The notes below the pieces were generated by a model that was not told the DNA's origin, searched no databases, and worked only from the letters and a program-made list of their open reading frames with translations. Position numbers and translations under genes: made by a program. Below are positions 1 to 64,000 of a stretch of 64,000 bases of DNA, piece after piece; within the stretch, counting starts at the first letter, position 1; every line of letters starts with the position of its first letter. Source of the DNA: Streptomyces fulvoviolaceus (GTDB lineage: Bacteria > Actinomycetota > Actinomycetes > Streptomycetales > Streptomycetaceae); NCBI RefSeq assembly GCF_000718165.1, contig NZ_JOEY01000023.1, forward strand, positions 62,001-126,000, read 5' to 3'.

Positions 1-237
1 ACCCCGATCACCACCCTCCTGATCGGCGAGGGCGGCTCGGGCGGCGCCCTGGCCCTCGCCGCCCCCGGCGACACCTGGGCCACCCCGGACAGCTACTTCT
101 CCGTCATCGCACCCGAGCTCGCGGCCGCGATCCTGAAGCGGCCGCCGGAGGAGATCGAGGCGACGGCCGACCAGCTCCGCATCCGCCCCCAGGACTTGGC
201 GGAACTGGGTGTGATCCGAACAGGGGATGGCGTCTGA
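1..237 (+). CDS. acetyl-CoA/acyl-CoA carboxylase carboxyltransferase, C-terminal end (partial)
   Basis: Open from the first base and ending at TGA 235-237, so only the last 78 residues are present. The fragment reads as the end of a carboxyltransferase (crotonase-like) domain: a GEGGSGGALALA glycine-rich segment, then SYFSVIAPE, and a final helix pattern ILKRPPEEIEATADQLRI. This pattern is typical of fused alpha/beta acetyl-CoA carboxylase carboxyltransferase subunits in actinobacteria, which transfer carboxyl groups from biotin to an acyl-CoA for fatty-acid or polyketide precursor supply. The fusion itself lies outside the window and is inferred. The next gene begins about 245 bases later, so they are probably separate transcripts. 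Confidence 0.75.
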   Translation, partial: TPITTLLIGEGGSGGALALAAPGDTWATPDSYFSVIAPELAAAILKRPPEEIEATADQLRIRPQDLAELGVIRTGDGV

Positions 238-482
238 CGTCGGAGAAACCGAGCGACGAGGGCCACCGCTGACCCCACGTCAGACTCTTTACGCTCCTCT
301 TATATATGGATGTAATTCACAAAACCCCCATTCAGCCGCACCCCACCCGGCCCCCCACAAAAGGCGCCCCACCCCCGCCCCCCCGCACGATGCCACTGTG
401 GCCCGCCGCCCGGCGGGCCATGGAACGAGGCCCGCCGGCCCACCGGCGGCCGCCACGGTCTGCGCTCTCGGGAGGACCTGCC
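238..482 (+). promoter_or_regulatory. intergenic leader of the mbl-like gene
   Basis: A 245-base gap with an unusually AT-rich patch (about 288-320, containing TTATATATGG) within very GC-rich DNA, followed by a C-rich tract. The TATATA stretch around 300-306 is a plausible -10 region for the actin-like gene. A GGGAGG ribosome binding site sits just before the ATG at 483. The promoter call is inference. Confidence 0.35.
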
Positions 483-1520
483 ATGACCGCCAGTCTGGAG
501 CAGTTGCGTCGCTGCCATTTCGCCGTCGACCTGGGGGCGGCCCGGACCCGCGTCTATGTGAAGGGGGCCGGTCTGGTCGTCGACCAGCCGTCCGTCGCCG
601 CCGTGAACACACGGACCGGCGCGCTGATCGCGGTCGGCGAGTTCGCGGAGAAGATGACGGGGAGGACCCCCGACTACATCCGTGTGATGCGGCCCGTCTC
701 CGGCGGGACCGTCGTCGACATCGAGATGGCGCAGCGCATGCTGCGGCACCTGCTCGGTGACAAGATCCGGCGGACGCTGCGCCGCAAGCCCCGGCTGCGG
801 GCCGCGGCCTGCACACCGCACGACGCCGATCCGCTGGCCCAGCGCGCCGCGATCGAGACCCTCGTCGGGCTCGGCGCCAGGCGCGTCGAACTCGTCGACA
901 CGCTCATCGCCGCCGCCGTCGGCTGCGGACTGCCCGTCGAGCGGCCCGAGGCCACCATGATCATGGTGTGCGGGGCCGCAGCGACCCAGGTCGCCGTGCT
1001 GTCCCTCGGGTCGATCGTCACCGCGGAGCGGATTCCGGTGGGCGGCGAGGCCGTGGACCACGCGATCGTGCAGCACCTGCGGCACGAGCACGAGCTGATG
1101 CTGCCGAGTCAGTCCGTACGACCGCTGCAGCTCGCCCTGTCCGGGAACGGGCTCACGCAGCAGGGGCCCGCCTCCACCGAGATCCACGGACGGGACGTCG
1201 CCACCGGCCTCGCCCGTTCCGTGCAGGTCGACACCGCCGCCGTACGGGACGCGATCGAGACCCCGCTGACCGCCGTGCTCGACGGCATCGGCAGGGTGCT
1301 GCGCAACTGCCCGCCCGACCTGGTGGCCGACCTCGCCGACCGCGGGATCATGATGGTCGGCGGCAGCGCGCTGCTCCCCGGCCTCGACCAGATGCTGCGG
1401 CACGCGACCGGCATGCCGGTGCACATCTCCGAGCGGCCCGACGTGTGCGCCGTACAGGGACTGGGCTACATGCTGGAGGGCAAGATCGAGCCGCTGGTGC
1501 TCGACCCGCTGGCCACCTGA
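483..1520 (+). CDS. MreB/Mbl-like bacterial actin
   Basis: A 345-residue protein with the actin/HSP70 ATPase fold of MreB and Mbl. It starts with FAVDLGAARTRVYVKGAG (phosphate-1 loop, normally DLGTANT) and carries PSVAAVNT, the GRTPDYIRVMRPV segment, GGEAVDHAI and the phosphate-2 loop MMVGGSALLPGLDQML near the C-terminus. MreB-family proteins form membrane-associated filaments that guide cell-wall or, in Streptomyces, spore-wall synthesis. The ATG at 483 is chosen because GGGAGG precedes it; the upstream in-frame sequence is C-rich and leader-like. The threonine of the first phosphate loop is alanine here, so nucleotide handling may differ from classic MreB. It lies three bases before the next gene and is probably co-transcribed with it. 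Confidence 0.85.
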   Translation: MTASLEQLRRCHFAVDLGAARTRVYVKGAGLVVDQPSVAAVNTRTGALIAVGEFAEKMTGRTPDYIRVMRPVSGGTVVDIEMAQRMLRHLLGDKIRRTLRRKPRLRAAACTPHDADPLAQRAAIETLVGLGARRVELVDTLIAAAVGCGLPVERPEATMIMVCGAAATQVAVLSLGSIVTAERIPVGGEAVDHAIVQHLRHEHELMLPSQSVRPLQLALSGNGLTQQGPASTEIHGRDVATGLARSVQVDTAAVRDAIETPLTAVLDGIGRVLRNCPPDLVADLADRGIMMVGGSALLPGLDQMLRHATGMPVHISERPDVCAVQGLGYMLEGKIEPLVLDPLAT

Positions 1521-1523
1521 GCC

Positions 1524-2972
1524 ATGCCGGAGGAAGCGCCGCTGCCGCCCCTCCTCGAAGCCGTCCTCGGCGTCGGTACCGATCTCGAACTGCGCACCAC
1601 CCTCCAGCACATCGTGGACAGCGCCGCCGAGCTGACCGGCGCCCGGTACGCGGCGCTGGACACGAAGGACCCCGGGCAGGACGGGCTGAGCGAGATCCTC
1701 CCTCAGACGTCGTCCGGGGGGACCCCCCTCTCGCTTCGCTCGCCCGGGGCCGTGCCCCGCTCACCCGACTCCCTCAGCGTGCCGATCCGCGTGCACGACG
1801 AGGAGTTCGGCACCCTCCACCTCTCGGGAAAACCCAGAGGCGCCCCCTTCGACGGCGAGGACGAGCAGCTCCTGCACGTCCTCGCCGCGCAGGCCGGCAT
1901 CGCGATCGGCAACGCCCGGCTCTACGAGGCGGCCCGGCAGCGCGAGCGGTGGATCGAGGGCGCGGCGGCCGTCACGACCGCACTGCTCACCGGGGAGACC
2001 GCGGCCGACGCGCTGATGACGGTCGCCGAACAGGCCCGCATCCTCGCCGACGCCGCCGCGGGCGTCATCCTGCAGCGCACCGCCGAGGGCGGCATGGAGA
2101 TCGTGACCGCCTCGACGTACGAGGATCCGGGCGACGTCGTCGGGACGACCATCGAGCCGGGCAGCCCGGTACTCGAACAACTCCTGGGCGGAGAGCCGGT
2201 GTTCATCGACGACTCGGCGACCGACCCGCGCATGACGACGCATGTACGGCACCGGTTCGGACCCAGCATGATGCTCCCGCTGCAGGCCGACGGGCAGCTG
2301 ATCGGCACCCTCGCACTCCCCCGCCGGCCCGGCGACCGCCCGTACACCTCCGCCGAACGGCTCCTGGCCACCCAGTTCGCCTCCCAGGCCGCACTCGCCC
2401 TGGTCCTCGCCGGCACCCGGCACCGCCGCGAACGCCTCGCCGTCTTCGAGGACCGCGACCGCATCGCCCGCGACCTGCACGACCTGGTCGTCCAACGCCT
2501 CTTCGCGACCGGCATGATGCTGGAGTCGACGCAGCGCCGGTGCCGGACCGACGACGTCCAGGAGACCCTGGGACAGGCGGTGGACGAGTTGCAGTCCACG
2601 ATCCAGGAGGTCCGTACGACGATCTTCGCGCTGCAGCAGCCGCCCGCCGACGCACCGGCCACCTTCCGCGGCAGGGTCCTCAAGGAGACGGCGGGCGCGG
2701 CCGCCCTCCTCGGCTTCACACCGTCCGCCCTCTTCACCGGCGCCGTCGACAACCGCGTCCCCGACCAGGTCGCCGGCCACCTCCTCACCGCCCTGCGCCG
2801 CGCCCTCGCAACCGCCTCCCGCCGCCCCCGCGTCTCCCGTATCGAGGTCGCGGTCGACGCGACGGCGAACCTCCCGGACGGCCGGGACGGGGTACGGCTG
2901 ACGGTGTACGACGACGGTGCGACCGACGACGGAGGTGCGGGGACGACGGTGACGTGGCAGGCCCCGATGTGA
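1524..2972 (+). CDS. two-GAF sensor histidine kinase with degenerate ATPase domain
   Basis: A 482-residue soluble kinase-like protein of the DevS/DosS type. GAF 1 spans about residues 15-135 and GAF 2 about 150-300. A HisKA_3 dimerisation motif (DRIARDLHDLVVQRLFATGM, phospho-acceptor His near 320) follows. The C-terminal HATPase region is short and decayed: the expected N-box asparagine is absent (LRRALATASRRPRVSRIEVAV), a DDG remains near the end, and no G2 box follows. It may therefore be unable to autophosphorylate and could act as a sensor or phosphatase partner. GAF 1 contains an in-frame inserted palindromic segment (1693-1760). No response regulator is adjacent. It directly follows the actin gene, suggesting coupled expression. 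Confidence 0.8.
   Translation: MPEEAPLPPLLEAVLGVGTDLELRTTLQHIVDSAAELTGARYAALDTKDPGQDGLSEILPQTSSGGTPLSLRSPGAVPRSPDSLSVPIRVHDEEFGTLHLSGKPRGAPFDGEDEQLLHVLAAQAGIAIGNARLYEAARQRERWIEGAAAVTTALLTGETAADALMTVAEQARILADAAAGVILQRTAEGGMEIVTASTYEDPGDVVGTTIEPGSPVLEQLLGGEPVFIDDSATDPRMTTHVRHRFGPSMMLPLQADGQLIGTLALPRRPGDRPYTSAERLLATQFASQAALALVLAGTRHRRERLAVFEDRDRIARDLHDLVVQRLFATGMMLESTQRRCRTDDVQETLGQAVDELQSTIQEVRTTIFALQQPPADAPATFRGRVLKETAGAAALLGFTPSALFTGAVDNRVPDQVAGHLLTALRRALATASRRPRVSRIEVAVDATANLPDGRDGVRLTVYDDGATDDGGAGTTVTWQAPM
1693..1760. repeat. REP-like palindromic insertion inside GAF 1 coding sequence
   Basis: A GC-rich stretch with two back-to-back palindromes: GGGGGG/CCCCCC separated by one base (about 1715-1727) and CGGGGC-CGT-GCCCCG (1745-1759), with a CTCGCTTCGCTCG segment between. 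The encoded residues (about 58-80, rich in S, G, P) break the GAF domain at a loop. It looks like a small repetitive extragenic-type palindrome that has entered a gene in frame; the family assignment is inference. Confidence 0.45.
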
Positions 2973-3050
2973 GTACGTGCGCCCCTGCGCGCGCCCCGCG
3001 GGCCGACGCTACGGTGTCAGTAGTCCCCGACGGCTATGGGAGGCGTTCTC

Positions 3051-3626
3051 GTGACGACCGGAACCGCGACGACCCGAAAGGCCGGAACCGATTCCGCCGG
3101 AACCCCGCCGGCCCGCACCACCTTCACCCGCACCACTGTCACCCGCACCACCGTCACCCGGATCGGCGTGACCGGGCACCGTTCGATCCCCGTCTCCGCC
3201 CTGCCGTCGGTGCTTTCGGAGATGCGCAGGCAACTCGGTGGCGGCGATCTGGAGGCCGTCAGCAGCCTCGCGGCCGGCGCCGACCAGTTGTTCGCGGACA
3301 TCGCCCTGGACAGCGGCGTCCCGGTGACGGCGGTGATCCCGGGCATGGACCACGAGGCCCACCTCGACGACGACGCGGCTCGGGCCGCGTACCGCAGAAT
3401 CCTCGGTTCCTGTACGGACCGTGTCGATCTGCCGCCCGAACCGACGCACGAGGAGGCGTACTTGGCGGCGGGCCACTGGATCGTCGACCACTGCGACCGT
3501 CTGGTCGCCGTCTGGGACGGCCGCCCGGCCCGCGGCCTCGGCGGCACCGGCGACGTGGTGGCCTATGCGCGCCGCAGGGGTGTCCCGGTGACGGTCGTGT
3601 GGCCGAGTGGGATGCAACGGGACTGA
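3051..3626 (+). CDS. SLOG-family nucleotide-binding protein
   Basis: A 191-residue protein with the Rossmann-like SLOG fold (related to LOG/DprA/TRPM N-terminal domains). Visible features are IGVTGHRSI at the start of the fold, SSLAAGADQLFADIAL, a VPVTAVIPGMD strand-turn, HWIVDHCDRLVAVWDG and the ligand-loop equivalent GGTGDVVAYARRRGVPVTVV. SLOG domains bind nucleotides or nucleotide-derived signals and often partner with SLATT membrane proteins in predicted conflict systems. The GTG at 3051 is preferred because GGAGG lies 7 bases upstream; an ATG at 3036 would place that ribosome binding site inside the gene. The N-terminus has 15-base tandem repeats encoding TRTTV units. The convergent neighbour is a SLATT-type protein, whose stop lies 51 bases away. 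Confidence 0.7.
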   Translation: MTTGTATTRKAGTDSAGTPPARTTFTRTTVTRTTVTRIGVTGHRSIPVSALPSVLSEMRRQLGGGDLEAVSSLAAGADQLFADIALDSGVPVTAVIPGMDHEAHLDDDAARAAYRRILGSCTDRVDLPPEPTHEEAYLAAGHWIVDHCDRLVAVWDGRPARGLGGTGDVVAYARRRGVPVTVVWPSGMQRD

Positions 3627-3677
3627 ACAGCAACACTCCTGACGGTTGATCAGTTACGGGACCGAGCCGGTCTGCCG

Positions 3678-4613
3678 TCACATCCCGAACCGGACCAGCC
3701 ATTCCGTGTGCGCCGGGGACACCAGCCGTTCCGTCTCCGCCACCGCGTCGGCCCACCCCGCCTCCGTCACCGTGGTGGACATCGCGATCCGCGCCGTCTC
3801 CAGGTCCTGCTCGATCAGGGAGTGCGCGTAGGTGAGCGGCCGGTGCCGGCGTACCTCCTGCCAGGCGACGCCCGCCGCCGCGCCCGCGCTCAACAGCCCC
3901 GCCAGGTCCCAGCCTTCGATGAGCCCGATGCTCCTCAGCACGGCGGCGGTCAGGGCGAGCAGGGTCAGCAGCGCGGTGACGGTGGACCAGCGTGCCGAGG
4001 CGCGATGGGCCCGCGCCGCACGGTTGCGGTACCACACCGCCTGCTCCAGGAGGCGGTCGCGCAGGTAGATGTCCCGGCGCGTCACGAAGGGCTTCGCCCG
4101 CACCGCGCGCATCCGAGGCGTGATCTGGCCCGCGCCCCGTTCTCCGGCCCCGTCCCGGGTGTCCTCCCAGCCACATTTGCGTAACTCCCGCAGCCGCTCC
4201 TCGACGCGTTCGGCGAACAGCGCGTCCGGGTCGGCGACGCGGGAGTGGAACGGCCCCCCGTGCACCATGTACTGCCACGCCAGCGACTTCAGCAGTTCGG
4301 CGACGGCCCGGTGCGCCTGCCAGTGGGCGCGGGCCCGGCGGCGCGAGGTGTGCAGGCCGATGCCGATCGTCAGCCCGTACAGGGCGGCGGCGCACAGCGC
4401 TCCGACGTGACTGGGCACCTGCTCGGCCATGACGGCGGCAGCCGTGGCCAGCAGAAGCACGCTCAGGTGCTTGCGTACGGACTGGAAGGACTCACGCTGA
4501 TGGCGTAACGCACGTTCGTCGCTCTGCCGGAACAGCGGTGGCAGGTCCTCCTCGCCCAAAGTCGTGCTCGGTACCGGAGTCGTTGCGGCCCCCATCGCGC
4601 CCCCCGAATTCAT
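3678..4613 (-). CDS. SLATT/DUF4231-type membrane protein, predicted effector
   Basis: A protein of about 311 residues with two pairs of predicted membrane helices: one near residues 48-88 (LSVLLLATAAAVMAEQ, then ALCAAALYGLTIGIGL) and one near 217-257 (STVTALLTLLALTAAVL, then LAGLLSAGAAAGVAW). A soluble helical segment and a WYRNRAARAHRAS motif lie between, and a long C-terminal helix follows. This architecture fits SLATT/DUF4231 proteins (SMODS- and SLOG-associating two-transmembrane effectors), proposed to disturb membranes when a linked sensor detects a nucleotide signal. It converges on a SLOG gene. The start is uncertain: an upstream GTG at 4694 and an ATG at 4595 are alternatives. 4613 is used because a TACGCT -10-like element lies just upstream. 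Confidence 0.65.
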   Translation of the reverse strand: MNSGGAMGAATTPVPSTTLGEEDLPPLFRQSDERALRHQRESFQSVRKHLSVLLLATAAAVMAEQVPSHVGALCAAALYGLTIGIGLHTSRRRARAHWQAHRAVAELLKSLAWQYMVHGGPFHSRVADPDALFAERVEERLRELRKCGWEDTRDGAGERGAGQITPRMRAVRAKPFVTRRDIYLRDRLLEQAVWYRNRAARAHRASARWSTVTALLTLLALTAAVLRSIGLIEGWDLAGLLSAGAAAGVAWQEVRRHRPLTYAHSLIEQDLETARIAMSTTVTEAGWADAVAETERLVSPAHTEWLVRFGM

Positions 4614-4896
4614 CGCGCGCCCCGTGTCCCAGCGTAGGAAGTCGGGGAAGGGCCGGGAAAGGGGATAGTCGGCCTCGCGTGGAGACGTCTCCACGGGTTG
4701 GCTGGTACAGGGTTCGCATCAAACCCACCCGTCCCAGGCCCGTCGGAACGGAGACGGCATCACCGTCCACGGCGGGGGCCGCACCGAGTTCGACGGAACC
4801 TTCGGCGGCCCGGTCATCGGCAGGGTCGTCAACCGCGCAGACCCCGAGCGCGATCGGTCCTGACCGGGCGACGGGCCCCGGCACGCCGCCCTCCGG

Positions 4897-5856
4897 TCAG
4901 CGGGCGAACCAGCACCGCACCGTCGTGCCCTCCCCGTCGGTGTGCACCCGCACCAGATCGGCCACGAGGTTGACCATGAGCAGCCCGCGGCCGCCGCGCT
5001 GGTCGCGGGCGGCCGGGCGGCGGCCGGCCAGGGGGTCCGCGAGGTGGCCCTTGTCGTGCACCTCGCACAGCACGTACCCGTCCTCGGCCCACACCCGCAG
5101 GGTGCCCGAACCGCCGCCGTGCACCACGCTGTTGGTGGCCAGTTCGGCCGTGACGAGGGCCAGGTCCTGCAGCCGGGTGCCGGTCAGGCCGAGACGGGCG
5201 GCCTCGTCGGTGGCGAGGTGACGGGCCGGCGCGAGCGAGTCCGCGGCGAAGGAGAGGGAGAGAGCGAGACTCGGCATGCCGAGCAGGGGCGGCAGCGGCT
5301 CGTTGTAGCGGGCTACGACGTCCTCGGGGGCGTAGGCCCGGCTGTCCCGTTCCGCTCCGGTGCCGGTGCCGGCGTGGATGACGGTGGGGTGGGTGGCGTA
5401 CGCGTCGGCGATGACGTGCGGGTCCAGGCGCCGGGTGTCGTACGGGCACAGGATGCTCACCGTGCGCCCCCGGAAGGCCGCGTTGATCAGCGCCTCGTGC
5501 TGGACGCAGGCGGGGTACTCGGTCGTCGTGCGGCCCGCCCAGATCGGCTCGCCGATGATCCGCACCCGCCGGCCGTGCGGCTGGGCGTCGGCGAAGGCGC
5601 GCAGCACGCCGGGGATGATCCGGCCGGGGTTGCGCCCGGCCTCCCGCATGTCCAGGAGCCGTACGGCGTCGGCGTCGGCCCCGAGTCCGGTGCGGATCAG
5701 GTCGAGGTTCTCCCCCGGCACCGCCACGGCCACGGGGTCGCCGGCCGCGAGGCCCGCGCGGACGAAGGAGACGGTGCCGTCGAGGTATTCCTGCTCGCCG
5801 GCGTAGAAGAGGGCGGGGTGGAGGAAGGGCTCGAAGGTTTCGGCGACGGCACTCAT
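4897..5856 (-). CDS. MEDS-domain anti-sigma regulatory ATPase
   Basis: A 319-residue cytoplasmic protein. Residues about 10-175 form a MEDS (DcmR-type sensory) domain beginning with LHPALFYAGEQEYLDGTV. Residues about 205-319 form an RsbW/SpoIIAB-like HATPase: N-box AELATNSVVHGG, G1 box VHDKGHLADP and G2 box GGRGLLMVN. Such proteins bind or phosphorylate STAS antagonists and sigma factors in partner-switching circuits, with the MEDS part proposed to sense small ligands. It overlaps the upstream STAS gene by four bases (ATGA), so the two are translationally coupled, the usual arrangement for an antagonist and its kinase. The cognate sigma factor is not in this window. Confidence 0.85.
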   Translation of the reverse strand: MSAVAETFEPFLHPALFYAGEQEYLDGTVSFVRAGLAAGDPVAVAVPGENLDLIRTGLGADADAVRLLDMREAGRNPGRIIPGVLRAFADAQPHGRRVRIIGEPIWAGRTTTEYPACVQHEALINAAFRGRTVSILCPYDTRRLDPHVIADAYATHPTVIHAGTGTGAERDSRAYAPEDVVARYNEPLPPLLGMPSLALSLSFAADSLAPARHLATDEAARLGLTGTRLQDLALVTAELATNSVVHGGGSGTLRVWAEDGYVLCEVHDKGHLADPLAGRRPAARDQRGGRGLLMVNLVADLVRVHTDGEGTTVRCWFAR

Positions 5857-6206
5857 GACATCGACACCTCGATCGCCGAAAGGTCGGGCCAGAACATGTC
5901 CAGCACCCTGCTGAGGGCGGGCGGCGGGCGGTGCAGCACGAGCCGCCGGCCGTCGTCCAGCTGTTGGGCGGCGGCCGCGAGCGCGCCGGTGCCGACGACG
6001 TCCACGAAGGTCAGGGCCGACAGTTCGAGGAAGTACACGGCCTCGTCCTCGCGCACGGCCCGCTCCAGCGCGCGTTCCCAGATCAGGTGCGTCGGGAGGA
6101 CCACCTCTCCGGCCACCCGCAGCCCGTTCCGCTCGGTCAGCGGGAACACTCTCAGCGCCGGAACCGCCTCGGCGGCCCCGGAAGATGCCTGGTCACGGAC
6201 ACTCAC
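5853..6206 (-). CDS. STAS-domain anti-sigma factor antagonist-like protein
   Basis: A 117-residue single-domain STAS protein. The central motif is LSALTFVDVVGTGALAAAA. In canonical antagonists the phosphorylatable residue follows the Asp as D-S/T-x-G; here the sequence is DVVG, so the usual serine or threonine is missing. It may bind its kinase partner without being switched by phosphorylation, or a nearby threonine may serve; this is inference. The GTG or ATG start near 6206 is upstream of a four-base overlap with the MEDS-ATPase gene, giving a two-gene operon divergent from the STAS-ANTAR gene. Confidence 0.8.
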   Translation of the reverse strand: MSVRDQASSGAAEAVPALRVFPLTERNGLRVAGEVVLPTHLIWERALERAVREDEAVYFLELSALTFVDVVGTGALAAAAQQLDDGRRLVLHRPPPALSRVLDMFWPDLSAIEVSMS

Positions 6207-6368
6207 ACCGTTTCCCCCCCTCGTCCCGGACGAAAGCGCGCATACCCGCGAAGGATCCGGTCATTCCCCGGCACGGTGTGTACTGCGCCGAACGGCGGGC
6301 AGGCGCAGTTCCAGCACGCAATGTGATGAAGACGTGATGGAAACTGTCCGAACCCACAAGGCGGGGAC

Positions 6369-7064
6369 ATGACCTCAGCAGCTGCACGCACACCTCTCGC
6401 GGGGCGGCTGGACGCCCTGGTGATCGACGGCCGGGTGGACGCGGGCCGAGCGGTGCTCACTCCACGCGGCGAGCTCGTCCACGGATGCGCGGGCACTCTG
6501 GCCGGGACGCTCGCGGAGCTGCCGGCCGACATCCGTCGGGTCGAGGTGGACATGACCGGGGTGACCTTCATGGACACGGCCGGTCTGCAGTTCCTGGAAC
6601 TGCTCGACGACTACAGCCGCTACCACCGGACACCGGTCAGGGCCGTGCGCTGGAACGAACAGCCGCGCCGCATCCTGGAGTTGGCCGGCCTGGACCCCAC
6701 CGATCCGCTGAGCTCCGCGGCCCTCGCCCCCCGCCCGGCCGCCTCCTCCGTGGTGGTCCTGGAGCGGGCGCAGCAGCTGCAGTTGCTGCAGGAGGAGGTC
6801 CAGCAGCTCCGGCACGCGATCGCCTCCCGCCCGGTCATCGACCAGGCACGCGGCATCCTCATGGCGACCCACGCCTGTACGTCCGACGAGGCGTGGACCA
6901 TCCTGCGGGAGGCCTCCCAGCTGTCCAACACCAAGCTGCGCACCGTCGCCGCGGCGGTCACCGCGAGTACCGGGACCGACCCCTCACCGCCGCCGGCCGA
7001 GCTCCGCGGCGCGCTGCGCACGGCGATCGCACGCCGCCGGCATGATCCGCCGGGCAGGCCCTAG
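6369..7064 (+). CDS. STAS-ANTAR fusion regulator
   Basis: A 231-residue protein with an N-terminal STAS domain (about 20-115; motif VDMTGVTFMDTAGLQFLELL, with the phosphorylatable DTAG) and a C-terminal ANTAR domain (about 135-190; LQEEVQQLRHAIASRPVIDQ, ARGILMATHACTSDEAW, LSNTKLRTVA). ANTAR domains bind dual-hairpin RNA to prevent transcription termination. The fusion suggests that a partner-switch kinase, perhaps the divergently encoded MEDS-ATPase, controls an RNA antiterminator. The two operons are about 160 bases apart and share a promoter region. The domains are recognised from motifs; the regulatory link is inferred. Confidence 0.85.
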   Translation: MTSAAARTPLAGRLDALVIDGRVDAGRAVLTPRGELVHGCAGTLAGTLAELPADIRRVEVDMTGVTFMDTAGLQFLELLDDYSRYHRTPVRAVRWNEQPRRILELAGLDPTDPLSSAALAPRPAASSVVVLERAQQLQLLQEEVQQLRHAIASRPVIDQARGILMATHACTSDEAWTILREASQLSNTKLRTVAAAVTASTGTDPSPPPAELRGALRTAIARRRHDPPGRP

Positions 7065-7277
7065 TACGGCAACAGCCGCCCCGAGGGCGTCCTTCGGTCG
7101 ATGGTGTCGTCGCGGGGAGGGGTGGGCCGGCGGTTGACTCGAACGCGGACCTGACGGTTCATGACAGCCTCCTCGTGTCGTGTCCGATGCGACCAGCCTC
7201 GTCTTCGCGGCATCTGTGCACATCGTGCCCACGGAGGCACTTGTCATGCCTCCGCAGCAGGAGCGATACGGGTCCGG

Positions 7278-7844
7278 CTACTCCCCGGGGAGGATTCCGG
7301 GCCCCTGCACCTTCGCGATGGCCGCGCCGAGCCGCGGCGCCGGCCGTCCCGCCGCCGCCGTGTCCTCACGGTCGGCCGCGTCGCGGGCCGCGTGCAGATC
7401 GGCCGTGACGGCGGCGGACGCGGTGGAGTCGTCCCGCAGCCGCTCCCAGGCGAGTTCGAGGCTCGTGACGTCCCCGGCGACCGCTCCCGCGTCACCGGCG
7501 GCGGCGTCGATGCCCAACTGCCTTGCCCACATGGAGAACCGCTCCAGGTCCACGGTCCGCACCGGCTCGTAGCGCAGCCGTAGGGCGGTCGTGTTCTGCA
7601 TGACCCGCAGCGCGGCGCCCTTCGGGTCGGAGGATCCGAGTGCGTCGAGGTCGCGTGTCATCTGCCGCGCCGACAGCTCCGGTACGGCGTCGGAGTCCCG
7701 GTACGCCGTCCACGCGCCGCGTACCACGCGGACGTCCGCGTCGGTGACCTCGCCGTCCTGGACAGCGCGCGCCGTCTCGTCGAGGGCGCTGAGGCGGGCC
7801 GGCGGCGGGGCCTGCCTCGCGTCGGTGGGGACGGCGAGTGACAC
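7278..7844 (-). CDS. hypothetical, possibly 5'-truncated exported protein
   Basis: An open frame of 188 residues with no recognised family. It is mostly helical, with ARLSALDETARAVQDGEVTDAD, a YRDSDAVPELSARQM segment and a low-complexity C-terminus. No convincing ribosome binding site precedes the GTG at 7844. The frame continues upstream without a stop and reads ...WTGCTGARRS..., which could be the remains of a lipobox, so this may be a lipoprotein gene that has lost its signal-peptide region. A 12-base tandem repeat lies about 110 bases upstream. Codon use is typical of the surroundings. Confidence 0.4.
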   Translation of the reverse strand: MSLAVPTDARQAPPPARLSALDETARAVQDGEVTDADVRVVRGAWTAYRDSDAVPELSARQMTRDLDALGSSDPKGAALRVMQNTTALRLRYEPVRTVDLERFSMWARQLGIDAAAGDAGAVAGDVTSLELAWERLRDDSTASAAVTADLHAARDAADREDTAAAGRPAPRLGAAIAKVQGPGILPGE

Positions 7845-7953
7845 CGCCTCCAGGTGGCCGGCCGCGCTCCGACGCGCACCGGTGCACCCGGTCCAGCACG
7901 AACCGACGGGCGTTCACCGTGCCGCCGCGATGCGGTACGCAGCTCATCTCGGC

Positions 7954-8009
7954 GGAGTGACGAGCGGAGTGACGAGCGGAGTGACGAGCGGAGTGACGAG
8001 CGGGACGAG
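7954..8009. repeat. 12-bp tandem repeat (GGAGTGACGAGC)4
   Basis: Four perfect copies of GGAGTGACGAGC at 7954-8001 followed by a partial copy. It lies between the hypothetical gene and the TetR operators. Copy number is likely to vary between strains. Confidence 0.9.
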
Positions 8010-8013
8010 TTAA

Positions 8014-8057
8014 TTGCCCATTGATGTGCAGGCTAGTTTATTGCTCATTGATGTGCA
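8014..8057. promoter_or_regulatory. paired TetR operator candidates
   Basis: Two near-identical 17-base blocks, TTGCCCATTGATGTGCA (8014-8030) and TTGCTCATTGATGTGCA (8041-8057), start 27 bases apart. Each contains the imperfect palindrome TGCnCA-TTGA-TGTGCA. They sit 55 bases upstream of the TetR start at 8112, so autoregulation is likely. The flanking DNA is AT-rich for this genome. Confidence 0.6.
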
Positions 8058-8111
8058 AATATCGCAGCGCCTGATGCCGATCCCCCTCCCCCGCCCCAGC
8101 GAGGTACCGAT

Positions 8112-8756
8112 GTGACCAGCCCGTCCGCGCCCCACAGCACCCGGCGCCGCGCCTCGCGCACCACCCGCACCCGCATCCTGGAAGCGGCCCGAAGTGAACT
8201 CGGCCGCAGCCCCGACAGCAGCCTCGCCGACATCGCGGAGGCCGCCGGAGTGGCCCGTCGTACGGTCTACGGCCACTTCTCCGGCCGCTCCGCACTCGTC
8301 GAGGGACTCGCCGCGGAGGCCGGGGAGGCGATACGCCTCGCGGTCGCCGTCACTCGTGGACGGAACCCCGATCCCCCGAGCGCCCTGGCCGGCTTCGTCC
8401 TCACCATGTGGCCGGTCGGCGACCGTTACCGCGTGCTGATCGGCCTCGCCCACCAGGACCTCGCCCGCGACCGGATCCGCCGGCTCCTCGCCCCCGCCCG
8501 CGACTCGGTCGCCGCGATCCTCGCCGAGGGCCAGCGCCAGGGCGTCTTCCACACCAGCGTCCCGCCCGGCCCGCTCAGCAGAGCCGTCGAAGCCCATCTG
8601 CTGGCGCTCCTGGAGAGCGTCAACTGCGGGATCTGGGCGGACGACGGCACGAGCGCCGCCACCGCGGCCCTGATCGCCGCGGGAGTCGACAGCTCCGCCG
8701 CGGCCGCCACGGTCCACCGCCTGCACGGCACGGGGCCGACCCGATCACCCCTCTGA
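8112..8756 (+). CDS. TetR-family regulator
   Basis: A 214-residue regulator. The N-terminal helix-turn-helix (about residues 18-65) reads TRILEAARSELGRSPDSSLA, then DIAEAAGVARRTVYGHFSGR. The C-terminal ligand domain is helical. The GTG at 8112 follows GAGG at good spacing. It is a clear paralogue of the TetR gene ending at 9710: both share a LTMWPVGDRYR / LAIWPVGDHYR block and the same layout, suggesting an old gene duplication. It lies 25 bases before the LmeA-type gene, which it probably controls together with itself through the operators at 8014-8057. The ligand is unknown. Confidence 0.9.
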   Translation: MTSPSAPHSTRRRASRTTRTRILEAARSELGRSPDSSLADIAEAAGVARRTVYGHFSGRSALVEGLAAEAGEAIRLAVAVTRGRNPDPPSALAGFVLTMWPVGDRYRVLIGLAHQDLARDRIRRLLAPARDSVAAILAEGQRQGVFHTSVPPGPLSRAVEAHLLALLESVNCGIWADDGTSAATAALIAAGVDSSAAAATVHRLHGTGPTRSPL

Positions 8757-8781
8757 ATCCCTGACCTCTGAAGGAGAGCTC

Positions 8782-9555
8782 ATGCAGCAGCCCGAGTACA
8801 TCGGCGACGCCCACCCCTCGTACGAGCCGTACGCCCCGTACCGACCCCGCTGGTACCGGCGGCCGGCGGTCATCGCGGCCGCCGCCCTGTGCGCGCCGGC
8901 CCTCGTCCCCGTCGTGGTCGACCGGCTCGCGGCGGCGCGGGTGGAGTCGCGTACCGCCGAGGCCTTCCAGCAGGGCATGGACACGCCCTTGCCGCCCGAG
9001 GTCCACGTCCGCGGCTTCCCCGTCCTGACCCAGCTGGCCTCCGACACCCTGCGGCACGTGGACATCACCGCGCACGACATACCGGCGTACGACGCCACCC
9101 GCCCTCTCCCGGTGAGCGAACTCTCCCTGAATCTGGACGACTTGACGAAGTCCGACGACGACAGCGAGGCCTACGCACGCTCCGCACAGGCCACCGCCCG
9201 GCTGTCCTACACGGACGTGTCGAGCGCCCTCGGCCTGGAGGTCTCGCAGGGCAGCCGCCCCGGGCAGATCCGGGCGAGCGTCCTGCTGCCGCCCGGCAAC
9301 GAGGTCACGGTGACGACGACCGTCTCGGCGGCCTCCGGCAACCGCATCGCCTTCAAGGACTTCGAGATCACGGGCGGCGTGCTGCCCACCGTCGGCGAGG
9401 AGGTGCTGAGCAAGGTCTTCGACAAGCCGATCCAACTGCGGAACATCCCCGAGGGCCTGCACCTGCGCTCAGTCACCACCGCCGCGGACGGACTCACCGC
9501 CCGCTTCTCGGGCAAGTCCGTCACCTTCCGGCCCGACGGGGCGTCAGCCGCCTGA
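8782..9555 (+). CDS. LmeA-type (DUF2993) phospholipid-binding protein
   Basis: A 257-residue protein with a proline/tyrosine-rich cytoplasmic start, one N-terminal membrane helix (about 33-48, VIAAAALCAPALVPVVV) and an extracytoplasmic beta-rich DUF2993 domain. The latter contains VHVRGFPVLTQLASDTLRHV and GNRIAFKDFEITGG. The mycobacterial relative LmeA binds phospholipid and acts in cell-envelope glycolipid maturation; a similar envelope role is inferred. An AGGAG site precedes the ATG. The 3' end of this gene together with the intergenic region is tandemly duplicated immediately downstream, leaving a fragment of 35 codons. Confidence 0.8.
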   Translation: MQQPEYIGDAHPSYEPYAPYRPRWYRRPAVIAAAALCAPALVPVVVDRLAAARVESRTAEAFQQGMDTPLPPEVHVRGFPVLTQLASDTLRHVDITAHDIPAYDATRPLPVSELSLNLDDLTKSDDDSEAYARSAQATARLSYTDVSSALGLEVSQGSRPGQIRASVLLPPGNEVTVTTTVSAASGNRIAFKDFEITGGVLPTVGEEVLSKVFDKPIQLRNIPEGLHLRSVTTAADGLTARFSGKSVTFRPDGASAA

Positions 9556-9741
9556 CCTCAGGCCTCGGCCGCGACCTCCTCGAGGGCCTGCACCTGCGCC
9601 CGGTCACCACCACGGCGGACGGACTCACCGCCCGCTTCTCGGGCAAGTCCGTCACCTTCCGGCCCGACGAGGCGTCAGCCACCTGACCTCAGGCCTCAGG
9701 CCTCAGGCCTCAGGCCTCAGCAGCCTCGGCCGCGACCTCCC
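9451..9741. repeat. tandem duplication of the lmeA-like/tetR 3' junction
   Basis: The segment 9451-9581 is repeated at 9582-9741. Both copies encode EGLHLRxVTTxADGLTARFS up to a stop, followed by CTGACCTCAGGCCT and CTCGGCCGCGACCTCC. In the second copy a CTCAGGC heptamer has expanded (9688-9720, about 4.7 units). The second copy also supplies the true 3' end of the converging TetR gene, so the ancestral convergent junction itself was duplicated. The copies differ at a few bases, so the event is not very recent. Confidence 0.85.
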
Positions 9742-10342
9742 CGACCACGGCGCTCGCCCGCTTCTCCGGCACCCCCGCCGCGACGAGCGTGGCGACGGCG
9801 ACCCGTGTCCCGTCGTCCTCCAGCGACCCGTCGTTGACCGCCTCCAGGAGGGCGACCGTCATGGCCTCCAGGCCGGCGCTCAGCACGGCGGACGGCAGCT
9901 GGGTGTGGAAGACACCGTCCCGCTGGCCCCGTTCCAGGATCGCCGTGGCCTCGGCGCGGGCCGGCGCCAGGACCTCGGCCACGCGCTCGACGCCCAGGTC
10001 CCGCCGGGCCAGCGCGAGGAGCATCCGGTAGTGGTCCCCCACGGGCCAGATGGCGAGCACGAAGTACGCGAGCGCCCGCTCGGCCGGCTCGTCCGGCCGC
10101 ACCCCGGCGGCCACCGTGGTCCGCAGGGTCTCGGCGGCCTCCTCGGCCAGCGCCTCCAACAGCGCCGCGCGCCCGGGGAAGTGCCCGAAGAGAGTCCGTC
10201 GTACGACACCTGCGGCCCGCGCCAGCTCCTCCAGCGTGACGTCGGGATTCCGCCCCAGCTCCTGGCGGGCCGTGGCCAGGATGCGTGCCCGGTTGGAGCG
10301 CGCGTTGCGTCGCAGCGGCTCGCGGGCGACGGACTTGGTCAC
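9710..10342 (-). CDS. TetR-family regulator (paralogue)
   Basis: About 210 residues. The helix-turn-helix reads ARILATARQELGRNPDVTLE, then LARAAGVVRRTLFGHFPGRA, and the rest is a helical ligand domain. It resembles the TetR at 8112 along its length. An upstream GTG at 10396 would add a proline-rich tail that does not look like coding sequence; the GTG at 10342 gives VTKSVAREPLRR, the more natural start. The C-terminal AAEAAEA is encoded by the expanded CTCAGGC repeat and so may vary. It converges on the lmeA-like gene and may cross-regulate it with the other TetR. Confidence 0.85.
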   Translation of the reverse strand: MTKSVAREPLRRNARSNRARILATARQELGRNPDVTLEELARAAGVVRRTLFGHFPGRAALLEALAEEAAETLRTTVAAGVRPDEPAERALAYFVLAIWPVGDHYRMLLALARRDLGVERVAEVLAPARAEATAILERGQRDGVFHTQLPSAVLSAGLEAMTVALLEAVNDGSLEDDGTRVAVATLVAAGVPEKRASAVVGEVAAEAAEA

Positions 10343-10444
10343 GGAGATCGACCTCGGAGGCGGAGGGGGGCGGAAAGGACACGTCCATTTTGACACGGTC
10401 GTCCGTCACTCCTGCCGGGCCGGTGACGGGGGTCGGCCGTCCCC

Positions 10445-10533
10445 ATACGGCGTGGATCGCATCGCATTCCGAATACGGCGTTGACCGATATACGGCGTTG
10501 ATCGGTTCATCGGCCGGAGCATAGGTTCCGACC
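10445..10533 (+). promoter_or_regulatory. triple ATACGGCGTTGA repeats and leaderless promoter
   Basis: Three copies of ATACGGCGTKGAYCG start at 10445, 10473 and 10490. The last supplies a -35-like TTGATC (10498-10503), followed after 18 bases by TAGGTT (10522-10527). The predicted start of transcription is at about 10533-10535, at the ATG, so the downstream oxidoreductase is probably translated from a leaderless mRNA. The repeats could be binding sites for a regulator. Confidence 0.45.
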
Positions 10534-10534
10534 C

Positions 10535-11407
10535 ATGACGAATCTCCGGATCGGTGTCATGTACGCCCGCGACTGGGACCCGGCGGGGCTGCCCGGGTTC
10601 GCACGGCAGGCCGAGGCGCTCGGGGTGGACGACCTGTGGGTCGTCGAGGACCTCGGCTGGAACGGCGGGGTGTCGGCGGCGGCCGTGGCCCTGGGCGCGA
10701 CGGAGCGGCTGCGAGTCGGCATCGGGATCGCCCCGGCGCCGTTGCGCAGCCCGGCGCTGCTGGCGATGGAACTGGCCACGCTGGCAAGGGTGTTCCCGGG
10801 GCGGCTGGTGGCCGGGATCGGGCACGGGGTGCGGGAGTGGATGGTGCAGGTCGGCGTCGCACCGCGCTCCCCGCTCGCCCTGCTGGAGGAGACGATCACC
10901 TCCGTGCGCGCGCTGCTGAGGGGGGAGAAGGTCGAGCTGGAAGGCCGCGAAGTGCGCCTGGACGGGGTCCAGTTGGTGCACCCGCCCGCCGAACCCCCGC
11001 CGGTGGTCGCCGGCGTCGTACGCCCCCGCTCCCTCGAACTGTCCGGCCGGGTCGCGGACGGCACCCTGATCGCCGAGGGCCACGGACCGCAGGACCTGGA
11101 GAACACCCGGGCGCTGATCGCCAAGGGTGGCGCCGGCGCCGATCACACGCTGAACGTGTTCGCCTTCTGCTGCGTGGGCGACGACCCCGACGAGGTGGCC
11201 CGGACCCTGCACCCGCACACCGAGGGCCACGGTGCCTGGCTGGGCCGCCCGCAGCAGGAGGTGTTCACCGTCTCCGGCAGCGCCCCACGGGCCGCCGAAC
11301 AGATCGGCGCCCTGCAGGCGTCCGGCGCCGACACCGTCGTACTCCGCATCTTCGGACCCGAGCCGCTACGGCAGCTGGAAGCCGTCCTGAGGGCCGCCGA
11401 ACACTGA
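10535..11407 (+). CDS. luciferase-like (LLM) flavin-dependent oxidoreductase
   Basis: A 290-residue TIM-barrel oxidoreductase of the luciferase-like superfamily. It shows RIGVMYARDWDPAGLPGFAR, DDLWVVEDLGWNGGVSAAA, LRVGIGIAPAPLRSPALLAM and GRLVAGIGHGVREWM, then PPPVVAGVVRPRSLELSGRV and DGTLIAEG in the second half. Members use reduced FMN or coenzyme F420; the order of motifs resembles F420-dependent enzymes, but the cofactor cannot be fixed from sequence alone. It is monocistronic, with a probable leaderless promoter. Substrate unknown. Confidence 0.8.
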   Translation: MTNLRIGVMYARDWDPAGLPGFARQAEALGVDDLWVVEDLGWNGGVSAAAVALGATERLRVGIGIAPAPLRSPALLAMELATLARVFPGRLVAGIGHGVREWMVQVGVAPRSPLALLEETITSVRALLRGEKVELEGREVRLDGVQLVHPPAEPPPVVAGVVRPRSLELSGRVADGTLIAEGHGPQDLENTRALIAKGGAGADHTLNVFAFCCVGDDPDEVARTLHPHTEGHGAWLGRPQQEVFTVSGSAPRAAEQIGALQASGADTVVLRIFGPEPLRQLEAVLRAAEH

Positions 11408-11647
11408 GCACCTCACAGCAAACCCACAGATGAGAGGGGTCGCAGAGGGATAACCCTTGAATGACTCCCAAGCTCATGACATGACTCGGTCAATTCTGTC
11501 ACTCTTCCTCCACCCTTTACGCAGGCCTTACACAGCCTGCGCAGGGGCGCGTTCCCGCACCGCCCTGCTCAGCTCGTCCCCGGACTGACGCCCCGTCTGC
11601 CCGGTCTGTCACCGGCCGTCGACGCGGCCGTCGCAGTAGGAGCAAGA

Positions 11648-14041
11648 GTGAGACGTATCCCCCCTCAGGCGGCCGCAGCCGGCGCCCTGGCGGCCACCGC
11701 CGCGTTCCTGGCCCTCGGCATACCGGCGATTCCGGCGGTCGCCGCCCCCGCCCCCCACGCCAGCCCCCTCCGCACCGGAGGCCTGGAGGCCGAACTCACC
11801 CCGGCCCAGCACACGGCGCTGCTGAAGAAGGCATCTGCGCAGACCGTGTCGACGGCCGACTCCCTGGGCCTGGGCTCGAAGGAGAAGCTGGTCGTCAAGG
11901 GCGTCGCCAAGGACAACGACGGCACGCTGCACACCCGTTACGAGCGCACCTACGCCGGTCTGCCGGTCCTCGGCGGCGACCTGGTCGTGCACACCCCGCC
12001 GGCCTCCGTGGCCGCCGGCACGGTGAGCAGCACCTTCAACAACAAGCGGACCATCAAGGTCGCCTCCACCGCCCCGACCTTCACCAAGGCGTCCGCCCAG
12101 ACCAAGGCCCTCAAGGCCGCCAAGGCCCACGACGCCAAGTCGCCCGCCACCGACAGCGCCCGCAAGGTGATCTGGGCCGGCAGCGGTACCCCCAAGCTGG
12201 CCTGGGAGACCGTGGTCAGCGGCCTCCAGCACGACGGCACCCCGAGCCGGCTGCACGTCATCACCGACGCCGCCACCGGCAAGGAGCTCTTCCAGTACGA
12301 GGACATCAAGACCGGCACCGGCAACAGCCAGTACAGCGGCACCGTCACCATCGGCACCACGCTGTCCGGCTCGACGTACCAGCTGAACGACACCACGCGC
12401 GGCGCCGCCAAGACGTACAACCTCAACAACGGCACGTCCGGCACCGGCACCCTGATGACCGACTCCGACGACGTGTGGGGCACCGGCTCCGGCTCCAACA
12501 CCCAGACCGCCGGCGTCGACGCCCACTTCGGCGCCCAGACCACCTGGGACTTCTACAAGAACACCTTCGGCCGCAGCGGCATCAAGAACGACGGCGTCGC
12601 CGCCTACTCGCGCGTCCACTACAGCACGGCGTACGTCAACGCCTTCTGGGACGACGACTGCTTCTGCATGACGTACGGCGACGGGGACGGCGGCACCAAG
12701 GCCCTCACCTCGCTCGACATCGCCGGCCACGAGATGACCCACGGCGTCACCTCCAACACCGCGGGCCTCAACTACTCCGGCGAGTCGGGCGGGTTGAACG
12801 AGGCGACCTCCGACATCTTCGGCACCGGCGTCGAGTTCTACGCGGCCAACTCGTCCGACGTCGGCGACTACCTGGTCGGCGAGGAAGTCGACATCAACGG
12901 CGACGGTACGCCGCTGCGTTACATGGACGAGCCCGACAAGGACGGCTCCTCCTACGACAGTTGGTACTCCGGCATCGGCAATGTGGACGTCCACTACTCC
13001 TCGGGCCCGGCGAACCACATGTTCTACCTGCTCTCCGAGGGCAGCGGTTCCAAGACCATCAACGGCGTCACCTACAACAGCCCGACCTCCGACGGGGTTG
13101 CTGTGGCCGGCATCGGCCGGGCCGCGGCCCTGCAGATCTGGTACAAGGCGCTGACGACGTACATGACGTCCAGCACCACGTACGCCCAGGCCCGCACCGC
13201 CGCCCTCAACGCCGCCACGGACCTGTACGGCAGCAGCTCCACCCAGTACGCCGGTGTCGGCAACGCCTTCGCCGGCATCAACGTCGGCAGCCACATCACC
13301 GTGCCGACGACCGGCGTCACGGTCACCAACCCGGGCAGCCAGTCCTCGACCGTCGGCACCGCGGTGAGCCTGCAGATCTCGGCCAGCAGCACCAACAGCG
13401 GCTCACTCACCTACGCCGCGACCGGCCTGCCCACCGGTCTGTCGATCAGCAGCTCGACCGGCGCGATCTCCGGCACCCCGACGACGGCGGGCACCTACAG
13501 CTCGACCGTCACGGTGACCGACAGTACGGGCGCGACCGGTACGGCGTCCTTCACCTGGACGGTGAGCGCGAGCGGCGGCGGCAGCTGCACCTCGACCCAA
13601 CTCCTGGGCAACCAGGGCTTCGAGTCGGGCAGCACCACCTGGACCGCGTCCAGCGGCGTCATCACCAACTCCAGCAGCCAGGCGGCCCGCACCGGTTCGT
13701 ACAAGGCCTGGCTCGACGGCTACGGCTCGACCCACACCGACACGCTGTCCCAGTCGGTGACGATCCCGAGCGGCTGCACGGGCACGACCTTCACCTTCTA
13801 CCTGCACATCGACACGGCCGAGACCACCACCAGCACCCAGTACGACAAGCTGACGGTCACCGCCGGATCGACCACCCTGGCCACCTACTCCAACCTCAAC
13901 GCGGCCAGCGGCTACGTCGCGAAGTCCTTCAGTCTGTCGGCCTTCGCCGGCACCACCGTCGCCCTGAAGTTCAGCGGCGTCGAGGACTCCTCGCTCCAGA
14001 CCAGCTTCGTCATCGACGACACGGCCGTCACGACCAGCTGA
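11648..14041 (+). CDS. secreted thermolysin-like (M4) metalloprotease with PIG and C-terminal beta domains
   Basis: A 797-residue preproprotein. A signal peptide (about 1-35, ending AVAAPA) is followed by an FTP/PepSY propeptide (about 40-210) and a catalytic M4 domain (about 215-545) with the zinc motif HEMTH near residue 361 and the third ligand in GGLNEATSD about 20 residues on; the catalytic histidine region is VHYSSGPANHMF. A putative-Ig (He_PIG) domain (about 551-640, GLPTGLSISSSTGAISGTP) and a jelly-roll-like C-terminal domain (641-797, from CTSTQLLGNQGFES) probably mediate adhesion or substrate binding. The GTG start follows GGAG. It is expected to be exported and self-processed. A strong bidirectional terminator separates it from the converging expansin gene. 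Confidence 0.92.
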   Translation: MRRIPPQAAAAGALAATAAFLALGIPAIPAVAAPAPHASPLRTGGLEAELTPAQHTALLKKASAQTVSTADSLGLGSKEKLVVKGVAKDNDGTLHTRYERTYAGLPVLGGDLVVHTPPASVAAGTVSSTFNNKRTIKVASTAPTFTKASAQTKALKAAKAHDAKSPATDSARKVIWAGSGTPKLAWETVVSGLQHDGTPSRLHVITDAATGKELFQYEDIKTGTGNSQYSGTVTIGTTLSGSTYQLNDTTRGAAKTYNLNNGTSGTGTLMTDSDDVWGTGSGSNTQTAGVDAHFGAQTTWDFYKNTFGRSGIKNDGVAAYSRVHYSTAYVNAFWDDDCFCMTYGDGDGGTKALTSLDIAGHEMTHGVTSNTAGLNYSGESGGLNEATSDIFGTGVEFYAANSSDVGDYLVGEEVDINGDGTPLRYMDEPDKDGSSYDSWYSGIGNVDVHYSSGPANHMFYLLSEGSGSKTINGVTYNSPTSDGVAVAGIGRAAALQIWYKALTTYMTSSTTYAQARTAALNAATDLYGSSSTQYAGVGNAFAGINVGSHITVPTTGVTVTNPGSQSSTVGTAVSLQISASSTNSGSLTYAATGLPTGLSISSSTGAISGTPTTAGTYSSTVTVTDSTGATGTASFTWTVSASGGGSCTSTQLLGNQGFESGSTTWTASSGVITNSSSQAARTGSYKAWLDGYGSTHTDTLSQSVTIPSGCTGTTFTFYLHIDTAETTTSTQYDKLTVTAGSTTLATYSNLNAASGYVAKSFSLSAFAGTTVALKFSGVEDSSLQTSFVIDDTAVTTS

Positions 14042-14056
14042 CCGGCACCGCTCTCC

Positions 14057-14083
14057 GACCCCGCCGCACCCTGCGGCGGGGTC
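14057..14083. terminator. bidirectional terminator
   Basis: A perfect 12-bp inverted repeat, GACCCCGCCGCA and TGCGGCGGGGTC, with a CCC loop, between the converging protease and expansin genes. It overlaps the expansin stop codon. Confidence 0.85.
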
Positions 14084-15092
14084 AGTGCTGTGCGAACTGG
14101 ACGCGGGTCGACTGCACGACGTCCGGCCGCACCGCGATCCCGTCGACGGTCAGCTGTTCGCCGTAGATGTCGGTGATCCGGATCGCGCCACCGCACCCGC
14201 TGCCCTGCTCGGAGAGGAAGTAGTTGTACTCGGTACGGGGCAGTTGGCTCCAGCCGCTGCCGGTGCGCACCTCCAGTCGCGCCACCGGGTTGCGGTGACC
14301 GATCACCTGGATTCCGCACCAGTAGGCGCTGGACCCTGTCTTGTACCGGATCGAGAGCGTGTCGGACGTGTCGGGGCTCAGCAGGGTCCAGGTGATCGGG
14401 ATCCGGCCGGCCACGGGGTCGGCGAGTTTGGCGAACGCCTGGGCGCTGAGGTCGAGTTGACCGGGTGCGCACTCCCCGGGGCACAAGTTGGTGATCCGGA
14501 CCGTGATGGTGGCGCCGCTCGCCGCCCGGACGCGGACGTACGCCCCGCACGCCTTGGACGTCTCGTAGTCGGTGGTGTTCATCGCCGCGGTCATGACGTT
14601 GTCGGTCGGGCCGAACAGACAGGCGCCGTTGCCGTCCGCGGCGTCGTAGAAGGTGGCGACTCCGTCGTAGGTGACGTCGGGCTTGATCCGTCCCGCGAGC
14701 GGCGCCGCGCCGGAGACCGCCCGCGGGGCGCTCGTGGCCGAGGGCCGCGGTGAGGCGCTGCTCGCGGTGGCCGTCGATGTGGTGGCACGGGCCGTCGCGG
14801 TCGGGGAGGCCGAGGACGGCTTCCGCGTCGGCGTCGCGGACGGCGACTCGGTCACCTCGCTGCCGGCGACGGACGTCACGCGGCCACGCCCGTCGTCGGT
14901 CTCGCGGTCGGGGCGGAAGTCGGTGCGGAACACCATGACCAGGAACCCGACGAACGCGACGACCACCATGACGGCGGCGAAGACGAGAACAGAGTGCCGC
15001 TTGCGCGGTTGGCGGTGCTGAGAAGAGGACTCCACACCGGTCAGTGGTCGCCGGGTCCGAAAAGGTTGCCGGGAATCCAAAAATCCCCGCAC
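14082..15092 (-). CDS. membrane-anchored expansin-like (EXLX1-type) protein
   Basis: Up to 336 residues. A cytoplasmic tail, one membrane helix (about 34-55, VLVFAAVMVVVAFVGFLVMV) and a long Ser/Thr/Pro/Ala linker (about 75-130) precede a two-domain expansin module. D1 (about 138-235) is a double-psi barrel with YDGVATFYDAADGNGACLFG, MTAAMNTTDYETSKACGAYV and LCPGECAPGQLDLS. D2 (about 236-336) is a carbohydrate-binding domain including GSSAYWCGIQVIGHRNPVAR. Expansins loosen cellulose or peptidoglycan without hydrolysis. The GTG at 15092 lacks a clear ribosome binding site; an in-frame GTG at 15035 is possible. It is divergent from a small secreted protein, with twin palindromes in between. Confidence 0.85.
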   Translation of the reverse strand: MRGFLDSRQPFRTRRPLTGVESSSQHRQPRKRHSVLVFAAVMVVVAFVGFLVMVFRTDFRPDRETDDGRGRVTSVAGSEVTESPSATPTRKPSSASPTATARATTSTATASSASPRPSATSAPRAVSGAAPLAGRIKPDVTYDGVATFYDAADGNGACLFGPTDNVMTAAMNTTDYETSKACGAYVRVRAASGATITVRITNLCPGECAPGQLDLSAQAFAKLADPVAGRIPITWTLLSPDTSDTLSIRYKTGSSAYWCGIQVIGHRNPVARLEVRTGSGWSQLPRTEYNYFLSEQGSGCGGAIRITDIYGEQLTVDGIAVRPDVVQSTRVQFAQH

Positions 15093-15153
15093 TGTCGACA
15101 GTTGAGGCTGCGAGTACAGAACAGAGCCTTGCTACCGCCACAGTGTCGACACT
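15091..15153. promoter_or_regulatory. twin perfect palindromes in divergent promoter region
   Basis: ACTGTCGACAGT (15091-15102) and AGTGTCGACACT (15142-15153) are both perfect 12-bp palindromes with a common TGTCGACA core and centres 51 bases apart. One abuts the expansin start and the other lies 53 bases before the small secreted gene. The arrangement suggests a dimeric repressor acting on both genes, perhaps by looping; no candidate regulator gene is adjacent. Confidence 0.6.
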
Positions 15154-15205
15154 ATGAAGGTGCGGCACACCCGTCGTCCAACAGCCACGACAGAGGGAGC
15201 CGTCC

Positions 15206-15544
15206 ATGAAGCCCGCCGAAGGAAACGGCGTCAACGGTGTGACCATGAGAGCCCGTGTCAGAACCCTCGGCGCCCTCGGAGCCGCGGCCCTCGCACTGCC
15301 CGCCACCCCCGCCCGGGCCGCGTCGAGCCCCGGCACCATCTCGAACGGCGTCCTCGTCACGCTGACCGGCGGTTCCACGTGGACGGTGACCGGCACGTCG
15401 TATCTCAGCGTCCTGACACTCGACGCGGACTCCGCGGTGACGGCCCGTGCCGGGAGCACGGTGACGATGACGGTGGACGACGTGCCGACCGCACTCGCCC
15501 CGGGGCAGACGTACACCGGGGCGATCACGCTGACCGTGCAGTGA
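15206..15544 (+). CDS. small secreted beta-rich protein
   Basis: 112 residues. A signal peptide (about 1-38; RVRTLGALGAAALALPATPARA) is followed by a mature domain of about 74 residues, rich in T, V and A, predicted as beta strands (GVLVTLTGGSTWTVTGTSYL, AGSTVTMTVDDV, TYTGAITLTV). It has no cysteines and no recognised family. The start follows GAGGGAG. An internal ATG (codon 14) is an alternative. Position opposite the expansin gene suggests joint control and a role at the cell surface; this is inference. Confidence 0.65.
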   Translation: MKPAEGNGVNGVTMRARVRTLGALGAAALALPATPARAASSPGTISNGVLVTLTGGSTWTVTGTSYLSVLTLDADSAVTARAGSTVTMTVDDVPTALAPGQTYTGAITLTVQ

Positions 15545-15712
15545 CGGTGCGGGCGCTGCACGAAACCGGCGCTGTAAGAAACCGGCGCTGTACGAAACCA
15601 CGGTCCCGTGACACGTGCGTCACAGCCCCGCGCCCTAGATTTCCGTGCCCATGACAGAGCCCCGATTGACAGAACCCCGATCGTCATCCACGCAAAGGAC
15701 ACCCCTCCCCTC

Positions 15713-16891
15713 ATGAGCAACCACAAGAAGCGCAGGTCCCGCCGCGTCCTGGTCCTCGGCACGGCGGGCGCCTTAGCCTTCGGCGCGAGCGTCGCGGCCA
15801 TGGCGTCGTCGGCGACGGGCACCGTCGCGACCCAGGCCACCGACTGCTCGTCCGGCATCGTCTTCACCCCGTCGGACACCCCTGCCGAGGTCGGCGACAA
15901 CCCCCGGCACGTGGTGACCGGCGACCTCGACGGCGACGGGAACACGGACGTCGTCGCGGCCAACAACGACGCCGACTCGCTGTCCGTGCTGCTCGGCAAC
16001 GGCGACGGCACCTTCGGCACCGCCACCACGTACGCGGTGGGCGACAAGCCGTACCAGTCCGTCATCGCCGACTTCGACGCCGACGGCAACCCGGACACCG
16101 CGACCGCCGACTTCGACGGCGGCACCGTCAGCGTCCTGCTCGGAACCGGCGGCGGCGCCTTCGGGACCGCCACCCAGTACACCGTCGGCTCGGGCGCCCG
16201 CTCCCTCGTTCCCGGCGACCTCGACGGTGACGGGGACCTGGATCTGGCGGTGGCCGAGGAGGCAGGCGGCGGCGTCAGCCTGCTCACGGGCGACGGTTCC
16301 GGATCGTTCACCGTCGAGATCGAGGCGGTGACCGTGACGAGGCCGCACGGCCTGGTCCTCACCGACTTCGACGACGACGCCGACCTGGACATCGCCACCG
16401 CGAGCGTCGCCACCGCCGGAGGCGTCAGCGTGGCGCTCGGCAACGGCGACGGAACCTTCGGCGACGTCACGCAGTACGCCGGCGTCGCCCGCCTGTACTC
16501 CATCACCTCCGGTGACTTCGACGGCGACGGCCGGACCGACCTGGCCACCATCAGCAACGGCTCCAACACCCTGGAGATCTACGGCGGAAACGGCGACGGC
16601 ACCTTCGACGACGCCGTCGACCACACCACGTCCGCCCTGCCGGTCTCGGTCAACGCCGCCGACGTGGACGGCGACGACGTCACGGACGTACTCGTCTCCT
16701 CCCTCAACGGGGACTCCGTCTCCGTCTTCCAGGGAACGTCGGGCGGTGGGCTGACTGAGCTGGTAGAACTGGCGGCCGACGGCGCCTACGAGGCGGCGGC
16801 CGCCGATCTGACGTCCGACGGCACCCAGGACCTCGTGGTGGCGAGCAGCGGCAGCGACCAGGTGGACGTCTTCACCGGCTCCTGCGGCTGA
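15713..16891 (+). CDS. secreted FG-GAP/VCBS repeat protein
   Basis: 392 residues. The ATG at 15713 begins MSNHKKRRSRRVLVLGTAGA, a twin-arginine/lysine-rich signal peptide; longer open frame upstream lacks coding character. The mature part has about six beta-propeller blades, each with a calcium-binding DxDGDGxxD-type loop such as DLDGDGNTD, DFDADGNPD, DLDGDGDLD, DFDGDGRTD and DVDGDDVTD, spaced about 45-60 residues. Such integrin-alpha-like propellers act in adhesion or as scaffolds. One loop, DFDDDADLD, is variant. A good terminator follows at 16903. Confidence 0.88.
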   Translation: MSNHKKRRSRRVLVLGTAGALAFGASVAAMASSATGTVATQATDCSSGIVFTPSDTPAEVGDNPRHVVTGDLDGDGNTDVVAANNDADSLSVLLGNGDGTFGTATTYAVGDKPYQSVIADFDADGNPDTATADFDGGTVSVLLGTGGGAFGTATQYTVGSGARSLVPGDLDGDGDLDLAVAEEAGGGVSLLTGDGSGSFTVEIEAVTVTRPHGLVLTDFDDDADLDIATASVATAGGVSVALGNGDGTFGDVTQYAGVARLYSITSGDFDGDGRTDLATISNGSNTLEIYGGNGDGTFDDAVDHTTSALPVSVNAADVDGDDVTDVLVSSLNGDSVSVFQGTSGGGLTELVELAADGAYEAAAADLTSDGTQDLVVASSGSDQVDVFTGSCG

Positions 16892-16902
16892 GAAATCCCC
16901 CG

Positions 16903-16938
16903 CACCTCCACCGGGCGTCGGCCCCGCCGGTGGGGGTG
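16903..16938 (+). terminator. rho-independent-type terminator after FG-GAP gene
   Basis: CACCTCCACCGG and CCGGTGGGGGTG form a 12-bp stem (one U-G pair in RNA) around a 12-base loop, followed by a short mixed tract. It lies 12 bases after the stop codon. Confidence 0.7.
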
Positions 16939-17001
16939 TAAGACCCCTAAGTCTGTATAACTGTGAAAAAATTAGAGACTGGGTGCCAAAGGAGATTCGT
17001 C

Positions 17002-17682
17002 GTGAGCAACTCCGCCGACAAGCTCGGCTACGGGAGCCTGCAGCTCGACCGCACCGGCCAGGCCGAGGCCTTCGACGCCATCGGAGACCGCTATGACGAG
17101 GCCTTCCCGCACAAGGAGGGCCAGGTCGCGTCCGCCGAGTGGCTCATCAGATCCCTGTCGGCCGGGTCCCGGGTGCTGGACCTGGGGTGCGGCACCGGGG
17201 TCCCGACCGCCCAGCAGTTGGCGGAGGCGGGCTTCGAGGTCGTCGGTGTCGACCTTTCGGACCGGATGGTCGCGCTCGCCCACGAAAACGTGCCGACCGG
17301 GGGGTTCCACCAGGCGGACATCGCCGACCTGCGGCCCGGCGGCCCTCTGGACCTCGGCGGCTTCGACGCGGTGACGGCCTTCTTCGCGCTGCTCATGCTG
17401 CCGCGCGCCGAGATCCCCCTCGCCCTCGAGACCGTCCACCATCTGCTGGTTCCGGGCGGCCTGTTCACGCTGTCGATGGTCGAGGCCGACGTGGACGACT
17501 TCTCGATCCCGTTCATCGGAAGCACCATCCGGGTCTCCGGCTATCTGCGGGAGGAACTGCGCGAGGTCGTCGAGGCGACGGGTTTCGAGATCGTCGAGGA
17601 GTCCTCGTACACGTACGCTCCGGCGACCGCGGACGTCCCGCCCGAGGTGCAGATCTTCCTGCGCTGCAGACGGCGCGCCTGA
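17002..17682 (+). CDS. class I SAM-dependent methyltransferase
   Basis: 226 residues from the GTG at 17002, preceded by an excellent AAAGGAG. The Rossmann methyltransferase fold shows motif I VLDLGCGTGVPTA, the acidic end of strand 2 in VVGVDLSDRM, motif II FHQADIADLRPG and the post-I motif FDAVTAFFALLMLP, with LLVPGGLFTLSMVEA as motif III. The leader EAFDAIGDRYDEAFPHKEGQ is typical of small-molecule methyltransferases. No substrate can be assigned. It is followed 52 bases later by the SpoIIE-type phosphatase gene and may share its transcript. Confidence 0.85.
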   Translation: MSNSADKLGYGSLQLDRTGQAEAFDAIGDRYDEAFPHKEGQVASAEWLIRSLSAGSRVLDLGCGTGVPTAQQLAEAGFEVVGVDLSDRMVALAHENVPTGGFHQADIADLRPGGPLDLGGFDAVTAFFALLMLPRAEIPLALETVHHLLVPGGLFTLSMVEADVDDFSIPFIGSTIRVSGYLREELREVVEATGFEIVEESSYTYAPATADVPPEVQIFLRCRRRA

Positions 17683-17734
17683 CGATCCCTGATCCGCCCG
17701 CCCGGCGCGGGCCCGCACGGCCGGAAGGACACGC

Positions 17735-19540
17735 GTGACGCAGCATCTCGGAGCGGACGGAGGCACGTCACCGCTGTCCGGCGACCTCGCCGAGGCGGCG
17801 CACACCCCGTCACGCCGGGATGCCGGCGAGCCGCAGACCGACAGGCTCCGCTACCTCGACGCGGCGACCCGGCAGATCGCCCGCGGCATGAACCTCGACG
17901 AGACCCTGTACGAACTGTGCCGGGCGGCCGTCCCGGCATTCGCTGACACGGCGTTCATCCATCTGTACGCTCCGCTGCCGGTCGGCGACGAGACGGCCAC
18001 CGCCCCCGCCGTCCTGCGACTGCACACCACGGACCACACACCCCCGCGGGACCCGGCCGCCACCCAGGGGTCCGGGCCGCCCCCGCCGGGCGCCGACATC
18101 GTCCGGGCGGCGGAGGTCGTGCACCCGGCCGCCACCGGCCCGCTCGCAGGGCTGCTGCGGGCCGGACGGCCGGTGTTCGGGAACTCCCCGGGCATAGCCC
18201 CCGCGGTGGCCGAGCTGCTGGGGGCGGCGAACGCCCCCCGGGCGGCGCCGCCCGGACGACGGCTGATCATCGCCCCGCTGCACGGCCGCAGCCATGTCAT
18301 GGGCAGCATCGTCCTCGTCCGCGGACCCGGCCGACCGGACTTCACCTACGACGACCTGCTCGTCGCCTCCCAGCTCGCGACCCACACCGCTCTCGGGATC
18401 CAGAAGGCGGTGCTGTACGCCCGCGAGGCCTCCGTCGCGGACGCCCTGCAGCGCACGATGCTCCCTCAGTCGCTGCCCGAGCCGGCCGGAATCCTGCTGG
18501 CCAGCCGCTATCTGCCGGCCTCGCGCACCGCGCAGGTCGGCGGCGACTGGTACGACGCGATCCCGCTGCCCGGCAACCGCGTCGCCCTGGTCATCGGCGA
18601 CGTGATGGGCCACTCCATGACCTCGGCCGCGATCATGGGCCAGCTGCGCACCATCGTGCAGACCCTGGCCGGGCTCGACCTGCCCCCGGACGAGATCCTG
18701 CACCACCTCGACGAGCAGGCGGAGCGGCTGGGCAGCGAGCACACGGCGACCTGCCTGTACGCCATGTACGACCCCGTACTGCGCCGGCTGCTGATCTCCA
18801 ACGCCGGCCATCTGCCGCCGGTGCTCCTGCACCCCGACGGCAGTACGGAGGTTCTCCAGGTCCCGCCCGGGGCGCCGATCGGCGTCGGCGGTGGCGGTGG
18901 ATTCGAGTCCACCGAGCTGCACGCGCCGGCCGGGGCGACCCTGGTGCTGTACACCGACGGCCTGGTCGAGTCCCGTGACTCGGACGTGGGGACCGGGGTG
19001 GAGCGGCTGCGGGAACGGTTGCGGACAGCCGCCTCGGGGTCCGCGCCCCCGCCCTTGGAAGACCTGTGCGACCAGGCGCTCGGCAAGCTGGGCGAGGGGG
19101 ACCGGGACGACGACATCGCGCTGCTCGCCGCCCGCTTCGAGGGCATCCTGCCGGAGACCGTCGCGCACTGGTACATGGCCCCTCGTCCGCAGACCGCGGG
19201 ACAGGCCCGTCGGCTGACCCGCAGGACACTGCACGAGTGGGGTCTCGACTCCATGCTGGAGTCCACCGAGCTCATGGTCAGCGAGGTGGTGGCGAACGCC
19301 GTGCGCTTCGCCTCCCGGCCGATCACCCTACGGCTGCTCCTCACCGACGTACTGCGCTGCGAGGTGGGTGACGACTCGTCGCTGGTGCCGAGGATGCGGC
19401 ACGCCCAGCTGAGCGACGAGGGCGGCCGGGGCCTGTTCCTGGTCGACCAGTTGTCACAGCGCTGGGGGGCGACGAGGGTGAGCACGGGCAAGGTGGTCTG
19501 GTTCGAGCAGTCGCTGCCGGGCGATCAGGACTCCGGCTGA
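17735..19540 (+). CDS. GAF - SpoIIE/PP2C phosphatase - HATPase regulator
   Basis: A 601-residue cytoplasmic protein. A GAF-like sensor spans about 35-225; a SpoIIE/PP2C phosphatase spans about 245-450 with the metal motifs VGGDWYDAIPL, VIGDVMGHSMTSA, YTDGLVESRD and DDDIALLAARF; and an RsbW-like ATPase spans about 475-598 (N-box SEVVANAVRFA, G2 DEGGRGLFLVD). The ATPase G1 box is weak (CEVGDDSSLVP). Such multidomain proteins dephosphorylate STAS antagonists and also act as anti-sigma kinases, so this could feed into the STAS proteins at 5853-7064. GTG start; an additional ORF-less 52-base gap separates it from the methyltransferase. A strong hairpin follows. Confidence 0.9.
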   Translation: MTQHLGADGGTSPLSGDLAEAAHTPSRRDAGEPQTDRLRYLDAATRQIARGMNLDETLYELCRAAVPAFADTAFIHLYAPLPVGDETATAPAVLRLHTTDHTPPRDPAATQGSGPPPPGADIVRAAEVVHPAATGPLAGLLRAGRPVFGNSPGIAPAVAELLGAANAPRAAPPGRRLIIAPLHGRSHVMGSIVLVRGPGRPDFTYDDLLVASQLATHTALGIQKAVLYAREASVADALQRTMLPQSLPEPAGILLASRYLPASRTAQVGGDWYDAIPLPGNRVALVIGDVMGHSMTSAAIMGQLRTIVQTLAGLDLPPDEILHHLDEQAERLGSEHTATCLYAMYDPVLRRLLISNAGHLPPVLLHPDGSTEVLQVPPGAPIGVGGGGGFESTELHAPAGATLVLYTDGLVESRDSDVGTGVERLRERLRTAASGSAPPPLEDLCDQALGKLGEGDRDDDIALLAARFEGILPETVAHWYMAPRPQTAGQARRLTRRTLHEWGLDSMLESTELMVSEVVANAVRFASRPITLRLLLTDVLRCEVGDDSSLVPRMRHAQLSDEGGRGLFLVDQLSQRWGATRVSTGKVVWFEQSLPGDQDSG

Positions 19541-19556
19541 CGATCACTCGTGGAGA

Positions 19557-19598
19557 ACGGCGGGGTCTGCCGGGCGCGCCCCCGGTAGACCCCGCCGT
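19557..19598. terminator. bidirectional terminator
   Basis: ACGGCGGGGTCT (19557-19568) pairs perfectly with AGACCCCGCCGT (19587-19598), with an inner CCGGG/CCCGG stem. It lies between the converging SpoIIE-type and cbtA genes. Confidence 0.85.
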
Positions 19599-19607
19599 AC
19601 ACACTGT

Positions 19608-20354
19608 TCAGGCGGCCAGTGTGGAGACCCGGCCCCGTGCGGACCGGGGTTCGAGGACACGTTCGGCCAGGTAGCCGAAGAGCAGCCCGAACGCCGCCCA
19701 CAGCACGGCCTGGATGCCGATCGAGGCGAGCCGGAACTCCCACAGGTCGGTCGCCGGGAAGCCCTTGGGGGTGTTGTCCCCGTGCGGCAGGACGACCATC
19801 GCGATCGCCACCGCCGCGACGAAGGCGGCACCGGCGGCGATGGAGGCGTTCCAGTTGCCCCACGCCGGGGCCAGCCTGCGCCCCAGCAGGACGGCCCCGA
19901 TGCCCAGGAGCACGCTCAACACGATCATCAGGACGAACAGCATGGTGCGCTTGCCGATCGTGTCCGGGTTGCCGACGGCGGGCGGGTTCGCCGGGTACTT
20001 CAGGATCGGTACCAGGTAGACCAGAAGGAACCCGGCGAGGGCGGTCAGCGCCGCCGTCGCCCGGGCACCGAACCGGCCGATCCGGCCCAGCGCGAAGCAG
20101 AACGCGAGCGCCGCGATGCCGCCGATCGCGACGCCGAAGACGAGCACGCCCGTGGCGAGCCCGGCCGTCGACTGGACGGAGCGGCTGACGAGTTCCTCGC
20201 CACCGTGTTCATGGGAGTTGGCCTCTTCGAACGCGATGGCCGCGTCCACCGAGCCCTCTCCGACGAAGTAGCCGAAGAGGAACGCGAGCACGCCGGCGGC
20301 AAGACCGGCGAGCATGCCGCGCACCAACAGGATGCGTACGGAAACGGAGTTCAT
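19608..20354 (-). CDS. cbtA: CbtA, cobalt transporter subunit
   Basis: A 248-residue membrane protein starting at the ATG at 20354 (MNSVSVRILLVRGML). Around six membrane helices are visible, for example GMLAGLAAGVLAFLFGYFVG, TGVLVFGVAIGGIAALAFCF and ALTALAGFLLVYLVPILK. The loop EEANSHEHGGEELVSRSVQS has the histidine cluster usual for CbtA. It is predicted to import cobalt for cobalamin synthesis, together with CbtB encoded 14 bases upstream. A cobalamin riboswitch controls the operon. Confidence 0.9.
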   Translation of the reverse strand: MNSVSVRILLVRGMLAGLAAGVLAFLFGYFVGEGSVDAAIAFEEANSHEHGGEELVSRSVQSTAGLATGVLVFGVAIGGIAALAFCFALGRIGRFGARATAALTALAGFLLVYLVPILKYPANPPAVGNPDTIGKRTMLFVLMIVLSVLLGIGAVLLGRRLAPAWGNWNASIAAGAAFVAAVAIAMVVLPHGDNTPKGFPATDLWEFRLASIGIQAVLWAAFGLLFGYLAERVLEPRSARGRVSTLAA

Positions 20355-20368
20355 TTGGGGAGACTCCG

Positions 20369-20587
20369 TCAGTGGCAGGGGAAGCCGAGGAGGTGGCGGG
20401 CGTCGTGCACCCACTCGTGCACACCCTCACCGGAGACCAGCGCGGTGGCGCCCTGTTCGGCGCCGACGAAGTACAGCAGGACCAGCATCAGAACGCCGAC
20501 GAAGACGGCCCAGGGGGCGATCTCCCGCAGCGGCAGCGGCGTGAGGGTCTGGGTGGTGGGGGTGGGGGCGGCAGTGGACTGCGCCAT
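20369..20587 (-). CDS. cbtB: CbtB, small cobalt transporter subunit
   Basis: 72 residues with one membrane helix (about 25-45, IAPWAVFVGVLMLVLLYFVG) and a histidine-bearing C-terminal tail (HEWVHDARHLLGFPCH) typical of CbtB. The ATG at 20587 follows GAGGAGG. It is the first gene of the cbtB-cbtA operon. Longer upstream reading frame would run into the riboswitch and is rejected. Confidence 0.9.
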   Translation of the reverse strand: MAQSTAAPTPTTQTLTPLPLREIAPWAVFVGVLMLVLLYFVGAEQGATALVSGEGVHEWVHDARHLLGFPCH

Positions 20588-20635
20588 GGCGAGACCTCCT
20601 CGGGAACATCGCGTCCCGCATCGTGGTGGAGCACT

Positions 20636-20740
20636 CGACGACAGCGTTGGGTCTGACTCACCGCCCTCTCCCGCTGGGAGGGGTGGCACACAGTGGCGCG
20701 ACCGTGCCGGGCTTGCACCGGCTTCCGTGGCGCTGTCGTC
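20636..20740 (-). promoter_or_regulatory. cobalamin (B12) riboswitch
   Basis: On the minus strand the RNA contains the cobalamin-riboswitch core in the right order: GGAAGCCGGTGCAAGCCCGG, then CGCGCCACTGTG, a variable hairpin, and GAGTCAGACCC. The outer P1 stem is perfect over 10 bp: GACGACAGCG at the 5' side (plus strand 20731-20740) with CGCTGTCGTC at the 3' side (20636-20645). It ends 49 bases before the cbtB start. It is expected to switch off cobalt uptake when adenosylcobalamin is abundant, probably by masking the GAGGAGG site. Confidence 0.93.
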
Positions 20741-20831
20741 CTTGTCGCCCCAGATGGTAGGGGCAACGGAGACGTCGGCCAACATGGCGTAGGCCACCTA
20801 CGCTGTACCGACCTCGCGGAAAGGGCCTCTC

Positions 20832-21419
20832 ATGACCGTCCGGCTCACGCTGTTGTGCACCGCCGCGTCCACCGAGCGCGACGTGCGCTTCGGCGCGGAC
20901 GCGCCCCTGGACGAGCGGGCACTGCGCGGGGTCCGGACGGCCGTCGGCTCACTGCCCGCGGCCGACGCCCGGTGCACCGGACCTTCACAGCGGTGCAAGC
21001 AAACAGCACAGGCCCTGGGTTGGGACGCCGTCACCGTGGAACCGGCGCTGCGGGACCTGGACTTGGGCAGCTGGCAGGGCCGAACCCCCGACGAGATCGC
21101 GACCGTCGACGGCATCGGACTCGCCGTATGGATGTCGGATCCGACCGCGACCCCACACGGCGGCGAATCCGTGACGGCCGCCTGCCACCGAATCGCCACC
21201 TGGCTGGATTCCCTGCCCGCCGACGCCGGCCGGGTCCTGGCCGTGGTCGAACAGTCCACGGCCCGCGCCGCGCTGGTCCATGCGCTGGGAGCACCGCACC
21301 AGTCGTTCTGGCGCATCGACGTCCCGCCGCTGTCGGCCGTCCACCTCACCGGCCGGGACGGCCGCTGGAACCTGCGGATGGGGGCCGTCTTCGCCACGCC
21401 GGCCGGGGAGGGCACCTGA
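20832..21419 (+). CDS. histidine-phosphatase-fold protein lacking catalytic histidines
   Basis: 195 residues resembling phosphoglycerate-mutase/CobC-like histidine phosphatases: PLDERALRGVRTAVGSLPA, the DLDLGSWQGRTPDEI motif and HGGESVTAACHRIATWLDSL are all in place. However, the N-terminal RHG is replaced (LTLLCTAASTE) and the second catalytic histidine region, normally VxHG, reads VVEQSTARAALVH. It is probably not an active phosphatase; a binding or regulatory role is inferred. It is divergent from the riboswitch-controlled cobalt transporter, and CobC-like proteins act in B12 synthesis, so the placement may be meaningful. Confidence 0.75.
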   Translation: MTVRLTLLCTAASTERDVRFGADAPLDERALRGVRTAVGSLPAADARCTGPSQRCKQTAQALGWDAVTVEPALRDLDLGSWQGRTPDEIATVDGIGLAVWMSDPTATPHGGESVTAACHRIATWLDSLPADAGRVLAVVEQSTARAALVHALGAPHQSFWRIDVPPLSAVHLTGRDGRWNLRMGAVFATPAGEGT

Positions 21420-21449
21420 CCGGCGATGTCGACAGGGCCGCGAACCCGC

Positions 21450-21740
21450 TCAGCGGTAGGCGGACCGGCCGCTGAGGGTCTGCCCGATGACCAGCGTGTG
21501 GATCTCGCCGGTGCCTTCGTGGGTGGGCACGGACTCCAGGCCGACGCTGAGCTGCTCGGGGCGGATCCGGCCCTGGTCCTTCAGACGGCCGAGGTGGAGG
21601 GCGAGCAGCGCGGCGCCGCCCAGGGAGAGGCTCGTGTCGGCGAGCTTCTTCCGGGTGAGCTGGAAGGCACTGAGCGGCTTGTCGAACGGGACGCGCGCGT
21701 CGGCGTATTGGATGGCCGCCCGGAGGGAGCCACGGACCGG
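21450..21740 (-). pseudogene. acyl-CoA (glutaryl-CoA type) dehydrogenase remnant
   Basis: An in-frame minus-strand stretch reads RGSLRAAIQYADARVPFDKP, then AFQLTRKKLADTSLSLGG, LALHLGRLKDQGRIRPEQLS, and jumps to ESVPTHEGTGEIHTLVIGQT, ending SGRSAYR and stop. This is the C-terminal helical domain of a glutaryl-CoA/acyl-CoA dehydrogenase. About 35 residues before the catalytic-glutamate segment (YEGT in active enzymes, HEGT here) are missing, and the whole N-terminal half is gone. It is a relic from deletion. Confidence 0.85.
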
Positions 21741-21856
21741 CCTCCAGAGACCTTCGCACAGGAACTCCTCGGCCGCGCATGCCGTTTACCACCCGTAGGA
21801 CGGCCACTCCCCCGCACACTGACGCGACGCGCCCCCGGCTACCGAACCCGAGTGCC

Positions 21857-22600
21857 ATGCCCCGATCCCGAGCTCTTCCCACCGCTCTCACCGGCACGGT
21901 CATCGCCGTACTCCTGGGCTGCTCGACGAGCGACGGCGCAGCCGAAGAATCCGCGGCTGCCCCGCGTCCGGCACCCACCGCGTCCACGCAGGCGGCCACC
22001 CCCGCCGGGCCCGGACCGGACACCCCCTCGGCCAAGCCCACTCCCCGCAGGACCAGCACCACCGCACCCCGGACCGCCCGGATCACCATCCCCGCAATCG
22101 GCCTCAGGAACCTGCGCGTCATCCCCTACAGGGGAACGACCGACGACAGGGCAGGCACCCGGATCCAGAACCACGGCGACGGCGCCAGCCCGTACGGCAA
22201 CCATGGCGGTGTCGGCCCCGGCGAGGTCGGCAACTACCTCGTCACAGCCCACCGCCTCTCCGCCGGCGGCCCACTGCGCGAGCTCCCGTCCCTCGACGAG
22301 GGCGACCTCGTGTTCGTCACGTCCGGCGACACGGTCCACACGTACGAGATCACCGAGACCAGGGAGACCTCTTTCCGCTCCGCACGCTCACTCGCCGAGC
22401 AGCGGGCGGCGGTTCCGGGCTTCCCGGGCAGGCACCCCACCCAAGCCATGATCACCATCTCCACGTGCGCGACACCCGAGGACAACGCGGCCGGCAATCG
22501 CTGGCGCGACGACAGGGGAAACCCCGAACACCGCATCGACAAGATCGGCGTACTGACGACACCACAGGCTTCGTCACAGAGGCTGCCGAGCACGCCCTGA
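21857..22600 (+). CDS. class E/F-like sortase with lipobox-type N-terminus
   Basis: 247 residues from the ATG at 21857. The N-terminus has a hydrophobic helix ending VLLGCSTSDG, a lipobox-like site, then a Pro/Thr/Ala-rich spacer to about residue 75. The sortase barrel follows with ARITIPAIGLRNLRVIPYRG. The catalytic triad is visible: His132 in LVTAHRLSAGG, Cys204 in ISTCATPEDN and Arg226 in NPEHRIDKIG. Sortases join surface proteins to the cell wall or to each other. No LPXTG substrate or pilin is adjacent. The ribosome binding site is weak. Confidence 0.85.
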   Translation: MPRSRALPTALTGTVIAVLLGCSTSDGAAEESAAAPRPAPTASTQAATPAGPGPDTPSAKPTPRRTSTTAPRTARITIPAIGLRNLRVIPYRGTTDDRAGTRIQNHGDGASPYGNHGGVGPGEVGNYLVTAHRLSAGGPLRELPSLDEGDLVFVTSGDTVHTYEITETRETSFRSARSLAEQRAAVPGFPGRHPTQAMITISTCATPEDNAAGNRWRDDRGNPEHRIDKIGVLTTPQASSQRLPSTP

Positions 22601-22765
22601 AGAGACCGGCCGACCCCACCGGCCAGACCGCCGACGCCGCATCACCTCAGCCGAGCGAGGCGTGTCCTGTGGGTGCGTACCGCGGCCACCAGGAGCCGGA
22701 TCGCCGCCGCTCGTCCCCCGACCCGGTGGCGCACGACCCGGGCTGGACGCTTCCCCGGCCGGCCA

Positions 22766-23821
22766 TCACCCCGGCCGCCCCGGAGGCATGGTCGAACTGC
22801 GTACCACCAGCCGGGAGCCGACGCGGATGAGCCGGCCGACACCCTCCGGGCCGGGCTCGCCGTGGTCGGGGCGGCTGTCGATGCGGCGCAGGATCTGCTC
22901 CGCGGCGAGCTCGCCGAGGTCACGGGCGCCGTTGTCGACGACGGTGATCGGCGGGTGCCAGTACGGAAACCAGGGCGCCTCCTCGTGGCACACGAGAGAG
23001 AGCTGCTCCGGCACCCGGACGCCGAGCTGCACCAGGGCTCCGAGCGCCCCGAACGTCGCTTCGTGGTTGGCGCTGTACAACGCGGTGGGCCGGTCGTCCG
23101 CGGCCATCACCCGCATGACCGCCTCCGCGCCGAACGGCACGGTGTACGGGCCACGCGCGCAGAGGTCGGGTTCGGGTTCGAGTCCGGCGGCGGTCAGGGC
23201 GGCGGCGAATCCCGCGTAACGGTCGCGTCCGGAGTCGACGCCCGGCGGGCCGCCGATGAAGGCGATGCGCCGGTGTCCGAGGCCGAGCAGATGCTGGACG
23301 GCCAGTTCGGCGCCGTCCCGGTCGCCGGCCATCACGGAGTCCCCAGGGGTGCCGTCGGGTGTGCGCATCAGGTTGACCACGGGGATGCCGGCCGCGCTCA
23401 CCTGCTGGACCGTCGCGGTGTTCTCACCGGTGCCCACGATGATCAGGCCGTCGACGCGGTGGTCCAACAGCATGTCCAGGTAACGGCGTTCGCGCACCGG
23501 ATCGGAGTCGGTGACGCACAGCAGCACCTGGTAGCCGCACTCGTCCAACCGCTGCTGGAGCACCCCGGTGATGGTGTGGAAGGAGGCGTTCACCAGGTTG
23601 GTGATCACCAGCCCTATGAGGTTGCTGCGCCGCGTACGCAGTCCGCTGGCGATCCGGTTCGGGCGGTAGCCGAGGCGTTCCGCCGCGGACTGCACCGCGC
23701 GCTTCGTCCGGTCACTGACCCGACTCGACCCGCTCAGCACCCTCGAGGCCGTGCTCTTGGAGACCCCTGCCGCCTCGGCCACCTGGTCCAAGGTGACGGC
23801 CACCGGCCCACCCCCGATCAT
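22766..23821 (-). CDS. LacI-family regulator of the adjacent catabolic operon
   Basis: About 351 residues. The N-terminal helix-turn-helix reads VTLDQVAEAAGVSKSTASRV, with the hinge RPNRIASGLRTRRSN. The periplasmic-binding-like effector domain shows IGLVITNLVNASFHTIT, GLIIVGTGENTATVQQV, HLLGLGHRRIAFIGGPPGV and RPTALYSANHEATFGAL. The start at 23821 is chosen over one further upstream; a GTG at 23800-23803 is possible. It is divergent from a DapA-like gene and its operon, so it probably represses it until an amine or imino-acid-derived inducer binds. Paired AATCGATCCCA elements flank the intergenic region. Confidence 0.9.
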   Translation of the reverse strand: MIGGGPVAVTLDQVAEAAGVSKSTASRVLSGSSRVSDRTKRAVQSAAERLGYRPNRIASGLRTRRSNLIGLVITNLVNASFHTITGVLQQRLDECGYQVLLCVTDSDPVRERRYLDMLLDHRVDGLIIVGTGENTATVQQVSAAGIPVVNLMRTPDGTPGDSVMAGDRDGAELAVQHLLGLGHRRIAFIGGPPGVDSGRDRYAGFAAALTAAGLEPEPDLCARGPYTVPFGAEAVMRVMAADDRPTALYSANHEATFGALGALVQLGVRVPEQLSLVCHEEAPWFPYWHPPITVVDNGARDLGELAAEQILRRIDSRPDHGEPGPEGVGRLIRVGSRLVVRSSTMPPGRPG

Positions 23822-23988
23822 GAAATCGATCCCACACAGCCCTTCGTGCACGCCGAGCCGTGATCGCCATCATGGCAGATCCCGTGAAGTCGGTGGCGTA
23901 AACAATGCGTTTCACGAGCAGTTTCCAGCCAAAACGACATTGACCTCCACCCCGATCCGCTGCCACCGTGCTGTGCAATCGATCCCAC
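23821..23988. promoter_or_regulatory. LacI operator candidates (repeated TGnAATCGATCCCA)
   Basis: TGAAATCGATCCCA (23821-23834) and TGCAATCGATCCCA (23974-23987) are near-identical, each with an ATCGAT core carrying the central CG typical of LacI operators. One touches the lacI start codon and the other sits 11 bases before the DapA-like GTG. A third possible site is the imperfect palindrome GTAAAC-aatgc-GTTTCAC at about 23900-23917. Confidence 0.5.
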
Positions 23989-23998
23989 GGAGTACGCA

Positions 23999-24958
23999 GT
24001 GACCCCTTCGACCGCTTCGGGTGCCGTCCCCTGGCGCGGCTACTGGCCGGCCGCGCCCACCCCCTTCGCCGCCGACGGCTCTCTCGACGAGGACGCCTGG
24101 CGCGCACTCCTCGGGCTGTACGCCGACCACGGCGTCCACGGGGTCCTGGTGAACGGCACGACCGGCGAGTGGTTCACCCAGACCCCCGAGGAACGCCGCC
24201 GGGTGGCCGAGATCGCGGTCACCGAACTCTCCGGACAGCTACCGGTGGTGATCGGCTGCGGCGCGTACACCGCGGCCGAGTCCGCACGGTACGGCGCACA
24301 CGCCCGCTCGATCGGCGCGGACGGCATCCTCACCACCCCGCCGCCCTACGTCCATCCGAGCCAGGACGAGATCCACGCCTTCTACGCCGCCCTCGCCGGG
24401 GCGGTCGACCTGCCGCTCATGGTCTACAACTGGCCGCGCGGCACCGCCGTCGACATCACGGTCGACACCCTGGTCAGGCTGGCCGAACTCGACACCGTGG
24501 TGGCCGTCAAGGACAGCTCCGGCGACGAGCTGAAGGTCGCGGACACCTGCGCCGCCCTGGCCGGGAAGGTCCAGGTCTTCGGCCGCTTCATCCACCGCCG
24601 GGGCATGGCCGTCATGGCCGAGTTCGGCGGCGCGGGCAACATCGACGGCGGCGGCCTCGGCGCCCCCTTCGCCGTCCCCTTCTACGAGGCCTACTGGGCC
24701 GGTGACCTCGACCGGGCCCGGGAATGGTCCGCACGCTACGAACGGCTTGTGAACCTGCTCGTCAACGACGACTACAGCTCACGGTTCGCCTCACCCACCT
24801 CGCAGCTCAAAGCCGCCATGCGGCTGCTCGGGCAGCCCGGGGGGCACGTACGCCCCCCGCTGCTCCCCCTGGAGGACCCGTCCGCGCTGCTCGGCCTGTC
24901 CGAGGCGCTCGACGAGGCCGGGCTGCACCCCTGTTCCACCAGCACCGGAAAAAGGTGA
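23999..24958 (+). CDS. DapA/NanA-family lyase or deaminase (possible pyrroline-4-hydroxy-2-carboxylate deaminase)
   Basis: 319 residues of the dihydrodipicolinate synthase superfamily. It has WPAAPTPFAADGSLDEDAWR, GVLVNGTTGEWFTQTPEERR, the conserved Tyr143 in MVYNWPRG and the Schiff-base Lys171 in VVAVKDSSGDE. These TIM-barrel enzymes make or break bonds through a lysine imine. Placement ahead of a three-subunit imino-acid-type dehydrogenase recalls D-hydroxyproline catabolism, in which a DapA-family deaminase removes ammonia from pyrroline-4-hydroxy-2-carboxylate; that assignment is inference. GTG start. It is the first gene of an operon running to 32023 with very small gaps. Confidence 0.85.
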   Translation: MTPSTASGAVPWRGYWPAAPTPFAADGSLDEDAWRALLGLYADHGVHGVLVNGTTGEWFTQTPEERRRVAEIAVTELSGQLPVVIGCGAYTAAESARYGAHARSIGADGILTTPPPYVHPSQDEIHAFYAALAGAVDLPLMVYNWPRGTAVDITVDTLVRLAELDTVVAVKDSSGDELKVADTCAALAGKVQVFGRFIHRRGMAVMAEFGGAGNIDGGGLGAPFAVPFYEAYWAGDLDRAREWSARYERLVNLLVNDDYSSRFASPTSQLKAAMRLLGQPGGHVRPPLLPLEDPSALLGLSEALDEAGLHPCSTSTGKR

Positions 24959-24965
24959 ACCGACC

Positions 24966-25838
24966 GTGCGCAGACTTCTCATCGCGGCCTCCTCCGCCGC
25001 CCTGCTTCTGACCGTGGCGGCCTGCGGCAGCGAGGACTCGTCCTCGTCGTCCGCCGCCGCGTCCCCGACCGGCTGCACGCCCAAAGTGGGCAAGGCGGAC
25101 CTGGTCAAGGCGGGCACGCTGACGATCTCGACCAACGCGACCCTGCCGCCCATGCAGTACCTGGACGCCTCCAACAAGATCGTCGGCATGCGGGTGGACC
25201 TCGGCAACGAGATAGCCAAACTCCTCTGTCTCACCCCGAAGTTCGTCAACATCCCCTTCGACGCGCAGATCCCCGGCGTGCAGTCCGGACGCTGGGACAT
25301 GATCGACACCGGCATGTTCTACACACCGGAGCGCGCCGAGACCGTCAAGCTCGTCCCGTACGAGATCCAGGGCGTCTCCGTCTCCGTCGCCAAGGGCAAC
25401 CCGAAGAAGATCACCTCCGAGGACGACCTGTCCGGCAAGACCATCGCCGTGGAAGCCCCGGGCTACGAGTTCGACACCCTCACCGCGCTCAACAAGGAAC
25501 TGAAGGCCGCCGGGAAGCCGCAGATCAGCGTCCGCACCTTCACGACCACCGCCGACGCCTACCAGGCACTGTCCGCGGGCCAGGTCGAGGGCGTGGCCAT
25601 CGTCGAGTCGGTCACGAGCTACTACCAGAAGGACGGCCGCTTCGAGACGGCGGTCAAGGGCATGAACCCCGCCCCGCTCGCCCTCGGCTTCGGCAAGCAG
25701 AAGCCCGCCGACGCGGTCGCGGACGCGCTCAACACCCTGCGCGACAACGGCTACTTGGCCACGTTGTTCAAGAAGTACGGCGTCACGGCCTACACCGGCG
25801 ACCTCAAGGTGACCACCGGCGCGATCAGCGCGAAGTAA
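24966..25838 (+). CDS. polar amino-acid ABC transporter, substrate-binding lipoprotein
   Basis: 290 residues. The lipoprotein signal ends LLLTVAAC at Cys19 or so, followed by a Ser-rich spacer. The mature protein is a family-3 solute-binding protein: GTLTISTNATLPPMQYLDAS, MRVDLGNEIAKLLCL, SGRWDMIDTGMFYTPERAET and LSGKTIAVEAPGYEFDTL. The ligand is likely an amino acid, imino acid or opine. It is the first of three importer genes, spaced 7 and 19 bases from its neighbours. Confidence 0.9.
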   Translation: MRRLLIAASSAALLLTVAACGSEDSSSSSAAASPTGCTPKVGKADLVKAGTLTISTNATLPPMQYLDASNKIVGMRVDLGNEIAKLLCLTPKFVNIPFDAQIPGVQSGRWDMIDTGMFYTPERAETVKLVPYEIQGVSVSVAKGNPKKITSEDDLSGKTIAVEAPGYEFDTLTALNKELKAAGKPQISVRTFTTTADAYQALSAGQVEGVAIVESVTSYYQKDGRFETAVKGMNPAPLALGFGKQKPADAVADALNTLRDNGYLATLFKKYGVTAYTGDLKVTTGAISAK

Positions 25839-25857
25839 CCAGCGAAGGGCGAGAGCC

Positions 25858-26577
25858 ATGTGGTCCTGGGATGCCTTCTTCTCCTTCCTCAGCAATCCCC
25901 AGCTCATTCAGGGAGCCTGGACGACGATCTGGCTGACCACGGTCAGCATGGCGCTCGCCCTTCCGCTCGCCGTGCTCGTGGCCCTGGGCAGAGCGTCCCG
26001 CATCGCACCGGTCCGGGCGGTCACCGGCTTCTACGTGTGGCTGATGCGCGGCACCCCCCTGCTGGTCCAACTGGTCATCATCTACACCGGGTTGCCCCAG
26101 CTGGGCCTGCGCCTCGGCGTGATCAGCGCGGCCCTGACCGGCCTGGTCCTCAACGAGGCGGCGTACCTCTCGGAGATCGTCCGCGCCGGGGTCCTCTCGG
26201 TCCCGCGCGGTCAGTCCGAGGCGGCCCGCGCGCTGGGCATGCCGCCCTGGAAGGTGTTCCGGGTGGTGGTCATGCCGCAGGCGCTGCGGGTGATGGTCCC
26301 GCCGCTCGGCAACAGCTTCAACGGCCTGCTCAAGACGACCACGCTCGTCTCGGTGATCTCCGTCGAAGAGCTGCTGCGCCGCACCCAGTTCGCCGTCCAG
26401 ACCAACTTCCGGGTCCTGGAGGGCCTCACCGCGGCGGCCCTGTACTACCTGGCGATGACCACCCTGTGGGGACTGGTCCAGCGGTGGCTGGAGGTCCGGG
26501 TCGGCCGCGGCCACGAGAGCAGGCCGACCAGCGGCCGCCGCATGAAGAGCGCGGTCCTCGAATTGGAGACCCGATGA
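25858..26577 (+). CDS. polar amino-acid ABC transporter, permease
   Basis: 239 residues of the HisM/GlnP family. About five membrane helices can be seen, starting with AWTTIWLTTVSMALALPLAV. The cytoplasmic EAA loop reads EAARALGMPPWKVFRVVVMP. The motif LMRGTPLLVQL, typical of polar amino-acid permeases, follows the first helices. Only one permease gene is present, so a homodimer is expected. Its stop overlaps the ATPase start (ATGA). Confidence 0.92.
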   Translation: MWSWDAFFSFLSNPQLIQGAWTTIWLTTVSMALALPLAVLVALGRASRIAPVRAVTGFYVWLMRGTPLLVQLVIIYTGLPQLGLRLGVISAALTGLVLNEAAYLSEIVRAGVLSVPRGQSEAARALGMPPWKVFRVVVMPQALRVMVPPLGNSFNGLLKTTTLVSVISVEELLRRTQFAVQTNFRVLEGLTAAALYYLAMTTLWGLVQRWLEVRVGRGHESRPTSGRRMKSAVLELETR

Positions 26578-27329
26578 ACATCGAGACGGTCGTCGAAGCG
26601 CGCCAGGTCCGCAAGTCGTACGGCGGAGTCGAGGTCCTCAAGGGCATCGACCTGACGGTCCGGCAGGGCGAGGTCGTCCTCGTCCTGGGTCCGTCGGGCG
26701 GCGGCAAGAGCACCTTCCTGCGCACCCTGAACCACCTGGAGACCCCGGACTCGGGCACCGTCAGCATCTGCGGCGAGCGGATCGGCTACGGCGAGAAGGG
26801 CGCCCTGAGGGAACGGCGGATCGCCGTCCAGCGGCGGCGTACCGGCATGGTGTTCCAGCAGTTCAACCTGTTCCCGAACATGACCGCGCTGGACAACGTG
26901 GCATCCGGTCCGGTGCATGTGAACGGCGTGTCCAAGGCCGAAGCACGCGCCGCCGCCCGCGAGTTGCTGGCGATGGTGGGCCTGGCCGACAAGACCGGCT
27001 CCTACCCTTCCCAGCTCTCCGGCGGCCAGCAGCAGCGGGTGGCCATCGCCCGCGCCCTGGCCATGCGCCCGGAACTGCTGCTCTTCGACGAACCCACCTC
27101 GGCGCTCGACCCGGAGATGGTCGGCGAGGTCCTCGACGTCATGGTCCGGCTCCGCGAGGAGGGTATGACCATGATCGTCGTCAGCCATGAGATGGGCTTC
27201 GCCCGAGCGGCGGCCGACCGGGTGGTGTTCATCGCCGACGGCCTGGTGGTGGAGGACAAGTCCCCGGACCTCTTCTTCTCCGCGCCGGAACACGAACGCA
27301 CCCGCCAGTTCCTGGAGCGGATTCTTTGA
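26574..27329 (+). CDS. polar amino-acid ABC transporter, ATPase
   Basis: 251 residues of the GlnQ/HisP type. Walker A is GPSGGGKST, the Q-loop is [16 protein letters not shown], the signature is [16 protein letters not shown], Walker B is [13 protein letters not shown] and the H-loop is VVSHEMGF. It is translationally coupled at both ends (ATGA with the permease; TTGA with the ferredoxin-like subunit). The import of the substrate is thereby linked to its oxidation. Confidence 0.94.
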
Positions 27330-27658
27330 ACCCCCCACCCCCCTTGAGCCCTGTGAGCACAGCCATGAGCACCAGCCCCCTGCCGGAGACGGTCACCGTG
27401 ACCATCGACGGCATCCCCAGCCAGGCCTGGGCGGGCCAGTCCGTGACCGCCGCCCTGGTCACGGCCGGCATCTGGCCGCTGCGCCGCAACCCGGTCGACG
27501 GCCGGCTGCGCGGCCCGTTCTGCGGAATGGGCGTCTGCCTGGAGTGCGAGGTGACCCTCAACGGCCGCCCCGGCTCCCGCAGTTGCACCGCGCACGTCAC
27601 CGACGGCATGGACATCCGCACCCACACCGAGCCCCTGCCGACGGTCGCACATGGCTGA
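27326..27658 (+). CDS. [2Fe-2S] small subunit of an amine/imino-acid dehydrogenase (HcnA/opine-oxidase type)
   Basis: 110 residues with one ferredoxin-like cluster: Cys pattern C-x4-C-x2-C-x12-C in [17 protein letters not shown] and the following RSC. It matches the small subunit of hydrogen cyanide synthase, opine oxidase and D-hydroxyproline dehydrogenase heteromers. The TTG at 27326 has GGAG eight bases ahead and overlaps the previous stop; an ATG at 27365 is an alternative. It overlaps the next gene by eight bases. Confidence 0.85.
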
Positions 27659-29018
27659 CGTCATGGCGGAGTCGGAGACGGACGTCGCGGTGATCGGCGG
27701 CGGGCCCGCCGGACTGCACGCGGCGCTGGTCCTGGCTCGGGGCGGGCTGAGCGTCGTACTGCTCGACGAGTCCGACACCCTCGGCGGCCAGTACTACAAG
27801 CGCCGGGCCGAGCAACTCGCCGCCGCCTTCGGCGACTTCCGCCCGCGCGGCACCGAACTGATCCGCCAGGTGCGGGCCGCCGGGGTCGTCTGCCGCACCG
27901 GCACCCTGGTCTGGGGCGCCGAGGACGCCGGCCGCACCCTGTTCACCTCCGACGTCCACACGGGCGCCCTCGGACGCCTGAGCACCCGGGCCACACTCGC
28001 CGCCACGGGCGCGTACGAACGCTCCCTGCCCTTCCCCGGCTGGACGCTGCCGGGCGTGGTCACCCCCGGGTTCGCCCTGCACCTGGCCACCATGGACCGG
28101 GTTCCCGTGGGCAGCCGGGTCGTGCTGGCCGGGACCGGCCCGTTCCTGCTCCCGGTCGCCTGCGCGCTGCTGGAGGTGGGCGCCCGGATCGAGGCGCTGA
28201 TCGAGCTGAACCACCCTTACCGTCCCCGGGCCTCGGTGATCGGCGGCGCGCTGCGGCAGCCGGCACGGCTCGCGGAAGCCGCCCGCTATCTGCTGACCCT
28301 CGCCCGCCACGGCGTCCGCGTCGAGCAGGGCTCCCGCGTACTGGCGGCATACGGCGACACCCAGGTCACCGCCGTGGACATCGGCCACGAGGACGGCAGC
28401 GTACGGCGGTTGGAGACCGACGCCCTGTGCGTGGGCTTCGGCTTCCGCCCCAGCACCGAACTCCCCCGGCTCCTTGGCTGCCGAACCGAGCCGGACCCGA
28501 CGGGCACGGAACAGCTCCCGGTCGTGGACGCGGACGGTGCGACCTCGGTGGACGGCTTGTACGTCGCCGGGGACTGTGCCGGTATCGCGGGAGTGCACGC
28601 GGCGGGCGTACGAGGACAGCTCGCCGCCCACGCGATCCTGCGCCGCTTGGCACCCGGACGCGCGCCCGTGCGGGTGGCCGGCCTCCGTCGCCGGGCCCGC
28701 GCCCTGGACCGTTTCGCGGCACTGGCCGACCGCCTCTACCCCATGCCGGCCACGGCCGACATCCCCGACGCCACCCAGGTCTGCCGCTGCGAGAGCGTCA
28801 GCGCAGGCGAGATCCGGCAGGCCGCCGCGACCGGCTGGAACGACCTGCACGGCACCAAGGCCGCCACCCGCGCCGGCATGGGCCCCTGTCAGGGACGCGA
28901 ATGCGGCCACATCGTCGCGGCGTTGGCCGGGCGGGGCGAGGCGGAGTGCTTCGCGGCCCGTATGCCGATACGGCCGCTGCCCATGGCCGCGACGGTCGAA
29001 GGGCAGGACGTCCGGTGA
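27651..29018 (+). CDS. NAD(P)/FAD-dependent alpha subunit of the dehydrogenase (HcnB-like)
   Basis: 455 residues. An N-terminal FAD-binding Rossmann motif ([20 protein letters not shown]) and a second nucleotide-binding site (about 150-190, [20 protein letters not shown]) are followed by [22 protein letters not shown]-terminal BFD-like [2Fe-2S] domain has cysteines in VCRCESVS and [10 protein letters not shown]. This is the large subunit of HcnABC/OoxAB/D-hydroxyproline dehydrogenases, passing electrons from the oxidase subunit via iron-sulfur and FAD. Its stop overlaps the next GTG by four bases. Confidence 0.88.
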
Positions 29019-30178
29019 CCCAGCCCGACGTCGTCGTGGTCGGCGCCGGCATCCTCGGCGCCAGTGCCGCCTTCCACCTCGCCGAACGCGGCCACCGGGT
29101 CGTGGTCCTGGAGCGCGGCGCACCCAACCGCGAAGGCTCCGGCACCACCGCGGGCAACCTCCACATCCAGGCCATCCACACCCGCCGCCCGGGCCAGGAG
29201 GTCCCCGTCGACAGCGCCCGTCTGCTGCCCCTCCAGCGCCGGGCGTCCGACCACTGGTCGCAGATCGAGGAACGGCTCGGCGCGGACGTGGAGCTGCGGC
29301 GCGGCGGCGGCTTCATGGTCGCCGAAACCGCCGTACAGGAAGAGGAGTTGAGGGAGAAGCACGAGTGGGAGCGGCGGGCCGGCATCCCCACCGAGGTGCT
29401 CACCGGTGACGAGGCCCGCAAGCAACTGCCGCTGCTCTCGGACCGTGTACGCGCCGCCAGTTGGTGCCCGCTCGACGGCTACGCCAACCCGCTCCTGATC
29501 ACCCCCGCCTATCTGACCGCCGCCCGCCGCCTCGGCGCCGAACTGCACGCCTTCACCCCGGTGACCGGCATCCGGCGGGTCGGCGACGACTACAAGGTGC
29601 GCTCGGGCGACCGGAGTTGGACGGCACCCGTGGTCGTCAACACGGCCGGACCGTGGATCACCGAGATCTCCGCGCTGGCCGGAATCCACATCCGTATGTC
29701 ACCGGTCGCGATCCAGATGCACGTGACCGTGCGGGTCCCGCCGGTCATGCATCACCTGGTCCAGCACATCGGCGAGGGCATGTCGGTCAAGCAGGTCAGC
29801 GCCGGCAACCTGCTGATCGGCGGCGGCTGGCCGGCCGCCGAGCTGGACATGGCGGGCCGCAGCACCGTCAGCGTGCCCAGCATGGCCGGCAACCTCGCCC
29901 AGGCCGGTCGGATCCTGCCGTTCCTCGGCGACCTGCGGCTGCTGCGCATGTGGGCCGGCCCGCTGGCCGCGACCCCGGACGAGATGCCGGTGATCGGCGA
30001 GGTCCCCGGCCACCCCGGTTTCTTCGTCGCGGGCGGCACCTACGCGTTCACCCTCGCCCCGGTGTGGGGCGACACGCTGTGCCGCCAGATCGCCGGGGAG
30101 CCCCCGGCCGACCCGGTGGACGACCTGGGCCCCGGCCGTCTGCTGCACGACGCCGCCACCACTCCCGTATCGCCCTGA
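29015..30178 (+). CDS. FAD-dependent amino/imino-acid oxidase beta subunit (HcnC-like)
   Basis: 387 residues of the D-amino-acid/glycine/sarcosine oxidase (DAO) fold. Features are VVVVGAGILGASAAFHLAER for the FAD Rossmann motif, VLERGAPNREGSGTTAGNLH, then NTAGPWITEISALAG and the C-terminal GFFVAGGTYAFTLAPVWGD. It would carry the substrate-oxidising FAD of the heterotrimer. With the DapA-like first gene, the likely substrate is a cyclic imino acid, such as a D-hydroxyproline or proline analogue, or an opine; this is inference. Confidence 0.88.
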   Translation: MTQPDVVVVGAGILGASAAFHLAERGHRVVVLERGAPNREGSGTTAGNLHIQAIHTRRPGQEVPVDSARLLPLQRRASDHWSQIEERLGADVELRRGGGFMVAETAVQEEELREKHEWERRAGIPTEVLTGDEARKQLPLLSDRVRAASWCPLDGYANPLLITPAYLTAARRLGAELHAFTPVTGIRRVGDDYKVRSGDRSWTAPVVVNTAGPWITEISALAGIHIRMSPVAIQMHVTVRVPPVMHHLVQHIGEGMSVKQVSAGNLLIGGGWPAAELDMAGRSTVSVPSMAGNLAQAGRILPFLGDLRLLRMWAGPLAATPDEMPVIGEVPGHPGFFVAGGTYAFTLAPVWGDTLCRQIAGEPPADPVDDLGPGRLLHDAATTPVSP

Positions 30179-30191
30179 AAGGCACTCACTC

Positions 30192-30572
30192 ATGACCTTG
30201 AAGATGTTCGTCAACGGCCAGGCGATGTCCGGAGGCACCCTCAACCACGCACTGCAGGACGCCCGCCTGCTCGGCCCCGCTCGCACGGCGCCCGCCTACC
30301 GCTTCTTCTCCGTACGCGACGAGTTCCCCGGCCTGCACCCGGTCACGGAGGGCGGCGCCGCGATCAACGGCGAGGTGTACGAGGTCAGTTACGAGGTGCT
30401 GCGCGAGCGGCTGCTGCCCGAGGAGCCCGCGGAACTCGAACTGGGCGTGATCGCCCTGGCGGACGGCTCGGGCTCCTTCTCGATGCGCATGCGCGCCTCC
30501 GCACTGACGGCCCCCGGCGTCGTCGACATCACCGCCCACGGCGGCTGGCACGCCTACCTCGCCACGCTCTGA
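30192..30572 (+). CDS. AtzF C-terminal-like (allophanate hydrolase-related) small protein
   Basis: 126 residues resembling the free-standing C-terminal domain of allophanate hydrolase/gamma-glutamylcyclotransferase-fold proteins: FVNGQAMSGGTLNHALQDA, TAPAYRFFSVRDEFPGL, EGGAAINGEVYEVSYEVL and ITAHGGWHAYL. In allophanate hydrolase this domain performs a decarboxylation linked to the amidase. No amidase domain is attached here. In the operon it lies between the oxidase and the hydantoinase, so it may process a carbamoyl or ureido product. Function is inferred. Confidence 0.75.
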   Translation: MTLKMFVNGQAMSGGTLNHALQDARLLGPARTAPAYRFFSVRDEFPGLHPVTEGGAAINGEVYEVSYEVLRERLLPEEPAELELGVIALADGSGSFSMRMRASALTAPGVVDITAHGGWHAYLATL

Positions 30573-30601
30573 CCCGTCGTCCCACTCGCTGGAGGTCCGC
30601 C

Positions 30602-32023
30602 ATGTCCCACCCCTCATCGATCGAACCCGTCGACCTCGTCGTCCGAGGCGGCACCGTGGTCAACGCCGACTGGCAGGGCGCCGCGGACGTCCTGGTCGGC
30701 GGCGGCAAGGTCCTGGGGGTGGTGGAACCGGGCGCGTACCGTTCCGCGCAGCCGCCCGGCATCACCGAGATCGACGCCTCCGGACGCCTCGTACTGCCCG
30801 GCGGTGTGGACCCGCACTGCCATGTCGGCTTCACCTCGGGGGACTTCACCTCCCTCGACGACTACCGGCAGGCGACCACGGCGGCCGTCTTCGGCGGTAC
30901 GACCACGATCGTGGACTTCGCCATCCCGCGCCCCGGCGAGAACCCGGCCGACGTCGCCGCGGCCCAACGCGCCAAGGCAGCACAGGGGTTGTGCGACAGC
31001 GCACTGCACGGGTGCGTGGTCGAGTGGGACGACACCGTGCCGGAACAGCTGCGGTCGCTGGCCTCCGACGGCATCGTCACGGTGAAGATGTTCACCACCT
31101 ACCGCGGCGAGACCATGGCCGACGAGAAGACCATCCTCAACGTGATGACCACGCTGCGGGACCTCGGCGGCATGGTCGTCATCCACTGCGAGGCCGACCA
31201 CATCATCTCCGACGTGCAGGAACGCGGTGAAGCAGCCGGCGCGATCAGCGCCTGCCACCACGCCGGCACCAGGCCGGAACTGGCCGAGAACGCCTCGGTC
31301 GCCGAGATCCTCGCCATCGCCGAATCGGTCGCGGCCCCCGTGTACTTCGTGCACCAGTCCACGCCCGAGGCCGTCGACCTGGTGGCGCGCGCCCGCAGCC
31401 GGGGGGTGCGTGCCTTCACCGAGACCGTCGCCCACCATCTCGTCCTGGACGACACCGCGTACGCGGGCCCGCACCCGGAGCGGTTCGTGTGCTGCCCTCC
31501 CCTGCGCGGCGCCGACACGGTCACCGGGCTGCGCTCCCGAGTGCTGATGGGCCAGGTGGCCACGATCGGCAGCGACCACTGCTGCTACGACACGGCCCAG
31601 AAGGAGTCGGTGAGCCACGACGTACGGGCGATGCCCAACGGTCTGCCGGGAGTGGAGACCCGCATGCCGGTGATCTTCAGCGAGCTGGTGGTCAAGGGCG
31701 GCCTGCCGGCGGGCCGCTTCGTCGAGTTGATGTGCGCCAACCCGGCCCGGCTCAACGGCCTGTACCCCCGCAAGGGAGTCATCGCGCCCGGCTCGGACGC
31801 GGACCTCGCGATCTGGGACCCCACGGGCACCCGGACCGTCCGCAGCTCGGGCCTGCACATGGCCACGGACTACACGCCGTACGAGGGCATGCCGGTCACC
31901 GGCTGGCCGGAGACCGTCGTGGTGGGCGGCCGTCCCGTCGTCGAGGCGGGCCGGCTGACGGACACCGAACCCCGGGGCCGCCACCTGCGCTCCGGCCCCT
32001 TGAGCCGGTCCCTGGTCTGCTGA
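30602..32023 (+). CDS. D-hydantoinase/dihydropyrimidinase-family amidohydrolase
   Basis: 473 residues of the cyclic amidohydrolase family. Metal ligands are His72 and His74 in DPHCHVGF (a Cys between them instead of the usual Thr or Val), the carbamylated Lys162 in TVKMFTTYRG, His in VIHCEAD and YFVHQST, and Asp in IGSDHCCYD. These zinc enzymes open cyclic ureides such as hydantoins and dihydropyrimidines. An AGGAG-like site (GGAGG) precedes the ATG. It is the last gene of the operon. A hydantoinase acting with an imino-acid oxidase is an unusual combination. Confidence 0.9.
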   Translation: MSHPSSIEPVDLVVRGGTVVNADWQGAADVLVGGGKVLGVVEPGAYRSAQPPGITEIDASGRLVLPGGVDPHCHVGFTSGDFTSLDDYRQATTAAVFGGTTTIVDFAIPRPGENPADVAAAQRAKAAQGLCDSALHGCVVEWDDTVPEQLRSLASDGIVTVKMFTTYRGETMADEKTILNVMTTLRDLGGMVVIHCEADHIISDVQERGEAAGAISACHHAGTRPELAENASVAEILAIAESVAAPVYFVHQSTPEAVDLVARARSRGVRAFTETVAHHLVLDDTAYAGPHPERFVCCPPLRGADTVTGLRSRVLMGQVATIGSDHCCYDTAQKESVSHDVRAMPNGLPGVETRMPVIFSELVVKGGLPAGRFVELMCANPARLNGLYPRKGVIAPGSDADLAIWDPTGTRTVRSSGLHMATDYTPYEGMPVTGWPETVVVGGRPVVEAGRLTDTEPRGRHLRSGPLSRSLVC

Positions 32024-32356
32024 TCCTGCAGGTCCCCTCGACGCGGCCAACGGCGCGACAGCCGGCTGGTCGAGTCCGCGCCGGGCCGGTTCACGCTCGT
32101 GGTGGGCGTGCCCGGGCCGGACGGCGGGCCATGAGCAGGAGCTTCGACCGGCGCCACGGGAGCCGCAGTCGGATCAGCGGCTGCTTCCAGGAGAGTTCGC
32201 CCTGCCCATGGGCATCCCCTCCTGGTCCGGCCGTCCCGGCCAGGACGGGGAGCGCCCACCAGCAACGGGCGTCCGCCAGTAGAACCAGTCCGCCAACCGG
32301 CTGACCTCCGCGGCACGTCACGGATAGCCCTCCGAGACAGTTGGGACAATCCGCCC
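32024..32356. other. gap between hydantoinase and MFS gene
   Basis: 333 bases with no convincing gene. One short plus-strand stretch (about 32065-32135) has coding-like composition, RFTLVVGVPGPDGGP then stop, possibly a relic. A GACAAT -10-like element at about 32344 may serve a short-leader MFS transcript. Confidence 0.4.
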
Positions 32357-33973
32357 ATGACGTCCCCTGCAGGCACTACTGAGAGTTCGGCAACAGCGCG
32401 ACTCGTTCTGCTGACACTCGCTGCCGGTCAGTTCCTGATGGCGCTCGACAGCTCTGTCATGAACGTCTCGATCGCGACGGTGGCCGAGGACGTGGGCACG
32501 ACGGTGACGGGTGTCCAGGGAGCCATCACGGCCTACACCCTGGTCATGGCGATGCTCATGATCCCCGGCGGCAAAACAGGGGCACTGATCGGCCGCAAAC
32601 GCGCCTTCATGATCGGCTGCGGCATCTACGGCTGCGGCTCTCTGACCACAGCGCTCGCGCCGAACCTGCCGGTGCTGCTGTTCGGCTGGTCGTTCCTCGA
32701 GGGAGTCGGAGCGGCGCTCATCCTGCCCGCGATCGTGGCACTCGTCGCCGGCAACTTCACCGTTGAACGCCGTCCCGCCGCCTACGGACTCGTCGCGGCT
32801 GCAGGGGCCGTGGCCATCGCGCTCGGACCGCTCATCGGGGGCGTCGCGACAACGTACTTCTCCTGGCGCTGGGTCTTCGCCGGCGAGGTCCTGGTGGTGC
32901 TGGGCATCCTGGTGCTCGCCCGCCGCATCACCGATGCCGCGAGCGACGAACGCCCGCGCATCGATCTCGTCGGCACGATGCTGTCCGCTCTGGGGCTGGG
33001 GGTCTTCGTCTACGGCGTACTGCGTTCCGGCGAATGGGGCTGGTTCCGGCCGAAGCCCGACGCGCCTTCGTGGCTCGGCATCTCACTTGTCGTGTGGCTG
33101 ATGCTGGCAGGTCTGCTTCTGATCTGGCTCTTCCTTCGCTGGGAGGCCCGCCTCGTGGAACGGGGCAGGGAGCCGCTCGTCGACCCGGCCATGCTGCACA
33201 ACAAGCAGCTCACCGGCGGGCTGACGATGTTCTTCTTCCAGTACCTCGTGCAAATGGGCGTGTTCTTCGTCGTACCGCTCTATCTGTCGGTCGCCCTGGG
33301 GCTGTCCGCGCTGTCGACCGGTGCCCGCATCCTGCCACTCTCACTGACGCTGCTGGCGGCCGCGATCCTGATCCCGCGGTTTCTCCCGAACGTCTCGCCG
33401 CGGCGGGTGGTGCGGCTCGGGATCCTCGCATTGTTCGCAGGTGCGGTGGCCCTGATGGCCGCGCTCGACGTGGACGCCGACGCGGCCATCGTCACCGTCC
33501 CCCTCCTGCTGATCGGGCTCGGCATGGGAGCGTTGGCGTCCCAGCTCGGTTCTGTCACCGTGTCCGCGGTACCGAAGACACAGAGCGCAGATGTCGGCGG
33601 CGTGCAGAACGCCGTGACCAACCTCGGCGCATCGATGGGTACGGCACTCGCCGGGTCGATCCTGATCGCCACACTCACGACGTCGTTCCTGACCAGCGTG
33701 GACCAGAATCCGGCCGTCCCGGCCGACGTCAAGAGCCAGGCTGCCGTCGAGCTCCAGAGCGGCGCGCCCTTCCTGTCGGACGCCCAGCTCAAGGCCGCCC
33801 TCGCCAAAGCGGGCACGAGCACCGAGGTGACTCAGGCGGCACTCGACGCGAACGCCGACGCCAGGATCGACGGTCTGCGGGCCGCACTCGCCATCCTCGC
33901 CCTCACCGCTCTCCTCGCGCTGTTCTTCACCCACAGGATCCCGAAGACCCAGCCCCGTTCGACGGAGTCCTAG
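32357..33973 (+). CDS. MFS drug:H+ antiporter, DHA2 (14-helix) family
   Basis: 538 residues with about 14 membrane helices. Motif A-like GGKTGALIGRKRAFMIG follows helix 2; motif D1-like FLMALDSSVMNVSIATVAED is in helix 1; and motif C (GPLIGGVATTYFSWRWVFAG) is in helix 5. A large extracellular loop after helix 13 (TSVDQNPAVPADVKSQAAVE) is typical of EmrB/QacA-like exporters. The likely role is efflux of a toxic compound. No regulator is adjacent. The ATG has a short leader. Codon use is slightly less GC-biased than the neighbouring operons. Confidence 0.9.
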   Translation: MTSPAGTTESSATARLVLLTLAAGQFLMALDSSVMNVSIATVAEDVGTTVTGVQGAITAYTLVMAMLMIPGGKTGALIGRKRAFMIGCGIYGCGSLTTALAPNLPVLLFGWSFLEGVGAALILPAIVALVAGNFTVERRPAAYGLVAAAGAVAIALGPLIGGVATTYFSWRWVFAGEVLVVLGILVLARRITDAASDERPRIDLVGTMLSALGLGVFVYGVLRSGEWGWFRPKPDAPSWLGISLVVWLMLAGLLLIWLFLRWEARLVERGREPLVDPAMLHNKQLTGGLTMFFFQYLVQMGVFFVVPLYLSVALGLSALSTGARILPLSLTLLAAAILIPRFLPNVSPRRVVRLGILALFAGAVALMAALDVDADAAIVTVPLLLIGLGMGALASQLGSVTVSAVPKTQSADVGGVQNAVTNLGASMGTALAGSILIATLTTSFLTSVDQNPAVPADVKSQAAVELQSGAPFLSDAQLKAALAKAGTSTEVTQAALDANADARIDGLRAALAILALTALLALFFTHRIPKTQPRSTES

Positions 33974-34381
33974 CCGCCGACGGCAGGACGGCGGCGAACA
34001 CCACCCAGCCGCCGACACCGCTCCCGAGCGGGCCCTGGTCGCATGACTGGCCAGCGGGTGTCGCCCGGTCCGGCGACTCGATGAGGGGCCGCAGGAAATC
34101 ACGCCCTCGGTCATCGTGTACGTCGGTCCCGGCGCGAATGGCGATGGGGGTACGCGGTACGGCGCCCCCCCACGCCGGCCCATGTGGTTCCTGGCTGGTG
34201 AGCCCACGCCGCGAAGACGGGCGGGGTGGAGGCGGCGGTTCCGTCACGGGGCCGTCCCGTCGCTGGGAACGCTGATGGCCGAGATGCCTGCTGGTGCGGA
34301 GTGTGGAACGGTGGGAGAGGGGCTGAGAGCCCGGTCCGGCGCAGGTGCTCCACAGGGCCGCTCCGCCCAGGAGGTGGCGTC
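33974..34381. other. gap before DUF2252 gene
   Basis: 408 bases with no supported gene on either strand. Open frames here have no family features and are shadows. The DUF2252 promoter presumably lies in the second half. Confidence 0.4.
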
Positions 34382-35782
34382 ATGGCTGACCAGGTCAGCG
34401 GGAGCCTTCCTGAAGAACGGGCAGCGCGGGGACGGGCCGCCCGGGCGGACGCGCCGCGCTCCGCCCACGCGGAGTACCAGCCCTCGGCGAAACGACCGGA
34501 CCCGGTGGACATCATCGAGGCGCAATCTGCCGCCCGGCTGCCGGAACTCGTGCCCATCCGCTACGGCCGGATGCTGGAGTCCCCCTTCCGCTTCTACCGG
34601 GGTGCCGCCGGCATCATGGCCGGTGACCTGGCCGACACCCCCCGTTCGGGAATCACCGCGCAGCTGTGCGGGGACGCGCATCTGCTGAACTTCCGGCTGC
34701 TCGCCTCGCCCGAGCGACAGCTGATGTTCGACATCAACGACTTCGACGAGACCCTGCCCGGCCCCTGGGAGTGGGACGTCAAGAGGCTGGCCGCGAGCCT
34801 GGCCATCGCCGGACGCGAGAACGGCTACACGGATGCGGAGCGGGCCTCCGTCGTACGCGCCGCCGTACGGTCCTACCGCGAGCGGATGCGCGGCTTCGCC
34901 GGCCAGGGCAACCTCGCTGTCTGGTACACGCAGGTCGGCATGGACGTGCTGCAGGCGCTGGCGGACCGGAAGCTGGGCGCGCGGGCCCGCGCGCGTACCC
35001 GGCGGGCCATGGCCAAGGCCCGCGGCCGCGACAGCCTCCAGGCCTTCGCGAAGCTCACGCAGGTGGTCGACGGGCGGCGCAGGATCACCCCCGACCCGCC
35101 CCTGATCGTGCCGATCCAGGACCTGCTGCCGGGCGCCGAACGCGACGCCGTGGAGGAACAGCTGCGCGAGCTGATCGAGCGGTACGGCCACAGCCTGCAG
35201 TCCGACCGGCGCCATCTGCTGCGGCAGTACCGGGTCGTCGACATGGCCCGCAAGGTCGTCGGGGTCGGCAGCGTCGGCACCCGCTGCTGGATCATCCTGC
35301 TGCTCGGCAGGGACGACGAGGACCCGCTGCTGCTGCAGGCCAAGGAAGCCGACCCGTCGGTGCTGGCCCCGTACGCCGGGACGAGCGCCTACGACAACCA
35401 GGGCCAACGGGTCGTCGCCGGGCAGCGCCTCATGCAGGCCACCAGCGACATCTTCCTGGGCTGGGAACGCGTCATCGGCATGGACGGACGCCAACGCGAC
35501 TTCTACGTCCGCCAGTTGAGGGACTGGAAAGGCATCGCCGAACCTCAGCTCATGGTCCCCAAGGACATGCGTGCCTTCGGTGAAGTCTGCGGCGCCACCC
35601 TCGCCCGCGCCCACGCCCGCTCCGGAGACCGCATCGCCATCGCCGCCTACCTCGGCGCCGGCGATGCCTTCGACCGCGCACTCACGATCTTCGCCGAACG
35701 CTACGCAGACCAGAACGAACGCGATCACCAAGCCCTCACCGACGCCGTGCACACCGGCCGAGTCGCCGCCCAGAGCGCATAG
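34382..35782 (+). CDS. DUF2252 protein
   Basis: 466 residues from the ATG at 34382 behind AGGAGG. DUF2252 proteins have a kinase-like fold. Visible pieces are MLESPFRFYRGAAGIMAGDL, LCGDAHLLNFRLLASPERQL (similar to an HGD-type catalytic loop), MFDINDFDETLPGPWEWDVK and RVVDMARKVVGVGSVGTRCW. The function is unknown; a phosphotransferase-like role is possible from the fold. It is followed 62 bases later by a small membrane protein. Confidence 0.88.
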   Translation: MADQVSGSLPEERAARGRAARADAPRSAHAEYQPSAKRPDPVDIIEAQSAARLPELVPIRYGRMLESPFRFYRGAAGIMAGDLADTPRSGITAQLCGDAHLLNFRLLASPERQLMFDINDFDETLPGPWEWDVKRLAASLAIAGRENGYTDAERASVVRAAVRSYRERMRGFAGQGNLAVWYTQVGMDVLQALADRKLGARARARTRRAMAKARGRDSLQAFAKLTQVVDGRRRITPDPPLIVPIQDLLPGAERDAVEEQLRELIERYGHSLQSDRRHLLRQYRVVDMARKVVGVGSVGTRCWIILLLGRDDEDPLLLQAKEADPSVLAPYAGTSAYDNQGQRVVAGQRLMQATSDIFLGWERVIGMDGRQRDFYVRQLRDWKGIAEPQLMVPKDMRAFGEVCGATLARAHARSGDRIAIAAYLGAGDAFDRALTIFAERYADQNERDHQALTDAVHTGRVAAQSA

Positions 35783-35844
35783 GACCCACCGAGGGCCGGA
35801 GACGACTGTCGCGCCGCACGGCACGGCAAGGCAGGAGGACGACC

Positions 35845-36264
35845 ATGAGCGACAACCTGTATCTGGCGTACGACTATCCGCTGCTGGGCGCGTTCTGGAC
35901 GATGATGTGGATCTTCCTCTGGATCCTGTGGATCATCCTGCTGTTCCGCGTCATCGGCGATGTCTTCCGCGACGACTCGCTGAGCGGGTGGGGGAAGACG
36001 GGATGGACCTTCTTCGTGCTCATCACGCCGTTCCTCGGAATCTTCGTGTACCTGATCGCCCGGGGCCGTGACATGGGCAGGCGCGAACAGCAGGCCGCCA
36101 GGGCACGGCAGGAGGCGCTCGACGCGTACCTCCGGCAGACCGTCGAAAGCACGGGCACGGTCGGCCACGCGGACGAGCTGGCCAAGCTCTCCGAGCTGAA
36201 GAGCAAGGGCGACCTCACCGAGGCGGAGTTCCAGCACGCCAAGGAGAAGGTCCTGACGTCCTGA
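35845..36264 (+). CDS. PLDc_N / SHOCT small membrane protein
   Basis: 139 residues. Two membrane helices (about 12-40, FWTMMWIFLWILWIILLFRV; and 52-72, TFFVLITPFLGIFVYLI) form a phospholipase-D-nuclease N-terminal-like module (PLDc_N). A charged helix follows, then a C-terminal SHOCT motif (LAKLSELKSKGDLTEAEFQ). Such proteins are common in actinobacteria and often stress-related. An AGGAGG site precedes the ATG. Probably co-transcribed with the DUF2252 gene. Confidence 0.88.
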   Translation: MSDNLYLAYDYPLLGAFWTMMWIFLWILWIILLFRVIGDVFRDDSLSGWGKTGWTFFVLITPFLGIFVYLIARGRDMGRREQQAARARQEALDAYLRQTVESTGTVGHADELAKLSELKSKGDLTEAEFQHAKEKVLTS

Positions 36265-36304
36265 AGGACGCCCTGCCACCACTCCCACGTGCCCCATCCC
36301 TTGG

Positions 36305-36450
36305 CCCGGGACGAGGGCGACGTCGGGGTTTGACCTGACGTGATCGAAGAGCCCGGCCCATGGCCCCGTCAGGACCCGGAAAGCTCCGTCCTCCCACAGA
36401 AACCACACGGGGCGCACCGTCGGGCCATTGGTCGCGATGCGCGCGGGCCG
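36305..36450 (-). pseudogene. pyridoxamine-phosphate-oxidase-like fragment
   Basis: On the minus strand, about 36305-36450 reads RIATNGPTVRPVWFLWEDGA, FRVLTGPWAGLFDHVRSNPD and VALV in one frame. This is the start of an FMN-binding split-barrel (PPOX-class F420/FMN) protein. The frame runs on into unrelated sequence and no full-length gene exists. It overlaps the presumed leader of the sigma-factor gene. Confidence 0.7.
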
Positions 36451-36467
36451 TACACCATGATGGGCCC

Positions 36468-37406
36468 GTGGACTTCGAGCCGTACCGGGGCGAGTTGGTG
36501 GCGTACTGCTACCGGATGCTCGGTGCGTTCGATGAGGCCGAGGACGTGGTGCAGGAGACGATGCTGCGCGCGTGGAGGGCCCGCGATCGGTACGACGGCA
36601 CGCGGGCGTCCGTGCGGACCTGGCTGTACCGGATCGCGACCAACGCGTGCCTGACGGCGCTGGAGGGGCGCGGGCGGCGGCCGTTGCCGTCCGGGCTGGG
36701 CGCGCCGAGCGATGATCCCGGGGCACCGCTCATGCCGGCGCTCGACATTCCCTGGCTGCAGCCGTTTCCCGACGCGCGGTTCGACGTGGGGATGCGGGCC
36801 GACCTGCGGCTCGCGTGGGTGGCGGCGATGCAGGTCCTGCCGCCGCGGCAGCGGGCCGTGCTCGTGCTCCGCGAGGTACTGGAGTTCAGCGCCGCCGAGG
36901 TCGCCACGCAGCTCGGGACCACGGTCGCGGCGGTCAACAGCGCGCTGCAGCGGGCCCGCGCCGCCCTCGCGGACGTGGGGGACGTGGTCGAGGTCGCCGA
37001 GCCGGACGATCCCGAGGTACACGCGGTGATCCAGCGCTACATGCGGGCGTTCGAGGCGGCCGACGTCCCCGCGCTCGTGCGGCTCCTCACCGACGAGGCA
37101 GTCCTGGAAATGCCGCCGGTTCCGCTGTGGTATCAGGGCAGCGGCGACTACGGCCTGTTCATGCACCGCGTGTTCGAGATGCGCGGGACGGGCTGGGGCG
37201 TACAGCACCTGACCGCCAACGGACAGCCCGCGCTCGCCGCGTACGCGCCGGAGCACGGCGGCGGGCATCGGCTGCACACGCTCCAGGTCCTCACGGTCAC
37301 CGGTGGCAAGGTCGCGCACAACGTCGTATTCGCCGACCCCCGCGTGTTCGCGGCATTTGACCTGCCCGAACAGATTTCTTCCGACGAGTTTCCCCGGGCG
37401 CGATGA
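36468..37406 (+). CDS. ECF sigma factor with SnoaL-like C-terminal domain
   Basis: 312 residues from a GTG at 36468. Region 2 (about 5-70) has MLGAFDEAEDVVQETMLRAW; region 4 (about 110-170) has LPPRQRAVLVLREVLEFSAA and TVAAVNSALQRARAALA. A C-terminal SnoaL/NTF2-like domain (about 185-310) follows, as in the SigG/SigJ-like extended ECF groups, where it tunes polymerase activity in place of an anti-sigma factor. No anti-sigma gene is adjacent. A RibD-C-type reductase gene lies 56 bases downstream and may be a target or operon partner. Confidence 0.88.
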   Translation: MDFEPYRGELVAYCYRMLGAFDEAEDVVQETMLRAWRARDRYDGTRASVRTWLYRIATNACLTALEGRGRRPLPSGLGAPSDDPGAPLMPALDIPWLQPFPDARFDVGMRADLRLAWVAAMQVLPPRQRAVLVLREVLEFSAAEVATQLGTTVAAVNSALQRARAALADVGDVVEVAEPDDPEVHAVIQRYMRAFEAADVPALVRLLTDEAVLEMPPVPLWYQGSGDYGLFMHRVFEMRGTGWGVQHLTANGQPALAAYAPEHGGGHRLHTLQVLTVTGGKVAHNVVFADPRVFAAFDLPEQISSDEFPRAR

Positions 37407-37462
37407 GTCGAGCCGATGCCGCCGGTAGGTACGGGTGAGCATCGATCGAAGGGACACCGGAC

Positions 37463-38020
37463 GTGAGCGTCATCGTCATTGAGTTCATCACCCTGGACGG
37501 AATCGTGTCCGACCCGGACGGGTCCGGCGGCACACCGACCGGCGGCTGGGCGTTCCGGCATGGGCGCGAGACGGTCGCCGGGGACAAGTTCCAGCTCGGG
37601 GGCACCCTGGACAACGGCGTCATGCTGCTGGGACGTACGACCTGGCAGTTGTTCTCGCGGCTCTGGCCGGGACGCGACGACCCGTTCGCCGCGCGGATGA
37701 ACGCCGTGCCGAAGCTGGTCGCCTCCCACACCCTGACCAGCACCTCGGCGTGGCAGAACTCGCAGATCGTCGACGGCGACCTCGTCGACGCCGTCAAGCG
37801 TGAGCGGCGCGATGTGATCGTCACCGGCAGCGTGAGCGTCGTACGCACGTTGATGGCCAAGGACCTGATCGACGAGTACCGGCTCCTGATCTTCCCCACG
37901 ATCCTCGGTACCGGCGAGCGGCTCCTTCCCGCCGGCAGGCCGCCCGCGTACCTGGAATGCCTGTCGGCCGAAGAAGCCGGCGCCGCCGTCCTCGCGCGGT
38001 ACGGGAGGGCGGCACGATGA
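37463..38020 (+). CDS. dihydrofolate-reductase/RibD C-terminal-fold reductase
   Basis: 185 residues of the RibD-C family: VIVIEFITLDGIVSDPDGSG, MLLGRTTWQLFSRLWPG, DVIVTGSVSVVRTLMAKDL and IDEYRLLIFPTILGTGERLL. It binds NADPH in related proteins; physiological substrates are mostly unknown. GTG start after GGACACC with a weak ribosome binding site. Small members like this are often next to extended ECF sigma genes, which matches here. Confidence 0.85.
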   Translation: MSVIVIEFITLDGIVSDPDGSGGTPTGGWAFRHGRETVAGDKFQLGGTLDNGVMLLGRTTWQLFSRLWPGRDDPFAARMNAVPKLVASHTLTSTSAWQNSQIVDGDLVDAVKRERRDVIVTGSVSVVRTLMAKDLIDEYRLLIFPTILGTGERLLPAGRPPAYLECLSAEEAGAAVLARYGRAAR

Positions 38021-38388
38021 CGGGTTCGCTTCGGCCTCAGGACCGCTGAGCAAGGACGGGATGCGGCCGCCGGACACCCACGGTCCTGTTGGCTCCCGGT
38101 ACCTCGGCTGTGCTGCGACAGGGCCTTGTGGTGAGGCCATCCTGAGGCGTTCAGACCGGGTATGCCGGGTCGACCTGCCCTTGTCTTTGGCGGTCTGTCC
38201 CTGTCCTTGCGTCCCGAACGCGTCCCGAATTCGCCTCATGGAGGCTCCGCCCCGATGTTCGGGGCGGAGCCTCATTGGCCGTCAGGTCCCTGTGTACTCG
38301 CCACGTCCCTCACGGCGGCAGGTCGATGACACCGGAGGGCCGCATGTCAGAGGTGCGCAGTACATCAGCGACTTCTCGCGTCGCACCG
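38021..38388. other. gap with terminator, no gene
   Basis: 368 bases between converging genes. Apart from the strong hairpin at 38241-38273 nothing recognisable is present. Confidence 0.5.
38241..38273. terminator. bidirectional terminator
   Basis: A perfect 15-bp stem, GAGGCTCCGCCCCGA and TCGGGGCGGAGCCTC, with a TGT loop, flanked by ATG and ATT. It serves the converging RibD-C and GH32 genes. Confidence 0.88.
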
Positions 38389-39864
38389 TCACCGGGCCGT
38401 CATGTCGCCCTGTCCTTGCGCCGCCAGGAGCGGTTCCCGATGGATTCCGCCGGGGTCCAGATCCCACGCCTCGACGGTGAAGCCGCCGGCGCCGGGCCCT
38501 GTGCTGTGGGCCTGGAGCCGCCATGGCCCGTCGCCGATCGGATAGAACCTGAGGGTGAGGACCTGCCCGGTAGCGAGATAGATCTCGGCGATCGAGCCAT
38601 CCACGATGACGCGGAGTTCGACGGGCGCCCCGGGGACCTTCGCAGCAGGGCAGGGCAGGCTGTACGCGCCTGCTCGTGCCCGTACGTCCAGAGATGCGTG
38701 GCCGCGGTCGACGGTGAGCCGACCGGCGGCGGGGTCGAGGCTGATGTCCAGGTACTCGGTGCCGTCCGCGGAGGTGACCAGACGCAGGCCGGTCGTACCG
38801 GCGGGGTCAGGGGTCAGGGTGGCGGTGAGGTCGAAGCTGCGGCTGACCGGACCCAGTTCAGTCGGCCCGGATCGGGTGACGTTTCCGGTGCGGTGCAGGA
38901 CGCGTTCGCCGCGCAGAGCGAGCAGTTCGCGGGCGGGGCGCTGGCTGACCGTGCCGTCGTCGGCCAGGGTCAGTTCGCGCGGGAGGGTGAGGGCGCCTGC
39001 CCAACCGGCTTCGTGTGCCCAGGAGTCGTCGCGCGCCTCCCACGCCCAGCCCCACAGCAGCCACCGGTCTTCTCCAGGGGCCCTGAGCAGGGCAGGGGCG
39101 TAGAAGTCCGGGCCGTGGTCCAGCGGTACCGGGGCCGCGGTAGCCGGGAAGCGGCCCTCTTCCTCACGGCCGGTGTGGACCGTCACGTGGCTTGGGCCGC
39201 CCTGCGGGGTCCAGTCGCTGACGATCAGGACCCCGCGGTCACCGAAGGTCGCATACTGAGGGCACTCCCATCCGACCGGATCGCCCGTGGCGGCGAGGCC
39301 GCCGGCGTGGAAGGGACCGCGATAGACCCAGTTCTCCAGGTTGTCGGACTCATAGAGCAGTGCCGCTCCACGGCCGTCGGCGAGGGCCGAGCCGACCAGC
39401 ATCCGCCAGCGGCCGTCCTGCTGCCAGACGTAGGGATCCCGGTACATGGTGGTGTCGGCGGGCGGTTGCGGGATGAGCAGCTCCGGCCGCTTCGTCCAGC
39501 TGTGTCCGCCGTCGTACGACTCGGCGGTGGTGACCGGCTGCCACCAGCGGCCGGTGCGGTTGGCGGAGTAGAAGGCCAGCAGTCGGCCGTCGACGGAGAT
39601 GGCGTTGCCGGAGAAGCAGCCGTCGGCGTCGTCGCCGCCGGGGGTGGGAGCGAGGGCGACCGGGAGCTGTTCCCAGGTGATCAGGTCGGGGCTGCGGAAA
39701 TGGCCCCAGTGCATGTTCGCGTGCTGCGGGCCGTGCGGGTTGTACTGGAAGAACACGTGGTAGTGGCCCTCGTGGAAGACCAGGCCGTTGGGATCGTTGA
39801 TCCAGTTGCGGGGCGGGCGCAGGTGTACGGCCGGCAGGTGGGGGTCGGCGGGCGGCGTGGCCAC
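38389..39864 (-). CDS. intracellular GH32 beta-fructosidase (inulinase/levanase/sucrase)
   Basis: 491 residues without a signal peptide. The five-bladed propeller has the nucleophile Asp24 in WINDPNG, the transition-state Asp in MYRDPYVWQQDG and the acid/base Glu in GWECPQYATF. A C-terminal beta sandwich follows (from about 345). It would cleave fructose from sucrose or imported fructo-oligosaccharides. The GTG at 39864 follows AAAGG. It is the last gene of a minus-strand operon with a CUT1 importer, so imported short fructans are the likely substrate. Confidence 0.92.
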   Translation of the reverse strand: MATPPADPHLPAVHLRPPRNWINDPNGLVFHEGHYHVFFQYNPHGPQHANMHWGHFRSPDLITWEQLPVALAPTPGGDDADGCFSGNAISVDGRLLAFYSANRTGRWWQPVTTAESYDGGHSWTKRPELLIPQPPADTTMYRDPYVWQQDGRWRMLVGSALADGRGAALLYESDNLENWVYRGPFHAGGLAATGDPVGWECPQYATFGDRGVLIVSDWTPQGGPSHVTVHTGREEEGRFPATAAPVPLDHGPDFYAPALLRAPGEDRWLLWGWAWEARDDSWAHEAGWAGALTLPRELTLADDGTVSQRPARELLALRGERVLHRTGNVTRSGPTELGPVSRSFDLTATLTPDPAGTTGLRLVTSADGTEYLDISLDPAAGRLTVDRGHASLDVRARAGAYSLPCPAAKVPGAPVELRVIVDGSIAEIYLATGQVLTLRFYPIGDGPWRLQAHSTGPGAGGFTVEAWDLDPGGIHREPLLAAQGQGDMTAR

Positions 39865-39926
39865 ACGGAGCCTTTCGAAGGGTGCGCGGGACGCACAGGG
39901 GTGGCAGAGAAGAGCGGGTGTGGGGG

Positions 39927-40853
39927 TCAGCCCTTGACGCCGCTGGAGGCGATGCTGCTGACGAAGGCCCGCTGGAAGGCCACGAACAGCGCGAGTACCG
40001 GCACGGTGATCATCGACGAGTAGGCCATGATCTCGCCCCAGGAGGGGTTGGTCTGGACGAAGTAGTCGATGCCGATCATGACCGGCCGCAGGTCCTCGCT
40101 CTGGACGACCATCAGCGGCCACAGGTAGGCGTTCCACATCGGCAGGAAGGCCAGGATGGCCACCGTGGCGATCGCCGGACCGGACAGCGGCATGACGATG
40201 CGTCGGTAGATGCCGAACCAGCTCGCCCCGTCGAGGACGGCCGCTTCGTCGAGTTCCTTGGGGATGCTCTGGAAGTACTGGTGGAAGAGGAAGATGAACA
40301 TGGCGTTGGCGACGAACGGCAGGATCTGGACCTGGTAGGTGTCCAGCCAGCCTTCGGTCACGATGAGCCGGCCGCCGTCCAGTTGCAGCCAGGGCAGTTT
40401 GTTGACCCACCAGACCATGGGCAGGGCGAAGGTCTCGAACGGCACGATCAGCGTCGCGATCACGGCGGTGAGGACGATTTTCTTGCCGCGCCACCGCATC
40501 CGGGACAGGGCGAACGCCGCGAGGCTGTTGATGAAGATGCTCAGTGCCACGGTGATGGCGGAGATCCCGATGGAGTTGAGCAGGAAACGGACGGCGGGCA
40601 CCCGGTCGAAGACACCGGTGTAGTTGTCCAGGGAGAGATGGCCGACGGGCAGGAACGCCTTGATGCCGTCCAGGTCGCCGAAGATCTGCTGGTCGGGCTT
40701 GAACGACGACACCAGCATGAAGACGATCGGGAACGAGAAGAACAGCGCGAGCGCGATGCGCGCCGCCTGGAGTCCGATCCGGCGCGGCGACGGCCTCCGG
40801 CGGCGGCCCGGGTGCGCGGGCGCTGGGGCGGGAGCAGGCGATACGGAGGTCAT
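39927..40853 (-). CDS. carbohydrate ABC transporter permease (CUT1, MalG-like)
   Basis: 308 residues with six predicted helices (first IGLQAARIALALFFSFPIVF). The EAA motif is DEAAVLDGASWFGIYRRIVM and the protein ends FVSSIASSGVKG, as MalG-type permeases do. It follows its partner permease by one base. No ATPase gene is present in this operon; in Streptomyces such importers are usually powered by the shared ATPase MsiK. Confidence 0.93.
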   Translation of the reverse strand: MTSVSPAPAPAPAHPGRRRRPSPRRIGLQAARIALALFFSFPIVFMLVSSFKPDQQIFGDLDGIKAFLPVGHLSLDNYTGVFDRVPAVRFLLNSIGISAITVALSIFINSLAAFALSRMRWRGKKIVLTAVIATLIVPFETFALPMVWWVNKLPWLQLDGGRLIVTEGWLDTYQVQILPFVANAMFIFLFHQYFQSIPKELDEAAVLDGASWFGIYRRIVMPLSGPAIATVAILAFLPMWNAYLWPLMVVQSEDLRPVMIGIDYFVQTNPSWGEIMAYSSMITVPVLALFVAFQRAFVSSIASSGVKG

Positions 40854-40854
40854 G

Positions 40855-41811
40855 TCAGTCCTTCTCCCGGGTGAGGAAACGCTGGACGAGAGAGACGGCC
40901 AGCACCAGAACGAAGAAGACGAGGGAGATCGCGGACGCGTATCCGGTCTGCTGCTGGCTGTATCCGGTCCGCACGGCCTGGTAGACGACCGTGCTGGTGG
41001 AGTCCAGGGGCCCGCCTTGCGTCATCACGCTGATCTGGGTGAACAGGGCGAACGCGTTGATGGTGATGGTGATGAGCACGAAGGTGCGGGTGGCACTGAG
41101 GCCGGGCCAGGTCACGTGCCAGAAGCGCGTCCAGCGGGTGGCCCCGTCGATGTCGGCTGCCTCGTACAGGTCCTGCGGGATGGTCTGCAGTCCGGCCAGC
41201 CAGATGATCATGTGGAAGCCGACGCCCTGCCAGACGGACATGACGATGATGGCAGGCATGGCCGTGGACGGGTTGTTCAGCCAGTCCGGTCCCTGCACGA
41301 GGCCGAGGGTGAGGTGGGAGATGAGCTCGTTGATCAGCCCGGTCTTCTGGTACAGGAGCGTCCACAGGATGGAGACCACGACCATCGAGGTGACGACCGG
41401 GAGGAAGTAGACGGTGCGGAAGAAGTTGACGCCTTTGACCTTGGCGTTGACGAGCAGGGCGAGCACCAGCGCCAGGCCGCCCTGCAGCGGGACGACGACA
41501 ACCGCGAAGTAGAAGGTGTTCCGCAGCGACTTGTAGAACAGCGGGTCGTCCAGCAGGACGCGGAAGTTCTGCACTCCCGTGAACTGGGCCGGGGTCGGGG
41601 ACACCAGGCGGGCGTTGGTGAACGCCAGCGCGAAGGCCAGCACCACGGGGATGACGATGAACATCACCAGCAGGAAGACGGCGGGGCTGACCATGCCGAG
41701 TGCGGCGAGGCTCTCCCTGCGCCGCGCGCGCCGCTGCGTTGCACGTCGGGTCGGGGGGACGTCGGCGGCAGCGCCGGGTCGGGTGGACATTGACGACATT
41801 GTTGTAGCCAT
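40855..41811 (-). CDS. carbohydrate ABC transporter permease (CUT1, MalF-like)
   Basis: 318 residues. After a basic N-terminus comes LGMVSPAVFLLVMFIVIPVV; the EAA motif is YEAADIDGATRWTRFWHVTW. An ATG at 41790 is an alternative start. It lies between the solute-binding protein and the second permease; together they form a fructan-oligosaccharide importer. Confidence 0.92.
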   Translation of the reverse strand: MATTMSSMSTRPGAAADVPPTRRATQRRARRRESLAALGMVSPAVFLLVMFIVIPVVLAFALAFTNARLVSPTPAQFTGVQNFRVLLDDPLFYKSLRNTFYFAVVVVPLQGGLALVLALLVNAKVKGVNFFRTVYFLPVVTSMVVVSILWTLLYQKTGLINELISHLTLGLVQGPDWLNNPSTAMPAIIVMSVWQGVGFHMIIWLAGLQTIPQDLYEAADIDGATRWTRFWHVTWPGLSATRTFVLITITINAFALFTQISVMTQGGPLDSTSTVVYQAVRTGYSQQQTGYASAISLVFFVLVLAVSLVQRFLTREKD

Positions 41812-41894
41812 GGGACATCCAGGCAGGTAAGCATCCCGGCGGATGACGGAGAGGATGAACCGCATCCGCCATACGCCGGGACGGGCGGACGCGG

Positions 41895-43202
41895 TCAGCT
41901 GCCGGTGGAGTAGTTGTTCGTCGCCAGGTTGTTGTCGATCTGACTGACGGCCTGATCGAGGGCGCCCTTCACATCGGCGCCGGCCATGATGTCCATCGCT
42001 GTCTTGGAGAACACGGTGGAGATGTAGGGGTAGGCCGGGGTGACCGGGCGGACCACCGCGAACTTCTGCGCTTCCTTGAGGAAGATGTTGAACTGGCCGC
42101 CCGTTTCGTAGCCCTTCACCTGCTGCGCTGCCGCGTCGGTGGCGGCGATGGTGTTGGTGGCCTTGGCGAAGTCCACGAAGTACTTCGTCTGCCGGGAGAA
42201 GTTCAGGTAGGCCTGAGCGCCTTCCTTGTTGGCGCAGGTCGAGCTCATGCCCCACTGCCAGGAGGCTCCGCCGATCTTCGGTCCGTCTCCGAAGTCGACC
42301 GGCGGGAGGATCGCCAGGTCGCTGCCGAACTTGTCGGTGTTGGCCTGGGCGGACCAGCTGCCGTCCCACTGGATGGCGGTCTTGCCGTTGCGGAAGTCGT
42401 CGGCGGGACTCTTGCTGGACTTCTGCGGTGCGTAGCCCTTCGTGACCATCGAGCGGAACCACTTGCCCCACTCGACGGCGTTCTCGCCGTTCAGCGCACC
42501 CTTGGCGGTCTTGTAGGCCGAGCGGTCGATCAGGTCGCCGCCGAAGCTCTGCAGCAGCGGGGAGTAGGCATACGGCCACCACTCACCGGGGTCGCCCGTG
42601 CCGAGGTCCAGCGTGTTCTTGAACTTGCCGCTCGCCTTCAGCTTGGCGAGCGCGTCACTGAACTCGTCCTTGGTCCAGGGCTTGTCGAGGGTGGGGATGC
42701 GGATGTCGTACTTCTTCAGGACCGACTTGCGGGAGTACATGGTCAGAGCCACGTCGTAGAACCCGAACCCGTAGGTCTTGCCCTTGTACGTGGCGACCGT
42801 ACTGGGCAGCTGGTCCTTGACTGCAACCTGACCCTTGGACAGGTCCAGCGGCGCGAGGTACCCGCCCCAGGCCCAGTTCGGCACGTTGGGCCCATCGACG
42901 TCGAGGAGGCACGGCAGCTTCTTGGCGGAGGCCGCGGCCACCACGGAGTCGTTGTAGGAACCTTGTGGGAACGCCTGGATCTTGACCTTGTACTTGCTCT
43001 GACTGGCGTTGAAGTCCTTGACGACCTGCTTCACGACGCCGTACTCGGCGGCGTTGCCGGCATTGTGCGTCCACAGGGTCAGCGTGTTGCCGTCGGCGCC
43101 CGACGAGCCGGTGCTCCCGCTGCCGCCGCACCCGGCCACGAGCGCTGCCGCGGCGAGGGCGGCTATGCTCGACACCGCGAGGCGCCTGGTTCTCGATTCC
43201 AC
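41895..43202 (-). CDS. sugar ABC transporter solute-binding lipoprotein (CUT1)
   Basis: 435 residues. The lipoprotein signal ends AAALVAGCGGSG. The mature domain is a family-1 binding protein: TLTLWTHNAGNAAEYGVVKQ, VVAAASAKKLPCLLDVDGPN, GKTYGFGFYDVALTMYSRKS and ASWQWGMSSTCANKEGAQAY. The GTG at 43202 follows a strong TGGAGG. Linked to GH32 genes, it likely binds inulin- or levan-type oligosaccharides. Confidence 0.92.
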   Translation of the reverse strand: MESRTRRLAVSSIAALAAAALVAGCGGSGSTGSSGADGNTLTLWTHNAGNAAEYGVVKQVVKDFNASQSKYKVKIQAFPQGSYNDSVVAAASAKKLPCLLDVDGPNVPNWAWGGYLAPLDLSKGQVAVKDQLPSTVATYKGKTYGFGFYDVALTMYSRKSVLKKYDIRIPTLDKPWTKDEFSDALAKLKASGKFKNTLDLGTGDPGEWWPYAYSPLLQSFGGDLIDRSAYKTAKGALNGENAVEWGKWFRSMVTKGYAPQKSSKSPADDFRNGKTAIQWDGSWSAQANTDKFGSDLAILPPVDFGDGPKIGGASWQWGMSSTCANKEGAQAYLNFSRQTKYFVDFAKATNTIAATDAAAQQVKGYETGGQFNIFLKEAQKFAVVRPVTPAYPYISTVFSKTAMDIMAGADVKGALDQAVSQIDNNLATNNYSTGS

Positions 43203-43282
43203 TGGGTTCCTCCAAATTCACTGGGCACGGTCCTGACAGGCCGTGCCGGCGGCCGGTGGTGACGGCCGCCTGTATCGGTGGT

Positions 43283-43320
43283 GCTTCGCCGCTCCGAGGT
43301 CAGAGTCGGGGCGGCGAAGC
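43283..43320 (-). terminator. terminator between lacI and importer operon
   Basis: GCTTCGCCGCTCCGA (43283-43297) pairs with TCGGGGCGGCGAAGC (43306-43320), with one G-U pair. It overlaps the end of the lacI gene and separates it from the solute-binding gene. Confidence 0.75.
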
Positions 43321-44334
43321 GACCGATGCCCGTGCCACCAGCGGGCAGGGCAGCATTTCCTGAGCAGCCGGACCAGTCCCCTGGCCCTTCGTGCCCGTGA
43401 GCGCGAGTAGCTGTGCGACAGCCCGCGCCCCCATCTCGTAGTGCGGCAGGGCGACGGTGGTCAGCCCGGGGAACATGCCGTCACAGATCAGTTCCTGGTT
43501 GTCGAACCCGATGACGGACAGGTCGGTGGGGATCGACAGCCCCAGTTCGGCGGCGGCGTGGTAGACGCCCATCGCCATCCGGTCGGCGAAGCAGAACAAC
43601 GCGGTGGGTCGTTCCGCCGCCTGGAGCAGCGTGAGTGCCGCTCGGTACGCGCCGGCGGCGGAGGCGGTCTCGGCCACCACCAGCCGGGGATCGAAGGCGA
43701 CGCCGGCTTCCGCGAGGGCCTGTCGATATCCCTCCAGGCGTCCGTGGGTGGCCGGGATGTCGTCGACGTTGTTGAGGAAGCCGATCCGGCGGTGGCCGTG
43801 GCGGAGCAGTTCCCGCACCGCCGTCGCCCCGCCCTGAACCTCGTCCGGCACCACCGACGGCACGGACGGGTCGTCCGCACGTGCGTCGAGCAGCACCGTG
43901 GGGACCGAGCGCAGCTGCTCCGGCACCTCCACGACCCGGTGGTACATGGACGCGTACAGCACCCCGTCGACCTGGCGCTGAAGCAGCAGTTCGATCTCCC
44001 TGCGCTCCAGCTCCCGGTCTCCGCCGGTGTTCAGCATGAGCAGCAGCAGGTCGTGCTTGGCAGCCTCCTCCTGCGCTCCGAGGATGATCCGGCCCGCGTG
44101 GGGGGTGGTGGCGATCTGGTCACTGACGAAGCCGATGGTGCTCGACCGCTTCAGCCGCAGGCCACGGGCCAGCCCGTTGGGCGCGTACCCCAGTTGCCGG
44201 GCCGTCTCCAGAACACGCTGCCGGGTCTCGGTGTTGATCCGCTTGCCCTCGACCTCGTTGAGGATGTGGGAAACGGTCGTGACCGAGACTCCGGCGGCTG
44301 CCGCCACGTCCTTTATCCCGATCCGCCTGCCCAT
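43300..44334 (-). CDS. LacI-family regulator (CUT1/GH32 operon)
   Basis: 344 residues. The helix-turn-helix is IKDVAAAAGVSVTTVSHILN, with the hinge YAPNGLARGLRLKRSSTIG. The effector domain reads VDGVLYASMYHRVVEVPEQL, LLRHGHRRIGFLNNVDDIPA and PTALFCFADRMAMGVYHAAA. It is immediately upstream of the importer operon and probably represses it in the absence of fructan-derived sugars. A CCAATCGTTTTGG palindrome sits eight bases before its start codon. Confidence 0.92.
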   Translation of the reverse strand: MGRRIGIKDVAAAAGVSVTTVSHILNEVEGKRINTETRQRVLETARQLGYAPNGLARGLRLKRSSTIGFVSDQIATTPHAGRIILGAQEEAAKHDLLLLMLNTGGDRELERREIELLLQRQVDGVLYASMYHRVVEVPEQLRSVPTVLLDARADDPSVPSVVPDEVQGGATAVRELLRHGHRRIGFLNNVDDIPATHGRLEGYRQALAEAGVAFDPRLVVAETASAAGAYRAALTLLQAAERPTALFCFADRMAMGVYHAAAELGLSIPTDLSVIGFDNQELICDGMFPGLTTVALPHYEMGARAVAQLLALTGTKGQGTGPAAQEMLPCPLVARASVASPPRL

Positions 44335-44341
44335 GTGGTGC

Positions 44342-44354
44342 CCAATCGTTTTGG
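44342..44354. promoter_or_regulatory. LacI operator candidate
   Basis: CCAA-TCGTT-TTGG, a palindrome with a central CG, just upstream of the lacI start at 44334. It is probably an autoregulatory site. No second copy was seen before the importer genes. Confidence 0.45.
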
Positions 44355-44408
44355 CAAGTGAGTGCGGGATGAGACTGCGCCTCGGTGGGGGCCCATGTCA
44401 ACGCCTCG

Positions 44409-44711
44409 TTACGAATTCGTCGCCAGCGGGTTCAGGAACGTCAGCACGGAGGCGTCCTCTTCGATCAGCGGGGTGAGGGCGGCGTTGAAAGGGCCGCCGT
44501 ACGGGGCGTTCAGGTGCGCCTGGAACGCGTCCTCGTCCCGGTACACCTCGAAGATCCAGAAGGCGCGCGGGGCAGCTGCCTTGGTGTAGACGTCGAAGGC
44601 GATGTTGCCTTCTTCCTCGCGCACCTTCAGGGCGTAGTCGCCGATCAGGCGGGCGACCTCGCCCTCGGCTCCCTCGCGGGCGGTGAACTCGGCGAGCAGG
44701 GTTTTCTTCAC
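44409..44711 (-). CDS. ABM-domain (antibiotic biosynthesis monooxygenase-like) protein
   Basis: 100 residues: KKTLLAEFTAREGAEGEVAR, REEEGNIAFDVYTKAAAPRA, FWIFEVYRDEDAFQAHLNAP. This is the small dimeric ABM/YgiN fold, often a quinol monooxygenase. The GTG at 44711 follows AAGGAG; a GTG at 44744 that overlaps the levanase stop is an alternative. It lies 29 bases after the levanase gene and is probably co-transcribed with it, though the link to fructan use is unclear. Confidence 0.8.
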   Translation of the reverse strand: MKKTLLAEFTAREGAEGEVARLIGDYALKVREEEGNIAFDVYTKAAAPRAFWIFEVYRDEDAFQAHLNAPYGGPFNAALTPLIEEDASVLTFLNPLATNS

Positions 44712-44740
44712 GGTCTCGTTCTCCTTGTCGGCTGCGGGCG

Positions 44741-47302
44741 TCACTTGTGGGCGGAGCCGAGGTGCCAGATCACGGCCTTGTCCAGCTTCACCGAGCCGTT
44801 CTCGGCGAAGACCTGCACTCCCTGGCTGCCGGGGTCGGGGAAGATCTGGTCGGTGATCGCAGCCTCGCCGCTGCCGCCGAAGACCTCGACGGACGACCAG
44901 TCGACGAGGATCCGCAGCTTCACCTTGCCGTTCTCGGCCTTCAGGGGTGCGGTCTGGATGCCGGGGAAGGTGCTGTTGAAGTCGACGGCGCCGGAGTGGG
45001 TGCGGTCGACGTACAGCTCCTGTGTCGTGGTGTCGTAGCCGATGACGGTCTCCTCGCCGCCTGCTCCCGTGCGCACCTTCAGGCCGAACCGGTCGGCGTC
45101 CTCGAGGGAGAACGTGGCCTGGATGTCGAGCGCCTTGCCCTTGGCCGCGGGGCCGATCAGGGTCTTGGACGCGTTCTTGACGGTGACGTCGGACGCGGAC
45201 ACCGCGTGCGGCTGCCGCAGGGACGCCACGCTGCTCACCGGCTGGCTGATCAGCCGGATGCGGCCGTCGACCGTACGCAGGGCCATCTCCCGGGGGATGC
45301 TCTGCGCGCCGCGCCAGGGCGACGTGGGGATGGCACCGCTGTAGTCCCAGTTGTTCATCCAGCCGATCATGTACCGCTTGCCGCCCGGCGCGTTCTCCCA
45401 GGAGACCGCCGCGTAGTAGTCCTTGCCGTAGTCGGCCCAGTCGGCGCGCTGCACGACGGACTTCGCGGCCGTGTCGGCGGCGGTGAATTGGTCGGCGAGG
45501 AGGTGGCCCCAGCCGGCGGTGTTCATGTCGACGATCTGGATCTGCGCCTGCTTGCCGGCGTAGGGGCGCATGTCGAAGGAGGCCCAGTCCAGGGTCTCGC
45601 TGTTGGAGCCGGTGGCACTGCGGACGACCTTGCCGTCGACGATCAGGTTGACGGACGTCTCCTGGGAGACGGGCTGGGCCTGGGTGTCGGAGAGCATGAT
45701 GTGGTCGACGTTGAGGTGGCCCCAGCCGCCGCTGTTGTCGTCGACGATCTTGATCTGGGCCTTCTTGCCGGCGAGGTCCTTGACGTCCCAGGAGGCCCAG
45801 TTGAGTGCCTCGCCGTCCTGTCCTGTGGTGCTGCGGACCACCTGGCCGTCGACGAGGAGTTCGACGGCGGTCGGGTTGTCGGAGCCGACGGGGTGGTTGC
45901 CGCCGCCGACCAGGAAGTTGACGTAGTCCTTGTCGATGGTGAACTCGGGCGACGTCAGGGTGCCGGTGGTGGCGTCGCCGTTCAGGTAGCTGTTGACCAG
46001 GCCGCTGCCCAGGAAGCCCGAGACCTCCTGCTGGTTGGGGAGGGTGCCGGCGGCAGGTGCGGTGCCGAAGGCGTCCCCGGTGGTCGTCCAGTCGCCGTAG
46101 GTGCCGCCCTCGAAGTCGGCGAGGACCGTGCCCGCGGGCGGATCTCCCTGCTCCATGACGGTTCCGTCGACGTGCGGGTGCCGACCGCCGCCGACCTTGA
46201 AGTTCAGGTACTTGCTGTCGACGGTGAAGGAGGGCGAGGTCAGGGTGCCGGTGCCGGCGTCACCCGAGTGGAAGCTGTTGGCGAGGCCCTTGCCGTCGAA
46301 GCCGTCGACCGTGCCCTGACCCTCCACCGCGCCGGCTGCTGGAGCCTGGCCGAACGCGGTGCCCGTGGTCGTCCACGAGCCGAAGTCGGTGCCCTCGAAG
46401 TCCTGTACCACCGTGCCGGTGGGCGGGGTGTAGGTGCCCTTGTCGTCGGCGGTGAACTTCTTGCCGTCGAAGTCGCCGACGAAGTACTGGGCGGCCGAAC
46501 CGCCCGCGATGCCGCCGGGGTTGATGTTGACGACCAGGACCCACTTGATCTTCTTCTTGTTCCCGTCGACCGCGAGGGGGAACAGGTCGGGGCACTCCCA
46601 CACGCCGCCCGTCGCGCCGGACGGCCCGAACTCGCTCTGCAGCTTCCAGTCCTTGAGGTTCTTGGACGAGTAGAAGCGCACCTTGTGCTCGGCGGACATC
46701 GACACCGTCATCAGCCAGCTCTTCGTCGGCGCGTACCACTGGACCTTGGGGTCGCGGAAGTCCTTGGAGCCGATGTCGATGACGGGGTTGCCCTGGTACT
46801 TCGTCCAGGTGCGGCCGCGGTCGGTGCTGTAGGCGAGCGACTGGGCCTGCACGCCCGTGTCCTTGTTGTAGCTGGTGTAGACCGCCACCATGGGCGGGTT
46901 CTTCTTCGTGCCGAACCCGGTGCTGTTCTCCCAGTCGACGACCGCGCTGCCGGAGAACACCATCTCCTTGTCGTCGTACGACAGAGCCAGCGGCAGCTGC
47001 TTCCAGTGCACGAGGTCCGTGCTCACCGCGTGGCCCCAGGACATGTCGCCCCAGGAGTTGCCGTTGGGGTTGTACTGGTAGAAGAGGTGGTACTCGCCCT
47101 TGTAGTACACGAGGCCGTTGGGGTCGTTCATCCAGTTCTTCTCCGGCGTGAAGTGGAACTGGGGCCGGTAGGTCTCGGAGAACGGCGGGGTGTCGGCGGC
47201 TGCGGCCTGGGGGGCGAGCGGGGCTGCGGACAGGGCGCAGACGGTCGCCACCGCCGCCATCATCCGTACGCGGGCATGCCGGGATACACGTCTTGGGCTC
47301 AT
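44741..47302 (-). CDS. secreted GH32 levanase with inserted duplicated beta modules
   Basis: 853 residues. A signal peptide (about 1-36, ending QAAAAD) precedes a GH32 propeller with nucleophile Asp60 in WMNDPNG, SKDFRDPKVQWYAPTKSW and GGVWECPDLFPL. The propeller is interrupted after YFVGDFDGKKF by about 320 residues (290-610) and resumes at DYGKDYYAAVSWENAPGG. The insert contains two related units (FEGTDFGSWTTTGTAF and FEGGTYGDWTTTGDAF) and two GWGHL-containing sub-units. A C-terminal sandwich follows. It is predicted to cut levan or inulin outside the cell. AGGAG precedes the ATG. Paired palindromic operators lie upstream. Confidence 0.93.
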   Translation of the reverse strand: MSPRRVSRHARVRMMAAVATVCALSAAPLAPQAAAADTPPFSETYRPQFHFTPEKNWMNDPNGLVYYKGEYHLFYQYNPNGNSWGDMSWGHAVSTDLVHWKQLPLALSYDDKEMVFSGSAVVDWENSTGFGTKKNPPMVAVYTSYNKDTGVQAQSLAYSTDRGRTWTKYQGNPVIDIGSKDFRDPKVQWYAPTKSWLMTVSMSAEHKVRFYSSKNLKDWKLQSEFGPSGATGGVWECPDLFPLAVDGNKKKIKWVLVVNINPGGIAGGSAAQYFVGDFDGKKFTADDKGTYTPPTGTVVQDFEGTDFGSWTTTGTAFGQAPAAGAVEGQGTVDGFDGKGLANSFHSGDAGTGTLTSPSFTVDSKYLNFKVGGGRHPHVDGTVMEQGDPPAGTVLADFEGGTYGDWTTTGDAFGTAPAAGTLPNQQEVSGFLGSGLVNSYLNGDATTGTLTSPEFTIDKDYVNFLVGGGNHPVGSDNPTAVELLVDGQVVRSTTGQDGEALNWASWDVKDLAGKKAQIKIVDDNSGGWGHLNVDHIMLSDTQAQPVSQETSVNLIVDGKVVRSATGSNSETLDWASFDMRPYAGKQAQIQIVDMNTAGWGHLLADQFTAADTAAKSVVQRADWADYGKDYYAAVSWENAPGGKRYMIGWMNNWDYSGAIPTSPWRGAQSIPREMALRTVDGRIRLISQPVSSVASLRQPHAVSASDVTVKNASKTLIGPAAKGKALDIQATFSLEDADRFGLKVRTGAGGEETVIGYDTTTQELYVDRTHSGAVDFNSTFPGIQTAPLKAENGKVKLRILVDWSSVEVFGGSGEAAITDQIFPDPGSQGVQVFAENGSVKLDKAVIWHLGSAHK

Positions 47303-47413
47303 GGTGTCTCCTGTGCTGTGGCCGTCCACCGGGCGGAGCCTGTGGCTCTGGCGTGGACCGACCGAAAAGTGACGCCCTGGTCGGCGTCGTCGTCCACGCC
47401 GCCGAACCAGGAG

Positions 47414-47443
47414 TGTCATCGTTGACTTGTGTCATCGATGACA
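47414..47443. promoter_or_regulatory. paired LacI operators upstream of levanase
   Basis: TGTCATCGTTGACT (47414-47427) and the perfect palindrome TGTCATCGATGACA (47430-47443), centres 16 bases apart. The same motif pair with the same spacing occurs at 48655-48684. They probably bind the LacI regulator encoded at 51801. Confidence 0.8.
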
Positions 47444-47524
47444 TCGAGTGGCCCGATGATGAGCGGAATCCGTCCGATGCGTCAACGGCTCAGGCGGAAT
47501 TGCCCGGCGCGGCCCACCCGCCCG

Positions 47525-48487
47525 TCAGGCGCCACCGGCAGCCGCGAGCTGCTCCAACTGCTTCTGCCACGGCGGATTGGGACCGGCGACCGAGCAGGTC
47601 AGGGCCGCGACCCGAGTGCCGAACCGGCAGGCTTCCGCGACATCGTCGAGACCGAGACGACCCAGTCGGCCACCGAGGAGTCCGCGGTCGCCGAGGTGGT
47701 GCAGCAGGCCGGCGGTGAACGAGTCACCCGCGCCGACCGTGTCCACGACCCGCGTGGCCACCGCGGGCACCCGCAGCCGTTCGCCGTCGAGCGAGGCCAG
47801 GGCGCCGTCGGCGCCGAGCGTGATCACGACGAGCCGTACCCCCGCCGCATGCCAGATGTCGCACGCCTGCTCGGGCGGAGTGCCCGGCAGGAGCAGTTTC
47901 AGGTCATCCTCGCTCAGCCGCAGGATGTCGGCGAGAGCGCACCAGTGCGCCAGCCGGGCACGGTAGACCTCGGGGCGCACCAGCAGCGGCCGGACGTTGG
48001 GATCGATGCTGATGGTGGCCCGCGGAGCCGCCGACGCCAGGAACTCCTCCACCACCGCCCCGCCGGGCTCCCGAACCAGCGCCAGCGACCCGGTGTGCAC
48101 ACAGGCCGTCTCGGACAGATCCACCCTTGCCAGTTCGCCTGGAGTCCACTGCCAGTCGGCCGTGTTCTGCGCATGGAACGAGAACGCGGCCTGCCCCGCG
48201 GCGTCCAGCTCCGCCACGGCCAGCGTGCTGGGTTCGGCGGCGGCGACGGCGTACGACAAGTCCACGCCGGACGCCTCCAGATGGGCGCGGAACAGACGGC
48301 CGAACACGTCGCCGGACAAGCGGGCGAGGAAACGGGCCGACGTGTCCAGCCGGGCCAGCGCCACCGCCGTATTCGCAGGTCCGCCGCCAGGCAGCACCCG
48401 CAGCGCGAGTTCGTTCGAGGCGTTGGCCGGTTCGGTGAAGGCGTCCGCGACGCACTCTCCCAGAACGGTGATCTGACGCGGGCTCAT
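47525..48487 (-). CDS. PfkB-family fructokinase
   Basis: 320 residues. The ribokinase-fold signatures are VLPGGGPANTAVALARLDTS near the N-terminus and VVDTVGAGDSFTAGLLHHLG, including the catalytic Asp of GAGD. The context of a levanase and a fructose-type importer points to ATP-dependent phosphorylation of fructose to fructose 6-phosphate. It is divergent from the importer genes and shares their operators. Confidence 0.92.
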   Translation of the reverse strand: MSPRQITVLGECVADAFTEPANASNELALRVLPGGGPANTAVALARLDTSARFLARLSGDVFGRLFRAHLEASGVDLSYAVAAAEPSTLAVAELDAAGQAAFSFHAQNTADWQWTPGELARVDLSETACVHTGSLALVREPGGAVVEEFLASAAPRATISIDPNVRPLLVRPEVYRARLAHWCALADILRLSEDDLKLLLPGTPPEQACDIWHAAGVRLVVITLGADGALASLDGERLRVPAVATRVVDTVGAGDSFTAGLLHHLGDRGLLGGRLGRLGLDDVAEACRFGTRVAALTCSVAGPNPPWQKQLEQLAAAGGA

Positions 48488-48654
48488 GGGCTGCTCTCTC
48501 TCGGAATGGCCCGGAAAGACCGGGCAATTGGGCGGCGCGGCGACACAGCCACTGACCGGCCATGCGGAGCCGACGGCCACGGACGTTGCCGATTTGTGAC
48601 GAGCAGAGGGCATTGACGTTGCCGGATCCGGAGTCCATCATCCTGGCCAGGCAG

Positions 48655-48684
48655 TGTCAACGATGACATAAGTCAACGATGACA
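48655..48684. promoter_or_regulatory. paired LacI operators between fructokinase and importer
   Basis: TGTCAACGATGACA (48655-48668) and AGTCAACGATGACA (48671-48684), centres 16 bases apart. They lie in the divergent promoter region of the kinase and the binding-protein gene. Confidence 0.8.
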
Positions 48685-48742
48685 CCCGGGCGCATGCTCT
48701 GATCCCAACCCCGTGCCGCCCGCTATCCCACAGGAGTCGATG

Positions 48743-49759
48743 ATGTCTCGCACCACTCGCCTGTCCTCCTCCCTCCTCAGAGTCGCCGCGGTCACGGGCG
48801 TCGCGGCCCTCACCCTGACGGCCTGCGGGTCCGGCTCCGGATCGAGTTCCTCGAGTTCCGGTTCCGGCGAGGTCAAGGTCGGTCTGATCACCAAGACCGA
48901 CACCAACCCGTTCTTCGTGAAGATGAAGGAGGGCGCGGAGAAGGCCGCCAAGGAGAACGGTGCCCAACTGTCCACCGCGGCGGGCAAGTTCGACGGGGAC
49001 AACGCCGGGCAGGTCACCGCCATCGAGAACATGGTCGCCGCCGGGGTCAAGGGCATCCTGATCACCCCGAGCGACTCCAAGGCGATCGTGCCCGCGATCG
49101 AGAAGGCCCGCGCCAAGGGTGTCCTGGTCATCGCCCTGGACACCCCGACCGACCCGGAGAGCGCCGTCGACGCCCTCTTCGCCACCGACAACGTCAAGGC
49201 CGGCGAGCTGATCGGCGAGTACGCCAAGGCCGCGATGAAGGGCAAGACGGCGAAGATAGCCGCGCTCGACCTGGCGCCGGGCGTCTCCGTCGGCGTGCAG
49301 CGGCACGAAGGATTCCTGAAGGGCTTCGGCGCCACCGACAAGGACGTCGTGTGCGCCCAGGACACGGGCGGCGACCAGGCCAAGGGCCAGACGGCGATGG
49401 AGAACTGTCTCCAGAAGGAGCCGGACATCAACGTCGTCTACACCATCAACGAGCCGGCCGCGCTGGGCGCGTACACCGCGCTGAAGGCCAAGGGCCGGGA
49501 GAAGGACGTACTGATCGTCTCCGTGGACGGCGGCTGCACCGGCACCCAGGCCGTCAAGGACGGCAAGATCGCCGCGACTTCTCAGCAGTACCCGCTGAAG
49601 ATGGCCGCCGAGGGCGTCAAGGCAGTCGTGACGTACGCCAAGGACGGCAAGAAGGCGTCCGGTTACACCGACACCGGCGTCACGCTGATCAGCGACAAGG
49701 CGCAGGACGGTGTCACGTCGAAGGACACCGCCTACGGCCTGGAGAGCTGCTGGGGCTGA
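48743..49759 (+). CDS. sugar (fructose/ribose-type) ABC transporter binding lipoprotein
   Basis: 338 residues. Lipobox in VAALTLTACGSG, Ser/Gly-rich spacer, then a periplasmic-binding-protein type-I domain: EVKVGLITKTDTNPFFVKMK, GVKGILITPSDSKAIVPAIE, GVLVIALDTPTDPESAVDAL and EKDVLIVSVDGGCTGTQAVK. An ATG at 48740 is adjacent; 48743 has better spacing from CAGGAG. This is the CUT2 type of binding protein, for monosaccharides; fructose is likely by context. Confidence 0.92.
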   Translation: MSRTTRLSSSLLRVAAVTGVAALTLTACGSGSGSSSSSSGSGEVKVGLITKTDTNPFFVKMKEGAEKAAKENGAQLSTAAGKFDGDNAGQVTAIENMVAAGVKGILITPSDSKAIVPAIEKARAKGVLVIALDTPTDPESAVDALFATDNVKAGELIGEYAKAAMKGKTAKIAALDLAPGVSVGVQRHEGFLKGFGATDKDVVCAQDTGGDQAKGQTAMENCLQKEPDINVVYTINEPAALGAYTALKAKGREKDVLIVSVDGGCTGTQAVKDGKIAATSQQYPLKMAAEGVKAVVTYAKDGKKASGYTDTGVTLISDKAQDGVTSKDTAYGLESCWG

Positions 49760-49895
49760 GCGACCCGCCTGATCCGTACACCCCCGCAGCGGGGCGGCCG
49801 TCCCTTCCTCCCTGACCGGGGGACGGCCGCCCGCTCGTCCTCTTGTCCTCCGACCAGGAAGGACAACGACCACTGTCTTTCGACAAGGACTTCGC

Positions 49896-50891
49896 ATGAC
49901 AGCCACGACCACCCCGTACTCGGAGCTCAAAGCACCGACCACGGCCCGCCGACTGCTCACGGCGCCGACTACCGGCCCCCTGGTCGCCCTCCTCCTGGCC
50001 TGCGCCTTCTTCTCCCTCTCGACCGACCAGTTCCTGACCGGCGGGAACTTCTCGCTGATCGTGCAGCAGGTCATGGTCGTGGGCACCCTCGCCATCGGAC
50101 AGACCCTGATCATCCTGACCGCGGGCATCGACCTGTCGTGCGGCGCCGTGATGGCGTTCGGCAGCATCGTGATCGCCAAGATGGCAGCCGAGGGCTCCCT
50201 GCCCCCGCTCGTCGCCATCGCTCTGGGCATCGGCGTCTGCGGCGGGTTCGGGCTGCTCAACGGGTTGTTGGTGCAGAAGATCCCGCTGCCGCCGTTCATC
50301 GTCACCCTCGGCATGCTCAACGTGGCGTTCGCGCTGACCCACATCTACTCCGAGGAGCAGACGGTCACCAATCTGCCCGGCCCGCTGACGGCCCTCGGGG
50401 AGACCTTCCCGCTGGGCCACACGGACATCACCTACGGCTCCCTGGTCACCATCGCCTTGTTCCTCCTCCTCGCCTACACGCTGAGCAGCACCGGCTGGGG
50501 CCGGCACGTGTACGCCCTGGGCAACAGCGCCGAGGCCGCCCGGCTGAACGGCATCCGTACCTCCCGCCTCACCATCGGCATCTACACCGTCGCCGGCCTG
50601 CTGTACGGCATCGCCGCCCTGCTGCTCATCTCCCGCACCGGAGTCGGCGACCCGCAGGCCGGGCAGACCGACAACCTCGACAGCATCACCGCCGTGGTCC
50701 TCGGCGGCACCAGCCTCTTCGGCGGACGCGGCTCGGTCCTGGGCACCTTCATCGGCGTCCTCATCGTCGGCGTGTTCCGCAACGGTCTCCAGCTGATGGG
50801 CGTCGCCTCCATCTACCAGACCCTGATCACCGGAGTTCTGGTGATCCTCGCGGTGACCGTCGACCAGCTCTCCCGGAAGAAGGCCCGATGA
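49896..50891 (+). CDS. CUT2 sugar ABC transporter permease
   Basis: 331 residues of the RbsC/FrcC type with about ten hydrophobic segments. Characteristic pieces are QTLIILTAGIDLSCGAVMAF, GLLNGLLVQKIPLPPFIVTL, GNSAEAARLNGIRTSRLTIG and VVLGGTSLFGGRGSVLGTFI. Its end overlaps the ATPase gene start (ATGA). It forms the membrane channel of the fructose-type importer. Confidence 0.94.
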   Translation: MTATTTPYSELKAPTTARRLLTAPTTGPLVALLLACAFFSLSTDQFLTGGNFSLIVQQVMVVGTLAIGQTLIILTAGIDLSCGAVMAFGSIVIAKMAAEGSLPPLVAIALGIGVCGGFGLLNGLLVQKIPLPPFIVTLGMLNVAFALTHIYSEEQTVTNLPGPLTALGETFPLGHTDITYGSLVTIALFLLLAYTLSSTGWGRHVYALGNSAEAARLNGIRTSRLTIGIYTVAGLLYGIAALLLISRTGVGDPQAGQTDNLDSITAVVLGGTSLFGGRGSVLGTFIGVLIVGVFRNGLQLMGVASIYQTLITGVLVILAVTVDQLSRKKAR

Positions 50892-51724
50892 CCGCCACCT
50901 CCTCCCCCACGCCCGTGCTGCAGGCCCGCGGCCTGTTCAAGCGGTACGGCCAGGTCACCGCCATCGACGGCGCCGACTTCGACCTGCTCCCCGGCGAGGT
51001 CCTCGCCGTCATCGGCGACAACGGCGCCGGCAAGACCAGCCTGATCAAGGCCCTCACCGGCGCGGTGACCCCCGACGCGGGCGAGATACGACTCAACGGC
51101 GAGCCCATCACCTTCTCCGGCCCGCAGAGCGCACGCGCCCACGGCATCGAGACGGTCTATCAGGACCTCGCCGTGGCCGCCTCCATGGACATCGCCTCGA
51201 ACATGTTCCTCGGGCGCGAGCTGCGCCGCCCCGGCGTCCTCGGCAGTGTCTTCCGCATGCTGGACAAGAAGCGAATGCGCCAGGAGGCCGCCGAGCACAT
51301 GGCCGACCTGAAGATCGGCCTCCGCTCGCTGACGCAGTCGGTGGAGACGCTCTCCGGCGGACAGCGGCAGGCCGTCGCGGTCGCCCGTTCCGTCGCCTGG
51401 GCCCGCTCCGTCGTCGTCATGGACGAACCCACCGCAGCCCTCGGCGTCAAGGAGTCCGGCCAGGTCCTCGACCTCATCCGCCGGGTCCGCGACAAGGGCA
51501 TGCCGGTCGTCCTGATCAGCCACAACATGCCGCACGTCTTCGAGATCGCCGACCGGATCCACGTCCACCGCCTCGGCCGGCGCGCCGCCGTGATCAAGCC
51601 CTCCGACTACTCCATGGCCGAGGTCGTCGCCATCATGACCGGCGCTCTCACCGTCGACGCGGCCGGAGATACTGTCGTAGCGGATTCGGAGGCCGCGAAG
51701 GCCGCCGGAGTCCAGGCCACCTGA
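50888..51724 (+). CDS. CUT2 sugar ABC transporter ATPase (single-domain, FrcA-like)
   Basis: 278 residues with one ABC domain: Walker A GDNGAGKTS, signature LSGGQRQAVAVARS, Walker B VVVMDEPTAALG and H-loop LISHNMP. Ribose-type ATPases usually have two fused ABC domains of about 500 residues; a single one is found in fructose (FrcA) systems, which supports a fructose importer. The C-terminal 30 residues are alanine-rich. Confidence 0.92.
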   Translation: MTATSSPTPVLQARGLFKRYGQVTAIDGADFDLLPGEVLAVIGDNGAGKTSLIKALTGAVTPDAGEIRLNGEPITFSGPQSARAHGIETVYQDLAVAASMDIASNMFLGRELRRPGVLGSVFRMLDKKRMRQEAAEHMADLKIGLRSLTQSVETLSGGQRQAVAVARSVAWARSVVVMDEPTAALGVKESGQVLDLIRRVRDKGMPVVLISHNMPHVFEIADRIHVHRLGRRAAVIKPSDYSMAEVVAIMTGALTVDAAGDTVVADSEAAKAAGVQAT

Positions 51725-51736
51725 CAGCACGACCCC

Positions 51737-51779
51737 GCTCTCGCAGTTTCCGGCCGAGGCCGCGGCCGGAAACGAGAGC
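51737..51779 (+). terminator. strong hairpin between ATPase and lacI genes
   Basis: GTTTCCGGCC (51746-51755) pairs perfectly with GGCCGGAAAC (51764-51773), extended by GCTCTC/GAGAGC after a three-base bulge. It lies 21 bases before the lacI start, so it is probably an attenuator that lowers lacI expression relative to the importer. Confidence 0.65.
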
Positions 51780-51800
51780 CCTCAGGAGACGGTTTCCTCC

Positions 51801-52832
51801 ATGGCAGCGAACCGCCGCCCTACCCTGGCCGATGTCGCCCGCGAAGTCGGAGTCAGCGCCAAGACGGTCTCCCGAGTCCTCAACGAGGACGGACCCGCCT
51901 CCGCACAGACGAGGGAACAGGTACTGGCCGCAGTGGCCAAGCTCGGCTTCCAGCCGAACCTCATGGCCCGCAACATCCGCGTCGGCGGACCCGACACCAC
52001 CATCGGCCTGGTCATCCCCGACCTCGCCAACCCCTTCTTCGGAGCCGTGGCCCGTGCCATCGAGGACACCGTCCGCGACCGCGGACTGACCCTGCTCATG
52101 GGCTCCTCCGCGGACGACCCCGAGCGCGAACGCGCCCTGACGGACAAGTTCCTCGCTCGCCGCGTCAGCATCCTGATCGTCGTTCCGTCCGTCGGCGCCG
52201 ACCACTCCCACCTCAAGTCCCACCGTACGGCGGGACTGCCCGTGATCTTCCTCGACCGACCCGGAGTCGGCCTCGCCACGGACTGCATCGTCAGCTCCAA
52301 CCGTGCCGGAGCCCACGACGGCGTCGCCCACCTCATCGCCCACGGACACCGGCGCATCGGCTTCGTCGGCGACCTCCCCCCGAAGCTGTACACCCGCCGT
52401 GAACGTCTGGCCGGCTACCGCTCGGCGCTACAGCAGGCCGACATCCTCTACGATCGCTCGCTCGTCGCCAGCGCCCACGACCAGCGGGGGGCCGAAGCCG
52501 CGACCGCGCAACTCCTCGGCCTGGCCGATCCCCCCACGGCCTTGTTCGCCGGCAACAACATCATGGCGCTGGGCATCGTCGCCGAACTGGCCCGCAGCAA
52601 GCGCAAGGACGTCGCCTTCGTCGCCTTCGACGAGGTGGCGCTCGCCGAGGCACTCGATCCGGCTCTTACGGTCGTCACTCAGGACGCGGAAGAACTCGGC
52701 AGAACAGCAGCGGCCACCGCGCTGACCCGCCTGGACGGGGACCGCACTCGAGCCCGCACCATCACCGTTCCCACCCGGCTGATCGTCCGGGGCTCGGGCG
52801 AACTCCCTGTCGCCGCGCTGCAGGAAGCGTGA
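51801..52832 (+). CDS. LacI-family regulator of the levan/fructose regulon
   Basis: 343 residues. The helix-turn-helix is LADVAREVGVSAKTVSRVLN, with the hinge FQPNLMARNIRVGGPDTTIG. The effector domain reads LVIPDLANPFFGAVARAIED, VSILIVVPSVGADHSHLKSH, LIAHGHRRIGFVGDLPPKLY and PPTALFAGNNIMALGIVAEL. As the last gene of the importer operon it is the best candidate to bind the TGTCAWCGWTGACA palindromes at 47414-47443 and 48655-48684. AGGAG precedes the ATG. Confidence 0.92.
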   Translation: MAANRRPTLADVAREVGVSAKTVSRVLNEDGPASAQTREQVLAAVAKLGFQPNLMARNIRVGGPDTTIGLVIPDLANPFFGAVARAIEDTVRDRGLTLLMGSSADDPERERALTDKFLARRVSILIVVPSVGADHSHLKSHRTAGLPVIFLDRPGVGLATDCIVSSNRAGAHDGVAHLIAHGHRRIGFVGDLPPKLYTRRERLAGYRSALQQADILYDRSLVASAHDQRGAEAATAQLLGLADPPTALFAGNNIMALGIVAELARSKRKDVAFVAFDEVALAEALDPALTVVTQDAEELGRTAAATALTRLDGDRTRARTITVPTRLIVRGSGELPVAALQEA

Positions 52833-53012
52833 CCTGGAGATGGCACTGCCCTGAGAGCCTCGGCCGTTTCTCCCGCACCGTGGTCGGGCGCCGGCCCCTC
52901 GATCCAAAGGGCGCGCAGCACCCTGATCGCCGGCCGCCACTCCGTCAACCACCACAGCGGTGTCGGGCAGGAAGGCGCCGAGGCAGCCACTTTGCCGTTG
53001 GCGTATGCCTCT

Positions 53013-53053
53013 ACCACTCCGCCCCACCGGGTTGATCCGGTGGGCGGAGTGGT
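53013..53053. terminator. long inverted repeat, likely terminator
   Basis: ACCACTCCGCCCCACCGG (53013-53030) and CCGGTGGGCGGAGTGGT (53037-53053) pair completely except for one bulged C, around a GTTGAT loop. Confidence 0.7.
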
Positions 53054-53193
53054 GGGAGATGCGACGTGCGGGTGGGGCGAGTGGGATGTTGGTGAGCCAG
53101 ATGTCGAGGAAGTAGCGCCGTGGGTCCATTGGCTGTCGGAGCAGAACCCTTCTCTTCGATCGCGCCGTGGCACACGCACGCTGCAGCGCGATC

Positions 53194-53240
53194 GGGTTCG
53201 GGTTCGGGTTCGGGTTCGGGTTCGGGTTCGGGTTCGGGTT
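53194..53240. repeat. hexanucleotide microsatellite (GGGTTC)n
   Basis: Seven perfect GGGTTC units and a partial eighth, 47 bases, 23 bases beyond the stop of the SDR gene. Copy number is expected to vary by slippage. Confidence 0.95.
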
Positions 53241-53262
53241 GAACGAGGTACCGGGCGCGGTC

Positions 53263-53940
53263 TCAGCGGCTGAAGACGAGTTCGGCCCGGTCACGCTTGG
53301 TGGTGTGCAGGTCCCAGTAGACCGGGGAGATTTCCTCGGGCTGGGCCGTCGGGAATCCGGGGACGACCGACATACCGATCGACACGTCGATGCCGACATG
53401 GGCGGCCTGCACGCCGGTGCCGTCCAGCTCCCTGTGCAGGTTGAGCGCCCAGTTCCGCAGCGCCGCAGCAGCGGCGTTGACGTTGCCGACCTGCGGGACG
53501 GGGTCGATCGAGCCCGCGCCGGTGGTGTAGAGCAGGGTGCCGGAGCCGACCTCGCGCATCGCCGGCAGGACCGCATGGGTGGCGGCGATGGCGCCGTAGA
53601 GCTGGAATTCGATCTCGTGTTGCACATGGGCGGGTTCGGTCTCGATCGGCGTGGTCAGCACAGTGGAGCCCATGGTGCCCACCGGGGAGTACTCCAGGAC
53701 GTCGATGCCGCCGAACTGCGCGGCGGCATCTTTGAGGGCTTGAGTGAGGGCGTCGCGATCGAGTACGTCCGCGGGGAACGCGGCAGCGGTGATGTCCTCG
53801 GCGGTGAGCGTGCCGACGAGATCGTCGAGCTTGGTGCGGTTGCGGGAGATCAGGGCGACGTCGAAACCCTGCGAGCCGAAGGTACGGGCGATGGCCAGAC
53901 CCAGCTGAGGGCCGGCTCCGACAATGGCGATGCTGGTCAC
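53263..53940 (-). CDS. SDR-fold protein lacking the YxxxK catalytic pair
   Basis: 225 residues with a Rossmann fold: IAIVGAGPQLGLAIARTFGS as cofactor motif, FDVALISRNRTKLDDLV, GIDVLEYSPVGTMGSTVLTT and SGTLLYTTGAGSIDPVPQVG. Where YxxxK should follow, the sequence is NVNAAAAALRNWALNLHREL, so the classical Tyr and Lys are absent and ordinary dehydrogenase activity is doubtful. GTG start after AAAGGA. It is divergent from a TetR gene, with a long inverted repeat in the shared promoter, so it is probably that regulator's target. Confidence 0.85.
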   Translation of the reverse strand: MTSIAIVGAGPQLGLAIARTFGSQGFDVALISRNRTKLDDLVGTLTAEDITAAAFPADVLDRDALTQALKDAAAQFGGIDVLEYSPVGTMGSTVLTTPIETEPAHVQHEIEFQLYGAIAATHAVLPAMREVGSGTLLYTTGAGSIDPVPQVGNVNAAAAALRNWALNLHRELDGTGVQAAHVGIDVSIGMSVVPGFPTAQPEEISPVYWDLHTTKRDRAELVFSR

Positions 53941-54001
53941 AGCGATCCTTTCGTGGAACGCCGTCCGAGGAGACGGACGGCGTCGAAGAGACGGGAAATT
54001 A

Positions 54002-54088
54002 CGGAAAGGGCTATCCGTTTCGAGATCCGGATAGCCCTTTCCGGTTCACTGCAACCACCGTAGCACGAGAAATGGATAGGCCTTTCCG
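54002..54088. promoter_or_regulatory. TetR operators in the SDR-tetR divergent region
   Basis: CGGAAAGGGCTATCCG (54002-54017) and CGGATAGCCCTTTCCG (54028-54043) form a perfect 16-bp inverted repeat with a 10-base spacer. A third related half, GGATAGGCCTTTCCG, is at 54074-54088, just upstream of a TAGACT -10-like element (54094-54099). The tetR ATG at 54107 is then leaderless or nearly so. Confidence 0.75.
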
Positions 54089-54106
54089 ATTGCTAGACTG
54101 CCCGTC

Positions 54107-54811
54107 ATGAACCCCGGCGACCAGCACCCCGACGCCCCCGCCGCCCAGCCTGTGCGCAGTGACGTCGAGCGCAACCGCGGCAGGATCCTCGCGGCCGCGC
54201 GCTCCGTGTTCGGACGCGACGGCCTGAGCGCCTCCATGGCCTCCGTGGCGCGCGAAACGGGCGTCGGGATCGCCACCGTCTTCCGCCACTTCCCCACGAA
54301 GGAGGAGCTGGTCGCCGCCGTCTTCTCCGACCGCATGGACACCTACGCCGACGCGGTCGCCACCGCCCTCGACGACCCCGACCCCTGGCACGGCTTCACC
54401 GGCTACATCGAGGCCGCCTGCGCGATGCAGGCCGCCGACAACGGCTTCGCCGACGTCCTGACCATGACCTTTCCCACCGCCAGGGCCATGGAGGAGCGCC
54501 GCAACGAGGCATACGAGGGCATGGTGGAGCTCATCGGCCGCGCCAAGGCCACGGGCCGGCTGCGTGAGGACTTCGACCCCTCGGATCTGGTGCTGCTGCA
54601 TATGGCCAACCTCGGCGTGGTCAACGCCTGCGGCGATGCCGCTCCCGATGCCTGGCGACGCGTCGTCGCGCTGATGATCCAGTCCTTCGAGGCCCCGGCG
54701 CGAGCCCCCCTGCCCTCCCCGCCCGAGCACGACGCCCTCTACAAGGCCATGCTCCGCACCGCCCCGGCGGCAAGACCGCGCAGAAGCCCGACCAGAACAG
54801 CTGACCCCTGA
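54107..54811 (+). CDS. TetR-family regulator
   Basis: 234 residues. The helix-turn-helix is GRILAAARSVFGRDGLSASM, then ASVARETGVGIATVFRHFPT, followed by a TetR_C domain (VTMTFPTARAMEERRNEAYE region). It probably represses itself and the divergent SDR gene through the inverted repeat at 54002-54043. The stop codon runs into a terminator hairpin. Confidence 0.9.
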   Translation: MNPGDQHPDAPAAQPVRSDVERNRGRILAAARSVFGRDGLSASMASVARETGVGIATVFRHFPTKEELVAAVFSDRMDTYADAVATALDDPDPWHGFTGYIEAACAMQAADNGFADVLTMTFPTARAMEERRNEAYEGMVELIGRAKATGRLREDFDPSDLVLLHMANLGVVNACGDAAPDAWRRVVALMIQSFEAPARAPLPSPPEHDALYKAMLRTAPAARPRRSPTRTADP

Positions 54812-54840
54812 GCACCCTCCGTCAACTGACGGAGGGTGCT
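54811..54840 (+). terminator. terminator after tetR
   Basis: A perfect 14-bp stem: AGCACCCTCCGTCA and TGACGGAGGGTGCT with an AC loop. Confidence 0.85.
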
Positions 54841-55191
54841 GCCAGCAGGTCCTGGCAGGCGGCCGGGGGGGAAAGCGAGGTTGTGCAACCGGTCGCGGCG
54901 GCGGGGCCGGTCCGTCCACACCGACACCACTCCCCCGACGGGCTTGAAGCCGCTCCGGGAGTACCCCAACACCCACGCGGACGGCTTCCCCCGCTTCATG
55001 TCCGACCGCGCCGAGGCCGAACGCCGGGAAGGAGACCTTCACCCTCTACTTCGGTGACTTCAAGGGCGGCCCGACACCAGGCCGGCTCGGCCTGCATCCC
55101 GGGACGTAGCGCCTCATGTCCATGGTCGCACCGACCCTCGAAGGCATGATCGGTACGGTGGCACCGGGACAATCAGAGGGGCGACGCGACC
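54841..55191. other. gap with decayed sequence before marR
   Basis: 351 bases without an intact gene. Plus-strand pieces such as KPLREYPNTHADGFPRF have protein-like composition but are broken and not assignable. Confidence 0.35.
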
Positions 55192-55686
55192 GTGGGCGAG
55201 CAGGCGGAGATCACGACGGCGAAACAGGCCGCGGACCACGAGCTGATCCTGGCGTTCGGCCGGCTGCAGGGCGCGGCCAACCGGCTGGAGTACATCCTCG
55301 GCCGGGCGCTCGAGGTGGAGTGCGGCATCAGCCACCTGATGTTCGAGGTGCTGCTGATCCTCGGCCGGGCGGGCGAGCCGGGACTCTCCATGCGGGCCAT
55401 CGCCCAGGAGCAGGTCCTGACCACGGGCGGCGCCACCCGGCTGGTGGACCGGATGGAGGCGGCCGAACTGGTCGAGCGGGCAGCGGATCCAGGCGACCGG
55501 CGCGCGCGCCTGGTCCGGCTGACCGCATTGGGCGAGGAGACCGTCGTACGCGCGTCCCGGGTCCACCTGGAGAACATCAAGCGGTACCTCGTGGACCCCC
55601 TGCCCGCAGCGGACCGGAAGCGGTTCTCGGAGGATCTCCGCATCCTCAGCCACACGGCTCGGGATCTGCTGCCCCGCCTGCCCTGA
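55192..55686 (+). CDS. MarR-family regulator
   Basis: 164 residues from the GTG at 55192. The winged helix region reads GISHLMFEVLLILGRAGEPG, LSMRAIAQEQVLTTGGATRL and VDRMEAAELVERAADPGDRR, with the wing in ADPGDRRARLVRLT. Helices at each end form the dimer interface. It lies upstream of a DsbA-like, MBL and NTF2-like gene set. The region 55759-55797 has matching inverted repeats and probably binds this regulator; thiol or oxidant sensing is possible by context only. Confidence 0.9.
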   Translation: MGEQAEITTAKQAADHELILAFGRLQGAANRLEYILGRALEVECGISHLMFEVLLILGRAGEPGLSMRAIAQEQVLTTGGATRLVDRMEAAELVERAADPGDRRARLVRLTALGEETVVRASRVHLENIKRYLVDPLPAADRKRFSEDLRILSHTARDLLPRLP

Positions 55687-55758
55687 CCTGCGAAGTGGCG
55701 ACACCGTTGGTGTAATGACGTTGCCAGTCGTCCTCGTGTGCCCCACCTCACACGAACC

Positions 55759-55797
55759 TTGAAATATCTGACTCGTCAGTTACTGTTCTGTCAGATG
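55759..55797 (+). promoter_or_regulatory. promoter and MarR operator candidate for the DsbA-like operon
   Basis: TTGAAA (55759-55764) and TACTGT (55781-55786) form a -35/-10 pair with 16-base spacing. CTGACTCGTCAG (55768-55779) lies within the spacer, and ATCTGAC and GTCAGAT form a longer inverted repeat across 55766-55795. Repressor binding here would block the promoter. Confidence 0.55.
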
Positions 55798-55841
55798 AAT
55801 CGCCCGCAACCGGCGGGCGCGCATCCCTGCCGAGGTCCTCG

Positions 55842-56459
55842 ATGAAGCTCGTCTATGTCTTCGACGCCTACTGCGGCTGGTCGCACGGGTTCTCCGGAAC
55901 ACTGAGCGAAGTCGCTTCCCGTCACCCCGAACTGCCGGTCGAGGTCGTCTCCGGCGGCCTGTTCACCGGGTCGCGCCGGGTACCCGTCCGCGAGTTCGGC
56001 TATGTCCAGGGCGCGAACGCCAAGATCGCCGAGCTGACCGGCGCCGAGTTCGGCGAGGCGTATGAGCGGCTGATCGCCGACGGCTCCTTCGTGATGGACT
56101 CGGAGGCCGCCGCGCGCGGTGTCGCCGCCCTGCGCCAGGCCGCACCGGCCCGCGCCGTGGAGCTGGCGATCGCCCTGCAGCGGGCCTTCTACGTCGACGG
56201 CCTGAGCCTGTCCGAGGCAGCCACCTACCGGAAGATCGCCGAGGAGGCCCGACTGGATGCCGACGCTGTGGTCACCGCCTTCGAGGGATCCGAGGTTCGG
56301 GTCGCGGCGGGCGCCGACTTCCACCGGTCCGCCTCGCTGGGCGTCACCGGCTTCCCCACGCTGCTGGCCGTCGACGGCGACTCCGTCACTGCCGTGGCCC
56401 ACGGCCACGGCACCGCCAACGAGATCGACCAGCGGCTCGCGGCGCTCCCCACCCACTGA
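55842..56459 (+). CDS. DsbA-family (FrnE-like) thioredoxin-fold protein
   Basis: 205 residues: LVYVFDAYCGWSHGFSGTL at the active site, GGLFTGSRRVPVREFGYVQG, and the cis-proline loop SLGVTGFPTLLAV. The active site is CGWS, with only one of the two usual cysteines, so a monothiol, glutathione-S-transferase-like or isomerase role is more likely than disulfide formation. ATG start; first gene of a three-gene set with short gaps. Confidence 0.88.
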   Translation: MKLVYVFDAYCGWSHGFSGTLSEVASRHPELPVEVVSGGLFTGSRRVPVREFGYVQGANAKIAELTGAEFGEAYERLIADGSFVMDSEAAARGVAALRQAAPARAVELAIALQRAFYVDGLSLSEAATYRKIAEEARLDADAVVTAFEGSEVRVAAGADFHRSASLGVTGFPTLLAVDGDSVTAVAHGHGTANEIDQRLAALPTH

Positions 56460-56498
56460 ACCTCCCGCTCCCCACTCCCTCCCCGCAAGGAGTCATCG

Positions 56499-57305
56499 AT
56501 GAGCACCCTCTCCTTCAAGATCCTCGACCTGGACTTCCCGGCCGGCAGCAAGAACAAGACCGCCACCCTCGTCACCGGCGAGCACGAGGCCCTCCTGGTC
56601 GACGCCGCCTTCACCCGCGCCGACGGCCACCGCCTCGCCGCCGAGATTCTCGACTCCGGCAAGAAGCTCACCACCGTCTTCGTCAGCCACGCCGACCCCG
56701 ACTTCTACTTCGGCGCCGAAGTCATCGCCGACGCCTTCCCCGACGCGACCTTCGTCGCCACCCCGATCGTCATCGAGCACATCCAGCACTCCTACGAAGG
56801 CAAGCTCAAGGCGTGGGCCGCGCTCGGCCCGAACCTGCCCACCCGGCTGGTCGACCTCACTCCGCTGACCGGCGACCTCACCCCCGAGGGCCACCGCTTC
56901 GAGCTCAAGGGCGGCCCGGCCGCGCTGCCGGACCGCCACTACCTGTGGCAGGCCGAGCACCGCGCCCTCCTCGGCGGCGTCCTCCTCTTCCAGCAGGAGC
57001 ACGTCTGGGTAGCCGACACCCCCACCCCCGGCGACCGTGCCGCGTGGATCGACCTGCTGGACGAAATGGCCGCCCTCGACCCGGAGTTGGTCGTCCCCGG
57101 CCACCGCCTGCCCGCAACCCCGGCCGACGCCTCCGCCATCACCGCAACCCGCGAGTACCTTCTGGCCTTCGAGGAGGAGCTTGCTACGGCGGCCGACGGT
57201 GCGACGCTGACTGAGGCGCTGGTCAAGCGTTACCCCGACAACGGCATGCTGATCGCCGCCCAGATCGGCGCGAAGGTTGCCAAGGGAGAAATGAAGTGGG
57301 GCTGA
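56499..57305 (+). CDS. metallo-beta-lactamase-fold hydrolase with variant metal motif
   Basis: 268 residues. The metal motif HxHxDH is replaced by SHADPDFYFGAEV; other ligand regions are GGVLLFQQEHVWVADTPTPG and VVPGHRLPATPADASAITA. The variant (H-x-D-P-D) recurs in a distinct MBL branch and may bind only one metal ion. AAGGAG precedes the ATG. It overlaps the NTF2-like gene by ten bases. Confidence 0.85.
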   Translation: MSTLSFKILDLDFPAGSKNKTATLVTGEHEALLVDAAFTRADGHRLAAEILDSGKKLTTVFVSHADPDFYFGAEVIADAFPDATFVATPIVIEHIQHSYEGKLKAWAALGPNLPTRLVDLTPLTGDLTPEGHRFELKGGPAALPDRHYLWQAEHRALLGGVLLFQQEHVWVADTPTPGDRAAWIDLLDEMAALDPELVVPGHRLPATPADASAITATREYLLAFEEELATAADGATLTEALVKRYPDNGMLIAAQIGAKVAKGEMKWG

Positions 57306-57718
57306 CCATGGCCGAGTTCGCGACCTCCACGGCCCCCGCCGATGTCGTACGGCGTCAGTACCTGGCGTCTGCGGCAGGTGACTTGGAGGCCCTTCGGGCC
57401 ACCCTCGCCCCCGACGTCGAGTGGACGGAGATGGCCGGCTTCCCCCTCGCCGGCACCTACCGCACCCCTGACGGCGTCACGTCCCACGTGATGGAGAAGC
57501 TCGGCCAGGACTGGGACAGTTGGACCGCCCACGACGACACCTACGTCGTCGACGGCGAGAACGTCGTCGTCCTCGCCCGCTACACCGCGACCAACAAGGC
57601 CACCGGCAAGCCGATCGACATCCGCGTCGCCCATCATTTCGTGGTGCGTGGTGGGCTCATCGTCCGCTTCGAGCAGTTCGTCGACACCGCCCTCGTCCGC
57701 GAGGCGATGGCTGGCTGA
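57296..57718 (+). CDS. SnoaL/NTF2-like protein
   Basis: 140 residues of the NTF2-like cone fold: DVVRRQYLASAAGDLEALRA, TLAPDVEWTEMAGFPLAGTY, RYTATNKATGKPIDIRVAHH and GLIVRFEQFVDTALVREAM. The GTG at 57296 has AGGGAG seven bases ahead and overlaps the MBL gene; an ATG at 57308 is an alternative. The fold houses isomerases, dehydratases and ligand-binding proteins, so the function is open. Confidence 0.85.
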   Translation: MGLTMAEFATSTAPADVVRRQYLASAAGDLEALRATLAPDVEWTEMAGFPLAGTYRTPDGVTSHVMEKLGQDWDSWTAHDDTYVVDGENVVVLARYTATNKATGKPIDIRVAHHFVVRGGLIVRFEQFVDTALVREAMAG

Positions 57719-57720
57719 GC

Positions 57721-57790
57721 GGTTCGGATCCGGGCGTCGGCCACACGGGGCGTGGGCGACTCGCCCTCGGTAACGACGCCCGGATCAACC
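57721..57790. terminator. large inverted repeat after the NTF2-like gene
   Basis: GATCCGGGCGTCG (57727-57739) pairs perfectly with CGACGCCCGGATC (57774-57786), with outer GGTT/AACC and an inner GGGCG/CGCCC. It begins two bases after the stop codon and is a likely terminator. Confidence 0.7.
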
Positions 57791-58021
57791 GCGTGGACGA
57801 ACCGGACGACCATGTCTGACGGCCGAACGGCCAGGTGGGCCACCTCTTTGGGCGGCCTGTGCGCCGAGAGCGGGACACTGTTCCCTTGACCGGTACGCGG
57901 ACACTGAGCACCGCGCCGGAAGTGACGGTCGGGCTCCTCACCCCGTACCGGGCCGTGGTGACGAAGAAGCGGTGGTCGCCGAGATGCGGGCACACCGACG
58001 TGGGGTGCGGGGCACGGACGG

Positions 58022-58240
58022 TCACGGTGTGGAGCAGGCGGCCGTCGGGGATGCGATCGACTCCCCTCCGACTGCAGCGGGCTCGCGGTCAGGCCGGCGG
58101 GACGCAACCGCGTCCACGGCACTCGCGTCGATGTCGGCGGAGGGCGACAGCGGTCCCGGATTCAGCGAAGGCACGGGCAGTGGCCAGGCCCGTTCCGGAG
58201 CCGACACCGGTGACGAAGGCGACCTGACTGCCGGCCCGGT
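58022..58240 (-). pseudogene. SDR N-terminal relic
   Basis: On the minus strand GSQVAFVTGVGSGTGLATAR, AFAESGTAVAL is an SDR cofactor-binding start; a frameshift then moves to ADIDASAVDAVA in another frame before the sequence decays. No catalytic part remains. Confidence 0.7.
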
Positions 58241-58571
58241 TCTCAGCCGGCAGCCCCGTGGACCGCAGCCCATGCCGCGCAACCAACGGATGAATCACTC
58301 GGAGACACCGTCGGCCTGGACACGGCCGCGCCGCCCCGGCCCCTGTACGGCCCCTGGGTCATGGCATCGGCCCTCAGGGCAGTCGCCCGTACGGAGAGCG
58401 GCAACCTCGATCACGCGCTCCGCCGCAGGTCAGAGGGGTGGGAACTCCCCCGTCCACGGCCGGACCCCAAACCGGCGAGCAGCGGATTGAGTCCGTTCAG
58501 GCAAAGTTGACGATCCGACACTCGGCGCAGGCCACTCAGCAGTCACAGCGGCGCGCGATATACAATCGATC

Positions 58572-58589
58572 ATGTATATTGATATACAT
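58572..58589. promoter_or_regulatory. VapBC operator
   Basis: ATGTATAT-TG-ATATACAT, a perfect 8+2+8 palindrome, 24 bases upstream of the vapB start, in an AT-rich patch. VapB or the VapBC complex usually represses its own operon at such a site. A related half (GATATAC) lies at about 58556. Confidence 0.8.
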
Positions 58590-58613
58590 CACCGTGTACA
58601 TGAGGAGGTCATC

Positions 58614-58829
58614 TTGAGCCGCACTGTCATCGACCTGGACGACGAGGCACTGGAAGCCGCCGCCAAGGAACTCGGCACCACCACCAAGCGAGACACGATC
58701 AACACCGCCCTGCGCGAGATCACCGCCCGCTACCGGCGCCTGCGCGCGCTCGAAGACGCCCGGCAGCTGGTGGCCGAAGGCGCCCTGGACATCGACATCC
58801 TCCTGGACAAGAGCCAGTACCGGCCGTGA
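58614..58829 (+). CDS. vapB: VapB antitoxin
   Basis: 71 residues from a TTG at 58614, chosen because GAGGAGG lies 5 bases upstream; the ATG at 58572 would lie in the operator palindrome. MSRTVIDLDDEALEAAAKEL is the ribbon-helix-helix VapB start, followed by GTTTKRDTINTALREITARY. The C-terminal tail would wrap around and inhibit the toxin. It overlaps vapC by four bases (GTGA). Confidence 0.9.
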   Translation: MSRTVIDLDDEALEAAAKELGTTTKRDTINTALREITARYRRLRALEDARQLVAEGALDIDILLDKSQYRP

Positions 58830-59236
58830 CAGTCGCCGACTACCTCATCGACACCTCCGCCCTCGCCCGCGTCCTGCTCGGCCAGAACACGACCGAGTGG
58901 GAGGACCGGATCACCGGTGGACTCGTCGCGATCTGCGACATCACGGAACTCGAGGTCCTCTACTCCGCCCGCTCGGCCGGGGACCACGCACGGCTGAAGG
59001 CGGCACTCGACGCCCACTACGCGTGGTGTCCGATGCCCGACGGCATCTACCGCCGCTCCCGCGTGATCCAGGAGCAGCTCACCGCGAAAGGCGAACACCG
59101 CAGCGCCGGCCCGGTCGACCTCCTCGTCGCCGCCACCGCCGAAGAGGCAGGACTCACCCTGCTCCACTACGACCGCGACTTCGACACCATCGCCCGGACG
59201 ACGGGGCAGCCGGTACGCGCGATCGATCTCAAGTAG
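58826..59236 (+). CDS. vapC: VapC PIN-domain ribonuclease toxin
   Basis: 136 residues. The PIN-domain acidic residues are seen in DYLIDTSALARVL, CDITELEVLYSAR, GPVDLLVAATAEEAG and LLHYDRDFDTIA. These bind Mg or Mn and cleave tRNA or rRNA in related toxins. The GTG start overlaps vapB, ensuring coupled synthesis. The active site looks complete. Confidence 0.92.
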   Translation: MTVADYLIDTSALARVLLGQNTTEWEDRITGGLVAICDITELEVLYSARSAGDHARLKAALDAHYAWCPMPDGIYRRSRVIQEQLTAKGEHRSAGPVDLLVAATAEEAGLTLLHYDRDFDTIARTTGQPVRAIDLK

Positions 59237-59346
59237 CAGAGCCCCCGCGGGCGCTCGCTTGGAATCTGCTGACGCGGACACCAACTGGCCGTGACCGCGC
59301 CGTCATGCGGGCGAAGGACGTCGGCGACTCCACATCGTCGGCGTCC

Positions 59347-59870
59347 GCGAGCACTGTCGCCTGCGCGACTGGCAGGCGACGTACACCGAGCATCCGCAGG
59401 CATACGCACACAGCCCTCGGGAGCGGCGCGGTACGCAGCGAACACCTTCCGTGCCGCCGACGCCCACACGGTCCTCGAACTCGGTGCCGGACACAGCAGG
59501 GACGCGCTGTTCATCGCCCGTAATGGCTTCACCGTGCACGTCACCGACTTCAGCACCACCACACTCGGCCAACTCAGCGCCGCGGCAAGAAAGTCCGGCC
59601 TCGCCGACCGGGTCACGGCCGCCGTCCACGACATACACGACCCGCTGCCGCCACCCGACGCTTCGGTGGATGCCGCGTTCGCCCGCATGCTGCTGAAGTC
59701 GGTGGCGTGGACGGTCCGCCACACCAGCGACGCACTCCTCCATCGGCGTCGACGTCTCCCACGGCGAGAACATCGATGAACTCGGCGGCTGCCCCGTGGC
59801 ACTTCCTCCAGGAAGGCGAACTGCCGCGTCGACCATGGCGGAATCACCCAGACCAAGCGACAGCCGACGA
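59347..59870 (+). pseudogene. SAM methyltransferase relic with at least three frameshifts
   Basis: RDWQATYTEHPQAYAHSPRE (frame 1) continues as TVLELGAGHSRDALFIARNG and AARKSGLADRVTAAVHDIHD (frame 2). Next comes VSHGENIDELGG (frame 3), then APWHFLQEGELPRRPWR (frame 1). Together they make a nearly complete class I methyltransferase in order, so the gene has been broken by three or more indels. Confidence 0.8.
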
Positions 59871-59884
59871 CGCTCTACGGCGAG

Positions 59885-60348
59885 GTGGGCGCCCGCTGCG
59901 GCGCGGCCTTCTGGGAGGGCCACTCCCTGCTGCTCGGCGCCCCGCTGGAAGCGGCGGCGGGCCATGGCCGGGGGGCACGCGCGCCTGGCTCAGGGGGCGC
60001 CGGCTCGCCGAGGCGGGCGGCAGCGGAATGCTGGTCGGCCTCGCCGACGCCACCCGTCCGCCCGGTGGCGGCTCCGAGGCTCCGTACGGTTCCCCGGACC
60101 GCGCCGAACTCACCCAGCGGCTGGCCGCCCTGACCGCCCGGGAACTGGAGATAGCCGAACTGGTGGCGCACGGGCTCACCAGCCAGGCCATCGCGGACCG
60201 GCTCTACGTCAGCCGGCGTACCGTCGAGACCCATGTCTCCCGCGCTTTCCGCAAGACCGGGGTCTCCTCGCGTACCGCCCTGGCCACGCTGATGGCCCGC
60301 CGCCGCACCGGGAGCCGTTTCGGGGACGCCCGCGCGGAGCAGGACTGA
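59885..60348 (+). pseudogene. LuxR-family regulator relic (C-terminal HTH)
   Basis: GARCGAAFWEGHSLLLGAPL (one frame) is a piece of a LuxR tetratricopeptide-like helical region; a frame change precedes the intact NarL-type HTH: LTARELEIAELVAHGLTSQA, IADRLYVSRRTVETHVSRAF and a stop at 60346-60348. No start codon, ribosome binding site or ATPase part is present. The HTH alone could still be expressed, but that is unlikely. Confidence 0.7.
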
Positions 60349-60424
60349 GCGTGGCCCAGGTGCCCTCGGCGTTGATCAGTGAGCCTCTGCGAACCGGCCA
60401 CCGCGGTCTCGGCCGGGAAGCTGC

Positions 60425-61282
60425 CTACCTGACGTCGACGAAGTCGCCGGGCGCCGTCGCGGAGCCGGTCGTGGTGGTGCCGGCGAACACGAAGCGGTAG
60501 TAGCCGTCGGAGCCGGCCTTGGTGGTGGTGCTCAAGGTGCCGGTGCTGCTGGTCTTGACCGTCTTGAGGGTGGTGTAGGTGCTGCTGCCCTTCTTGCGGA
60601 ACTGCAACTTCACCGGCTGGGTCGCGTATCCGGCGTACTTGCCCGTGGTCCAGTTGGCGCGACTCAGCTTGCCCGTGACCGTAATGGTTTTGCCCTTCTT
60701 CACCGGCTCCGGGGAGGCGTTGGCGGTCAGCTTGGCGGCACGCTTGATCTTGGTCCTGGCGACATCGTCGTCGTAACTGGCGTTCGCGTAGAGGTCGTAG
60801 GCGCCCAGGAAGAGTTTCCAGGTCCCCGCGGTGCCGTTGCCGTCCTTGAAGGCGACCGCGGGGTCGATGGTGAAGATCGTCTTGCAGCTGTAGCTGTAGC
60901 CGTTCTGGACCGGCGTCTCCGTGCAGGTGGGGTAGTCGTCCGACTCCAGGCCGCCGGTGATGGTGTCCGTGCTCGAACTGTCGGTGCCCTGCCACAGGAA
61001 GGCCTGGGTGATGGCTACACCTTCCTCGTCGAAGGCGGTGAACGTGACGGGAACGGCCTTCTTGCCCGTTACGCCGAGAACGATGTCTTTGCCCTTGTTG
61101 ACGACTCCGTTCTTGAATGTGGTGCCGCCCAGCGCGTCCTTCGGCTGGACGCTCTGCGAGGCGAAGGCTCTGAGATCCGTCGCCGCCCCAGGGTGCTCCG
61201 CTGCCTGGGCGGCGCCCGGAAGAACGAGCGCCGAGAGTACGACGGCGCCGGAAAGGACGGTGGCCGCAGTGCGTATACGCAT
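60425..61282 (-). CDS. secreted Ig-like protein
   Basis: 285 residues. A signal peptide (MRIRTAATVLSGAVVLSALV ... AQAA) is followed by a beta-rich domain (about 45-170) with one cysteine pair (PTCTETP and SYSCKT) and a second beta domain (about 185-285: KGKTITVTGKLSRANWTTGK, PVKLQFRKKGSSTYTTLKTV). The latter is a bacterial Ig-like/calcium-binding-protein type module common in Streptomyces. Function unknown; an extracellular or wall role is likely. Confidence 0.8.
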   Translation of the reverse strand: MRIRTAATVLSGAVVLSALVLPGAAQAAEHPGAATDLRAFASQSVQPKDALGGTTFKNGVVNKGKDIVLGVTGKKAVPVTFTAFDEEGVAITQAFLWQGTDSSSTDTITGGLESDDYPTCTETPVQNGYSYSCKTIFTIDPAVAFKDGNGTAGTWKLFLGAYDLYANASYDDDVARTKIKRAAKLTANASPEPVKKGKTITVTGKLSRANWTTGKYAGYATQPVKLQFRKKGSSTYTTLKTVKTSSTGTLSTTTKAGSDGYYRFVFAGTTTTGSATAPGDFVDVR

Positions 61283-61308
61283 GTGATTCCCCCAAGGTGA
61301 GGTCGGGT

Positions 61309-61339
61309 GGCCCTGCCGAACCTGCCTTATGGCAGGGCC
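61309..61339 (-). terminator. terminator between lipoprotein and Ig-like genes
   Basis: GGCCCTGCC (61309-61317) pairs perfectly with GGCAGGGCC (61331-61339). Confidence 0.65.
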
Positions 61340-61389
61340 CGTTGATGTGGTGAAGAGGGCGGTGCCCGCCCGGATCCCGCGGAAGGGGC

Positions 61390-62265
61390 TCAGGGCGCGG
61401 GAGAGCGGAGGACGTCGTCGATGTCGAAGCTGTGGTCGGGCGTCGGGTAGAGGTCTGTCGGGTAGAAGTCCGTCGGCTGGGAGCCCGGTGTGGGTACATC
61501 GGCCGGGTCGGCGGTGGGCTTGCCGTCCGGGCTGCACACGTGCGGTGCCGAGGGTTGGGACAGTTCGTGGTCGGCGACCCGCTGCGACCGGAAGTCCACA
61601 GTGGCGCGACCCCAGAGGTCCTCTCCGCCGCCGACCTCGACCTCCTTGGGCAGTTCCTTGCTCGTCAGCGGCTTGCCCACGGTGATCGAGAGGAGGGCGC
61701 CCTCGCAGGGGCTGCGGTCCGTCGCGTAGAGGGACGCGGGCAGGGCGATCTTCTGCTCGACGCTCGCGTCCGTATGGAGTTCGACGCGCTTCACCCGGCG
61801 GATGTCGAAGTAGTAGTCGGGTCGAGTCCCGTCCGAGAGCCGATCGCCGTCGGCGCCGTTCGCGACTCCGTACACCAGTTTCCAGAACTCGACCTGCACG
61901 GTGATCTTCCGGCAGAGCGGCCCGTTGTACCCCGGCAGGCTGGAAACCCTCAGCCCGTCGCTCGCATAGTTCTCCTTGGGCGTGTCGACGACGAGCCGAA
62001 CCCAGTCCCTGGATTCCTCGGCCGTCCACCCCTTGTTGTCGTGGCAACCGGACGCCCCGGTCGGATACGGAGGAGTGAGAGACGGGGTCGGCGAAGGGCT
62101 CGACGACTCGGTCACCCCCGTCGCGCTCTCGGACGGGTCCCCGGAAAGGGAGGTGCCGTTGGCGCTCGAACAACCCCCGGTGAACAGGACGACCACGGCG
62201 AGGGCCGCGACGACAGGCACGACGGAGTCTTTCCGCCCGGGTATGCGCCTCGGTACGCACCTCAT
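61390..62265 (-). CDS. lipoprotein of unknown function
   Basis: 291 residues from the ATG at 62265. The signal peptide ends VVVLFTGGCSSANG, a lipobox, then a Ser/Pro/Thr-rich spacer. The rest is a soluble domain with GASGCHDNKGWTAEESRDWV, GPLCRKITVQVEFWKLVYGV and a C-terminal Pro/Thr tail with repeated DFYPTDLYPTP. No family was recognised. The ATG overlaps the stop of a small upstream membrane ORF. Confidence 0.75.
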   Translation of the reverse strand: MRCVPRRIPGRKDSVVPVVAALAVVVLFTGGCSSANGTSLSGDPSESATGVTESSSPSPTPSLTPPYPTGASGCHDNKGWTAEESRDWVRLVVDTPKENYASDGLRVSSLPGYNGPLCRKITVQVEFWKLVYGVANGADGDRLSDGTRPDYYFDIRRVKRVELHTDASVEQKIALPASLYATDRSPCEGALLSITVGKPLTSKELPKEVEVGGGEDLWGRATVDFRSQRVADHELSQPSAPHVCSPDGKPTADPADVPTPGSQPTDFYPTDLYPTPDHSFDIDDVLRSPAP

Positions 62266-62408
62266 CGGTCGAACCGGTTCCTGGCTTCCACGGTGCTGAA
62301 GCCCCGCAGCACGACGAGGGCGAAGGCGATACCCGCCTGGCCCCATACCCCCACCAATGCCGGCCTGACACTCTTCGGCATCTGCGCTCTCACGCTCGGT
62401 GTCGTCAT
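62262..62408 (-). CDS. small single-helix membrane protein
   Basis: 48 residues: MTTPSVRAQMPKSVRPALVG, then a hydrophobic stretch ending IAFALVVLRGF. Its stop overlaps the lipoprotein start (ATGA), so translation is coupled. It may also be the shortened remnant of a larger membrane protein. Confidence 0.5.
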   Translation of the reverse strand: MTTPSVRAQMPKSVRPALVGVWGQAGIAFALVVLRGFSTVEARNRFDR

Positions 62409-62915
62409 GAACGCAAGAAAACGGCATATGTGCCAGGGACACGTCGGTAGGAGTACGTAGACCATGTACGTATGTGCCATCGCCGCCCGACCGCACGGTC
62501 GAAGCGCCCCTGGACGCGGCCGGGCGTCGGCATGCCGCCTGGTACTCGACTGCCTTGCGCGGTCCTTGTCCGTCGGTTCCTGCCCTTGTGGTCCCTCCGT
62601 GGTCCCTGCCGCTCCTTGAAAGCCTGCCCCGATACGGAGTCCCGGACGTCGCTCCAGCTCAGCGGATGCGGTCGGCCCATGTCGCAGCTGATTCAGTTTT
62701 CAGCGGCATGCAGGCTCCTCCCTGGGTGCCGGACAGAGCCTCATGACCGTCCGGAGTCACGGTCCCGATTTCGCGTTCGGCCGGTCCACCGTGCTGCAGC
62801 AGGATCACAGACGCACGTGACCTCTCGGCTGTGAGCAGCGGATCGGGGAACGCCTTGGCAAGGGTGACGGCCGGCCCAGGTGCGGAACCGTCGGGTCCAG
62901 GGCCGAGTCTGAGGT
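62409..62915. other. gap before the amidase end
   Basis: 507 bases with no recognisable gene. It includes a TACGTA-rich patch at about 62440-62475 that may be the promoter of the minus-strand lipoprotein operon. Confidence 0.4.
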
Positions 62916-64000
62916 CTATCCCCGTTCAGGCGCTCCTGGGAATCCTCCGACCGCTCGCTCGAACGCGCGGGCCGCCCGCAGCACGGTCGGCTCGTCGAAC
63001 TGGTTGCCGACCAGCATCATGCCGACGGGCAGGCCGTCGACCACGCCCGCAGGCACGCTGATCGCCGGGTGCCCGGAGGTGTCGAACGGTGCCGTGTTGC
63101 CGAGCATGTCCACCGCGCGACGGACGTGCTCGCGCAGCGGCGCATCGGGGGCGGGGAGGCGGGTCGCCCGCATCGGGGTGGTCGGCAGGCACAGCAGGTC
63201 CACCTGGGTCAGCGCGAGGTCGTAGGCGGCGCGCAGGACCGGTGCGAGGTTCTGTGCCTTGGCGTAGGACGTGGCGTCGCGCTGCTCGATCATGTACTGC
63301 CCGAGCAACGCGATGTACTGGACGCTGGGTGAGACCTCACCGAAGTGTTCACGGCGGCCTGCCGCGTACGCGCTCATCACCGACGGACTGTAACGGCCAC
63401 GGTGGTTGAGTCCGTATCCGTTGCCGTGCATCATCTGCCAGACCGCGCCGTCGGTCGCGATCACGCTCCACACGGCCATACCGAGATCGAGGTGTTCCGG
63501 CACCGAGATGTCCACGATCTCGGCACCCGCGGACGCCAGGTGCTCCGTCGCGGCTCGGACCGTGTCGTCGACCTCGGCCTCGCTCCCCGGTTGTCCGAAA
63601 CCCTCCCGTACGACCCCGACGCGCAGCCCCGCGACGCCGCTGTCGAGCCCCTTGGTGTAGTCGCGTGCCGACGGCAGCCCCACCTGACGCGGGTCCAGCC
63701 CGTCCGCTCCTGCGATCACCGACAGGAGCAGGGCGGTGTCGGTCACCGTCAGCGCCATGGGACCGAGGTGGTCGAGGGTCAGCTCGATGGGGAAGGCCCC
63801 GGTGTAGGGAACCAGCCCGTGGGTGGGTTTCAGCCCGACGATTCCGGACCAGGAGGCGGGCATACGGACCGATCCGCCCTGGTCACCGCCGACGGCCATG
63901 TCGACCTGCCCGGTCGCGACGAGCACCGCGCTGCCCGAGCTGGAGCCGCCGCTGCTGTGCTCGGGGCTCCAGGGGTTGCGGACCGGCCCGGACGCCGCGG
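62916..64000 (-). CDS. amidase-signature hydrolase (5' end outside window)
   Basis: 361 residues are visible; the protein continues past the window edge. Amidase-signature features are GGSSSGSAVLVATGQVDM (cis-Ser) and MAVGGDQGGSVRMPASWSG with the nucleophile Ser; the catalytic Lys would be further N-terminal and is not in the window. The C-terminal part has VDLLCLPTTPMRATRLPAP and SGHPAISVPAGVVDGLPVGM. It hydrolyses C-N bonds of an amide; the substrate is unknown. Mostly typical, no frameshift. Confidence 0.9.
   Translation of the reverse strand, partial: AASGPVRNPWSPEHSSGGSSSGSAVLVATGQVDMAVGGDQGGSVRMPASWSGIVGLKPTHGLVPYTGAFPIELTLDHLGPMALTVTDTALLLSVIAGADGLDPRQVGLPSARDYTKGLDSGVAGLRVGVVREGFGQPGSEAEVDDTVRAATEHLASAGAEIVDISVPEHLDLGMAVWSVIATDGAVWQMMHGNGYGLNHRGRYSPSVMSAYAAGRREHFGEVSPSVQYIALLGQYMIEQRDATSYAKAQNLAPVLRAAYDLALTQVDLLCLPTTPMRATRLPAPDAPLREHVRRAVDMLGNTAPFDTSGHPAISVPAGVVDGLPVGMMLVGNQFDEPTVLRAARAFERAVGGFPGAPERG

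Follow-up and report, generated by a model that had tools for sequence, protein, structure and literature searches.

The classic hyu operon comprises a racemase, a hydantoinase and a carbamoylase, and the C-terminal domain of allophanate hydrolase catalyses the loss of CO2 from N-carboxycarbamate. In one study, the allophanate hydrolase AtzF fully kept its amidase activity without its C-terminal part, for which the authors suggested a role in oligomerisation (PMC3944691); the catalytic role of this AH_C domain is therefore uncertain. According to further studies, a hydantoinase, an N-carbamoylsarcosine amidase and a sarcosine oxidase of Corynebacterium are linked to creatine/creatinine degradation (PMC8864220), opine dehydrogenase OdhABC and D-hydroxyproline dehydrogenase share the HcnABC architecture, with an R-x-W motif in the HcnC-type subunits (PMC4575208), the E. 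coli genes fdrA, ylbE and ylbF encode an oxamic transcarbamylase (PMC11326118), and MgdL is an N-(hydroxymethyl)guanidine lyase (PMC12508155).

Here we analysed a window of 64,000 nucleotides from Streptomyces fulvoviolaceus. The preliminary description of this DNA had reported an operon joining an HcnABC-type dehydrogenase, a free AH_C protein and a hydantoinase, which was borne out by family profile matches. It had also proposed an undescribed route, and we found no description of this gene combination in the open literature, most subscription journals lying outside the scope of the search.

Organization of the operon

Nine + strand genes (23999-32023) were found behind a divergent lacI gene (22766..23851, - strand), which encodes a LacI-family repressor matching PF00356 and PF13377. 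The first gene, dapA (23999..24958, GTG start), encodes a DapA-family class I lyase/deaminase (PF00701, 159 bits) and is followed by the genes of an ABC importer: a family 3 solute-binding protein (SBP; 24966..25838; PF00497, SBP_bac_3), a permease of the polar amino acid type (25858..26577; PF00528, BPD_transp_1, and TIGR01726) and an ATPase (26574..27329; PF00005, ABC_tran). Next come hcnA (27365..27658), encoding an HcnA-like [2Fe-2S] subunit with a CX4CX2CX12C motif (PF13510, Fer2_4), hcnB (27651..29018), encoding an HcnB-like FAD/BFD [2Fe-2S] subunit identified by PF07992 (Pyr_redox_2), PF04324 (Fer2_BFD) and its motif, and hcnC (29015..30178), encoding an HcnC-like FAD catalytic subunit (PF01266, DAO, 211 bits). 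The last two genes are ahc (30192..30572), encoding a free allophanate-hydrolase C-terminal-like protein (AHC; PF21986, AH_C), and hyd (30602..32023), encoding a cyclic amidohydrolase of the D-hydantoinase/dihydropyrimidinase family (Hyd).

The intergenic distances from dapA to hyd are 7, 19, -4, 35, -8, -4, 13 and 29 bases. Three of the four overlaps reported earlier are thus certain, while the fourth holds only if hcnA starts at the TTG at 27326 instead of the ATG at 27365; the same choice decides whether all gaps are 30 bases or less, as the ATG start leaves 35. Gene models and operators agree with the earlier view of all nine genes as a single LacI-controlled unit in one direction. Scans of 23750-24050 and 31950-32450 for consensus promoters and terminators gave no match, nor did an Rfam scan of the window at gathering thresholds.

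Two putative operators and a very probable single regulon

A putative LacI-type operator, TGNNATCGATCCCA, was found at two sites in the 11.58-Mb genome, both at this operon, whereas the reversed-pattern control gave none. Operator 1 (TGAAATCGATCCCA, 23821..23834, + strand) lies at the lacI start and is conserved in relatives, and operator 2 (TGCAATCGATCCCA, 23974..23987, + strand) lies 11 bases upstream of the dapA start. The true start of lacI is probably Met11 (ATG at 23821), adjoining operator 1. A LacI HTH, a ligand domain and conserved near-palindromic predicted operators at the target promoters are all present, and LacI would repress the operon and allow its induction.

The operator occurs in 31 of 160 loci, namely L034-L036, L054-L063, L109 and 17 Nocardia/Rhodococcus loci; one operator from Occultella is a perfect palindrome, TGGGATCGATCCCA. 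In all 17 Nocardia/Rhodococcus loci, one operator is located between lacI and dapA and another between lacI and the SBP gene. As the operator precedes both the enzyme unit and the importer unit there, importer and enzymes almost certainly form one regulon. Together with both sites, LacI would offer a direct handle for finding the inducer and hence the substrate.

Conservation of the gene set

We compared 80 loci kept for AHC similarity. The full ten-gene set in the same order was present in 11 of them (ten Streptomyces-type, one Occultella), and the order was seen again in L034-L036, whose genomes belong to the same family (L035 being on the same contig as L063). This recurrence indicates that the order is not due to chance. 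Kin of the operon occur in further bacteria, from soil as well as from marine habitats. In 60 of the 80 loci, the gene directly 3' of AHC encodes a Hyd homologue; 17 Nocardia/Rhodococcus loci carry a rearranged set in which HcnC is present without HcnA or HcnB, and the 17 loci of the HyuAB type contain homologues of neither DapA nor Hcn.

In Halomonas-type loci, the DapA and Hcn proteins are 29-42% identical to those of the window and AHC is 65-67% identical, and their AHC groups elsewhere in the AHC tree (86 rows, picked by context group from the 98 available, i.e. 97 loci and the window). This suggests that the DapA, Hcn, AHC and Hyd activities were assembled at least twice. Six Halomonas/Marinobacter loci combine AHC with Hyd; a racemase-like cluster, occurring in four of these, and an NCS1-permease cluster, also in four, were named from scans of the L098 members. 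From one cluster type to another, AHC varies less than its partner enzymes do.

The dehydrogenase, the DapA-family protein and the importer

HcnC carries the putative FMN motif R-x-W as RMW at residue 311. The motif is kept in all 18 alignable loci with an adjoining HcnB, and its Arg is lost in all 17 loci without HcnB (L119, where HcnC is in pieces, is left out of this count). The HcnABC heterotrimer seems not to be obligatory, as the 17 Nocardia/Rhodococcus loci encode HcnC alone. Among proteins of solved structure, the best relatives of HcnC bear the names sarcosine oxidase and glycine oxidase.

The DapA protein belongs to the DHDPS family and to a YNWP subfamily with the lysine motif retained, and is 41-44% identical to its six nearest plasmid relatives. 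It shares the YNWP motif with the two of these relatives that were aligned, while a DapA-family protein of S. meliloti pSymB, which we take to be the hydroxyproline deaminase HypD, lacks it and is 26% identical.

In 30 of 30 SBP sequences, Val is found at a position that is occupied in two solved ancestral proteins of family 3 by Asp, presumably the contact to the alpha-ammonium group; the ligand may therefore be something other than a plain amino acid. However, Glu predominates at the adjacent residue and also fills the Asp position in a third solved protein, so that an alignment shift of one column would weaken this argument.

A hydantoinase-family enzyme with AHC, possibly in place of a carbamoylase

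Hyd passes the D-hydantoinase profile TIGR02033 (418 bits, cut-off 393) and was aligned to the solved D-hydantoinase 1nfg. Profile searches of the ten genes revealed no carbamoylase of the M20 or nitrilase family and no Asp/Glu/hydantoin racemase; the earlier statement that racemase and semialdehyde dehydrogenase are absent was confirmed for the same ten genes. Elsewhere the genome holds one M20-family match over the cut-off and 14 nitrilase-family matches, of which two lie near a paralogous hydantoinase at C30, as well as four full-length Pro_racemase family matches. We searched 100 loci (L034-L133) with queries taken from this genome, one locus of the M20 family and seven of the nitrilase family; families beyond the reach of these queries could be missed. 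Matches were kept in L065, L095, L121 (two), L129 and L132, of which only the two of L121 are in line with AHC; many matches named L143_0, which arose from a frame antisense to a gene of the hydantoinase family, were disregarded. In L121, an M20 carbamoylase (TIGR01879, 339 bits) lies between Hyd and AHC, together with a nitrilase-family gene. This weakens the idea that AHC is a plain carbamoylase in every cluster.

AHC is a protein of 126 aa with an AH_C match of 110 bits (cut-off 27), and beyond AH_C only GGACT was matched. Of the allophanate hydrolase features it has the AH_C domain and not the N-terminal amidase domain; the other AH_C match in this genome lies in a 583-aa open frame at G000:C24. 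The predicted model, which matches a solved structure, indicates a GGCT-like fold. AHC also accompanies allantoinases in purine clusters, where its signature residues are similar in a comparison that left out the AtzF of this genome.

Proposed route and alternative explanations

We consider it probable that the operon serves the catabolism of a cyclic ureide of the hydantoin type, and the earlier suggestion of such a substrate stands as the best guess, given that Hyd scores over the D-hydantoinase cut-off and lies beside AHC. What was observed is the gene set with its common operator, the conservation of both, the families of the proteins and their cofactor motifs; the substrate, the order of steps, the AHC reaction, and repression and induction we infer. 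LacI would hold the operon off at its two operators until the substrate induces it, and the ABC importer would take up the cyclic ureide. Ring opening by Hyd would yield an N-carbamoyl (ureido) acid, from which AHC, in place of the usual carbamoylase, might remove or split the ureido group. The amino or imino acid set free could then be oxidised by HcnABC, which would convert it to an imine or a 2-oxo acid and pass electrons to the respiratory chain, and the DapA-type enzyme may cleave or deaminate this product by Schiff-base chemistry. This whole scheme, with all steps in turn, is plausible but somewhat more likely to be wrong in some part than to be right throughout. Several points count against it: the likeness of AHC across cluster types would be better explained by one small substrate shared among them than by a range of N-carbamoyl amino acids, the glyoxylate-type genes of L100 favour the alternative below, the HyuAB-type loci have neither DapA nor Hcn, L121 has a carbamoylase, and this genome has further M20- and nitrilase-family candidates.

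The main alternative reverses the order: HcnABC and DapA would first trim the side chain of a ureide-ring amino acid, and Hyd and AHC would finish a common small ureide of the hydantoate/ureidoglycolate class, AHC being a carbon-nitrogen lyase that converts an N-(1-hydroxyalkyl) urea to urea plus a carbonyl compound, for example glyoxylate. We regard this as possible but rather doubtful. It would account for the better conservation of AHC between cluster types, and it draws on the Mycobacterium-type L129, where AHC stands amid uricase, HIUase, OHCU decarboxylase, allantoinase, allantoicase and glyoxylate genes and remains for the ureidoglycolate step. In Halomonas L100, a hydantoinase-type AHC-Hyd pair is followed by glyoxylate-carboligase-, hydroxypyruvate-isomerase- and tartronate-semialdehyde-reductase-type genes, although this is one of six such loci. 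CO2 loss from N-carboxycarbamate and carbonyl loss from a carbinolamide may also be alike chemically. Within the family of this genome, AllA (PF04115) was found in 0 of 297 genomes and allantoicase in 286; however, AHC was found in only 78, some probably full allophanate hydrolases, so that most allantoicase carriers have neither AllA nor AHC. A class sample (AHC, with the L129 protein as query, in 14 of 325 genomes; AllA in 4 of 325; both in G479) held too few cases for a test. AHC as a general replacement of AllA was accordingly rejected, while AHC in the uric-acid clusters of this AllA-free family is a candidate for the missing ureidoglycolate step.

Three other substrates or chemistries appear improbable to us. 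The link to hydroxyproline or a modified proline, by way of a D-hydroxyproline dehydrogenase and a pyrroline-hydroxycarboxylate deaminase, with a modified form serving as the substrate of Hyd and AHC, was not upheld, and we give it little credence: HcnABC-type subunits and a DapA-family gene do occur together in the window, and DapA-HcnC-HcnA-HcnB clusters lie on Bradyrhizobium, Novosphingobium and Embleya plasmids with no AHC or Hyd match there, but DapA is distant from the presumed S. meliloti deaminase, the ten genes include no proline racemase/epimerase or semialdehyde dehydrogenase, and HcnA and HcnB are missing from the 17 Nocardia/Rhodococcus loci. Equally unlikely is the degradation of gamma-glutamyl compounds, with AHC as a gamma-glutamylamine or gamma-glutamyl cyclotransferase and Hyd opening a lactam or related ring; the relation of AHC to these cyclotransferases seen in the predicted model is one of fold only. 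Catabolism of opines or N-substituted amino acids would make HcnABC a dehydrogenase of the opine or sarcosine type, acting for instance downstream of a substrate that resembles N-methylhydantoin, as in the degradation of creatinine; this reading overlaps the cyclic-ureide explanation and differs mainly in substrate. The named relatives of HcnC, the shared architecture of the opine and D-hydroxyproline dehydrogenases (PMC4575208) and the Corynebacterium creatine/creatinine route (PMC8864220) speak for it, but the operon has no creatinine-specific gene and that route has no role for DapA, so that this too has a low probability.

Returning to the cyclic-ureide reading, we tentatively suggest a broader one, which we think has a minor chance of being correct: free AHCs may be an uncharacterised class of small GGCT-fold ureido-acid hydrolases or lyases that, in pathways of the hydantoin type, replace the carbamoylase and, in many uric-acid pathways of actinobacteria, ureidoglycolate lyase, and that serve here a new LacI-controlled route with HcnABC oxidation and DapA cleavage. 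If true, the common annotations 'allophanate hydrolase-related protein' and 'gamma-glutamylcyclotransferase' mask an enzyme step in cyclic-ureide nitrogen recycling that serves at least two kinds of pathway.

Comparison with known systems

The window has a hydantoinase-family enzyme and an importer in common with hyu operons; it differs in having neither carbamoylase nor racemase, in the AHC that adjoins Hyd and in the additional HcnABC and DapA. Compared with the C domain of the allophanate hydrolases AtzF and DUR1,2, AHC is a free 126-aa protein that has no amidase domain, occurs in other pathways and has E78 where Val stands in those proteins; we also take it to lie outside the family of CshA. 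The AHC setting is unlike that of E. coli CFT073 c4763 (PDB 5c5z), whose neighbours are FdrA, DUF1116, DUF2877, carbamate kinase and cysteine hydrolase, and with MgdL (PMC12508155) any parallel would be in reaction type only. The window HcnABC resembles D-hydroxyproline dehydrogenase and OdhABC (PMC4575208) in its three subunits, catalytic R-x-W and Fe-S motifs, whereas the Nocardia/Rhodococcus loci of this system have HcnC alone. Corynebacterium HyuB, CshA and SoxA (PMC8864220) may follow the same logic by analogy, with hydantoin ring opening, carbamoyl removal and flavin-dependent oxidation of a secondary amine; in the present operon, however, Hyd is of the non-ATP family, HcnABC takes the place of sarcosine oxidase, and DapA is added.

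Organization and recurrence of the operon

The window was placed in contig C23 of its own genome (G000; 11.58 Mb), to which the nearest loci are from Streptomyces. The preliminary description of nine genes running in one direction behind a LacI gene was confirmed: all lie at 23999-32023 on the + strand, with lacI divergent. By Pfam and NCBIfam, dapA belongs to the DHDPS family, the SBP gene to SBP_bac_3, the permease and ATPase genes to ABC importer families, hcnA to Fer2_4, hcnB to Pyr_redox_2 with BFD, hcnC to DAO, ahc to AH_C and hyd to D-hydantoinase. Upstream stand a sortase-type gene, a histidine phosphatase-type gene and the cobalt-transporter-type CbtA and CbtB (19608-20797, - strand); downstream stand an MFS transporter and a DUF2252 gene. 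We placed the end of the unit at hyd, because L034-L036 (loci of the same family with this gene order) gave no match to the MFS protein and the 80 AHC loci (best 80 of 111) gave a single weak one.

These loci were obtained by scanning genome contigs with an 18-sequence AHC alignment, which gave 111 relatives; the best 80 were kept and the window's proteins mapped on them. Since they were picked by AHC similarity, the counts describe the company of AHC, not all hydantoinases. Among these best 80 of 111, a Hyd homologue occurred in 76 and lay immediately 3' of AHC in 60, while DapA and HcnC were found in 36 each and together in 35. The same gene order, sought in other genomes, was indeed found there: 11 of the 80 loci carry the full set, namely ten Streptomyces-type loci (L054-L063; L060 is labelled actinobacterium) and Occultella L109. 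The SBP-to-Hyd stretch is arranged in the same way in L064, a locus cut by the contig end. In 17 Nocardia/Rhodococcus loci (L071 is cut after SBP), the SBP, permease and ATPase genes share one strand with lacI, DapA-HcnC-AHC-Hyd lie on the other, and HcnA and HcnB were not found in the locus; their SBP, DapA, AHC and Hyd are 55-76% identical to the window's. Another 17 loci (Nonomuraea, Actinomadura, Acrocarpospora, Nocardiopsis and others) carry two distant ATPase homologues with AHC and Hyd at 66-73%.

A HyuA-like cluster occurred in 13 and a HyuB-like one in nine of the same 80 loci (best 80 of 111); the scan of L075 identified HyuA/HyuB-type genes with an oligopeptide-type binding protein. 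At L075:23-6411 and similar loci, caprolactamase-like HyuA/HyuB-type and M24 peptidase-like genes adjoin the oligopeptide importer, AHC and Hyd. In six loci (Halomonas, Vreelandella, Marinobacterium), AHC and Hyd are accompanied by DapA and Hcn proteins that belong to other subfamilies; HcnA was detected in five, and L119 is in pieces. This Halomonas olivaria copy (L119:2326-11717) spans several frames, reflecting decay or poor sequence. AHC and Hyd occur in six further Halomonas/Marinobacter loci, four with a racemase-like cluster, four with an NCS1-permease cluster and five with an FAA-hydrolase cluster. Seven loci have a Hyd homologue at 29-33%, five of them with an FmdA-type cluster; L103, the sole one scanned, exceeds the allantoinase cut-off. 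There, a DUF1989 gene and a deaminase-family gene (L103:11654-12283 and 2653-3105) adjoin the AHC/FmdA cluster. Eight purine clusters contain various of uricase, allantoinase, glyoxylate carboligase, tartronate semialdehyde reductase, glycerate kinase and malate synthase, and the leftover loci are single contexts.

A candidate operator defines one regulon

Alignment of the lacI-dapA region from ten loci, L109 and the window revealed two conserved blocks sharing TGNNATCGATCCCA, which mark candidate operators at 23821-23834 and 23974-23987. The window by itself is weak operator evidence, because a one-mismatch search reached two matches in 5 of 100 shuffled windows as well. Far stronger is the genome-wide search: the 11.58 Mb contain two sites, both the window's, and the reversed control gave none. 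The motif occurs in 31 of 160 loci, comprising L034-L036, L054-L063, L109 and the 17 Nocardia/Rhodococcus loci, where L036 has it once and L035 and L063 represent a single stretch. All 17 Nocardia/Rhodococcus loci have one site between lacI and dapA and another between lacI and the SBP gene, and one of the Occultella sites, TGGGATCGATCCCA, is perfectly palindromic.

Searches of 30 genome handles (G178 and G600 being one genome) gave one to four motif matches each, and the reversed motif gave one match in one genome. In the 13 Streptomyces-type handles the motif lies at cluster sites only; nothing outside the cluster carries the exact site. Nine additional sites lie outside the cluster in seven Nocardia/Rhodococcus genomes. 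From the predicted operator placement and the genome counts, importer and enzymes are therefore almost certainly one regulon. A further site outside the cluster, TGATATCGATCCCA, is present in all three strains of Nocardia carnea (G612, G615, G617), and is a possible extra regulon member.

The flavoenzyme and clues to the substrate

HcnA carries CX4CX2CX12C, HcnB a BFD-type cysteine set and HcnC an R-x-W motif, described in one report as the putative FMN site (PMC4575208). Where HcnB neighbours HcnC, every alignable HcnC protein keeps the Arg (18 of 18; RMW 10, RSW 4, RTW 3, RAW 1), and Asp or Glu stands there in 17 of 17 without such a neighbour. HcnC of Nocardia/Rhodococcus thus seems, from these residues, to have become a lone subunit in step with partner loss.

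Hyd aligned over its full length with solved D-hydantoinases and dihydropyrimidinases; judged by eye, it keeps the residues presumed to bind the metals and to contact the substrate, and it has Cys at a place where some solved relatives carry Ser. In the SBP, one position is Val in 30 of 30 sequences (29 loci and the window) versus Asp in two solved ancestral family-3 proteins, although Glu predominates at the adjacent residue and also occupies the Val position in a third solved protein. Because this Asp, which we take to contact the alpha-ammonium group, is replaced by Val, the SBP may bind a ring or an N-blocked acid in place of a free amino acid, which is a hint only.

The putative role of AHC

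The putative enzyme AHC stands at the centre of the regulon. In the cyclic-ureide scheme, Hyd would open a hydantoin-type ring, AHC would remove or split the ureido group, HcnABC would oxidise the freed acid and DapA would cleave or deaminate the oxidised product. This is the best scheme as a whole, and we hold it tentatively. An M20 carbamoylase between Hyd and AHC in L121 speaks against AHC as a plain carbamoylase. AtzF is reported to retain full amidase activity without its C-terminal part (PMC3944691), which speaks against any catalytic role of AHC.

The main alternative, a somewhat unlikely one, has the steps run in the opposite order, with AHC acting as a lyase on a common, small ureido acid. 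It draws on Mycobacterium-type L129, where uricase, HIUase, OHCU decarboxylase, allantoinase, allantoicase, glyoxylate-carboligase-type, isomerase, reductase and glycerate kinase genes surround AHC and, by elimination, leave it the ureidoglycolate step. Likewise, in hydantoinase-type L100 (Halomonas sp. DQ26W; L100:9938-17031), AHC-Hyd is followed by an FAA-hydrolase-type gene and then by glyoxylate-use genes of the carboligase, isomerase and reductase types. Genomes of the window's family have AllA in 0 of 297 and allantoicase in 286; however, AHC is present in only 78 of the 297, so the absence of AllA is a lead, not a test.

Free AHC was also seen in or beside uric-acid/allantoin clusters (L123-L125, L128, L129, L131-L133, and most of L040-L051 and L053) from Mycobacterium, Solirubrobacterales and Occultella, and from several genera of the window's family, where malate synthase often adjoins. 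The E. coli CFT073 protein c4763 (L003:9439-9828), a free AH_C protein solved as 5c5z, neighbours FdrA, DUF1116, DUF2877, carbamate kinase, cysteine hydrolase and cytosine permease. Of 87 plasmid records with a match, 77 were from Escherichia, and those listed have a relative at 36.6% identity.

Comparison with known systems

DapA keeps the lysine and is only 26% identical to a DapA-family protein of S. meliloti, which we take to be a hydroxyproline deaminase. Gene surroundings were read for two of its closest plasmid relatives: both belong to DapA-HcnC-HcnA-HcnB clusters, and neither cluster gave an AHC or Hyd match. Clusters of this kind, with no AHC or Hyd match, lie at L135:11989-15780, L136:12001-15733 and L137:10001-13921 on Bradyrhizobium, Novosphingobium and Embleya plasmids. 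A literature search of open-access papers found no description of the regulon studied here. Altogether, it is real, conserved, specifically regulated and catabolic, and of the hydantoin-utilisation kind.
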